In this document: positions 1 to 33,000 of the stretch, one piece after another
Layout of the letters: each line of letters begins with the position of its first letter
How positions within the stretch are numbered: the first letter of the stretch is position 1
Assembly (NCBI GenBank): GCA_025923995.1
Contig: JAICEW010000028.1
Span: forward strand, 1-33,000
DNA length: 33,000 nucleotides
Reading direction: 5' to 3'
DNA from: Vicinamibacteria bacterium
Lineage (GTDB): Bacteria > Acidobacteriota > Vicinamibacteria > Fen-336
Program-made: the position numbers and the translations under genes
Notes under the pieces: model-generated
Told to the model about the DNA's origin: nothing
Databases searched by the model: none
What the model saw: only the letters and a program-made list of their open reading frames with translations

Positions 1-71
1 GTGCGCGCATCCTGCGCGAGGGCCGGTCCGGAGCAGCACAGCGCGGCGGCCAGGAAGAAGGCGTCTCTCAT
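1..71 (-). CDS. Secreted protein, N-terminal fragment (cut by window start)
   Basis: Only the first 23 codons are inside the window, read leftward from an ATG at 71-69. They begin MRDAFFLAAALCC and run on to SGPALAQDAR, a typical Sec signal peptide with a hydrophobic core and a likely signal-peptidase I site after ALA. An AAGGAG Shine-Dalgarno sits about 8 nt upstream of the ATG. The mature protein lies outside the window, so no function can be given. It is transcribed away from the sdpR-like gene, and the palindrome at 138-165 lies in the region between them. Confidence 0.6.
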   Translation of the reverse strand, partial: MRDAFFLAAALCCSGPALAQDAR

Positions 72-137
72 CCCAGGCTCCTTCGAGTGGCCGCCATCGT
101 AAGGGAAGCGCCGTCCGGCCCGCCATGCGCGCCGACG

Positions 138-165
138 ACTCAACACGTTCCGGAACGTGTTGAGT
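138..165. promoter_or_regulatory. 28-bp perfect palindrome, probable operator
   Basis: The arm ACTCAACACGTTCC at 138-151 is followed with no spacer by its exact reverse complement at 152-165. A further ACTCAAC copy lies at 173-179. The element sits between the leftward gene starting at 71 and the ArsR-type gene, about 100 nt upstream of the latter's proposed start, so it is a natural site for a dimeric repressor acting on one or both promoters. Which protein binds is inference. Confidence 0.6.
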
Positions 166-222
166 GCGCGGGACTCAACCGGCCGCGGGGCCGGTGGAAC
201 TCGGCAGACAGTCTCGTCGTAC

Positions 223-242
223 ATTTCGGTAGTTGGCGAAAT
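223..242. promoter_or_regulatory. Short inverted repeat before sdpR-like start
   Basis: ATTTCG at 223-228 and CGAAAT at 237-242 are separated by 8 nt, in an AT-richer patch just before the Shine-Dalgarno (AAGGAGG, 250-256). ArsR/SdpR-type repressors often bind such short imperfect palindromes overlapping their own promoter, so this is a second candidate operator. It is short enough to be chance. Confidence 0.3.
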
Positions 243-264
243 AACGAACAAGGAGGCCCTGCTG

Positions 265-546
265 CTGGACGACATCTACCGGGCCCTGGGCGATCCGACG
301 CGCCGTGAGGTCCTGCAGCTGCTGAAGGCGCGGGACATGACCGCGGGCGAGATCGCGGACCGCTTCCCGCTGGCGAAGTCGACGCTCTCGGGCCATTTCG
401 CCGTGCTGAAGCAGGCGGGGCTGATCGTGGCGGAGCGCCAGGGCACCCGTCTCGTCTACAGCCTGAACCTCTCGGTGTTCGAGGAGGCGCTCTCCGCCAC
501 CCTGGACCTGTTCCGGGTGGGGACGGACGGGCGGAAGAAGCGATGA
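265..546 (+). CDS. sdpR: ArsR-family repressor, SdpR-like, apparent CTG start
   Basis: A 93-residue winged-helix protein. The N-terminus DDIYRALGDPTRREVLQLL and the recognition region AKSTLSGHFAVLKQAGLI are typical of the SdpR branch of the ArsR family. No metal-binding cysteines are seen in the helix where metal sensors carry them. The upstream GTG at 157 lies inside the palindrome, lacks a Shine-Dalgarno and would add 36 residues unlike the family. A strong AAGGAGG at 250-256 is followed by CTG CTG CTG GAC GAC, so the CTG at 265 (or 262) is the likely start and gives the expected length. The stop overlaps the ATG of the SdpI-like gene by 4 nt. In Bacillus, SdpR represses its own operon and is held at the membrane by SdpI. 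The same wiring is inferred here. Confidence 0.82.
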   Translation: MDDIYRALGDPTRREVLQLLKARDMTAGEIADRFPLAKSTLSGHFAVLKQAGLIVAERQGTRLVYSLNLSVFEEALSATLDLFRVGTDGRKKR

Positions 547-1250
547 CGCGCACGATACGAACGTCGTGGTCGACGGAAGGCCCGCAGTGGCTGGTGCTGC
601 TGGCGATGCTGGCGCTGGCCGTCTGGACGTGGCCGCACGCGCCGGAGCGCATCCCCGTGCACTGGAACGCGGACGGCCAGGTCGACCGCTTCGCCGGGAA
701 GGCGGAGGGCCTGCTCGGGCTTCCCGCGATGGCCCTCGGCCTGTACGTGCTGTTCCGTGTGCTGCCACGGTTCGATCCCGGCCGCGCGAACTATGCGAAC
801 TTCGCTGGCGCGTACAACGTGGTGCGCTTCACGGTGCTGGCGATCCTGGCCGCGGCGTACGGGTGGATCCACCTCGCGCTCCGCGGCAGCAGCCCGTCGG
901 GCGGGCCGATCGTGGGCACCCTGCTCGCAGGGCTCGCTCTGGTCGTGCTGGGCGGCGTCATGGGGAAGCTGCGCCCCAACTGGTTCGTGGGCGTGCGCAC
1001 GCCCTGGACGTTGTCCAGCAAGAAGTCATGGGTGGGCACCCATCGCCTGGCCGGATGGCTGTTCGTGCTCTCCGGGCTGGTTCTCTGGGCCGTCATGCTC
1101 GCCAGCCCCTCGTGGGCCGTACGCCTGATTCCCGTGGTGACCGTCGTGAGCGCCGGAGTATCGGCCGTCTACTCGTATGTGCTCTGGCGCAACGATCCCG
1201 ACAAGCTGCCGCCTCTCCAGACGCTGCCGCTCGACGACGGGCGTGGCTAG
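543..1250 (+). CDS. sdpI: SdpI-family membrane protein
   Basis: A 235-residue polytopic membrane protein with about six hydrophobic segments. The first loop carries the DUF1648 signature (PERIPVHWNADGQVDRF), and the C-terminal half carries the SdpI signature (KLRPNWFVGVRTPWTLSS, then WVGTHRLAGWLF). In Bacillus subtilis, SdpI gives immunity to the SdpC toxin and recruits the repressor SdpR. The 4-nt overlap with the upstream ArsR-type gene supports the same pairing here. No SdpC-like toxin gene is visible in the window, so the pair may be an orphan immunity or envelope-stress module. The family call is firm; the immunity role is inferred. Confidence 0.88.
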   Translation: MTRTIRTSWSTEGPQWLVLLAMLALAVWTWPHAPERIPVHWNADGQVDRFAGKAEGLLGLPAMALGLYVLFRVLPRFDPGRANYANFAGAYNVVRFTVLAILAAAYGWIHLALRGSSPSGGPIVGTLLAGLALVVLGGVMGKLRPNWFVGVRTPWTLSSKKSWVGTHRLAGWLFVLSGLVLWAVMLASPSWAVRLIPVVTVVSAGVSAVYSYVLWRNDPDKLPPLQTLPLDDGRG

Positions 1251-1284
1251 AGACCTCGGGCCGCTGCGGATGTATTAGGCTGCC

Positions 1285-1377
1285 GTCATCGACCCGACGC
1301 GCTTCGTCCTGACCGAGGACGGACGTCCCCAGCCGATCGTGACGTTCGAAGCGGTCGAGGCGCGGCCACGCCGATGG
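1285..1377 (+). pseudogene. Possible vWFA-domain protein remnant
   Basis: Read in the frame of 1285, this stretch gives DPTRFVLTEDGRPQPIVTFE and then AVEARPRRW. It resembles the N-terminal motif of the 'VWFA-related Acidobacterial domain' (a phrase like DFEVLEDGxPQxIxxFE). An in-frame TAG at 1276-1278 lies just upstream, there is no start codon or Shine-Dalgarno, and the similarity fades by about 1380. It looks like a decayed fragment of a larger secreted protein gene. A chance resemblance over some 20 residues cannot be excluded. Confidence 0.35.
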
Positions 1378-1790
1378 CTGGCCGCGAACATCGATAGCAG
1401 ACGCCTCTTTCCCTGTCGCCTTCCTACAACCGGCCGCTGTAGAACCCGTCCCCAACGTACGAATGGGGCAGCCGGGGAAGGCCCTTCAGGCGTGTAAGGC
1501 CTTCCTCCAACACACGGCGAGGATCCGTTCGCGGCGGCAGCGAGTCAGTCGGGCCCTGGTTGCGGGGGATTGAAACGAAAGCACGAGCGGCCCTCGTCCT
1601 CCGAGTCCCGAACCTTCCCCAGCATCCGCGACCGACCGACTCCAGTCCGCGGAACGGTCCTTGCACTACCGGTTCCTGCGAGCGCCTCTGCCCGCCTGGA
1701 GGCGACCCCAGCCAAGAAAAACGAAAGATCGGCGACGCCCTTCTCGCGCCGCCAGTGTTTTCGGATGTCGCATGCAAGGAGTCTGACCAA
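1378..1790. other. Non-coding stretch with one hairpin
   Basis: No convincing gene is seen between the remnant and the BON-protein gene. The frame of the BON gene stays open upstream to 1560, but the residues there are low-complexity and unlike a signal peptide. A hairpin with arms GGAAGGCC (1476-1483) and GGCCTTCC (1498-1505) is present. With a one-base bulge the stem can extend to about 10 bp, so it could be a weak terminator for sdpRI transcripts. The promoter of the stress genes is presumably near the 3' end, but no clear -35/-10 pair was recognised. Confidence 0.4.
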
Positions 1791-2192
1791 ATGATCCGTA
1801 CACCCACATTTTCGGCCCGCGCGTTCGCCGCGGCCTGCCTCTTGTCGGGCAGTGTCGCCCTGGCGCACGCCCAGGAACCCGCACCCGCGCCCGCTCCCGA
1901 CAACACGAAGGTCAACCAGCGCGACGCGAAGGCGTCCGAGCCGACGGCGGACCAGCAGCACAACGACAAGAAGGATCTGGACATCACGCAGCAGATCCGC
2001 AAGTCGATCACCTCGGACAAGTCGCTCTCGACCTATGCCCACAACGTGAAGGTCATCTCACAGGACGGCAAGGTCACGCTCAAGGGTCCCGTCCGCTCGA
2101 GCGCCGAGAAGGCCTCGATCGAGGCCAAGGCGGCCGAGGTCGTGGGCCAGGGCAACGTGACGAGCGAGCTCGCCGTCGCGCGCAAGAAGTAA
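1791..2192 (+). CDS. Periplasmic BON-domain protein
   Basis: A 133-residue protein that starts at the ATG at 1791 behind AAGGAG (1776-1781, 9-nt gap). Residues 1-27 form a Sec signal peptide ending in LAHAQ. A low-complexity Ala/Pro and charged linker follows, to about residue 65. One BON domain covers about 66-131: DITQQIRKSITSDKSLST, the strand pair VKVISQDGKVTLKGPV, and an ending with the VGQGNV turn. BON domains bind phospholipid or envelope surfaces, as in OsmY, and are common in osmotic- and envelope-stress proteins. Only 22 nt separate it from the next gene, so the two are probably co-transcribed. Confidence 0.85.
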   Translation: MIRTPTFSARAFAAACLLSGSVALAHAQEPAPAPAPDNTKVNQRDAKASEPTADQQHNDKKDLDITQQIRKSITSDKSLSTYAHNVKVISQDGKVTLKGPVRSSAEKASIEAKAAEVVGQGNVTSELAVARKK

Positions 2193-2214
2193 GCACTCAT
2201 AAAGGAGACGTCAC

Positions 2215-2766
2215 ATGGCTGACAAGAACACGGCAGTTTTCGGCATCTATCCGAACCAGCCCAGCGTGGAAACGGCTGTCACCGCACTCCGGACCGCTGG
2301 CTTCTCGAACACCGACATCTCGGTCCTCTTCCCGAGCACCGAGGGCACAAGGGAGTTCGCGCACGAGAAGAGCACCAAGGCGCCCGAGGGCGCTTCCACG
2401 GGCGCGGGCACCGGCGCCCTGCTCGGCGGCGGCCTGGGCTGGCTGGTGGGCATCGGCGCCCTGGCCATTCCCGGCCTCGGCCCCTTCATCGCCGCCGGCC
2501 CGATCATGGCCACCCTGGCTGGCGCCGGAGTCGGTGGGGCGGTCGGCGGGTTGACGGGGGCGCTCATCGGAATGGGAATCCCCGAGTTCGAGGCCAAGCG
2601 GTACGAGGGCCGCGTGAAGGACGGAGGCCTGCTGCTCTCGGTCCACTCCGACAGTGCGGAGGAGACCAAGCGCGCCAAGGCCATCCTCGAACAGACGGGC
2701 GCCCAGGACATCTCTTCGGCCGGCGAAGCCGCGGCGGAGAAGGACCTGGCGGGCCGTACCGTTTGA
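2215..2766 (+). CDS. Glycine-zipper general-stress-type protein
   Basis: A 183-residue protein with a good AAAGGAG Shine-Dalgarno. The N-terminal part (AVFGIYPNQPSVETAVTALR, then TAGFSNTDISVLFP) is a small alpha/beta domain like those of YflT/DUF1269 or DUF3341 (ActD-like) proteins, in which a 'quick look-up' of the next strand pairs with helices. Residues about 63-125 are a Gly/Ala-rich hydrophobic stretch with repeated GxxxG spacing (glycine zipper) that could insert in a membrane as two helices. A short alpha/beta segment closes the protein (GGLLLSVHSDSAEETKRA). Such proteins are usually found with BON and hemerythrin genes in stress clusters, as here. The biochemical function is unknown. 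Confidence 0.75.
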   Translation: MADKNTAVFGIYPNQPSVETAVTALRTAGFSNTDISVLFPSTEGTREFAHEKSTKAPEGASTGAGTGALLGGGLGWLVGIGALAIPGLGPFIAAGPIMATLAGAGVGGAVGGLTGALIGMGIPEFEAKRYEGRVKDGGLLLSVHSDSAEETKRAKAILEQTGAQDISSAGEAAAEKDLAGRTV

Positions 2767-2797
2767 GGCGATTTCGTACGCTGCACAGTTAGGAGGG

Positions 2798-2844
2798 GCG
2801 AGCTTCGCTCGCTGGCCCGTGGGCTGGATCGTGCGGAACGATCC
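2798..2844 (+). terminator. Two tandem hairpins after the stress pair
   Basis: The first hairpin is GCGAGC-TTC-GCTCGC at 2798-2812. The second has arms GGATCGT (2826-2832) and ACGATCC (2838-2844) around a 5-nt loop. Neither is followed by a T-run, so an intrinsic terminator is not certain. They may instead attenuate or stabilise transcripts between the glycine-zipper gene and the hemerythrin gene. Confidence 0.4.
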
Positions 2845-2925
2845 GCCCACCGGCACCCTGCGCGTCCGGGGGACACGATCCCTCGAAGCCGCGCGGAAGC
2901 TGGAAGCCGTAGCAAGGAGTTGGTC

Positions 2926-3483
2926 ATGAATGTCATTGAACTGCTGAAGAAGGACCATCGGAACGTGTCGGAGTTGTTCGCCGCTTTCGAGACCGCCAAG
3001 GACAACGAGGAAGAGGGCTCCAGGCAGGAGATCGCTCTGGAGATCTGCCTCGAGCTCACCGCTCACGCGAAGGTGGAGGAGGAGCTCTTCTATCCGGCCG
3101 TGGACGCGAAAGCGAGCGACGACGAAGAGACGCAGGAAAAGGTCAAGGAAGCGGACGAGGAGCATCGCCTGGTCAAGGCCCTCGTCGGCGAGATCCAGGA
3201 CATGGACGAAAACGACGACAACTTCGACGCCAAGGTGAAGGTGTTGAAGGACGTGGTGGAGCACCACGTCGAGGAGGAAGAGGGCGAGCTCATGCCCAAG
3301 GCCAAGAAGCTCCTGACGCCGTCCGAGCTGGAAGAGATGGCCACGGAGGCGGAGGCCCTGAAGGCGAAACTGAAGGCCAAGACCGGCAAGGAAACGGCCC
3401 GCGGGAAGAAGTCAGCCTCCGACCCCACCGCACCGAGGCTCGCCGCGGCAGGGTCCCGCAAGGGCTCGGCCTCGCGACGCTAG
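2926..3483 (+). CDS. Hemerythrin (HHE) domain protein
   Basis: A 185-residue cytoplasmic protein. The ATG at 2926 follows AAGGAG (2914-2919) by 6 nt; the TTG at 2920 is less likely. Diiron ligands typical of the HHE fold are visible: His11 (KDHRN), His47 and Glu51 (HAKVE), His80 (EEHRL), and His114 and Glu118 (HHVEEE). Four helices are predicted up to about residue 150. A Lys/Ala/Ser-rich tail follows (GKETARGKKSAS onward), which is basic and probably disordered and might bind nucleic acid. The family binds O2 or NO, or repairs iron-sulphur centres, at a non-haem diiron site. Its position beside BON and glycine-zipper genes suggests a stress role. Confidence 0.9.
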   Translation: MNVIELLKKDHRNVSELFAAFETAKDNEEEGSRQEIALEICLELTAHAKVEEELFYPAVDAKASDDEETQEKVKEADEEHRLVKALVGEIQDMDENDDNFDAKVKVLKDVVEHHVEEEEGELMPKAKKLLTPSELEEMATEAEALKAKLKAKTGKETARGKKSASDPTAPRLAAAGSRKGSASRR

Positions 3484-3532
3484 ACGTCGGCAGGATCGGG
3501 GCCACCGGTCCCGAAGGGCAGAGGTGGCGTAT

Positions 3533-3553
3533 GGGTCATGCCCTGCATGATCC
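3533..3553. terminator. Hairpin between convergent genes
   Basis: Arms GGGTCATGC (3533-3541) and GCATGATCC (3545-3553) pair over 9 bp with one G-T pair and a 3-nt loop. The hairpin lies between the end of the hemerythrin gene (3483) and the end of the leftward catalase-like gene (3601), so it could serve either direction. There is no T-tract. Confidence 0.4.
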
Positions 3554-3600
3554 ACGCGCCCACCGCTGTCGCTGGTCGTCCGCCACGCGCGGGGCTTCTC

Positions 3601-4746
3601 CTACCTGCAGGTCGCTCCCGTGAGGTCCAGGCAGAACCCGCGCGGCTCGGCGCGCGGAGCGGCGTTCTTCGCGTGCCGGTAGCGCGAGATCTCCTGGTAG
3701 AGGGCGCGCCGGATGCGGTTCATCACGCCCACCGGCTCGTGCTCGGGAAGCGAGTGCCAGGGCGTGAAGGAGAGGTTCTCGCAGAACGCGTCCTGCTCCG
3801 CCGTGCTGAACACCTGGCGGGGGATCGTCACCCTGGCCACCTTCAGGAACGGGGAGTCCTTCTCCGACCAGAGGACGGTCGCGTCCTCGACCGGCATGTT
3901 CCGGCCGGACACCTGCAGCTGGACGAGGAGGTCGAAGCAGCCCTCGCCCTGGGCCAGCTCCGCCGCGAGCGCTTCGCGCAGACGGTTGTCGCCCTTGCCC
4001 TTCTGCACCTTCCTTGGCTCGCACGGCCGGGCCGAGTACTTCACGAACTGGCTGGGTCCCAGGCGGTACGCGGAGAGGCTGTGGAACTGCGTCTGCAGCA
4101 GGCTGGCGGGCGGCGGCTGCAGGGTGCGGCCGGCGAGGTAGAGCTCGCGCAGGTGCCAGCGCCAGGGCTTCCACGAGGGACCGCCGAAGAACCAGCCGTA
4201 GCGGCTGCCACGCGACAGGGCGGCCGCGAACTCCTCGTAGTCGGGGAGCGTGCGGATGAAGAACCGCGGGCTGTTGATCATCACGAAGTCCTGCGTGGCC
4301 GCGTCCTTCTCCGCGGGCAGGAGCTTTTCCCCCGACACGCCCATCACCTTGAGCGCGAACCCGCGCGCATCGCGGATGCCGTCCGACTGGACGAGCGTGT
4401 TGCCGCTCGAGAAGCGGAGCCACGCGTCGTAGGCTCCCGCCCGCGCGAAGAGGCCGTGACGCAACCGCGGCTCCAGCTCGCCGACCTCCACCCGCGCCTG
4501 GACGCAGCCGTGCGCTTTCGAGTGCACGTCGCGCGTGAAGGGTCGGCCCTGCGCGTGAGCCCCGTCGACCATCGCGACCGACGACGCGACGATGCGGGAC
4601 GTGTAGGCCACCTCGTCGGGCGACACGGAGACGCCCTGCTCGGCGGGCCAGGGCTCGCGCAGGGCGTACGCCAGCCAGGCCCCGATCGCGGCCGCGACGA
4701 CGACCAGCGTGAGGACGAGGCGGCGGAGCCGGCGGGACTTGGCCAC
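3601..4746 (-). CDS. Catalase-like haem protein, membrane-anchored
   Basis: A 381-residue protein read from GTG at 4746, preceded by GAGAGG. Residues about 8-28 are one hydrophobic helix after a basic start (AKSRRLRRLV), so the domain is probably periplasmic and membrane-tethered. The rest matches the small 'catalase family' (y4iL-like): KAHGCVQARVEV with the expected distal His, FSSGNTLVQSDGIRDARGFALKV, DFVMINSPRFFI, QFHSLSAYRLGP, and the C-terminal FTPWHSLPEHEPVGVMNRIRRA. It lacks the length of true catalases (over 480 residues). Relatives include catalase-fold enzymes that act on lipid hydroperoxides, such as coral allene oxide synthase. The gene follows the dihaem cytochrome with an 8-nt gap. 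The proximal haem-ligand Tyr could not be placed with confidence. Confidence 0.82.
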   Translation of the reverse strand: MAKSRRLRRLVLTLVVVAAAIGAWLAYALREPWPAEQGVSVSPDEVAYTSRIVASSVAMVDGAHAQGRPFTRDVHSKAHGCVQARVEVGELEPRLRHGLFARAGAYDAWLRFSSGNTLVQSDGIRDARGFALKVMGVSGEKLLPAEKDAATQDFVMINSPRFFIRTLPDYEEFAAALSRGSRYGWFFGGPSWKPWRWHLRELYLAGRTLQPPPASLLQTQFHSLSAYRLGPSQFVKYSARPCEPRKVQKGKGDNRLREALAAELAQGEGCFDLLVQLQVSGRNMPVEDATVLWSEKDSPFLKVARVTIPRQVFSTAEQDAFCENLSFTPWHSLPEHEPVGVMNRIRRALYQEISRYRHAKNAAPRAEPRGFCLDLTGATCR

Positions 4747-4754
4747 GTTCCCTC

Positions 4755-6794
4755 TCAGTGGATTCCGCAGTCCGGCGGCACGCGTCCGGGCGGCGTCTCC
4801 GGGTCCTGGTGGATCTTCAGGTACTCGACGATCGCCCGCCTGTCGTCGGGGCTGAGCGCGGGTCCGATGACCCCGTACTGCGGGTCGTCCGCGTCCGTCT
4901 TGCCCGGGACGTATCCGGCGCGGAACTCGTGGCCGACGTTGGCGTTTCCGGGCAGGCGGGTGTCGAACCAGAAGCCGTCGCCCCGAGTCGTCACGTCGAC
5001 GCCGACGTTCACGGGGTCGAACGAGCCGGGGCCCACGAAGAAGCGCGCGTCCCGCTCGTCGTGCGGCGAGAGCATCTGGTAGAGCGTGGGCACCGAGCCG
5101 TTGTGCAGGAAGGGGCCGGTCGCCCACACGCCGGCCAGCGGACGCGACTTGTAGGCGGGGACGATCTCGGGAAGGTCCAGGCTGCCGAAGCCGTCCAGGC
5201 ACGCGCGCTGCTCGGGGGTGAACCCGCGCTCGGCGTAGTAGCGCTCGCGCGTCATCAGGCCGAGGAAGTTGAGCGCGAGCCCCAGCGGGACCTGGGTCAT
5301 GCGGACACCGGTGACCGCGGCGGTGGCGCGGTCCAGACGCTCCTTCTCGTAGCGGGCTGCTTTCGCGAGCGCGTCCGCCTGCGGGTCGTGCCGCGCCTCC
5401 GCCTCCGCGACCTGCGCCTCCAGCCGCACGAGGCGACCGCGAGCCTCGGCGAACACGGGCTGGGCGGAGGCGAGCACCTCTTCCGGGGCGAGGCCGCTGC
5501 GCGTGAGATCGACCGTGCGCGAGGCGAAGTTCAGGGCCGCCGTCGGATCCGTGCCCACCTCCGCGATGGGGACGATGGTCAGCTTCCACAGCGGGTCGGT
5601 GTCGGGTCTCAGCGGATCCTCGTAGGCCTTCATGGCCGCGGGCTGCTCGAACGGACCATGGCAGTGCCGGCAGTTCTGCTCGAACAAGGCGCGGCCGTGC
5701 TCCGCCTTGACGCGATCGACCGGGCCCAGGACCTCCTCCGGCCACCGCGGCGGCTGGAGCCGCTGCAGCGTCGTCTCGATGCGATGGAGGTTCTCGACGA
5801 GCACCGACGAGCGGAAGCGCTCGGCGGGCGGCACGGGCCGGCCGTACCGGTCCAGCAGGTGCAGCCGGGCCCCGACGCCGAAGGCCTCGCCCATGTTGCG
5901 CGCCATGGGCTGGCTGACCGAGGCGTTGTACTGGACCCAGTCGAACTTCCAGATGTTCCAGAGGAAGGGGTAGCTCACCGGCGCGTTGCCGACCGAGTCG
6001 TTGGCCCCGTCCAGCTCGTCCGCGAAGACGGTGTTGCCGATGCGCGCGAGGGCATCGGTCCGGCCGAACCCCTCCTCGACGGGGTAGAGGTGCCTGGACT
6101 GCTCGATCCATCCCTGCTCGAGGAACGCGCCGAGCACCTCGCGCAGGTCGTCGCGCAGGCGCTCCTTCCCGCGCGCATAACCGTCCTCGCCCAGGACCCG
6201 CTTGCCGAAGCGGCGGAACTTCAGGGGGTTCATGTACGTGCTCGCCAGCGACGCCGTGAGCGTCGGAACGAAGTGGCCGATCTTCGTGGTGGTGAAGGCA
6301 TGGCTCGCCGGCCCGCCGTCGATGCGGACGGCCGGCCGCCGGCCGGCACGGTCGACCACCAGCTGCCCGGTGTGGCAGGCCGCGCAGCTGATGTCGATCA
6401 CGGCGTCGCCCAGCTCCGGGTCGAACCGCTTCGCGAAACCCACCGGGAGCTGGTCGGGGTTGGCCGCGGTCGGCTCGGGATCCACGATGAAGCCGTACGA
6501 GCGCAGGTGCGCGGGGTCGGCCAGCCGTCTCGTTCCCCACGGCATCTCGAGGTGGACGAGCCAGTCGTAGCGCAGGTTCTTGAGTGACGTGCCCTGCGGC
6601 GTGTAGTAGTAGGCCTGTCGCAAGGCGGCGTCTCGCGCCGTGCCCCAGCCCTGATCGAGGTAGGTGTAGTCCTGGACCTCCGGCAGGCTCGGCACGTGGC
6701 GCGCCGGACGATGGATGAGCAGCAGGCCGAGCAGGACCGCCAGCAGCGCCAGCGATCCCACCAGGCGCAGCAGCCGGACCAGGAAGCGCTTCAC
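4755..6794 (-). CDS. RoxA-like dihaem cytochrome c
   Basis: A 679-residue protein with an N-terminal membrane/signal helix (residues about 5-27), hence exported. Two haem-binding motifs are seen: CAACH (137-141) and CRHCH (375-379). FLWNIWKFDWVQYNAS (about 277-292), the following PMARNMGEAFGV and the C-terminal GVWATGPFLHNGSVPTLYQ are hallmarks of RoxA/RoxB-like members of the dihaem peroxidase/MauG superfamily. The length is also close to RoxA (about 680). RoxA cleaves rubber with O2; other dihaem relatives in Pseudomonas are fatty-acid dioxygenases and diol synthases. Residues about 430-480 form a charged helical insertion. The start overlaps the end of the SMP-30-like gene by 4 nt. The substrate is unknown; the lipase in the same run makes a lipid more plausible than rubber. 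Confidence 0.85.
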   Translation of the reverse strand: MKRFLVRLLRLVGSLALLAVLLGLLLIHRPARHVPSLPEVQDYTYLDQGWGTARDAALRQAYYYTPQGTSLKNLRYDWLVHLEMPWGTRRLADPAHLRSYGFIVDPEPTAANPDQLPVGFAKRFDPELGDAVIDISCAACHTGQLVVDRAGRRPAVRIDGGPASHAFTTTKIGHFVPTLTASLASTYMNPLKFRRFGKRVLGEDGYARGKERLRDDLREVLGAFLEQGWIEQSRHLYPVEEGFGRTDALARIGNTVFADELDGANDSVGNAPVSYPFLWNIWKFDWVQYNASVSQPMARNMGEAFGVGARLHLLDRYGRPVPPAERFRSSVLVENLHRIETTLQRLQPPRWPEEVLGPVDRVKAEHGRALFEQNCRHCHGPFEQPAAMKAYEDPLRPDTDPLWKLTIVPIAEVGTDPTAALNFASRTVDLTRSGLAPEEVLASAQPVFAEARGRLVRLEAQVAEAEARHDPQADALAKAARYEKERLDRATAAVTGVRMTQVPLGLALNFLGLMTRERYYAERGFTPEQRACLDGFGSLDLPEIVPAYKSRPLAGVWATGPFLHNGSVPTLYQMLSPHDERDARFFVGPGSFDPVNVGVDVTTRGDGFWFDTRLPGNANVGHEFRAGYVPGKTDADDPQYGVIGPALSPDDRRAIVEYLKIHQDPETPPGRVPPDCGIH

Positions 6795-7801
6795 GCGGCC
6801 GCGCCGCCGAAAGCGGGTGGGAGCCCCGCCACGCTCGAGCGGAGCTTCACGAGCCGACCCGAAGCCCCGCAGGTCACGAACACCGTGCGCCGGTCCTCAC
6901 CGCCGAAGCAGAGGTTCGACGGCAGTGGAGTCGGGCTGCCCACGTCGATCTGGAGGAACTGCAGGAGCTCGCCCTTCGGAGACACGATGGCGAGGCCGCC
7001 GTTCGAGCGCGGATCGGCGCCGTTCGGCAGCATCGCGGCCACCCACACGTTGCCCTCCGCATCCACCTTCATCGAGTCGAGGATGGCCTGGCCGGGCAAC
7101 GCGGCGGTCAGCAGGAAGGAGCCGTCGAGCGTCCGCGGGTTTTTCGCGATCACCCCCGGCGCCTGCAGGTCCCAGCCCCGGACCCGGCGTGTGTACGTCT
7201 CGGCCACGTACAGGCGCCTGCCATCGGGCGAGAGCGCGATCCCGTTGGGCGAGTCGAGCGGGAAGATGGCTTCGCGGATGGAGGAGCCGTCCGTCCGCGC
7301 GTAGTAGACGCCCGTCACGTCCCGATCGCGCGGCCGTGACTTGCCCCAGTCGGTGAACCAGCAGCCGCCCGCGTCGTCGAAGACCAGGTCGTCCGGCCCC
7401 TTCAGTGGGAGGGCCATGGGCTGCTTCGTGACGGGATCGGTCGCGGGGAACGTCGTGTAGACGGTCTCGACCGCGCCGGTCGCCACGTCGACCCGCTGGA
7501 TCGAGCCGCCCTGGTAGTCCGGCGGCTGGGGCCCCGTGATCCACAGAGGACCCACCGGAATCCACACGAAGCCGCCGCTGTTGCACACGTAGAGCTTGCC
7601 GTCGGGCCCGAAGGCCGCGCCGTTGGGGCTCCCTCCCGTCGTGGCGACCGTCGCCTTGGACCCGTCCGCGCGCACGCGCGTCAGCCGGCCGCCCTTCACC
7701 TCCGCCACGATCACGCTGCCGTCGAGGCAGGCGACGGGCGACTCGGGGTACTCGAGCCCCTCGGCCACGACCTCGAACGGCGACTCGTCGAATCGGCGCA
7801 T
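6791..7801 (-). CDS. SMP-30/gluconolactonase-like beta-propeller
   Basis: A 336-residue protein without a signal peptide. The ATG at 7801 follows GGAGG by 4 nt. Repeated strand motifs (GKLYVCNSGG, GGCWFTDWG, RRLYVAETYT, GNVWVAAM) show a six-bladed propeller of the SMP-30/LRE family. Candidate divalent-metal ligands at the usual places are Glu20 (LEYPESP), Asn186 (DSPNGIALSPDG) and Asp242 (ILDSMKVD). The family hydrolyses lactones or related esters. The gene overlaps the RoxA-like gene by 4 nt and follows the kinase gene by 33 nt, so it belongs to the same run. Its apparently cytoplasmic location, unlike its exported neighbours, is a point against a single compartmental pathway. Confidence 0.85.
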   Translation of the reverse strand: MRRFDESPFEVVAEGLEYPESPVACLDGSVIVAEVKGGRLTRVRADGSKATVATTGGSPNGAAFGPDGKLYVCNSGGFVWIPVGPLWITGPQPPDYQGGSIQRVDVATGAVETVYTTFPATDPVTKQPMALPLKGPDDLVFDDAGGCWFTDWGKSRPRDRDVTGVYYARTDGSSIREAIFPLDSPNGIALSPDGRRLYVAETYTRRVRGWDLQAPGVIAKNPRTLDGSFLLTAALPGQAILDSMKVDAEGNVWVAAMLPNGADPRSNGGLAIVSPKGELLQFLQIDVGSPTPLPSNLCFGGEDRRTVFVTCGASGRLVKLRSSVAGLPPAFGGAAA

Positions 7802-7834
7802 CCCGCCTCCGCTAGCCTGTGCGAGGGACGAACG

Positions 7835-10018
7835 TCAAGCCAGGATTCCCGCCGCCCGCAGCCCCGCGAGGTGCGGCTCCGCGCGGTCCGACCGTCCCGC
7901 CTGCAGTCCGATCTCACGCGCGTAGCTCTCCGCGGTGAAGACCGGGTGGATCGCCTGCACGCGCTGCCAGGCCGCGCGCGCCTCCTCGATGCGCCCCTGC
8001 GCGCCGAGCGCGTTCGCCACCATGACCATGGCCAGGAAGAAGTGGGGCTGCAGCTCGATCGTCCGTCCCGCGCTCTCCGCCGCCTCGTCTGGATGGCCCT
8101 GGCGCTCGGCGACCGCGCCCTTGAAGTACAGCCAGTACGGGAAGGAGGGATGGTCCGGTGTCGTCTCGATCAGCCGGTCCAGGATGCGGCGCGCTTCGGC
8201 GGCCTCGGCATCGTCCCCGCCCACGCCGAGGCTCAGCGCGAGATAGCCCCAGGCCGGAAGGTGGAACGGCGCGATCGCAACCGCGCGGCGCAGGGCGCCG
8301 ACGGAGCGCTCGTGGTGCGAGCAGTGGTACCAGACGAGGCCCGCGTTCTCGAGCACGCTCGGGTCGCGGGGAGCGAGCTGCACCGCCCGGTCGGCGGCCG
8401 CCTCCGCCTCCGCCCGCTCCTCCTCCACGTGAGGCGTGAGGAGGTGGATCACGCGCTCGATGAGGTAGAGGCCCTGGAAGGCGTGGGCCGCCGCGTAGGA
8501 CGGGTCGAGCGCGACCGCCCGGCGCACCTGGTCGAGCGCCTGCTCCAGCCCGTCGGGACTGAAGGCGTGGTTCCAGAAATGGTAGGCGCGGTGCAGCAGG
8601 CCCCAGGCGTCCAGGTGCTCGGGCGAGGAACGGTGCGCGCGCTCCGCGTTGTCGCGGATGATCTGGCCTCCCGTCGCGCCCACGATCGCCTGCGCGATCT
8701 CCTCCTGCACCGCGAAGAGGTCCTTGAGCTGCCTGTCGTACGCCTTCGACCAGACCTGCGCGCTGGTCTCCGCGTCGGTGAGCGATGCCAGCACGCGGAT
8801 GCGCTCCCCCGCGCGGCGGAGGTTCCCGGTCAGGACGTAGCGCACGCGCAACGTCCGCGCCGTCTGTGCGACGTCGACCTCGGGGCCGCGAAAGCGGAAG
8901 GACGCCAGCTCCGAGGCCACTCGCAGGTCGGGCACGCCGCCCAGGGCGACGGTGATCTCGGAGGCGATGCCGGCCGCGATGTAGCCGTCGTCGGGCTCGC
9001 CCGAGAGGCTCGCGAAGGGCAGCACGGCGATCGATGCGCGCTCCGTGCCGGGCGCCGGCGGCCGGCTCGGACCGCCGCGGCCGAATGGCTCGTGGCCGGG
9101 CGGCGTGCGATCCTGGGTCGGTGCGTCGCGATCGAGCGACAGCGCCGTCCAGCGCTCGTCCTCGGCCGCCTCGCCTCCTCCGCCGGCGACGTCGCCCGCC
9201 ACGCGCCGCAGGTCCTGCTCGACCTCGCGCATGCCGGCGAACCGGTCTTCGGGCCTCCGCGCCATGGCCCGGGCCACGACCTTTTCGAGGGCCTCCGGCA
9301 CCGCCGGCCGGACCGAACGCAGCGGGATCGGGATGCCGGAGTTCAGCAGGTGGAAGTGCTCGGCCGCGCTGCGGCTCCTGAAGGGCAACGCGCCCGCGAG
9401 CATCTCGTAGAGCATCACCCCGAGGGAGTAGACGTCCGAGCGCGCGTCCGCGATCCGGCCGATGGACTGCTCGGGTGACATGTAGAAGGCGGTCCCCATC
9501 ACGGTGCCGTCGCGCGTGAGGCGCTCGGGCGGGTCCGTTCCGTCGCCGCCCACGAGCGTCGCCAGGCCGAAGTCGAGCACCTTCGCCCGGCCGTCGCCGC
9601 AGATCATCACGTTGGCCGGCTTGAGATCGCGGTGGACGACGCCGGCCGCGTGGGCGGCCGCCAGGGCGTCCGCGACCTGGATGGCGATGCGGACCGCTTC
9701 CACGATGGGCAGGCCCCGCTCACCGACCGCGTGGCTCAGCGGCTGGCCGTCGAGGTGCTCCATCACGATGAAGTCCAGGCCCTCGTCGCTCGCGATGTCG
9801 TGGACGGTCACGATGTGCGGGTGGTTGAGGGCGGCCGCGGCGCGGGCCTCCCGGAGGAAGCGGGCCCGGCGCACGTCGTCGCCCGACCGCTCCGTGGGCA
9901 GCACCTTCAGGGCGACGAAGCGGTGGAGGCGCGTGTCACGGGCCTTGTACACGACGGCCATGCCCCCCTCGCCCAGCTTCTCCATCACCTCGTAGTGGAG
10001 GAGCCTGCGGCCGATCAT
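7835..10018 (-). CDS. Ser/Thr protein kinase with TolB-like and TPR domains
   Basis: A 727-residue soluble protein. Residues about 9-270 are a Hanks-type kinase: glycine loop GEGGMAVVY (16-24), Lys38 (VALKVL), HRDLKPANVM with Asp131, DFGLA at 149-153, and GTAFYMSPEQ. All catalytic residues are present. A Pro/Gly-rich linker follows, then a TolB-like region (SIAVLPFASLSGEPDDGYIA, with TLRVRYVLTGNLRR further on) and TPR-type helices to the C-terminus. No transmembrane segment is seen between kinase and sensor parts, unlike many PknB proteins. The ATG at 10018 overlaps the stop of the lipase gene by 4 nt, so translation is coupled. The open frame continues upstream to 10873, but that part is antisense to the lipase and is excluded. 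Confidence 0.92.
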   Translation of the reverse strand: MIGRRLLHYEVMEKLGEGGMAVVYKARDTRLHRFVALKVLPTERSGDDVRRARFLREARAAAALNHPHIVTVHDIASDEGLDFIVMEHLDGQPLSHAVGERGLPIVEAVRIAIQVADALAAAHAAGVVHRDLKPANVMICGDGRAKVLDFGLATLVGGDGTDPPERLTRDGTVMGTAFYMSPEQSIGRIADARSDVYSLGVMLYEMLAGALPFRSRSAAEHFHLLNSGIPIPLRSVRPAVPEALEKVVARAMARRPEDRFAGMREVEQDLRRVAGDVAGGGGEAAEDERWTALSLDRDAPTQDRTPPGHEPFGRGGPSRPPAPGTERASIAVLPFASLSGEPDDGYIAAGIASEITVALGGVPDLRVASELASFRFRGPEVDVAQTARTLRVRYVLTGNLRRAGERIRVLASLTDAETSAQVWSKAYDRQLKDLFAVQEEIAQAIVGATGGQIIRDNAERAHRSSPEHLDAWGLLHRAYHFWNHAFSPDGLEQALDQVRRAVALDPSYAAAHAFQGLYLIERVIHLLTPHVEEERAEAEAAADRAVQLAPRDPSVLENAGLVWYHCSHHERSVGALRRAVAIAPFHLPAWGYLALSLGVGGDDAEAAEARRILDRLIETTPDHPSFPYWLYFKGAVAERQGHPDEAAESAGRTIELQPHFFLAMVMVANALGAQGRIEEARAAWQRVQAIHPVFTAESYAREIGLQAGRSDRAEPHLAGLRAAGILA

Positions 10019-10902
10019 CGCGCTCCCTCCGCCGCGCGCGCGGCCGCCAGCGCCTCCAGCTTCGCGAGGTAGCGCGCCATCTCGTGCTCCTTGGGGTTCT
10101 CCCGGCCCAGGTGCGCGGCGAAGGACGTCAGCAGGTATCGCTCGGCCAGCGGCTCCGTGAAGAACTCCCAGGTCCCCTTGTCGGTCAGCCACAGCTCGGA
10201 GCCGAGGTGACGGAAGAAGCCGTCCTCGGCGGCGCCGCGCGTCTCCCACGGAAGCAGGGGCACGGGATCGTCGTGGTTCACGACGCGCAGCAGCGGCAGC
10301 CCGCGGAAGCGCGCGACCCCCGCCTCGTTGGTGACCTTGGGCTGGCCGAACGTCACCACGCGCGCGACGGGGAACCCCGCCAGCTGCACGCGCATCGCCA
10401 TCAGGACGGCGAGGGCGCCTCCGAGGCTGTGGCCGGTGATCCGCGTCTCGACGCCCGGCTTGAGGAGCGGCCGCACGAACTTCCAGGTGGCGTCCGCGTC
10501 GTCGAGGAAGCCCTGGTGCACCTCGATGCCCAGGTCGGGCGCCTTGACCTTCGCGTAGTCCGCATCCTCCGCCGCGTTCAGCAGGTTCGCCGTCCCCCGC
10601 ACCGCCACCCACTGGACGTGTTGCGTGCCGTCCACCTCCACGAACGCGCGCACGTCCACCCCGCCCAGCGTGGTCACGGTGAGCTCCGGCGTCGGTCCCA
10701 CGATCGCGCGGATGGCCGGCTCGTCCTGGTAGGCGGCGTTGGACCTGCGGGCGAACTCGAGCATCTCCGCGAAGGTCAGGGGCGGGGCGGCGGGGGTCGC
10801 GGGCGCGGCCGCCGACGAAGGACCGCCGCCACGGCAGGCCGGGAGCCACAGGGCGAGCAGCACGCCTACCCACGCCTTCGTGCGCAGCGGGTGGCCGGTC
10901 AT
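10015..10902 (-). CDS. Lipoprotein class 3 lipase
   Basis: A 295-residue protein if read from the ATG at 10902; an ATG at 10920 would add six residues, and neither has a clear Shine-Dalgarno. The N-terminus has a basic start, a hydrophobic core and a lipobox (LWLPAC, Cys23), so it is probably lipid-anchored. A Pro/Ala linker follows, then the alpha/beta-hydrolase fold of the class 3 lipases (PF01764): VQWVAVRGTANLLN, VHQGFLDDADATW, the nucleophile elbow ITGHSLGGALA, and the acid region VVNHDDPVPLLPW. It is the first gene of a leftward run that goes on to a kinase and three oxidative or hydrolytic enzymes. The expected substrates are acyl glycerides or phospholipids. Confidence 0.88.
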   Translation of the reverse strand: MTGHPLRTKAWVGVLLALWLPACRGGGPSSAAAPATPAAPPLTFAEMLEFARRSNAAYQDEPAIRAIVGPTPELTVTTLGGVDVRAFVEVDGTQHVQWVAVRGTANLLNAAEDADYAKVKAPDLGIEVHQGFLDDADATWKFVRPLLKPGVETRITGHSLGGALAVLMAMRVQLAGFPVARVVTFGQPKVTNEAGVARFRGLPLLRVVNHDDPVPLLPWETRGAAEDGFFRHLGSELWLTDKGTWEFFTEPLAERYLLTSFAAHLGRENPKEHEMARYLAKLEALAAARAAEGAR

Positions 10903-11012
10903 GGAATCAAGGCGACGCATCGTACACCGGGTCGGCGGCCTGCGCCCGCGGCTGGGGGTTGGCCTCACCCGAGCGGTTCCCACGCGGGGTCGTGGAGTGA
11001 TCCAGGGAACCA

Positions 11013-11051
11013 GACGTAGACACTCTACGTCTATGGACGTAGAGTGTCTAC
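11013..11051. promoter_or_regulatory. Multi-half-site palindromic operator before padR
   Basis: GTAGACACTCTACGTC (11016-11031), four bases, then its exact reverse complement (11036-11051) form a 36-bp perfect inverted repeat ending 4 nt before the padR ATG. The unit GACGTAGA occurs at 11013-11020 and 11036-11043, and its complement TCTACGTC at 11024-11031. Several overlapping dyads with 3- and 4-bp spacers therefore exist. PadR proteins bind such dyads to repress their own operons, so autoregulation of padR and the permease is the likely role. Confidence 0.75.
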
Positions 11052-11055
11052 TACC

Positions 11056-11412
11056 ATGGCCCTCACCCCCGACGACGGCCGCCTCGAGCTGCTCCAGGGC
11101 ACGCTCGACATGCTCATCCTCCGCACCTTGCAGTGGGGCCCCCGGCACGGCCACGGCATCGGCCAGGCCATCCGCGCCCAGTCGGACGAGCTGCTGAGGG
11201 TCGAGACCGGCTCGCTCTATCCCGCGCTCCACCGCCTGGTGAAGCGCGGATGGCTGAAGGCGGAGTGGGGGATCAGCGAGGCGAACCAGCGGGCCAGGTA
11301 CTACCGCCTCACCGCGACGGGCAAGGCGCAGCTCGCGCGCGAGCGCGACCGCTGGTCGCAGCTCGTGCGCGCGATCGGGCTGGTCTTGAACCCGGAGCCG
11401 GGCAAGGAGTAG
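11056..11412 (+). CDS. PadR-family transcriptional regulator
   Basis: A 118-residue winged-helix protein of the PadR s1 type. It carries LLQGTLDMLILRTLQWGPRHGHGI, the recognition segment ETGSLYPALHRLVKRGWLKAEW, the wing YYRLTATGKAQL and a short C-terminal dimer helix. The ATG at 11056 lies directly behind the palindrome without a Shine-Dalgarno. A GTG at 11044 inside the palindrome is the alternative start, and a leaderless transcript is possible. Only 3 nt separate its stop from the ADOP permease, the standard padR-ADOP arrangement of acidobacteria. It probably represses this operon until a ligand, often a small aromatic or a drug, is bound; the ligand is unknown. Confidence 0.92.
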   Translation: MALTPDDGRLELLQGTLDMLILRTLQWGPRHGHGIGQAIRAQSDELLRVETGSLYPALHRLVKRGWLKAEWGISEANQRARYYRLTATGKAQLARERDRWSQLVRAIGLVLNPEPGKE

Positions 11413-11415
11413 CGC

Positions 11416-14037
11416 ATGAAGCCCCCCGACTGGGACGAGCTCGACGACGAGATCCGCGGCCACCTGGCCCTCAGCATCCGGGAGCGGATCGAGCGCGGCG
11501 AGGCTCCCGAGGCGGCACGCCTGGCCGCGCTCAAGGAGTTCGGCAACGTGGACCTGACGCGCGACTCCATCCGCGGCGTCTGGCGGCCCCGCTGGCTCGA
11601 CGCGGCGGAGGCGCTCGTCCGCGACATCCGTTTCGCCTTCCGCTCGCTGCTGCGCGCGAAGGGCCTGACGGCCACCGTGGTGGTGACGCTCGCCCTGGGC
11701 ATCGGGGCCAACGCGGCCATCTTCAGCGTCGTCCGCAGCGTGCTCCTGCGTCCCCTGGTCAACCGGGACGCGGACCGGCTCATCTACATCCGCCAGACGG
11801 CGCTGGGCATCGGAACCGAGAACCTCACCTTCTCGATGCCGGAGGTCCGGGACCTCACCTCGCGCGCCACCACCATCGCGTCGTTCGGCGACTTCTCGAC
11901 CGTCAACTTCACGATGGTCGGCGTGGGGCCGGAGCCCCGCGTCGTGACCGCAGGCGTCGTCAACGGTTCGTTCTTCGAGGTGATGGGGCTTCGCCCGGCC
12001 GTCGGCCGCCTGCTCCACGCCGGCGACGACGGGTCCAGGGCGGCGCCGGTTGCGGTCCTGACCCACCGCTTCTGGACGAGCACGTTCGGGGGCGATCCGG
12101 CGGTGGTGGGGCGGCCCCTTCGCCTGGGGCCGGGCACCGCGACCGTGGTCGGCGTGCTCGAGCCGTCCATCCCCTATCCGGCCGAGACCCAGATCATCGC
12201 CAACGTCGTCACCAGCCCCCACCATCTCGGCGCGACGATGGTCGACGACCGCACCCACCGCATGACGGAGCTGTTCGGGCGGCTGGCTCCGGGCGCCACG
12301 GTGGAGGCGGCGCGCGCCGAGCTCGACTCCCTGCACGCCTCGATGACGAGCGCGCACCCCAAGGCGTACTCCCAGCGTGCGCAGGTCCGGCTGCACGTCG
12401 CCACGCTCCCCGAGCAGATCGCCTCGCCGGCGCGGACGATCCTCCTGCTGCTGCTGGCGGCGGCCGCGGTGGTGTTCGTGATCGCGTGCTCGAACGTCGC
12501 CAACCTCATCCTGGGTCGGTCGGTCCGCCGCGAAGGGGAGCTGGCGCTGCGGGCCGCGCTGGGCGCGGGACCGGGAGCGCTGCGGCGCACGCTCCTGGCC
12601 GAGAGCCTGCTCCTGTGCGGCGCGGGGGCCGCGCTGGGGCTGGTGCTGGCGCAGCCCCTGGTCGCGATGGCCGGCCGCTACGCGGCGCGCTTCTCCGTCC
12701 GCGCGCTCGAAGCCACGGTGGACGCGAGCGTGCTGTGGGTGGGGGTGGGGCTGGCGGCGGTCGCGGCCGTGCTCCTCGCGTACGTCCCGCGGCTCCCGTC
12801 ACCCGACCGCCCCGGCGGGCTGGGGCTGGCCGCCGGCAGCGCGCGCATGACGCCGGGCACCAGCCGCCGCCTGCGGATCTTCGCCACCACCCAGATCGCG
12901 TGCTCGTTCGTGCTGCTGGCGGGCGCGTTCATGCTCGTGTCCGTCCTCACGGCCCTGCAGACCGCGCGCACGGGCTACGAGATGCGCAAGGTCCTGGCCA
13001 TCGACGTCCCGCCTCCGGACCCCAACAGCGGAGACCGGATGCACGCCTACTTCGAGGAGGCGACGCGGCGGATCGGGGCGCTGCCGGGAGTCGAGAACGT
13101 CGCCGTCGGGATGATCGTGCCCTGGCGGGACCACAACCCCGGCCTGAAGTTCCGCTTCGCGTTCGAGGGCTACCAGCCCGCCGACGGCGAAGAGGACCCG
13201 ACCTGCCGCTTCCGCCCGGTGTCTCCCCGCTTCTTCGCGACGCTCGGAGTCCCGCTGCTCGCGGGCCGGGAGTTCACGGACCAGGACCGCGCCGACACCG
13301 AGCGCGTGGCGATCGTCAGCCAGAGCGTGGCGCGGCGTGTCTTCTCGAACGGCGAGGCGCTCGGCCGGCACGTGGGCTGGACCAGCCGCGGGCTGAAGGG
13401 CGCCCACCGCATCGTCGGCGTGGTGGCGGACGTGGACGACGAGAACGTCGTGCAGGAGCCGACGCTGACCGTGTACTACCCGCTGCGGCAGATGGGCCTG
13501 GCCAGCCGCCTGTTCGTTCGCGCCGAAGGCGATCCCTACGCGCTCGTCCCCTCCGTGACCCGCACGCTCCGCGAGATGTCCGCCGAGCAGGCGGTCGAGC
13601 GCCCCCGGACGCTCGAGGACGTGCGCGCGCAGGTGCTGACGCCGGAGCGGCTGAACGCGTTCGTGTTCTCGGCGTTCGGGGGCATCGCGCTGCTGATCGC
13701 GGTCGTGGGCGTCGCGGGCGTGCTGGCCTTCTCGGTGAGCACGCGCACGCGCGAGTTCGGCATCCGCCTGGCGATCGGATCGACGCCCGCGCAGCTGCTC
13801 ACGGGAATCCTGAAGGAAGGCGTGGTGATCGTCACGGCCGGCATCACGGCCGGCGCCGTGCTCGGCCTCGCGTTGGCTCGCGTGGCCTCCGCCTCCCTGG
13901 GAACCGCACGCATGCCGGGACTCCTGCCCGCGGTCGGCGCCGCCACCGTCCTGGCCGCGGCGGCGGTGATCGCTTCGCTGGTGCCGGCCGCGCGCGCCTC
14001 ACGTGTCGACGTGCTGCAGGCCCTCAGGTCCGAATAG
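11416..14037 (+). CDS. ADOP-type permease (FtsX/MacB-like)
   Basis: An 873-residue protein. Residues 1-70 are a soluble helical prefix (DELDDEIRGHLALSIRERIE onward) of the kind seen on PadR-linked permeases. Then come a first helix (about 87-107, VVVTLALGIGANAAIFSVV), a MacB-like periplasmic core, three helices of an FtsX domain (about 340-470), and a second copy of core plus FtsX domain (to 873, ending ARASRVDVLQALRSE). This internal duplication is the mark of the ADOP family. No ABC ATPase gene is adjacent, so it is either orphan or uses a distant ATPase. Substrates of the family are poorly known; export of lipids, peptides or drugs is assumed from MacB. It is co-transcribed with padR. Confidence 0.9.
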   Translation: MKPPDWDELDDEIRGHLALSIRERIERGEAPEAARLAALKEFGNVDLTRDSIRGVWRPRWLDAAEALVRDIRFAFRSLLRAKGLTATVVVTLALGIGANAAIFSVVRSVLLRPLVNRDADRLIYIRQTALGIGTENLTFSMPEVRDLTSRATTIASFGDFSTVNFTMVGVGPEPRVVTAGVVNGSFFEVMGLRPAVGRLLHAGDDGSRAAPVAVLTHRFWTSTFGGDPAVVGRPLRLGPGTATVVGVLEPSIPYPAETQIIANVVTSPHHLGATMVDDRTHRMTELFGRLAPGATVEAARAELDSLHASMTSAHPKAYSQRAQVRLHVATLPEQIASPARTILLLLLAAAAVVFVIACSNVANLILGRSVRREGELALRAALGAGPGALRRTLLAESLLLCGAGAALGLVLAQPLVAMAGRYAARFSVRALEATVDASVLWVGVGLAAVAAVLLAYVPRLPSPDRPGGLGLAAGSARMTPGTSRRLRIFATTQIACSFVLLAGAFMLVSVLTALQTARTGYEMRKVLAIDVPPPDPNSGDRMHAYFEEATRRIGALPGVENVAVGMIVPWRDHNPGLKFRFAFEGYQPADGEEDPTCRFRPVSPRFFATLGVPLLAGREFTDQDRADTERVAIVSQSVARRVFSNGEALGRHVGWTSRGLKGAHRIVGVVADVDDENVVQEPTLTVYYPLRQMGLASRLFVRAEGDPYALVPSVTRTLREMSAEQAVERPRTLEDVRAQVLTPERLNAFVFSAFGGIALLIAVVGVAGVLAFSVSTRTREFGIRLAIGSTPAQLLTGILKEGVVIVTAGITAGAVLGLALARVASASLGTARMPGLLPAVGAATVLAAAAVIASLVPAARASRVDVLQALRSE

Positions 14038-14079
14038 GTCGGGCGCACCAAGGACGAGGCCGTCGCGCGGAGAGCGGAC

Positions 14080-16449
14080 CTACTCCGCGCGCAACGCGAC
14101 CGCGGGATCGACGCGGGCGGCCCGCCGCGCCGGCAGGCAGAGCGCGGCGACCGCGACCGCGGCCAGCAGCAGGGCGCCGGCGGCGAACGTCCCGGGATCT
14201 CTGGGGCTCAGCTCGTAGAGCAGATCGCCCAGGACGCGCGTGGCGCCCCAGGCGCCGCCGAGTCCCAGGGTCACGCCCAGGCCCACCAGGACGAGCCCCT
14301 GGCGCACGACGCCCGCGACCACGCGAGCGGGGGGCGCGCCCAGCGCCAACCGCACGCCGATCTCGCGCGTGCGCAGCGCGACGTCGTAGGCGATCACGCC
14401 GTAGGTCCCCACCGCCGCCAGCGCGAGAGCCAGCAGCGCGAAGCCGGAGAGGAGCAGCATGCTGAAGCGCCGCTCGGCCACCGAGCCGGCCACCAGCTCG
14501 GACAGGGGGGCGATCCGGGCCGAGGCCAGTCGCGGGTCGACCTCGGCCAGCACGCGGCGGATCGGCTGGATCGCCGATTCCGGGGGCACTCGCGTCCGGA
14601 CCAGCGGGAACGAGAAGGGGAACGGCGTCTGGGCGAAGGGCGTGTAGATCGCGGCCTCCGCGGGATCGTCGAGGCCGCTGAAGCGGACGTCGGCCACGAC
14701 GCCGACCACCTCGCGCCACTCGGGCGACTCGCCGGGGTTCCGCAGTCGGACGTGCGCGCCGACCGCCGTCCCGGAGCCGAAGAGGCGTCGCGCGAGCGTG
14801 CGGTTGATCATCACGACCTTGGCCGCGTCCTTGGTGTCCCGCCGGTCGATGGGCCGGCCTTCGACCACCGGCGTGCCCAGCGCGCGGAAGTAGTCGTCCG
14901 TCACGGCGATGAAGTACGCGCGCTGCGCGCCGGGCTCCGCCGCGGGCCTCTCGCGCACGTCGAAGGCGGTGGCGCGCTGGGCGGTCTCGGGCGGCAACCC
15001 GGTGCCGCTGCCGGCCGCCGCAACGCCCGGCAGCGCGCGCAGACGGTCGATCACGTCCTCCAGGACGCGTGTACGGCGTTCGGGGTCGTCGTAGCGCCAG
15101 AGGCCCACGCCCAGCGCCACCAGGTCGTCCGGGACGAAGCCGGGATCGACGGTGACGAGCCGGTGGAAGCTGTGGACGAGCAGGCCAGCGCCCTCGAGCA
15201 CGACCAGCGAAAGGGCCAGCTCTCCGACCACGAGGGCGCGCCGGACGCCCCGCCCGGCGGTGCGCGTGCCCCGTGATCCGTCGCGCAGCGCATCCATGCC
15301 CCTGCGGCCGGCGGCCACGAGCAGCGGCGCCAGCCCGAACATCGACGCCGTGACCGTCGACAGGGCGGCCGCGAAGACGAGCACGGTCGCGTCGATACGC
15401 ACCAGCGCCACCCGCGGCACGCCCGCGGGAGCGAGCGTGCGCAGCACGTGGACCGCCGCGCCCGCGAGCAGGACCCCGGCGGCGCCACCCAGCACGGCCA
15501 GCACGAGGCCCTCCGTGACGAGCTGGCGCGCGATGCGGGCCTCGCCCGCCCCGAGCGCGCGCCGGACCGCCATCTCGCGGCCGCGGGTCGTCGCCCGCGT
15601 CAGCACCAGGTGGCCGACGTTCGCGCACGCGATCAGCAGCGTCAGGCCGACCGCGCCCAGCAGGATCAGCAGCGGCCGCCGCACGCCGCCGAGCACGCGG
15701 TCGGCCAGCGGCTCCAGCTCGATCGAGACGCCGGCGTTCGTGTCCGGATGCTCCCTGGCCAGCGCGGCCGAGATCGCCGCCGCCTCGGCCCGCGTGGTGG
15801 CCGCGGGCACCTCCGCCTTGCGCAGGAGCACCACGCCGAAGATGCGCAGCGCCCGGTTCCGGAGCTGGTCCGGGTTCCGGTCCATCGCCGCCCCCATCGT
15901 CGACCACACCTCGAAGCGGCGGTCGGGATACTCGAACGCGGGCGGCATCACGCCCACGATCGTGTACGGCCGGTCGGCCAGCTCGATCGTGCGGCCCAGG
16001 ACGTCGGGCCGGCCGGCGTAGCGGCGCAGCCAGAGCGAGTGCGCGATCACGGCCAGCGTCTGTCCGTCCTCGTCCGGCCGGAACGTGCGCCCCAGCGCGG
16101 CCCCGCCGAGCAGGGGGAAGAAGCGCCTGGAGACGACCGCGCCCAGGACGGGCTCGGCATCCGCGCCGAACCGCACGTCGTAGCGGTTCGACGCCCAGCA
16201 GGCCGCGTCCTCGAGCGAGAGGCTGCGCGCCCGCAGGTCGTCGAAGTCCGGGATGGAGGTGCGCCCGACCATCAGGCGGTCGGCCGCCGGGTAGGGCAGG
16301 GCGCGCAGCAGGATCCCGTGGACCATGGTGAACAGCGCGACGTTGGCGCCGATGCCCAGGGCCAGCGTGGCCACGGCCACGAGGGCGAACGAGGGGCTGC
16401 CGCGGAGGGTCCGCAGCGCGAAGCGCAGGTCCTGCCAGAGGGTGTCCAT
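14080..16449 (-). CDS. ADOP-type permease (FtsX/MacB-like), second copy
   Basis: A 789-residue protein starting at the ATG at 16449 (MDTLWQDLRFALRTL). The open frame runs further upstream, but that part is antisense to the neighbouring gene's end and is not family-like. It has a first helix (SFALVAVATLALGIGANVALF), a MacB-type periplasmic core, an FtsX domain with NVGHLVLTRATTRGREMAVR, a second core, and a final FtsX domain (VIAYDVALRTREIGVRLALG, then ending RRAARVDPAVALRAE). It lacks the soluble prefix of the padR-linked copy and has no PadR gene beside it. Instead it follows the ASK-like gene by 41 nt in the same direction. It converges on the first ADOP gene with only 42 nt between stops. 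Confidence 0.9.
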   Translation of the reverse strand: MDTLWQDLRFALRTLRGSPSFALVAVATLALGIGANVALFTMVHGILLRALPYPAADRLMVGRTSIPDFDDLRARSLSLEDAACWASNRYDVRFGADAEPVLGAVVSRRFFPLLGGAALGRTFRPDEDGQTLAVIAHSLWLRRYAGRPDVLGRTIELADRPYTIVGVMPPAFEYPDRRFEVWSTMGAAMDRNPDQLRNRALRIFGVVLLRKAEVPAATTRAEAAAISAALAREHPDTNAGVSIELEPLADRVLGGVRRPLLILLGAVGLTLLIACANVGHLVLTRATTRGREMAVRRALGAGEARIARQLVTEGLVLAVLGGAAGVLLAGAAVHVLRTLAPAGVPRVALVRIDATVLVFAAALSTVTASMFGLAPLLVAAGRRGMDALRDGSRGTRTAGRGVRRALVVGELALSLVVLEGAGLLVHSFHRLVTVDPGFVPDDLVALGVGLWRYDDPERRTRVLEDVIDRLRALPGVAAAGSGTGLPPETAQRATAFDVRERPAAEPGAQRAYFIAVTDDYFRALGTPVVEGRPIDRRDTKDAAKVVMINRTLARRLFGSGTAVGAHVRLRNPGESPEWREVVGVVADVRFSGLDDPAEAAIYTPFAQTPFPFSFPLVRTRVPPESAIQPIRRVLAEVDPRLASARIAPLSELVAGSVAERRFSMLLLSGFALLALALAAVGTYGVIAYDVALRTREIGVRLALGAPPARVVAGVVRQGLVLVGLGVTLGLGGAWGATRVLGDLLYELSPRDPGTFAAGALLLAAVAVAALCLPARRAARVDPAVALRAE

Positions 16450-16490
16450 GGCCACCGCCTGGTGATGAGACGGCCGCAGGGGCGAAGTGG

Positions 16491-17816
16491 TTACGGCCTG
16501 TTGCGGCTCGCCTCGACCAGCGCCTCCTCGAGACCGCCTGCCCAGGCGACCCCATCGCCCCGCCTCTCGCGCGCCTCGCGAATGAGGCGCAGGTTGCGCG
16601 CGGTCGTCTCCGGCTCCCACCCCTCGCGCACGTTCGCGAGCGCGTCGGCGAGGGCGAGCACGGCCGCCTCCTCATCCTTCCCCAGCACCGCCAGCTCCAG
16701 GCGCGCGGCGTGATCCCAGAAGTCGGGCCTGCCCGCCGCGATGCGGCGCTCGATCGCGTAGCGAACGACCGGGAGCAGCGCCTCCCGGCGGGGATCGGGC
16801 GGCTCCTTGACCGCCATCAACGTCACGGCGTTGACGCCGGGATAGGCGTCGCGCGGGTCCGCCTGGAAGCCCTGGAGGCAGGCGCCGATCGCCTTGTCGA
16901 GCAGACCGCGCGCGAGCAGGGACTGCCCGGCCCTGGCGGCCGCCTCCCAACGGTCCTTGTAGACGCGGCCGAGGATGCCGTAGGTCTCGCTGCTGGGCCC
17001 GCGCTCGTCGATGAGCGCGGTCAGGACCCGCTCGGCCTCGTCCCCGCGGCCGTCGCGGTTGAGCGCGAGGCCGAGCTGCTCGCGCACCATCACGGTGGCG
17101 GCCAGCGGCGGCGCCATGTGTTCGACGAGCGCGATCATGTCCTTCCAGGCCTTGACCGCCCGATAGGACAGGAAGAGGTCGACGACGACGCCGGAATCGG
17201 CCGTGGCCACGTCCTGGAGGGCGGCCTCGACCGCACGAACGGCCTCCGCGCCCTGCTTCCGGGCCGCCGCGAGCTGCTCCTTGACCTGATGCGAGTACCG
17301 AACGCGGTCGCGGAAGACGTCCGCCCTGAGGCCCTGCACGTCCGGGAAGCCGTCGACCAGCTGGAAGAGCGGGCTGTCCTTGGCACCCGCGCGCGCCTCC
17401 TGGAGGCGGCGCGCGAGCGCGCTCCGGACCGCGGCGTCCGGGGCTCCGTCGGGAGTGAGCCGGTAGGGCAGCCCTCGCAGCGGCGCCACGTCGAACGGGA
17501 GCTGTCCCATCCCTTCGGCGAACACCAGCACGGTGCTCCAGGGCCGGACGGCGTGTCGCACGCCCAGCTCGTAGAACACGTTCGCGTTGGCCGTGGTGAG
17601 ATCGGCCACGGCGTACTCGCACAGGATCAGCCGCTCGAACATCGGCGTGTGGATGACGCCGCCGGTCTGCTCCTCGTCCGCACGGATCGGCTCCAGGCGG
17701 GCATCGGAGATGGCCGGTGCGATCAGGTCCCGATAGACGGCGTCGAAGTCGATCAGCAGGCCGTTCGCGGCGGTCTTTCGCCCGAAGGGCATCAAGACGA
17801 AACAGAGTGGGTGCAG
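16491..17816 (-). CDS. ASK-like DRHyd/TPR protein (DUF4071), apparent CTG start
   Basis: A 441-residue protein. The N-terminal about 130 residues form a nucleoside-deoxyribosyltransferase/TIR-like domain: HPLCFVLMPFGRK, then FERLILCEYAVADLTTANAN and VFYELGVRHAVRPW, whose D-T-N-N-YELG motif matches the catalytic loop of deoxyribosyltransferases. The rest is helical and TPR-like, as in the 'MAP3K TRAFs-binding' family (DUF4071), which also forms the N-terminal half of animal ASK kinases. The kinase itself is absent. The family start CFVLMPFG lies upstream of the ATG at 17792. Reading on upstream gives CTG CAC CCA CTC TGT behind GGGAGG with 5 nt, so the CTG at 17816 is proposed. Aravind and colleagues have linked this domain pair to biological-conflict systems. 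The gene is probably co-transcribed with the ADOP permease. Confidence 0.82.
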   Translation of the reverse strand: MHPLCFVLMPFGRKTAANGLLIDFDAVYRDLIAPAISDARLEPIRADEEQTGGVIHTPMFERLILCEYAVADLTTANANVFYELGVRHAVRPWSTVLVFAEGMGQLPFDVAPLRGLPYRLTPDGAPDAAVRSALARRLQEARAGAKDSPLFQLVDGFPDVQGLRADVFRDRVRYSHQVKEQLAAARKQGAEAVRAVEAALQDVATADSGVVVDLFLSYRAVKAWKDMIALVEHMAPPLAATVMVREQLGLALNRDGRGDEAERVLTALIDERGPSSETYGILGRVYKDRWEAAARAGQSLLARGLLDKAIGACLQGFQADPRDAYPGVNAVTLMAVKEPPDPRREALLPVVRYAIERRIAAGRPDFWDHAARLELAVLGKDEEAAVLALADALANVREGWEPETTARNLRLIREARERRGDGVAWAGGLEEALVEASRNRP

Positions 17817-18120
17817 GGCGGCCTCCCTGGGGGCGTATACCCCGCGCTCCGAAAGTCGTCAAGCCATTTCGCCCCAGGGGCCACGAGGCCCGACTCGCGG
17901 AGGGAGTTTCCCGTCCCTCGCGCGTGCATCTTCTTCAGTTGCTTCCCAACCTGCCTGCACTCGTGAAATGTGTGGCTCCACCGTCGCGCCCTGGGGTCGG
18001 CTCCCGTCCTTGCTCTCGCCCGATATCGAGCCCCCCGCGCGCCCAACGAAATGGCACACATCTTGCCCATCATCTCGTGGACCCGAGCCCGGTCCGGCTC
18101 GGTCTCGGGAGGACTCATCC
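17817..18120. other. Divergent intergenic region with a bulged hairpin
   Basis: This 304-nt stretch separates the leftward ASK-like gene from the rightward small-gene pair and must hold both promoters, though no clear -35/-10 pair is seen. A stem with arms CGCGGAGGGA (17896-17905) and TCCCTCGCG (17914-17922), one base bulged, lies near its middle. The Shine-Dalgarno GGGAGG of the ASK-like gene is at its left end and GGGAGGA of the 18121 gene at its right end. Open frames crossing it have no start signal and no family features. Confidence 0.45.
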
Positions 18121-18693
18121 ATGCAGCAAAACACTTCGACTGTCTTGATACTGGCCGTCGCGATCGTCGTGATCGCCATGGGCGCCTGGCTGGCGTGGCG
18201 CCTGCAGAGGCGTCGCACGCTGGCTCGCAAGTACGGCACCGAATACGAGCGCCTCGCCGGCAAGGGCAACGCCGATCGCGCGGTCAAGGAGCTCGAGGAG
18301 CGCGAGCGGCGCGTCAGCAGCTTCCATCTGCGCGAGCTGACGCCCTCGCAGCGCGAGGCCCACGCGACGCGGTGGAACCGCATCCAGGCGGCATTCGTCG
18401 ACGAGCCGGCGCGCGCGGCCCAGGAAGCGCACGCGCTGTTGACCGACGTGATGCGCGACCGCGGCTACCCGGACGCGGACCTCGACCAGCGCCAGCGGGA
18501 CCTCTCGGTCAGCTATCCCGACCTCATCGAGCCGTACCGCGAGGCGTGCGCGATCGCCGCTCGGCGCGGCGGCGCGGCCGCCGCGACGACGGAAGACCTG
18601 CGCCGGGCGACGATCGTGTACCGATCGTTGATCGACGCCCTGCTCGCGGACCGCAAGGGCAGGCCGTCCAGGACCAGGCAGGAGGTGGCGTGA
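18121..18693 (+). CDS. Membrane-anchored F(V/I)DEP-motif protein, unknown function
   Basis: A 190-residue protein with GGGAGGA upstream of the ATG at 18121. Residues 7-27 are one transmembrane helix followed by a basic stretch (RRRTLARK), so the rest is probably cytoplasmic. After a charged helical linker, a domain spans about 84-175: WNRIQAAFVDEPARAAQEAH, MRDRGYPDADLDQRQRDLSV, and TTEDLRRATIVYRSLIDALL. From memory this resembles uncharacterised actinobacterial proteins with FVDDP and RGYP motifs. I do not know a function. The stop overlaps the next gene's ATG by one base (TGATG), and that gene carries a shortened version of the same domain. Confidence 0.75.
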   Translation: MQQNTSTVLILAVAIVVIAMGAWLAWRLQRRRTLARKYGTEYERLAGKGNADRAVKELEERERRVSSFHLRELTPSQREAHATRWNRIQAAFVDEPARAAQEAHALLTDVMRDRGYPDADLDQRQRDLSVSYPDLIEPYREACAIAARRGGAAAATTEDLRRATIVYRSLIDALLADRKGRPSRTRQEVA

Positions 18694-19088
18694 TGGCCGA
18701 TCGGGTTCGCACGGTGGAAGAGGCCGCGGACGACCGCGTGCGCGAGGGGGAAGTGGTGACGGCCGCGTCCGAGCCGATCGTGCTGGGACCGTCGAGCGCC
18801 GGCGAGGAGGCGGAGGGCACCGAGCTGCTGCTCCCCGCGGAGAGACGCGACGACCTCAGGCGTGTCTGGCTCGAGGTGCAAGGCTCGTTCATCGACGAGC
18901 CGCAGGAGGCCGTGCGCAAGGCCGACGGCCTCGTGCAGGACGTGCTGCGGTCGGTCGCGGAGGGGTTCGAATCCGCGCGTCGGGAGCTGGAGGGCGAATG
19001 GCAGCGCGGTGAGGCGGTGAACACGGAGTCGCTCCGGCTGGCCTTCCGCCGCTATCGAGCGCTGTTCGAGCGCCTGCTCTCGGCCTGA
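18693..19088 (+). CDS. Soluble F(V/I)DEP-motif paralogue, unknown function
   Basis: A 131-residue protein with GGAGG (18681-18685) before an ATG that overlaps the previous stop. The first about 50 residues are acidic and probably disordered. Residues about 58-131 repeat the domain of the upstream gene: WLEVQGSFIDEPQEAVRKAD corresponds to its FVDEP segment, and TESLRLAFRRYRALFERLL to its TTEDLRRA segment. The RGYP core and the transmembrane helix are missing. The two proteins therefore look like a membrane/soluble pair made by duplication that may interact. A strong hairpin ends the unit. The function is unknown. Confidence 0.75.
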   Translation: MADRVRTVEEAADDRVREGEVVTAASEPIVLGPSSAGEEAEGTELLLPAERRDDLRRVWLEVQGSFIDEPQEAVRKADGLVQDVLRSVAEGFESARRELEGEWQRGEAVNTESLRLAFRRYRALFERLLSA

Positions 19089-19099
19089 CCAACCGACGT

Positions 19100-19127
19100 C
19101 GGGCGGCGGCCGCGAGGCCGCCGCCCG
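19100..19127. terminator. 12-bp GC hairpin with GCGA tetraloop
   Basis: CGGGCGGCGGCC (19100-19111), loop GCGA (19112-19115), and the exact complement GGCCGCCGCCCG (19116-19127) form a perfect stem with a GNRA-type tetraloop. It lies between convergent genes that end at 19088 and 19139, so it can act in both directions. No T-run follows on either strand. Confidence 0.7.
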
Positions 19128-19138
19128 CGGGCCGCAGC

Positions 19139-19516
19139 CTAGCCCATCGAGTAGAAGAACTCCTCCTTGACGATCTTGCCGTCGCGGACGCTGTAGAGCG
19201 CGACCTCCTCCATCTGCATGCGCTTGCCCGCCATGGGTCCGGCCTTGGCCGTGACGTCCATGGCGAAGATCACCGCGAAGCGGTCCCCGTTGGGAAAGGG
19301 ACCCTTCGAGCTGCCGCCGTGGATCTCGTTGTTGGCGAACCACCACTCGCCCTTCTTCCTGATCGCGTCCACGCCCTTGATCTTCGCGGGCATCTCCGGC
19401 GTCCCCATCGGTTCGATGCTCTCGGCGTCCTTCGCGTAGAGCGCGTCGAGCGCCTCGAGGTGCTTGCCGTCCTGGCACAGGGCCACCAGCTGGCGGCCGA
19501 TCTCTTCGGTGGTCAT
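19139..19516 (-). CDS. NTF2/SnoaL-like small protein
   Basis: A 125-residue protein from the ATG at 19516. The open frame continues further upstream but without family features. The sequence has the NTF2-like cone pattern: helices MTTEEIGRQLVALCQDGKHLEALDALY, a strand leading to ESIEPMGTPEMPAKIKGVDAIRKKGEWW, then strands with AVIFAMDVTAK and VALYSVRDGKIVKEEFFYS. Proteins of this 'nuclear transport factor 2 family' are mostly small steroid-isomerase-like or ligand-binding folds, and no specific reaction can be read here. It is separated by 125 nt from the SGNH hydrolase upstream and may have its own promoter. Confidence 0.82.
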   Translation of the reverse strand: MTTEEIGRQLVALCQDGKHLEALDALYAKDAESIEPMGTPEMPAKIKGVDAIRKKGEWWFANNEIHGGSSKGPFPNGDRFAVIFAMDVTAKAGPMAGKRMQMEEVALYSVRDGKIVKEEFFYSMG

Positions 19517-19641
19517 GGTCTTGCTCCCTGCCCCCCAGGTGTCGAAGAGACAAGCGTATCGTGCGCCGCTTCCGTCTGGGGAGCATCGGGAGCGCTGTAG
19601 CACCGCGGGGCCCGCGGTCGCGTCGCGCGTGACGACGGGGC

Positions 19642-20832
19642 CTACGGCATCGCGGGGCGCTGGCCGAGGGCGCGCGCGACGACGGCGGCCGCGGTCGCGT
19701 GCCCGGCCTCCGTCCAGTGCCCGTCCTGCGGGTAGTAGGCCCGGCGCCCCGCGCGCTCCCCGGCGATCAGCTCCGCGCGCGGGTCGACCAACGGCAGCCT
19801 CAGCTCGGCGCACACGGCGCGCAGGCGCTCCACGACGCGGTCCGGCTTCCACCGCGGGCCGAGGCGGTGGCGCCGGCGCGTCAGCAGCCACGCGCGCTCG
19901 TCCACCTCGAACCGCGCGGGCACGTAGAACACCCTCAGCCGGGCCCCCGACGACTCCACCTCGCGCGCCATCCGCTCCAGGATCGCGGTCGTGAGGTCCC
20001 ACATCTGGCGCGTCTCCGTCACGTGCACGGCGCTGAACGGCCACAGCTCCGTGGGCGGCGGGCCGTCGGGCGCAGGCGGCACCAGGCCCATGCGGGCGAG
20101 GGAACGGTGGAGGTCGGGGTTGCCCCCGCTCGTGCGGTTCGAGAGCAGCCGGAGGGCCATCGAACCCCGCCAGGGCTGGAGGTAGAAGGGCCGGGCCAGG
20201 TCCTCCTGCGCTTCACCGGCCGGAGGACGAGGCACCGGGCTGTTGACCAGGCGCAGCTCGCCGCCCGCGTCCGGCTCGAAGCGTGGCTTCCCGTCCGCCA
20301 TGAGGTTGCCGGCCAGGTCGTTGTAATAGAAGAAGAGCACGACCTCGTCGGGGCGGTAGCGCGCGCCTTCGGCGCGCCAGAAGAGGTACTCCTGGTCGGT
20401 GCTCCACCCGTGGGTGCCGCCGTTGAGCACGTCCCACGCGCCGCCGCTCGCGCGCAGCAGGTCCAGCAGGACGCCGGCGACGCTGGACTGCTCGTCGACC
20501 GTGTAGCCCTCGACGAAGGAGTCGCCGAGCAGGAGCACACGGCGCACGCCGGCCGGCTTGTCGTACGCCGCCTCCGGGCCGCGCAGGCCGCGCGAGTTGA
20601 TCCGGATGTGCGTGCGGTACTCGGTGCGCTGCAGGAAGGCCTGGCGACCGGGGGGCTTGCTCCAGCCCAGCGCGGGATCGAAGCGCAGCAGCGGATCGCG
20701 GACCGAGCCGGCGTCGCCGGCGAGCCGCCGCGCCCAGACGCGGGCGCCGCCTTCGATCGCGGCCAGCGTCAGCGCGAGGCTGGCCGCGGCCACGAGCAGG
20801 TTGGGCAGCAGGCCGCGAACGGTCTTCCTCAA
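19642..20832 (-). CDS. SGNH/GDSL hydrolase (AlgX/DHHW-like), membrane-anchored
   Basis: A 396-residue protein with an N-terminal hydrophobic helix (residues about 9-26), so it is probably exported and tethered. The SGNH fold is shown by block I VLLLGDSFVEGYTV (nucleophile Ser105), an NGGTHGWSTDQEY segment at block II, and the C-terminal YYPQDGHWTEAGH with Asp370 and His372. The order and spacing resemble AlgX/AlgJ-like and related acyltransferase or esterase domains that modify polysaccharides. The gene follows the C13 peptidase gene by only 10 nt. Possible roles are removal or transfer of acyl groups on an envelope glycan; the substrate is unknown. Confidence 0.82.
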   Translation of the reverse strand: MRKTVRGLLPNLLVAAASLALTLAAIEGGARVWARRLAGDAGSVRDPLLRFDPALGWSKPPGRQAFLQRTEYRTHIRINSRGLRGPEAAYDKPAGVRRVLLLGDSFVEGYTVDEQSSVAGVLLDLLRASGGAWDVLNGGTHGWSTDQEYLFWRAEGARYRPDEVVLFFYYNDLAGNLMADGKPRFEPDAGGELRLVNSPVPRPPAGEAQEDLARPFYLQPWRGSMALRLLSNRTSGGNPDLHRSLARMGLVPPAPDGPPPTELWPFSAVHVTETRQMWDLTTAILERMAREVESSGARLRVFYVPARFEVDERAWLLTRRRHRLGPRWKPDRVVERLRAVCAELRLPLVDPRAELIAGERAGRRAYYPQDGHWTEAGHATAAAVVARALGQRPAMP

Positions 20833-20842
20833 CAGCCCTGGC

Positions 20843-22780
20843 TCACCACGATCGGGCCGCTTCGATCCGGGCCCAGACCGGCTCGATCGCCTTGCCGAAG
20901 CGCGCCTGGGGAGACGAGGGCTCGAGCCCGGCCGCGCGCTCCCGCTCGTCGACCGCGCCCTTGGCCGTCTCGAACGCGGCCGCCAGCGAGGCGGCCCCCG
21001 GCAGCGCGTCGCGGATGAACGCGGCGCCGAACTCGGTCACCACGTTGTCGTCGCCGCAGCCGAACGAGGTCCGGTCCGAGGCGGCCGACGTCACCACGAT
21101 CGTATGGTCGTCGGCCAGCTGGTCGATGAAGGCGCCGGAGTAGCAGGCGGAGATGACGATCACGCGCCAGCGGATGCCGGACGCGTCGAGCGCGTCGCGC
21201 AGCTCGGGCCCGTCCAGCCCCGACAGGTCGAGCGCCCCGTTCGAGACGGAGAGCTCCGGGTCGTCCGAGCCGTGGGACGTGAGCATGAGGAACAGCACGT
21301 CCTCGTCGGGATCCATGCGCTCGGCCATGCGCGCGAGGGCGTGGCGCAGCCCGGGCACGGTCGCCAGCGGATGCGTCTCGCGGTCACGGCCGTCGTTGAC
21401 CAGGAGCAGCGAGCGGCCGGAGGCGCGGTAGCGCTTCGCCACCACGCTTTCGGTCAGCTTGAGCTCCTCCGCGAAGACCTTCTGCTCGCCGTAGCCCGCG
21501 AAGCCCAGGAAGAACACGTCGGGCCGGCCCGGCCGGCCGGGGGCGACGCGCGCGGCGGCATCGTCGATGCGCGCCGCCTGCTCGAAGAGCAGGGTCTCGT
21601 CCGCGACGGGATCGCCGCGCTCGTCCGCGTCGTCGTACGCGTCGTACCAGAAGCTCGACTGCACCCAGGCCTTGCTGGTTCCCCAAGCGAAGAGCGCCGC
21701 GGCCAGCACCGCGGCCGTGAGCGCGCCCGGTCGCGGCCGCCCCGTCGCCACCAGCGCGCGGTGCAGGTGGATGCCGGCGACGGCGGCCAGCAGCACGTAG
21801 CAGGGACCCTGCCAGGGGGGGGAGCCCCACTCGCGGATCGACAGGCCCAGGACCAGTACGAGCGGCAGCGCGCCCACCATCGCGGCCAGCACCGACCGGA
21901 AGTGCACCTCGCGTGCGCTCGCCCGGTGCGCGGCCCACGCCACCAGCAGCAGGCCGCCCGCGTACCAGGCGACGCCGCCGGTCCCGCCCAGGTACCACTC
22001 CGCCCCTTCACCCGCCCGGTAGCGGTCGAACGCCAGCCACACGGCGAGCGCGAGGGCGGCGCAGCAGGCGATGACGGCGTCGCTCGAGGCCGCTCCGCCC
22101 TCGGGCCCGACGCGCCAGAGCAGCCGTCGAGCGAGCGCGCGCAGGAACCCGGCGGGCCGCGCGGCCTCGTCGGGCGCGGAAGTCGCCGGCTCGACGGTCG
22201 GGCGGTGGGACGCGACGTACTCGACCGGAGCGGCCGGCGCCGCGTCGCCCATCAACGCGCGGATGCGCTCGGCCAGGCCCTTCGCGTCCAGGCCCTGCGA
22301 CGCCCCGCGCAGGGGAAGGATGAAGGCGGAGATGGGATCGACCCAGAGGAACACGTGCGTGTCGGTGCGCGTCACGTCCCTCACGGCCGACCAGCGCGTC
22401 CAGGACTCACCGTGGTCCCGCACGGTGCGCACGCCCTCCGAGGTCAGCTCCATCCGGAGCCGACCCAGGAAGTACCCTTCGCTGGCCGGACGGCTGACGT
22501 CCCGGAAGAGGCGCTGGGTCAGCGTCGCGGTCATCAGGTAGGCGCCCACTCCGACGAAGAAGGGGAGCGGCTGGTGCCGTCCACTGAGGACGGACGACAG
22601 GACGACGCCGGCGAGCAGCGGAAGGACGACGGCCAGCACCGTCTTCCACGCGGGCACGCGCGCGCGGACGCGCACGGTCCAGACCGCGAGCCAGGCGGAC
22701 CAGTCCTCCTGCGTCAGCTCCCCTTCGATGACGATGGGATCGGCGGCCGGGTCCAGCTGCGGTACGTCCGGCTCGTCCAT
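20843..22780 (-). CDS. Membrane legumain-like (C13) cysteine peptidase with YcxB-like domain
   Basis: A 645-residue protein. Residues about 45-90 contain two helices, followed by a YcxB-like domain (about 100-165, SEGYFLGRLRMELTSEGVRT then ESWTRWSAVRDV). A second membrane block of about five helices covers roughly 225-360. The C-terminal part (about 405-645) is a clan CD peptidase of the C13 (legumain/GPI8) type: FLMLTSHGSDDPELS with His503 and VIVISACYSGAFIDQL with Cys546, the catalytic pair. No signal peptide is seen. An 8-nt C run on the coding strand (21815-21822) lies in the membrane block. The gene lies 15 nt after the NtrC-type regulator and 10 nt before the SGNH hydrolase, so it is part of that operon. 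The protease target is unknown. Confidence 0.82.
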   Translation of the reverse strand: MDEPDVPQLDPAADPIVIEGELTQEDWSAWLAVWTVRVRARVPAWKTVLAVVLPLLAGVVLSSVLSGRHQPLPFFVGVGAYLMTATLTQRLFRDVSRPASEGYFLGRLRMELTSEGVRTVRDHGESWTRWSAVRDVTRTDTHVFLWVDPISAFILPLRGASQGLDAKGLAERIRALMGDAAPAAPVEYVASHRPTVEPATSAPDEAARPAGFLRALARRLLWRVGPEGGAASSDAVIACCAALALAVWLAFDRYRAGEGAEWYLGGTGGVAWYAGGLLLVAWAAHRASAREVHFRSVLAAMVGALPLVLVLGLSIREWGSPPWQGPCYVLLAAVAGIHLHRALVATGRPRPGALTAAVLAAALFAWGTSKAWVQSSFWYDAYDDADERGDPVADETLLFEQAARIDDAAARVAPGRPGRPDVFFLGFAGYGEQKVFAEELKLTESVVAKRYRASGRSLLLVNDGRDRETHPLATVPGLRHALARMAERMDPDEDVLFLMLTSHGSDDPELSVSNGALDLSGLDGPELRDALDASGIRWRVIVISACYSGAFIDQLADDHTIVVTSAASDRTSFGCGDDNVVTEFGAAFIRDALPGAASLAAAFETAKGAVDERERAAGLEPSSPQARFGKAIEPVWARIEAARSW

Positions 22781-22795
22781 CTGCGGCGGCGACCG

Positions 22796-24156
<1,361 letters not shown>

Positions 24157-24160
<4 letters not shown>

Positions 24161-25293
24161 GCCTGGCCCTCGGGCGCCAATGGTAGCGTGAACTCCACCG
24201 TCAGGCCGGGCCCGGGCTCGTTGCGCCAGGCGCCGATGCGGCCGCCGTGGTCCTCCACGATCCCCTTCACGATGGTGAGGCCCAGCCCGGTGCCGCCGGC
24301 CCGCGTCGTGAAGAAGGGCTCGAACATCCGGTGCACGGCGGCGCCCGGCGCGCCGGTCCCGCGGTCGATGGTGCGGACGCGGGCCAGACCCGGGACCCGC
24401 CGGGCCAGCTCGATCTCGATGCCGTCCGTCTCCGGGCTGTGGTCCGCCGCGTTGTCGAGCAGGTTCACGACCACCTGCTCGATGCGCTGGCGGTCGATCA
24501 GGACGGGCAGCTCGTCGTCCGCGGGAGCGTGCAGCGTCACCGCCCGCGGCCGTCGCGCGGGGTTCCGCCGCCAGGCGTCGATCGCGCCGCGGCAGAACGC
24601 GACCAGGGACTCGCGGCGGCGCTCGGACCGGGGCTGGGGCCGCGCCACGTCGAGCAGGTCCCGCATCAGCGCGCTGAGCCGGTCCACCTGCTCGCGGATG
24701 ATGTCCACCAGCATGGTGCGGTCGGGGTCGCTCCCGGCGTCGAGCCCCAGCGACTCGGCGGCCGCCTCGACCGCGGCCAGCGGGTTGCGCACTTCGTGGG
24801 CGACGCCCAGGAGCAGGTCGCCGATGGCGGCCCGCCGCTCGAAGGCCGCCATGCGCCGCGCCATCTCCCGCTGCTCGGTGACGTTGCGCAGGATGACCAC
24901 CCGCTCGCCGAGCAGCGGCTTCGCCCCCTGGATGCGCAGGAGGCTGGCCTCGTAGACGTCGCCCGTCTCCGGCTCGTGCAGCTGGGGGGGGCCGGGGGGG
25001 GGCGCCTCGGCCGTGGCGCCCGCCAGCCACTCGCGGCAGAACGGCAGCCGGTCCGCCAGCGGCTCGCCGATCAGCTCGCGCAGCGGGCGGTCGATGCGGT
25101 GGGCCAGCGACCGGTTCAGGCGGCGGATGCGTCCCTCGTGGTCCAGGATGGCCACCAGCTCGGGCAGCGCGTCGAACGTCAGCTCCAGCGCCACCTTGGC
25201 GTGGAGGAGGCGCTCGGTGAGCGAGGGGCCAGGCGCGGGCAGGAGACCGTCCTCCTGGCCGTGCGGCTCGCGGTCGCCCGGCAGGGAGGACAT
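24157..25293 (-). CDS. PAS-containing sensor histidine kinase (NtrB-like)
   Basis: A 378-residue soluble kinase from the ATG at 25293. An ATG 63 nt further upstream (25356) is possible. A PAS domain (about 32-140) begins with ALELTFDALPELVAILDHEG. The H-box is LLLGVAHEVRNPLAAVEAAA with His166. The ATPase domain has the N-box VVNLLDNAADHS, DRGTG, a FEPFFTT motif and GTGLGLTIVKGIVEDHGG. No transmembrane segment is present, so sensing is cytoplasmic or by contact. A proline-rich loop in the PAS region is encoded by C9 and C8 tracts. The gene follows the binding-protein gene by about 80 nt and overlaps the regulator by 4 nt. Confidence 0.92.
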
Positions 25294-25371
25294 CGCCAGG
25301 ACAGCTCCCGAAGGGATGCGCGGGCGAAGGCTAACGTAGGGCAGAAGAGGCGTCAACGACGGTTCCTCCCG

Positions 25372-26295
25372 TCAGAACACCCGCTGCGCCGCCTTCAAGG
25401 CCTCCTCCGGGATGGACACGCGCAGCTGGTCCGCGATCTTCTTGTTGATCATGAGCTCCGCGCGCGGGACCAGGACCCCGAGGCGGCCGGCCTTCTCCCC
25501 GCGCGTGATGCGGTTGACCTGCTCCGCGATGGCCTGGCCGATCGATGCCGACTCGGGGCTGTTGCTGACGAGCGCTCCCTCCTTGATCAGGGTCGCGCTC
25601 GAGCTGTACACCGGCTTGCCGGCCGAGACGGCGGCCTGCATCACGAACCGCCGGGTGTCTTCGGCCTGGAAGAACGGGTCGGGCGGGAGCCAGACCGCGT
25701 CCACCGCCTGGGGGCCGCTCAGCAGGTCGCGGACCGTCTGGGGCAGCGCCTGCAGTGACGGCACCTGGCGAAGGACGAGGTCCACCTTCATGACCGACGC
25801 CGCGCGCTTGGCGTCCTCGAGCTGGCGGCTCAGCCCCGCTGCGTTGAAGACGACGCCGATGCGGGCCGCCCTGGGGTTGACGGCGCGGAAGGCGACCAGC
25901 TGGTTGCGCGCCGGCACCTCGTACGCGACGCCGGTGACGTTCGGCCCTTCCAGCGCGCTCAGGACCGCCGCGTCGCTCACCATGCTGTACACGAGCGGCA
26001 CCTCGGCGGCCAGCTCGCGCGCCGCCTGCGCCGCCAGCGGCCCCATCGCCACCACCACCGCCGCGGACTGCTTGATGCCGGGCAGCAGGCGCTCCGCCTC
26101 CGCCCGGCTGCCGCGCAGGTCGTAGGTCGTCACGTTGTGCGCCGGGGTGGCCGTGCGGAGCGCGTCCACCGCGGGCTTCCACCCCGGCGCGTCGCTGCTC
26201 AGGAGCAGCGCGATCTCGGCGGCCGTCGCCGGCCGCGGGGCGGCGAGCCCCACGGCCAGCAGGCCGGACAGGAGGAACAGGGGTCCCTTGGACAT
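25372..26295 (-). CDS. ABC-type substrate-binding protein (TrpX/PF04392-like)
   Basis: A 307-residue protein with a Sec signal peptide (residues 1-25, ending PATAAE). Motifs of the PF04392 'ABC transporter substrate-binding' family are seen: VVVAMGPLAAQAARE, PLVYSMVSDA, RIGVVFNAAGLSRQ, VDAVWLPPDPFF, KPVYSSSATLIKEGALVS and ELMINKKIADQLRVSIP. The family has a two-lobe periplasmic-binding fold. No permease or ATPase gene is nearby, so it may deliver its ligand as a signal to the two-component system. It follows the TonB receptor by 7 nt, so ligand entering through that receptor could be what it binds. The ligand is unknown. Confidence 0.88.
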   Translation of the reverse strand: MSKGPLFLLSGLLAVGLAAPRPATAAEIALLLSSDAPGWKPAVDALRTATPAHNVTTYDLRGSRAEAERLLPGIKQSAAVVVAMGPLAAQAARELAAEVPLVYSMVSDAAVLSALEGPNVTGVAYEVPARNQLVAFRAVNPRAARIGVVFNAAGLSRQLEDAKRAASVMKVDLVLRQVPSLQALPQTVRDLLSGPQAVDAVWLPPDPFFQAEDTRRFVMQAAVSAGKPVYSSSATLIKEGALVSNSPESASIGQAIAEQVNRITRGEKAGRLGVLVPRAELMINKKIADQLRVSIPEEALKAAQRVF

Positions 26296-26302
26296 GCCGG
26301 CC

Positions 26303-29290
26303 TTAGAACCCCACCTTGAGCGCGAGCTGCACCTGGCGCGGCGCCAGGGCCTTCTCGTAGCGGCCGTAGAGCGAGCGGCCGGACGCGTCGGGCAGCGGCT
26401 CGGACGGGAACGCCCCGCGCCCGAACACCTGGTTGGGCTGCACGAGGTTCGAGGTGTTGAAGACGTTGAACACCTCGACGATCGCCTCCAGGCTGCCGCC
26501 GCCCGTCATCTTGAACGTGCGCGTCAGCCGCACGTCGGCGGTGAAGTGCGGCTCGGTCAGCTCGCTGTTGCGTCCCAGGCTCGAGAGCGGGTCGGCCGGG
26601 TTCGTGCGCGCGCGGTCGGACAGCACGCCGTCGCCGTTGAGGTCCTCGCCGGCGCGGGCGGTGAACGGCCGGCCCGAGCCGGCGCTCACCACCGCCGAGA
26701 CCTGCATCGCCCAGGGCAGCTGGCACAGGCCGCTCAGCACCACGCGGTGGCGCTGGTCGTTCACCGACGGCCCCCGCTCCAGCGACGGATCGAAGCCCAC
26801 CGGCAGGCCGGTCGGATCCTCGGGGTTGCGTCCGCGGCCCGAGACCTGGGGTGTTCCGTAGTAGTCGAGAACGGTGTCCTCGGCCTTGGAGAGCGTGTAC
26901 GACAGCAGGAACTCGGAGCCGCGGCTGAAGCGCTTCGCGAGCGCGAAGGTCAGCCCCTTGTACCAGCTCTGGCCGTACGAGGTGTACTGCTGCAGCGCGC
27001 CCGACGTGCCCGCGCGCCCGTCCACGTCGTTGGGCCGCCGCCGGACGCCCAGATCGGGCAGCACCGGGTTGTAGTCGATGGTGCCGAGCTGGTTGAAGCC
27101 GCGCACCCAGAGCAGGTTCGTGTTCACGGTGAAGTCGGAGCCGATGGCCTGGTCCCAGCCCAGCGACACCTGGTGCGAGTAGGCCGTCTTCAGGCCGGGG
27201 TCGAGCGCGACCACGGTGGGCACGCCGGACTGCTCAGGCAGCGCGTGGTCCTCCGCGCGCCAGGCGGTCACCGAGGCCGGGAACACGCGCGTGTAGACGC
27301 GCACGTGGTCCGCGCCGTCCACGATGTCGGCGATGCCGGAGGCGGCCGAGATGTGGTCCGCGTAGAAGAGCCCGTAGCCCGCGTGCAGGGACGTGCGCCC
27401 GTCGCCGCGCGGGTCGAACGCGATCCCCACCCGTGGGGCGAAGTCGTTCGTGTCCTGCGGCGTCTCGTACTCGAACCGCGTGCCGCCGACGTTCGGGATC
27501 GAGTAGTCGTGCACCGGCCAGAACTGACGCTGGTAGCGCAGCCCGCCGCGCAGCGTGAGCCTGGGGCTCACCCTCCATTCGTCCTGCACGAAGGTGGAGA
27601 GCTCCTTGTACCAGTAGGTGATGCCCGGCTGGCCGTAGCCCTGCACGTACGCGGCGGGCAGCCCGAGCTGGAACGCCTCCAGCGCGGACAGCGGCGCCGA
27701 GCGCGCGGGCAGGCCGGCCAGCGTCTGCGCGGTGCCGGGCAGCGGGTTGAAGATGAACGCGCCGCCGAAGTAGGACGGCAGCGTCGAGCGGAGCGTGTGC
27801 GTCGCCTCGAAGTCGACGCCCGCCTTCACCATGTGGTTGCCGCCGAAGAAGCTCAGGGTGTCGGAGAGCTGGAAGCGGTCCTGCTTGCGCGAGAGGGGCG
27901 TGCTGGCGTTGCGGCCCGCCGTGGCCACTCCGCTCAGGATCAGGAGCGGACCGCCCTCGCCGTCCGACTCGCACGCGCCGTCGCAGCGCGGGTCGAGCGA
28001 CTGCGACCGCTGGTCGAACCGCGCGTACTGGAAGCGCGCCTCGTGCAGCCAGCGCGACGAGAGCATGTCCGTCTCGGAGGCGGACACGAACCAGTCCGTC
28101 CGCAGGAGCGCCGCGCCGGCGCTGCGGGCCACGCTGCCGCCGAAGGGCTCGGCGTTCTCGTCCAGCAGGTCGAAGAGGCTCCCGCGCAGGGTGAGCGTGT
28201 GGCGCGGGCTCCACTGGTGGTCGACCTTGGCCAGCACCTGCGTCGCGTCCGTGACGTAGGGCACGTTGCCCCGCTCGACCGGGAAGCCGGCCGCGTCCAG
28301 CGCGCCGGCCGCCGTCTCGTCGATGTTCACGAAGTTGTTGGCGTCGGTCGTGCTGCGCTCGAAGGAGAGGAAGAAGAAGGTCTGGCCCTTGCGGATGGGC
28401 CCGCCCAGCGTGCCGCCCCACTGCCACTGGCCGAAGTCCGCCTTGGGCCGGTCGATGGGATCGCCGTGGACGTCGTAGCGCTCGAAGTGGTCGCGCGCGT
28501 TCAGCGCGTCGTTGCGGAAGAACGCGAACGCCTCGCCGTGGAACTGGTTGGTGCCGGCGCGGGTGACGATGTTGACGACGCCGCCCGAGGCCTCGCCGAA
28601 CTCGGCCGAGTAGGAGTCGGTGAGGACCTGGAACTCGCGGATGGCCTCCTGGCTGAACAGGCCACGCACGCCGCCGAGGGTCGAGTCGTTGTTGTCGAAC
28701 CCGTCCACCATGATGTTGTTGGCGCGCGCCGACTGGCCCGTGAAGGACAGGCCGGAGGTGCCCACGATGCCGGAGGCCACGCGGTCCTGCACGACGCCAG
28801 GCGTGATCAGCGAGAAGCTGATGAAGTTCCGCCCGTTGATCGGCAGGTTGTGGATCTGGCTCTGGCCGACCGTGTAGGTGACCGCGCTGCGGCGCGAGTC
28901 GAGGGCCGGCAGCGCGTCGGTGACCGTGATGGTCTCCTGCACGCCGGTGAGGCGCAGCGAGAAGTCGGCGCGGGCCGACTGGCCCAGCAGCAGCGGCACG
29001 TTCTCGCGCACCTGTCCGCCGAAGCCGAACAGCTCCGCGGTCACGGTGTAGACGCCCGGCGGGACGTTCGGCAGCAGGTAGCGCCCGGCGGTGTCCGTCG
29101 CGGTGCTGCGCGTGAGCGCGGTGTCCACGCTGACGGCGGTGATGCCGACGCCGGGAACGACGGCCCCGGTCTCGTCCCGAACGACGCCCTCGAGGTCCGC
29201 GCCCGTGACCCGGGACTGCGCGCTCACCAGCCTGGGCACCAGCAGCATCAGGGCCAGGGCGGCGGCGCACCACCTGTTCCAGCGGTCCAT
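26303..29290 (-). CDS. Oar-like TonB-dependent receptor
   Basis: A 995-residue outer-membrane protein from the ATG at 29290, with GGAGG 8 nt upstream. A signal peptide (to LVSAQ, about residue 25) is followed by a carboxypeptidase-regulatory-like beta-sandwich (about 30-115, DLEGVVRDETGAVVPGVGI then TDTAGRYLLPNVPPG). The plug domain (about 125-245) has INGRNFISFSLITPGV and DGFDNNDSTLGGV, and the beta-barrel runs to the end. The last residue is Phe (VQLALKVGF), as expected for barrel insertion by BamA. Oar-like receptors import large or complex ligands or act in surface adhesion. It opens a leftward operon that continues with a binding protein and a two-component system. An extension to 29443 has no start signal and is rejected. 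Confidence 0.92.
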   Translation of the reverse strand: MDRWNRWCAAALALMLLVPRLVSAQSRVTGADLEGVVRDETGAVVPGVGITAVSVDTALTRSTATDTAGRYLLPNVPPGVYTVTAELFGFGGQVRENVPLLLGQSARADFSLRLTGVQETITVTDALPALDSRRSAVTYTVGQSQIHNLPINGRNFISFSLITPGVVQDRVASGIVGTSGLSFTGQSARANNIMVDGFDNNDSTLGGVRGLFSQEAIREFQVLTDSYSAEFGEASGGVVNIVTRAGTNQFHGEAFAFFRNDALNARDHFERYDVHGDPIDRPKADFGQWQWGGTLGGPIRKGQTFFFLSFERSTTDANNFVNIDETAAGALDAAGFPVERGNVPYVTDATQVLAKVDHQWSPRHTLTLRGSLFDLLDENAEPFGGSVARSAGAALLRTDWFVSASETDMLSSRWLHEARFQYARFDQRSQSLDPRCDGACESDGEGGPLLILSGVATAGRNASTPLSRKQDRFQLSDTLSFFGGNHMVKAGVDFEATHTLRSTLPSYFGGAFIFNPLPGTAQTLAGLPARSAPLSALEAFQLGLPAAYVQGYGQPGITYWYKELSTFVQDEWRVSPRLTLRGGLRYQRQFWPVHDYSIPNVGGTRFEYETPQDTNDFAPRVGIAFDPRGDGRTSLHAGYGLFYADHISAASGIADIVDGADHVRVYTRVFPASVTAWRAEDHALPEQSGVPTVVALDPGLKTAYSHQVSLGWDQAIGSDFTVNTNLLWVRGFNQLGTIDYNPVLPDLGVRRRPNDVDGRAGTSGALQQYTSYGQSWYKGLTFALAKRFSRGSEFLLSYTLSKAEDTVLDYYGTPQVSGRGRNPEDPTGLPVGFDPSLERGPSVNDQRHRVVLSGLCQLPWAMQVSAVVSAGSGRPFTARAGEDLNGDGVLSDRARTNPADPLSSLGRNSELTEPHFTADVRLTRTFKMTGGGSLEAIVEVFNVFNTSNLVQPNQVFGRGAFPSEPLPDASGRSLYGRYEKALAPRQVQLALKVGF

Positions 29291-29395
29291 GCGTCCATCC
29301 TCCAGGTCCCGCCGGGTGAGGGTCCCCGCCAGAGACTCCTGCGCGCAGAGCAAGGCGTGAGCCAGCGCACGGACCGCTCCTTCTGCCCGAAACGT

Positions 29396-29411
29396 GTCCA
29401 CCCGGGTGAAC
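29396..29411. promoter_or_regulatory. CACCCGGGTG-centred dyad upstream of TonB receptor
   Basis: CACCCGGGTG (29399-29408) is a perfect 10-bp palindrome, extended by GT (29396-29397) and AC (29410-29411) with one mismatch on each side. It lies 106 nt upstream of the receptor start in the divergent region shared with the third ADOP gene. It could be an operator. Ten-base GC palindromes are not rare at this base composition. Confidence 0.35.
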
Positions 29412-29435
29412 GAAAGTGCGGCCGAGCGGGGCCTT

Positions 29436-29478
29436 CGTCTCAAGACGGTGAGACGTGAGTCTCAGACGGCGTGAGACG
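29436..29478. promoter_or_regulatory. Four alternating GTCTCA/TGAGAC half-sites
   Basis: CGTCTCA (29436-29442), TGAGACG (29449-29455), GTCTCA (29459-29464) and TGAGACG (29472-29478) alternate in orientation with spacers of 6, 3 and 7 nt. Three overlapping dyads result. The block lies about 70 nt upstream of the ADOP start at 29551 and 146 nt upstream of the TonB receptor, an ideal place for a cooperative repressor or activator. No regulator gene is adjacent, so the binder must be encoded elsewhere. Confidence 0.65.
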
Positions 29479-29550
29479 AGCGCGTCGAACTTCCCGGCCT
29501 CCCTGCGCGTTAACGAGGCGGGGGGACGACCGTCCGCCGAGGAGGTGAGC

Positions 29551-32031
29551 ATGGAGAACCTGGTCCGGGACCTGAGACACGGACTCCGGCAGCTGGCGCG
29601 CCGGCCGGGCTTCGCCGCCGCAGCCATCGCCTCCCTGGCGCTCGGCGTGGGCCTCAACACGACGCTGTTCAGCATCGTGAACGCGGTCCTGTTGCGGGAC
29701 ACGCCGATCGAGCGGCCCGACCGGCTGGTCGAGATCTACTCGGGGATCAGCGACGACCTGCCGCACCTCACCAGCTCGTACCCCGACTTCCTCTCGATCC
29801 GCGAGGGCGCCCCCGCCTTCGCGGACCTGGCCGCGCATGCCCTCGCGCGCGGCATCCTCTCGGGCGGCGCCGGCAAGCCCGTGCTGGTCACCGGCGAGCT
29901 GGTCACCGCCAACTACTTCCCGCTGCTGGGCGTGCGCCCGGCGCTCGGGCGCGGCTTCCTGCCCGAGGAGAACGTGGCCGAGGGCGCGAGCCCGGTGATG
30001 GTGCTGAGCCATGGGCTCTGGCAGCGGCGCTTCGGCGGCCGGCCCGACGTGCTGGGCCAGACGCTTCAGGTCTCGGGCGTCACCTACACCGTCGTCGGCG
30101 TCGCGCCGCGCGACTTCGGCGGGACCATCCCGGGCTTGACCCCCGAGTTCTGGACGCCCCTCATGATGGTCGATCGGCTCAACTTCTCCGGCATCCAGGC
30201 CAACATGGACGACCAGCCCGACGTCCCGCGCATCCGGAACCGCGGCATGCGCTGGCTCTTCGTCAAGGGCCGCCTCGCCGACGGCCGCACCCTCGACGAG
30301 GCGCGTGCGCAGGTCGAGACCCTCTACGCGCGCCTGCGCGCGGAGCACCCGAAGTCGAACGAGAAGGTCAAGCCCGCGCTGCTGCCCGCCACCAGCATCC
30401 GCTTCCATCCGATGCTGGACGGCTACGTGAAGGCGGCGAGCGCGGTGCTGCTGGCCGCGGTCGCCATGGTGCTGATGATCGCGTGCGCGAACGTCGCGAA
30501 CATGCTGCTGGCACGCGGGGCCGCGCGCCGGCGCGAGATGGCCGTCCGGGCCGCGATCGGAGCCAGCCGCTCGCGCCTGCTCCGCCAGCTGCTGAGCGAG
30601 AGCGTGGTGCTGGCGGCCGTGGGCGGCGCCGTGGGCGTGCTGATCGCGCACTGGGCCGGCCGGCTGCTCTCCTCGATCCCCACCGACGCGCTGCCGCTGC
30701 CGATGCACTTCGACTTCACGGTGGACGCCGCGGTGCTCGCGTACGCCCTGCTCGTCTCGCTGGCGACCGCGCTCCTCTTCGGCCTCGCGCCCGCCTGGGG
30801 CGCGTCGCGTCCGGACCTGGTGCCCGCGCTCAAGGCGACCGTCAGCGGCGACGGCCCGCGCCGCCGCCTCTCGCTGCGCGACGCGCTGGTGGTGGGACAG
30901 CTCGCGGTCTCGCTGGTGCTGCTGGTGGCGGGCGCGCTGCTGACGCGCGGGCTGCTGGTGGCGCGCGCGGCCGACCTCGGGTTCGACCCGCGGCCCATCT
31001 CGTCGCTGCGGTTCAACCTGCAGATGAACGGCTACGACGAGCCGCGGGCGATGGCGCTCCGCCGCCCGGTGCTGGACGCGCTGCGCGCGCTGCCGGGCGT
31101 CGAGGCCGTGGGCCTGGCCTCGCGGCTGCCGCTGGCGCCCGACATCAACATGGAGGGCGTGCGCGTGCCGGGCCACCACCAGGCCGCGGACGACGCGACG
31201 CAGATCGACGCGACCTACGTCGACGGCGCGTACTTCCAGGCGGTGGGCATCCCCATCGTGGAGGGGCGCGCCTTCACCGACGACGAGGTGGCGGCGGGGC
31301 GGAAGGTGGCGATCGTCAACCAGACGCTCGCGCGCAAGTACTGGCCGGACCGCAGCCCGGTGGGCCAGCGGATTCACCTCGGCACGCTCGACGCGCCGGC
31401 CACCGAGATCGTCGGCGTGGCGCGGGACCACAAGGTGCGCTCGGTCGGCGAAACGCCGCGATCGTACCTCCACCTGCCCATGCTGCCGGGGCGGACCATC
31501 TCGCTCGTGGTGCGCACGGCCCACCCGGCCGAGATGGCTCTGCCCATGCTGCGCGCGGCCGTGCTGAAGCTGGAGCCGGAGGTGGTGTTCACCGACGACG
31601 TCCCCGCGGCCGAGATCGCGGCCACCACGGTGGCGCCCACGCGCATCGGGGCCATGCTGCTGGGCTCGTTCGGCGTGCTGGCGCTGTTGCTCGCCTCCGT
31701 CGGCCTCTACGGGGTGATCGCGTACTCGGTCAGCCTGCGCACGCGAGAGGTGGGCGTGCGCATGGCGCTGGGCGCGAAGCCGCGCGACATCGCGCGCCTG
31801 GTGCTGAGCCAGGGAGGGCGGCTCGCGCTGGCCGGCATCGGCATCGGGGCCGCGCTGGCCGCGGGCGCGGGCAAGGTGCTGGAGTCGCTCCTCTACGGCG
31901 TGGGCGCGTTCGATCCCGCCGCCTACCTGGTCGCGGCGGCGCTGCTGCTGGCGGTCGCGGTCGCGGCGAACCTGGTGCCGGCGCTGCAGGCCGCCCGCAT
32001 CGACCCCATGCGCGTGCTGCGGGGCGAGTAG
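29551..32031 (+). CDS. ADOP-type permease (FtsX/MacB-like), third copy
   Basis: An 826-residue protein from the ATG at 29551, with GGAGG 5 nt upstream (29541-29545). A GTG at 29455 lies in the half-site block and is unlikely. It has a first helix (AAAAIASLALGVGLNTTLFSIV), a periplasmic core, an FtsX domain (MVLMIACANVANMLLARGAA, then RRREMAVRAAIG), a second core and a second FtsX domain (GVIAYSVSLRTREVGVRMAL), ending ARIDPMRVLRGE. There is no prefix domain. Like the other two copies it has no ATPase beside it. Its own regulator is not linked; control may be through the half-site array upstream. The stop is 7 nt from the stop of the convergent toxin gene. Confidence 0.92.
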   Translation: MENLVRDLRHGLRQLARRPGFAAAAIASLALGVGLNTTLFSIVNAVLLRDTPIERPDRLVEIYSGISDDLPHLTSSYPDFLSIREGAPAFADLAAHALARGILSGGAGKPVLVTGELVTANYFPLLGVRPALGRGFLPEENVAEGASPVMVLSHGLWQRRFGGRPDVLGQTLQVSGVTYTVVGVAPRDFGGTIPGLTPEFWTPLMMVDRLNFSGIQANMDDQPDVPRIRNRGMRWLFVKGRLADGRTLDEARAQVETLYARLRAEHPKSNEKVKPALLPATSIRFHPMLDGYVKAASAVLLAAVAMVLMIACANVANMLLARGAARRREMAVRAAIGASRSRLLRQLLSESVVLAAVGGAVGVLIAHWAGRLLSSIPTDALPLPMHFDFTVDAAVLAYALLVSLATALLFGLAPAWGASRPDLVPALKATVSGDGPRRRLSLRDALVVGQLAVSLVLLVAGALLTRGLLVARAADLGFDPRPISSLRFNLQMNGYDEPRAMALRRPVLDALRALPGVEAVGLASRLPLAPDINMEGVRVPGHHQAADDATQIDATYVDGAYFQAVGIPIVEGRAFTDDEVAAGRKVAIVNQTLARKYWPDRSPVGQRIHLGTLDAPATEIVGVARDHKVRSVGETPRSYLHLPMLPGRTISLVVRTAHPAEMALPMLRAAVLKLEPEVVFTDDVPAAEIAATTVAPTRIGAMLLGSFGVLALLLASVGLYGVIAYSVSLRTREVGVRMALGAKPRDIARLVLSQGGRLALAGIGIGAALAAGAGKVLESLLYGVGAFDPAAYLVAAALLLAVAVAANLVPALQAARIDPMRVLRGE

Positions 32032-32038
32032 GAGAGGG

Positions 32039-32455
32039 TCAGCCGGGCAGGACGTCGAAGCGGCGACGTCCCTTGATCCGATAAACGCCGAAGTCGCGCC
32101 GGTCGGTCGTGAAGACCCGGTTGGTCTCGAGCTCCTCCGCGAGCACCACCAGCGTGGCGTCGGCGTAGTCCATCGGCAGGTCTGCGTACTGCTGCATGAG
32201 CGCGCGCGCACGCCGCAGCGACGCCTTGGTGGCCGGCACCAGGACGGCCGCCCCGGAGAGGAAGAAGTCCACGCACGCCTCGCGCCCACCCCCGACCGCG
32301 CCCAGCAGGTGTGTGGCCTCGGTCAGGACGGCTTCGGTGCTCACGACCGCGCGGTCCCACTCCGCGAAGAAACGAGCGCACACCATATGGTGCTTCTGGC
32401 TCCGGTCGAGCAGCGAGACCAGCGCGCCGGTGTCGAGCAGCAGCTCACCGGCCAC
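32039..32455 (-). CDS. vapC: PIN-domain toxin (VapC-like)
   Basis: A 138-residue PIN-domain protein starting with GTG at 32455. The acidic site residues are Asp8 (LLLDTGALVSLLD), Glu46 (STEAVLTEATHLL), Asp96/Asp99 (LPMDYADATLVVLAEE) and Asp118 (VFTTDRRDFGVYR). VapC toxins are Mg-dependent RNases that cut specific tRNAs or rRNA. The start lies inside the end of the antitoxin gene (11-nt overlap), so toxin synthesis is translationally coupled to the antitoxin. All catalytic residues look intact. Confidence 0.9.
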   Translation of the reverse strand: MAGELLLDTGALVSLLDRSQKHHMVCARFFAEWDRAVVSTEAVLTEATHLLGAVGGGREACVDFFLSGAAVLVPATKASLRRARALMQQYADLPMDYADATLVVLAEELETNRVFTTDRRDFGVYRIKGRRRFDVLPG

Positions 32456-32699
32456 GGCGCAGCGACTCGAGGATGTGGGCGCGATGCTTGTCCGCCAGGT
32501 CGGGCACGCCCGACTCCAGCGAGCCGATCAGGCCTCGCACCCGATCCGCGGGACGCGCCGCCGTGCCCGCCGCGACGCCGAGGAACTCGCGGAGCGCCAG
32601 GCGCACGATGTCCGACTGCTTCCTCTGCAGCCGCCGCGCCGCACGCTCCAACGCGCGGCTCAGCTCGGCGGGCAGCCGCACGGTCAGCTGTGCCTCCAT
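32445..32699 (-). CDS. vapB: Ribbon-helix-helix antitoxin (VapB-like)
   Basis: An 84-residue protein from the ATG at 32699 with GGGAGGG just upstream. The N-terminal strand and helices (AQLTVRLPAELSRALERAA, then KQSDIVRLALREFLG) are a ribbon-helix-helix DNA-binding domain. The C-terminal part (DRVRGLIGSLESGVPDLADK onward) is the expected toxin-wrapping tail. The partner is the PIN toxin encoded with an 11-nt overlap. Antitoxins of this type repress their own promoter together with the toxin, and a small dyad lies upstream. A longer in-frame reading to 32795 is not family-like. Confidence 0.87.
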   Translation of the reverse strand: MEAQLTVRLPAELSRALERAARRLQRKQSDIVRLALREFLGVAAGTAARPADRVRGLIGSLESGVPDLADKHRAHILESLRRGR

Positions 32700-32717
32700 G
32701 GTCCCTCCCTGCACGTC

Positions 32718-32733
32718 ATTGTAGTGCATTGCA
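32718..32733 (-). promoter_or_regulatory. Candidate vapBC -10 box and dyad
   Basis: On the minus strand TACAAT (32723-32718) resembles a -10 box 19 nt upstream of the antitoxin ATG. It is preceded by TGCAATGCA (32733-32725), a 9-nt palindrome that would cover the spacer. A repressor bound there would block the promoter, as expected for an autoregulated toxin-antitoxin unit. No good -35 box is seen. Confidence 0.4.
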
Positions 32734-32769
32734 TGGCAGCATGGGGTCCGAACGGTGTGAGGGCGGCTG

Positions 32770-32818
32770 CCCGGCGGGCGCGCCTGCCGGGTCATAATCG
32801 CCCCCGGTTCCAGGGGGG
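32770..32818 (+). promoter_or_regulatory. 22-bp dyad, CATAAT box and SD hairpin before final gene
   Basis: CCCGGC (32770-32775) and GCCGGG (32786-32791) flank the self-complementary GGCGCGCC (32777-32784), giving a 22-bp dyad with one mismatched pair. A -10-like CATAAT follows at 32793-32798, then CCCCC (32801-32805) that can pair with the G-run at 32813-32818, which is the Shine-Dalgarno of the gene at 32825. An operator overlapping the promoter plus a hairpin covering the ribosome site is plausible but unproven. Confidence 0.4.
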
Positions 32819-32824
32819 CGATCG

Positions 32825-33000
32825 ATGGCCATCGGTTCCAGCCTGTTGGCGCTCGTGCTCGCGGGGCCCGCGAGCGGACCTCCTTCGCCCGATCCCTGGT
32901 CGGCGCTGCTGGGCAGCGGGCTGCTCACGCTCCAGGACACGGCCACGCTGCGGCCCGGGCGCATCTCGCTCGCGGCCACCATCGACAACCGCGACCGGGA
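32825..33000 (+). CDS. Secreted or outer-membrane protein, N-terminal fragment (cut by window end)
   Basis: Fifty-eight codons from the ATG at 32825, behind a G6 Shine-Dalgarno. Residues 1-18 (MAIGSSLLALVLAGPASG) are a short signal peptide. The following sequence (WSALLGSGLLTLQDTATLRP, then GRISLAATIDNRDR) looks like the first strands of a beta-barrel protein. Acidobacterial outer-membrane proteins with an early 'leads to a tenfold R-G-x-x-x-L' phrase of this kind are known to me only vaguely, so the type is a guess. The gene leaves the window before any domain can be identified. Confidence 0.55.
   Translation, partial: MAIGSSLLALVLAGPASGPPSPDPWSALLGSGLLTLQDTATLRPGRISLAATIDNRDR

What the first reader, a model, noticed from the sequence alone, without database searches (positions are those of the whole stretch)
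3601..10902. Five-gene lipase, kinase, lactonase, dihaem oxygenase and catalase-like operon
A lipid-anchored class 3 lipase, a Ser/Thr kinase, an SMP-30-like lactonase, a RoxA-like dihaem cytochrome and a catalase-fold protein lie in one direction. Gaps or overlaps are -4, 33, -4 and 8 nt. Dihaem relatives oxygenate unsaturated fatty acids in Pseudomonas, and catalase-fold enzymes convert fatty-acid hydroperoxides (coral allene oxide synthase). A coherent reading is release of fatty acids, peroxidation, conversion of the hydroperoxide and opening of a lactone: a bacterial oxylipin-like pathway with its own kinase. The weak points are the cytoplasmic look of the lactonase and unknown substrates.
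Basis: inference. Interest (0 to 1): 0.65.

Follow-up and report, generated by a model that had tools for sequence, protein, structure and literature searches.

The report
Lipid-oxidation operon: dihaem plus catalase-like pair
A soil acidobacterium carries an operon whose core, a two-haem oxygenase paired with a small catalase-like enzyme, recurs in acidobacteria, Pseudomonas and marine bacteria, sometimes as one fused protein and often beside a lipid-cutting enzyme, which suggests an undescribed bacterial route for making or clearing oxidised fatty acids.

Summary
The five genes are real, same-strand and spaced as described. Four of them (kinase, SMP-30, dihaem, catalase-like) keep this order in three other acidobacteria. 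The lipase is found only here, but elsewhere a patatin-like phospholipase takes its place beside the module. The dihaem protein is not RoxA. It belongs to NCBIfam NF040606, which also covers genes matching the P. aeruginosa oleate 10S-dioxygenase and diol synthase. Among 80 related loci, 66 have the catalase-like gene separate, same-strand and next to the dihaem gene, and 5 have both in one ORF; eight distinct genomes carry the fusion. The same catalase-like family lies beside lipoxygenases in both of the only two lipoxygenase-bearing genomes of the class (of 193), and beside COX-type haem peroxidases in four loci. Its closest solved structures are a mycobacterial catalase-related protein and coral allene oxide synthase. 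I conclude that this is a lipid-oxidation module: an acyl hydrolase supplies fatty acids, the dihaem oxygenates them, and the catalase-like enzyme processes the hydroperoxide. Synthesis versus detoxification is open. Against the allene-oxide reading, the window enzyme has Val-His where published fatty-acid-hydroperoxide enzymes have Thr-His. The SMP-30 protein lacks an export signal. No activity was tested.

The parts
10015..10902 (-). Lipoprotein class 3 lipase (lipobox LPAC, GHSLGG nucleophile motif)
   Evidence: PF01764 1.1e-20; best PDB match fungal triacylglycerol lipases 2e-14. Not conserved: only the own gene and one weak partial match in 193 genomes of the class. Stop overlaps the kinase start by 4 nt.
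7835..10018 (-). Ser/Thr kinase with C-terminal TPR region, no predicted TM
   Evidence: PF00069 1.3e-45, TPRs; no TM. Full-length relatives at 53, 50 and 44% identity in L026, L104 and L102, each directly before SMP-30.
6791..7801 (-). SMP-30/gluconolactonase-like beta-propeller, no export signal
   Evidence: PF08450 6.9e-38; PDB 7ris 'beta-propeller lactonase' 224 bits. Conserved YPE, PDD, PNG and DSM motifs in seven loci.
4755..6794 (-). Membrane-anchored dihaem cytochrome c, NF040606: CAACH (His141), CRHCH (His379), PFLHNGSVP (His564)
   Evidence: NCBIfam 502 bits; N-terminal TM 9-27; haem and MauG-motif histidines align with those of the oleate dioxygenase-like protein.
3601..4746 (-). 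Membrane-anchored small catalase-fold haemoprotein: R72, V74-H75, R111, N158, R346xxxY350
   Evidence: PF00199 2e-7; fold search best hits 3e4y, 3dy5, 1u5u; key residues; N-terminal TM 10-28.
11016..11051 (.). Perfect inverted repeat (16-bp arms, 4-nt spacer) between the divergent lipase and PadR genes; candidate operator, not shown to act on the operon
   Evidence: 24-bp core 11022-11045 found once in the window (0 expected) and once in the whole genome; arms read from the sequence.

Best explanation
A lipid-oxidation module of the cell envelope. The lipoprotein lipase (in relatives a patatin-like phospholipase) releases unsaturated acyl chains. The membrane-anchored dihaem cytochrome, a relative of P. 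aeruginosa oleate 10S-dioxygenase, inserts O2 to give a fatty-acid hydroperoxide. The adjacent membrane-anchored catalase-fold haemoprotein then reduces or rearranges that hydroperoxide, which is toxic if it accumulates. The cytosolic SMP-30 hydrolase probably acts on a product that enters the cell, and the kinase with TPRs is a regulator. Shown here: gene identity, haem and catalytic motifs, topology signals, conserved order, fusion and lipid-enzyme neighbourhood. Inferred: substrate, chemistry, direction of the pathway and the roles of kinase and SMP-30.
For: Dihaem and catalase-like adjacent on the same strand in 66 of 80 loci and fused in 5 more; eight distinct fused genomes. Kinase-SMP-dihaem-cat order in L026, L102 and L104; patatin-SMP-dihaem-cat in Thalassotalea and (patatin ORF split in two frames) Pseudoalteromonas; patatin-kinase-fusion, 4-nt overlap to 6-nt gaps, in L042 and L094. 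Patatin relative in 11 of 20 non-Pseudomonadaceae loci, 0 of 60 Pseudomonadaceae. Catalase-like family flanked by lipoxygenase in both class genomes that have one (2 of 193) and by An_peroxidase in four loci. NF040606 covers genes matching PA2077/PA2078 (529 and 488 bits), which sit beside the window clade in the tree. PA2077 overproduction is toxic unless its hydroperoxide is consumed (PMC4496055). Fold neighbours 3e4y, 3dy5 and 1u5u.
Against: Val, not Thr, precedes the distal His; Thr-His is named a hallmark of fatty-acid-hydroperoxide catalases (reference title in PMC10813956). The inter-haem Trp of 10S-DOX is Tyr289 in the window. Pseudomonas loci have no patatin of this kind in the fetched flanks. 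In the fusions the catalase domain has lost the haem-ligand Tyr (Glu, or Asp in one row) and lies on the cytoplasmic side, so it is not plainly an enzyme there. SMP-30 has no export signal in the loci inspected. True catalases rank only slightly below the allene oxide synthase in the fold search.
Confidence: 0.55

Rival explanations
1. Envelope peroxide defence: the dihaem protein is a cytochrome c peroxidase and the catalase-like protein a catalase or organic-hydroperoxide peroxidase. Together they remove H2O2 and lipid peroxides and make no dedicated product; the lipase or patatin excises damaged acyl chains.
For: Intact catalase-type distal Val-His and proximal Arg-Tyr in the window. Closest solved structure is the 33-kDa mycobacterial catalase-related protein, known to me (from memory, not checked) as an organic-hydroperoxide peroxidase. 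The family name is cytochrome c peroxidase. A patatin removing oxidised acyl chains fits repair equally well.
Against: The only characterised matches inside NF040606 that I could place are fatty-acid oxygenation enzymes. The catalase-like family sits beside lipoxygenases and COX-type peroxidases, families that make hydroperoxides. The protein is shorter than a true catalase and matches only part of the catalase profile.
Confidence: 0.3
2. Isoprenoid or rubber cleavage: a RoxA-type oxygenase cuts polyisoprenoids or carotenoid-like lipids, and the other genes process the aldehydes and lactones.
For: PF21419 RoxA-like haem domain and a weak match to RoxA 4b2n.
Against: RoxA, RoxB and RoxC equivalog scores are 37-47 bits against cut-offs of 900-1000; same subfamily as the oleate dioxygenase genes; acyl-ester hydrolases beside the module. 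The fold search gave no match to RoxA, but it gave no significant match at all and is inconclusive.
Confidence: 0.07
3. Two unrelated units: a conserved dihaem/catalase pair for one job, with kinase, SMP-30 and lipase co-transcribed by chance in this lineage.
For: The lipase is unique to this genome; Pseudomonas has the pair without SMP-30, patatin or this kinase.
Against: Kinase and SMP-30 stay in the same order in four acidobacterial genomes, the kinase at 44-53% identity, and SMP-30 precedes the pair in three marine gammaproteobacteria; unrelated acyl hydrolases occupy the first position in two architectures.
Confidence: 0.08

Closest known systems
P. aeruginosa oleate 10S-dioxygenase / 7,10-diol synthase (PA2077/PA2078, 'FadCcp'; PMC4496055)
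   Same: Same NCBIfam subfamily NF040606; two CXXCH haems and the HNGSV motif; envelope-located; hydroperoxide maker coupled to a hydroperoxide consumer in one operon.
   Different: 27-29% identical, a separate clade; partner is a catalase-fold protein instead of a second dihaem protein; inter-haem residue Tyr, not Trp. The P. aeruginosa-like genome G213 carries both systems.
Catalase-lipoxygenase fusions (coral AOS-LOX; Acaryochloris, Anabaena) and the cyanobacterial catalase-haem dioxygenase fusion (PMC11719350, PMC5617202)
   Same: Catalase-fold domain coupled in one operon or polypeptide to a fatty-acid oxygenase.
   Different: Here the oxygenase is a RoxA/FadCcp-type dihaem cytochrome; the window catalase has Val-His; in the fused forms the haem-ligand Tyr is lost and a TM helix separates the domains.
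Mycobacterial 33-kDa catalase-related protein (3e4w/3e4y)
   Same: Closest solved structure by profile and by fold; short catalase core.
   Different: About 20% identity; Leu before the distal His; a dihaem partner was not looked for.
RoxA/RoxB/RoxC rubber oxygenases
   Same: Share the RoxA-like C-terminal haem motif.
   Different: Far below all three equivalog cut-offs.
SMP-30-type beta-propeller lactonase (7ris, 8djf)
   Same: Full-length match, 224 bits.
   Different: Substrate unknown here; conserved linkage to a haem module is new to me.

Membership tests
NF040606 di-haem cytochrome c peroxidase subfamily | score above curated cut-off 150 bits over the full length | tested here: met
   502 bits, positions 4-523 of 524
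RoxA/RoxB/RoxC rubber oxygenases | equivalog score above 900-1000 bits | tested here: not met
   36.5, 44.0 and 46.7 bits
FadCcp (10S-DOX / diol synthase) | two CXXCH haem sites plus PY/F-x-HNGSV motif | tested here: met
   His141, His379, His564 align with His130, His375, His553
FadCcp (10S-DOX / diol synthase) | inter-haem Trp of the dioxygenase (W251 mature numbering in PA2077, W272 with signal peptide) | tested here: not met
   Tyr289 in the window, Trp in the Pseudomonas pairs
FadCcp (10S-DOX / diol synthase) | clusters with PA2077/PA2078 in a tree | tested here: not met
   neighbouring but separate clade, 27-29% identity
FadCcp (10S-DOX / diol synthase) | oleate to hydroperoxide activity | not testable with these tools
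   needs protein assay
Catalase-related fatty-acid hydroperoxide enzymes (cAOS/cHPL type) | catalase fold with distal His, Asn and proximal Arg-x-x-x-Tyr | tested here: met
   H75, N158, R346, Y350; 3dy5 and 1u5u among the top three fold hits
Catalase-related fatty-acid hydroperoxide enzymes (cAOS/cHPL type) | Thr before the distal His | tested here: not met
   Val74 in the window; Thr in the fused forms and in L040, L080
Catalase-related fatty-acid hydroperoxide enzymes (cAOS/cHPL type) | linked to a fatty-acid oxygenase | tested here: inconclusive
   linked or fused to a dihaem protein of the oleate-dioxygenase subfamily, whose own activity is untested
Monofunctional haem catalase | full-length catalase profile and H2O2 disproportionation | tested here: inconclusive
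   PF00199 30.9 bits against cut-off 25, best stretch profile positions 44-141 of 383; activity not testable
Class 3 lipase | PF01764 with GHSxG nucleophile | tested here: met
   74.4 bits, cut-off 22; ITGHSLGG in sequence
SMP-30/gluconolactonase | PF08450 and conserved metal-site motifs | tested here: met
   131 bits; YPE, PDD, PNG, DSM invariant

The most novel reading that the evidence does not exclude
A third, undescribed class of catalase-coupled oxylipin synthases. A FadCcp-type dihaem oxygenase takes the place of lipoxygenase or COX-type dioxygenase, is fed by a dedicated phospholipase and controlled by its own Ser/Thr kinase, and is widespread in Acidobacteriota, Gemmatimonadota, Pseudomonas and marine gammaproteobacteria. 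In some lineages a pseudo-catalase domain is fused across the membrane to the oxygenase as a sensor or scaffold.
Probability: 0.35. Interest if true: 0.8.

Novelty: new variant of a known kind. Interest (0 to 1): 0.6.

Why it matters
Bacterial oxylipins are known to signal in P. aeruginosa, but few bacterial synthesis routes are described. If the dihaem/catalase pair makes or clears fatty-acid hydroperoxides, one experiment on a laboratory Pseudomonas would assign a function to a gene pair present in dozens of species and now named only 'peroxidase' and 'catalase'. It would also extend the recurrent theme of a catalase coupled to a fatty-acid oxygenase to a third, unrelated oxygenase family.

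Tried and rejected
Five-gene order as a conserved unit: rejected, since the lipase is found only here. RoxA membership: rejected. Fold search with the dihaem model (pLDDT 83) gave no significant PDB match, not even RoxA or MauG, so I treat it as uninformative. Fusion as proof of substrate channelling: rejected, because the TM helix puts the two domains on opposite sides of the membrane and the fused catalase domain lacks the haem-ligand Tyr. Paper searches for an earlier description of the dihaem/catalase pair or fusion found none in the open-access library; two key catalase papers were not held, and the PDB lactonase entries led to no paper. The 80 loci are the best of 552, so Pseudomonas is over-represented.

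Full report
OBSERVATION. Codon usage agrees with all five as coding, though the model was trained in part on these genes. Domain assignments are solid for lipase, kinase, SMP-30 and dihaem, and modest but real for the catalase-like protein. The dihaem and catalase-like proteins each have one N-terminal hydrophobic helix. The lipase has a lipobox. SMP-30 and kinase have neither.

WHAT THE DIHAEM PROTEIN IS. It belongs to NCBIfam NF040606 with 502 bits (cut-off 150) and is far from the RoxA, RoxB and RoxC equivalogs. To place it against the characterised fatty-acid enzymes I searched 25 genomes of the genus of a P. citronellolis locus for the RoxA-like motif. One genome (G213) had a tandem pair whose lengths (624 and 634 aa), haem-histidine positions (130/365 and 130/375) and order match PA2078-PA2077 as published (PMC4496055). 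Some motif letters differ from the published table (CSMCH and CSSCH in the PA2077-like protein), so I call them PA2077/PA2078-like. Both score 488-529 bits to NF040606. In a tree they lie beside, not inside, the clade of the window protein (quick search, SH-aLRT 83% for the grouping). The haem histidines and the MauG-motif histidine align; the inter-haem Trp is Tyr289 in the window. The same genome also carries a window-type dihaem plus catalase-like pair (L183).

WHAT THE CATALASE-LIKE PROTEIN IS. Profile search and fold search both put the mycobacterial 33-kDa catalase-related protein first, with coral allene oxide synthase (3dy5, 1u5u) next in the fold search and true catalases just behind (model pLDDT 77.5). 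Arg72, His75, Arg111, Asn158 and Arg346-xxx-Tyr350 are present, so a haem enzyme is likely. The residue before the distal His is Val in the window and its nearest relatives, Ala in Pseudomonas and in the lipoxygenase-linked L030, and Thr in the fused forms and in L040/L080. [quoted passage not shown] the window does not meet that mark.

LINKAGE. In the class of the window 16 of 100 relatives searched have the catalase-like gene, and 29 of 193 have an NF040606 gene over the cut-off. L026 keeps kinase-SMP-dihaem-cat in order at 51-58% identity. A scan of about 85,000 species genomes gave 80 kept loci. In 66 the catalase-like gene is separate, on the same strand and next to the dihaem gene; in 5 both lie in one ORF. 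Of the 60 Pseudomonadaceae loci 59 have it, and the remaining one stops at a contig end. Counting the class genomes too, eight distinct genomes carry the fusion. L102 and L104 add two more kinase-SMP-dihaem-cat loci with full-length kinase relatives. Thalassotalea, Pseudoalteromonas and an Oceanospirillales genome have SMP-dihaem-cat. This is far beyond chance proximity.

LIPID CONTEXT. A patatin-like phospholipase relative lies within the fetched flank of 11 of 20 non-Pseudomonadaceae loci and of none of the 60 Pseudomonadaceae loci (Pfam Patatin over its cut-off in most members tested, with L092, L094 and L075 giving no Pfam hit). In L042 and L094 it opens an operon patatin-kinase-fusion with a 4-nt overlap or 5-6-nt gaps. 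In Thalassotalea it precedes SMP-dihaem-cat. In Marinobacterium it follows the dihaem gene with a 4-nt overlap, with no catalase-like gene there. The window has an unrelated class 3 lipase in the same first position. Separately, the catalase-like family sits between two lipoxygenase genes in L030 and next to a weaker lipoxygenase in L036. These are the only two genomes with a lipoxygenase among 193 of the class. It lies beside COX-type An_peroxidase genes in L031, L034, L036 and L037. Known catalase-lipoxygenase and catalase-haem dioxygenase fusions (PMC11719350) make the same point: catalase-fold proteins travel with fatty-acid oxygenases.

MECHANISM. Most likely: acyl release, then O2 insertion by the dihaem protein, then consumption of the hydroperoxide by the catalase-like protein, at the outer face of the inner membrane. 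Published work shows that PA2077 alone is toxic through its hydroperoxide and that PA2078 relieves this (PMC4496055), which gives a reason for strict coupling. Substrate, product and the direction (signal synthesis or peroxide clearance) are inferred. SMP-30 shows no export signal in the loci inspected, so 'opening of a lactone' would need the product to enter the cell; this step has no direct support.

LIMITS. The fused catalase domain keeps Thr-His but has Glu (Asp in one row) where the haem-ligand Tyr should be, and a TM helix separates it from the dihaem part; it may be a scaffold or sensor. In the tree all fused catalase domains form one clade far from the free ones, so two distant catalase-like lineages have been coupled to the same dihaem family. 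The dihaem fold search was uninformative. No earlier description was found, but the library holds only open-access papers.

Noticed in passing
window 11016-11051: Perfect 36-bp palindrome (16-bp arms) between the divergent lipase operon and a PadR gene followed by a large permease-like gene; the core occurs once in the genome.
   Followed up: partly
L031, L034, L082-L086, L088: Clusters combining RoxA-like dihaem genes (mostly tandem pairs) with, variously, an Old Yellow Enzyme-like oxidoreductase, GMC oxidoreductase, a small membrane protein and, in L031/L034, COX-type peroxidase plus a catalase-like protein that has lost the distal His (RFNQ); looks like another lipid or sterol oxidation pathway.
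   Followed up: partly
L075-L079, L042, L094, L136: Fused catalase-dihaem proteins in which the catalase domain is predicted cytoplasmic and lacks the proximal Tyr: a pseudo-catalase joined to a periplasmic dihaem domain.
   Followed up: partly
L040, L080: A second catalase-like (Thr-His) plus dihaem pair set among ABC1-type kinase, small phasin-like and FG-GAP/UnbV genes; a different neighbourhood from the window type.
   Followed up: no
window 16491-17792: Protein with TPR-S sensor and MAP3K/TRAF-binding-like domains, about 3 kb from a caspase-like Peptidase_C13 protein (20843-22780); possibly conflict-system related.
   Followed up: no
window 32039-32729: PIN-domain toxin plus ribbon-helix-helix antitoxin pair.
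   Followed up: no
window 11056-14037, 14080-16449, 29455-32031: Three large permease-like ORFs (MacB/FtsX look) that cluster together by similarity, one behind a PadR regulator.
   Followed up: no
L183 (genome G213): A genome with the PA2077/PA2078-like operon also carries the window-type dihaem/catalase pair about 140 kb away.
   Followed up: partly

Follow-up and report, generated by a model that had tools for sequence, protein, structure and literature searches.

The N-terminal region of ASK1 (MAP3K5) consists of a TBD followed by a central regulatory TPR region, and the protein also has a PH domain and a C-terminal Ser/Thr kinase. In Thoeris, TIR proteins make a signal for ThsA, and the effector of Retron-Eco1 is an NDT-like protein. 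A 2015 paper in NAR on nucleotide-centric conflict systems is reportedly the likely origin of current ideas on DRHyd and TPR-S domains. TIR/NDT-like DUF4062 domains are described as NADases in anti-phage defence (partial text of PMC13174449), and Retron-Eco1 has been linked to NAD+-hydrolysing filaments, according to the title of a work cited in PMC12548924 (likewise a partial text). Our literature search on the DRHyd-TPR-S family found no report of an enzyme assay, and the partial texts retrieved for DRHyd made no mention of ASK or TPR-S alongside it. Searches on TPR-S, ASK, and deoxyribosyltransferase returned nothing on the DRHyd-TPR-S architecture, although the ASK link may have been described earlier.

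We analysed a 33-kb stretch of DNA (hereafter the window) that encodes a protein of this architecture beside a permease. The features discussed below are as follows.

16491..17816, minus strand: gene for the DRHyd-TPR-S protein (PF13281 / PF20308), 441 aa, with a proposed CTG start
17822..17828, minus strand: Shine-Dalgarno-like AGGGAGG, read from the sequence, 5 nt ahead of the CTG
17382..17816, minus strand: DRHyd (NDT/TIR-like) domain, residues 1-145; AF2 mean pLDDT 86.8; structural match to DNPH1 8rps
17553..17603, minus strand: active-site motif D72...N77-x-N79-x-x-Y82-E83-L84-G85-x-R87-H88, from the family alignment, with E83 as the predicted catalytic Glu
16494..17327, minus strand: helical TPR region, residues 164-441, with TPR-S at 224-334; Pfam and a structural match to ASK1 5ulm
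14080..16449, minus strand: ADOP-family duplicated permease, 789 aa; TIGR03434 at 5.7e-244; likely ATG at 16449

The gene belongs to a family already in Pfam. Judged by profile scores, its product is assigned both to PF13281 (MAP3K_TRAF_bd, the bacterial/ASK DRHyd-TPR family), which matched at 5e-42 (144.7 bits against a cut-off of 24.1, model positions 1-354 of 371), and to TPR-S, PF20308 (4.2e-26; 91.9 bits against a cut-off of 27.6). Human ASK1 was found among PDB chains, the only eukaryote sequences compared, at 2.4e-5 with the single sequence (phmmer) and at 1.2e-17 with a family profile. The E-values for the Pfam and ASK1 matches, and for the ADOP match listed above, are far beyond chance. 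In the AlphaFold model the TPR region aligns with the central region of ASK1 (5ulm) with a Z score of 22.2 and an rmsd of 3.0 over 255 residues. The original prediction, which saw in this protein the N-terminal half of an ASK kinase with a TPR-like region, is thus borne out in both respects.

The profile match to ASK1 is a single one, spanning profile positions 66-404 and crossing the DRHyd-TPR junction. It covers the DRHyd part only from position 66 onward. A profile of the DRHyd domain alone did not find ASK1 in the PDB at E<=10, so that the ASK1 link through this domain rests on the full-length profile and on a full-length Foldseek match; the rmsd of the latter is 15, presumably because the domains are oriented differently. 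ASK1 was also not among the matches listed for the DRHyd domain in the structural comparison. Domain order and TPR fold are common to the two proteins, whereas the 441-aa protein ends after the TPR region, matches no kinase in Pfam, and has no room for a PH domain. They differ, too, at the position of E83: the bacterial FYELG reads FYHLG in ASK1, where a His stands and the catalytic Glu is missing.

The model of the DRHyd domain is predicted to have the NDT/Rcl-like Rossmannoid fold of the DRHyd/NDT superfamily. Its closest structural match is DNPH1/Rcl (8rps; Z 14.0, rmsd 2.5, 123 residues), with MilB (Z 12.3), NDT (Z 12.1), and STING and SPARTA chains (Z 11.6-12.1) close behind. The active site proposed in the original prediction is present in full as D-L-T...N-x-N-x-x-Y-E-L-G (D72, N77, N79, Y82, E83, G85), and E83, D72, N77, N79, Y82, R87, and H88 are unchanged in all 82 aligned family members. 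By alignment, E83 would be the catalytic Glu of the Y/F-E-L-G helix typical of the superfamily; it falls on the YELG of Rcl/DNPH1 and on the Glu of PycTIR (weakly, E 0.04-0.1), and the DRHyd-only profile reached Rcl/DNPH1 in the PDB only at E 0.04-1.6. The fold and the YELG Glu are therefore shared with the N-glycosidases DNPH1/Rcl, MilB, and NDT, from which the protein differs by its added TPR region. It also lacks the second active-site acid of human DNPH1, D80, the aligned residue being an invariant Met59 in the family alignment, which makes DNPH1-like chemistry doubtful. TIR-type NADase effectors (PycTIR, TIR-STING, SPARTA TIR-APAZ, DUF4062) have a related fold, but no TIR model of Pfam matched the protein; a search of NCBIfam gave no match, and PADLOC returned only a weak and partial match to a TIR effector (2.9e-6).

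The functional signal comes mostly from the genes around relatives of this one, a neighbourhood of TPR-S and TIR genes that the original prediction did not mention. Within 6 kb, 48 of 81 relatives have a TIR gene (36), a further TPR-S gene (27), or both, a finding that supports, for the family, the conflict or stress setting that had been proposed. The share of such genes among neighbours falls from 43/155 at rank 1 to 3/91 at rank 5, and 36 of the 43 at rank 1 are on the same strand. This adjacency changed state at least 20 times on the family tree. Among 74 close same-strand neighbours the matches include TIR_2 (14), ThsB_TIR (10), and TPR-S (10), where one protein may match several models. 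TPR-S itself is scarce: 25 genomes contained 34 non-anchor matches, and by a count of the listed places 13 of these were no more than 10 kb from the anchor. All ten TPR-S neighbours chosen for inspection combine TPR-S with a patatin, alpha/beta hydrolase, trypsin, or CHAT domain; the 441-aa protein shares the TPR-S module and carries DRHyd in place of these effectors. The examined DNA around 33 of the 81 relatives contained no TIR or TPR-S gene, and the window contains no TIR gene and no second TPR-S gene. Other contigs of the host genome gave weak TPR-S and four TIR matches, and the gene stands alone in this genome.

We propose, with a probability of roughly 0.55, that the protein is a TPR-S-gated N-glycosidase that serves in phage-type conflict or in stress, and that it is a stand-alone unit to which the ADOP permease does not belong. 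In this mechanism E83 of the N-terminal DRHyd domain would break the glycosidic bond of a nucleotide, with NAD+ or a (deoxy)nucleotide as the most likely substrate; the C-terminal TPR-S region would keep the domain inactive until a ligand or protein derived from infection or stress binds, and the activated enzyme would then deplete its substrate so that the cell or the phage is stopped. The analysis shows the domain homology, the predicted folds, the invariance of the active-site residues, an exchange of effectors between neighbouring TPR-S proteins, the recurrent adjacency to TIR and TPR-S genes, and horizontal spread; the enzymatic activity, the substrate, the gating, and the role in phage defence are inferred.

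By analogy with Thoeris, whose ThsB_TIR genes adjoin some of the relatives, the DRHyd product could instead be a nucleotide-derived messenger, sensed in trans by TPR-S effectors with patatin, hydrolase, trypsin, or CHAT domains. The 27 relatives with a second TPR-S gene and the lytic effector domains in the ten neighbours examined fit this idea, which we nevertheless hold to be improbable: 33 relatives and the window show no partner in the DNA examined, and the DRHyd protein has a TPR-S of its own, unnecessary for a pure synthase.

The family occurs patchily, in genomes of different phyla, and has spread horizontally. Members were found in 4 of 297 genomes of the phylum (E<=1e-60) and in 5 of 193 of the class, and the family tree shows 25 changes of phylum. 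Thirteen plasmid records carry the family, ten of them conjugative; an Agrobacterium plasmid copy has genes for a short pAgo, TGT, QueC, Ogg, and TIR nearby, and a DUF4071 protein is listed on an Arcobacter plasmid (partial text of PMC6690266). Among viral contigs the family profile found one distant locus, at 20% identity. Nucleotide-pool sanitation or another housekeeping stress function, in the manner of DNPH1 or MilB and with a merely secondary location in defence islands, would agree with the closest folds (DNPH1, the CMP N-glycosidase MilB, NDT). It accords poorly with this distribution, the phylum changes, the plasmid carriage, and the TIR/TPR-S adjacency, and D80 is not conserved; we regard it as less probable still than a messenger synthase.

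On the minus strand the frame stays open from 17858 down to the stop codon at 16491. The CTG at 17816, the start taken in the original prediction, aligns with the Met of relatives and is probably the start codon on the strength of the sequence. The first table-11 start codon in the frame is a TTG at 17795, whose use would remove strand beta-1 of the DRHyd domain; at the conserved N-terminus the sequence and the family alignment show no ATG, GTG, or TTG. With a CTG start, expression is uncertain. The gene might accordingly be a decaying acquisition, its ATG turned to CTG and passively carried. A promoter and terminator scan around the gene found nothing, including no sigma-70-like promoter, which is a weak test in a GC-rich host. 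Internal stops are absent, however, all 58 of the 441 positions that are invariant across 82 family members are kept, and the spacing from Shine-Dalgarno to CTG is good, so that we consider decay rather unlikely, marginally more so than a housekeeping role.

The permease lies downstream on the same strand across a gap of 41 nt, as the original prediction had correctly noted, and this placement was the argument for a module in which a nucleotide signal drives export across the membrane. Neighbourhood analysis, named beforehand as the test of that coupling, found no conserved permease linkage: ADOP is beside none of the 81 relatives, nor beside six further loci (L089, L090, and four on plasmids), nor in six Acidobacteriota stretches, three of which are loci already counted. 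The host genome has a large family of ADOP paralogues, with 60 matches, 31 of them over the cut-off and three inside the window. We therefore reject the functional tie as highly improbable, judge the permease a chance neighbour rather than a partner, and give the pairing no weight; the earlier interpretation as a whole is partly supported.

What remains is a DRHyd-TPR-S family that is strongly conserved, moves between phyla, and keeps its predicted active site intact where that of human ASK1 is not. If its members are gated NADases or nucleotide hydrolases, they would provide another bacterial root for an animal stress- and death-signalling module, as well as a simple test of the original role of the TBD-TPR unit of ASK1. 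More tentatively, and with odds against it, the bacterial proteins may be active, TPR-gated anti-phage NADases or nucleotide N-glycosidases, and the N-terminus of ASK a copy captured from them. In that case the ASK1 TBD, termed thioredoxin-like in the cryo-EM paper (PMC10972558), would be a dead version of the bacterial enzyme, with Glu replaced by His, and stress sensing by ASK would have its origin in an immune effector of bacteria.

The gene under study lies in the following setting, and it occurs as a single copy in its host genome (6.8 Mb, 592 contigs).

Features of the window discussed here
16491-17816, minus strand: DRHyd-TPR-S gene, open frame of 441 aa
17814-17816, minus strand: CTG that probably serves as its start codon; AGGGAGG precedes it by 5 nt
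14080-16449, minus strand: ADOP permease, next to the DRHyd-TPR-S gene
11416-14037: second ADOP permease, convergent to the neighbouring one; with a PadR regulator the pair spans 11044-14037
29560-32028: third ADOP permease

Three ADOP permease genes, two of them convergent, thus share one 33-kb window. Elsewhere in it (20843-22780) a large protein carries a C-terminal Peptidase_C13 domain (6.5e-18), a weak YcxB-like match at the N-terminus, and a weak caspase-type NCBIfam match. The CTG at 17816 is the sole start that the conserved N-terminus of the DRHyd-TPR-S protein offers, no ATG, GTG, or TTG being available there; relatives in an 82-protein alignment have Met at this position, followed by x-PLCFVLMPFG.

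The original prediction of ASK-like DRHyd/TPR homology was borne out by Pfam matches to MAP3K_TRAF_bd (5e-42) and TPR-S (4.2e-26) and by the predicted fold. The family is already known, because these Pfam models name MAP3K and TPR-S and plasmid records annotate members as "TRAFs-binding domain-containing protein"; a literature search of incomplete coverage found no assay of a DRHyd-TPR-S protein. The full-length model (54 of the 82 sequences in its alignment; pLDDT 88.5, pTM 0.69) combines a Rossmann-like head with a TPR superhelix. ASK1 ranks first in the Foldseek search (8qgy, E 5e-11; 5ulm, 1e-6) and again when the matches are re-aligned by structure (5ulm, Z 22.2, rmsd 3.0 over 255 residues), the TPR fold being common to both proteins. 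A model of the DRHyd domain alone (41/82 sequences, pLDDT 86.8) matches DNPH1 (Z 14.0, rmsd 2.5, 123 residues) as well as MilB, NDT, TIR-STING, and the SPARTA TIR.

The putative active-site loop, likewise predicted to be intact, is so throughout the family: D72, N77, N79, Y82, E83, and G85, together with R87 and H88, are among 58 invariant positions in the 82-protein alignment. E83 aligns, weakly (E 0.04 and 0.09), with the YELG glutamate of Rcl/DNPH1 and with the glutamate of the corresponding stretch of PycTIR. In DNPH1 and NDT the Glu of YELG is the nucleophile. The family shares this Glu and its fold with DNPH1, whereas the position of DNPH1 D80 is occupied by an invariant Met59, with an invariant E61 two residues further on, so the chemistry of the DRHyd domain may be closer to that of TIR domains than to that of DNPH1. 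In the one ASK protein seen in the profile alignment, ASK1, FYHLGVR stands against the FYELGVR of the family, and ASK1 thus lacks Glu at the predicted catalytic position. Its TRAFs-binding domain (TBD) could be a degenerate DRHyd domain, a suggestion drawn from the full-length profile and the motif alignment, since the DRHyd-only profile search did not reach ASK1. In the paper on the ASK1 structure, the TBD is likened to thioredoxin and contacts the TPR domain (PMC10972558).

Out of 167 relatives, a protein search of genome contigs retained 80 loci, which are 55-73% identical across almost the full length. Carriage is rare in Acidobacteriota (4 of the 297 genomes of the phylum at E<=1e-60, window genome included; 5 of the 193 of the class with the Pfam model). 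The tree of 82 proteins requires 25 phylum changes among 11 named phyla, the rows nearest the window protein being proteobacterial, without starred support. Members occur on 13 of 72,556 plasmid records, ten of them typed conjugative. Phylum changes, rare carriage, and plasmid copies together are what one sees with a gene that spreads horizontally. One Acidobacteriota relative (L105:1444-2781) has a PF13281 match with one in-frame TGA, which may mean that the copy is decaying or that the base calls are wrong. A short gene of Streptococcus prophages (L102:3459-4238), between repressor and integrase-side genes, begins with a match to the DRHyd domain, has no Pfam match at 0.01, and is possibly a prophage-borne defence gene.

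Agrobacterium/Rhizobium plasmids (L098, L099) share one conserved block, its domains checked on the Agrobacterium copy: TIR, QueC-like, Ogg-HhH, TIR-TGT, PfkB kinase, DRHyd-TPR-S, and SLATT. A short pAgo lies near the gene in L098, the Agrobacterium copy (PADLOC pAgo_I, 1.8e-200). The Aliarcobacter plasmid pM830MA (L100) was published as a putative virulence plasmid (PMC6690266). Alongside DUF4071, the present family, the paper names AbiEii, a patatin-like protein, and DUF4062; this list reads more like a defence set.

The proposed coupling to the ADOP permease 41 nt beyond the gene did not hold. With both ADOP proteins as tblastn queries, ADOP was found at 0 of the 81 other family loci (flanks among all 82 reach at least 2.5 kb downstream in 67 and upstream in 74). 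Loci L089 and L090 and the plasmid loci L098-L101, which come on top of these, have none either, nor do six stretches from Acidobacteriota flanked by 0.5-8 kb, three of which repeat earlier loci. The host genome itself has 60 ADOP matches, 31 above cut-off. We therefore reject the coupling; the pairing is best explained by chance inside a local ADOP cluster.

Other genes do travel with the family. By local HMMs, 48 of 81 relatives have such company within 6 kb, in the form of a TIR gene in 36, a further TPR-S gene in 27, and both in 15, among neighbours called by a simple ORF method that yields some spurious genes. The TIR/TPR-S share falls from 43/155 at rank 1 to 3/91 at rank 5; 36 of the 43 rank-1 cases share the strand of the family gene, and the tree requires 20 or more changes of neighbour state. 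An independent Pfam scan, leaving out the window copy's neighbours, covered the 74 same-strand genes (gap <=150 nt, >=90 aa) among 157 immediate neighbours and found TIR_2 (14), ThsB_TIR (10), TPR-S (10), patatin (4), and DUF4231 (3); PADLOC ThsB models each matched up to 6 members. As background, 25 relatives' genomes hold 59 TPR-S matches, 34 besides the family members themselves, 13 of these within 10 kb of one.

All ten TPR-S neighbours chosen from the 28 found carry TPR-S, joined to patatin (3), alpha/beta hydrolase (3), trypsin (2), or CHAT (2). Proteins whose effector domains are exchangeable thus have TPR-S in common, pointing to a regulatory part for TPR-S, with DRHyd as one of the effectors available. 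Structurally related TIR/NDT-like domains are described as NADases in anti-phage systems (PMC13174449). Given this effector exchange and these relatives, we favour, at a probability of roughly 0.55, a DRHyd N-glycosidase effector that TPR-S would gate; the activity and every later step we infer. A signal-making role for the protein ranks next and seems to us unlikely. Given that the 33-kb window holds no TIR or TPR-S partner, the window copy would have to work alone or with genes elsewhere in the genome.
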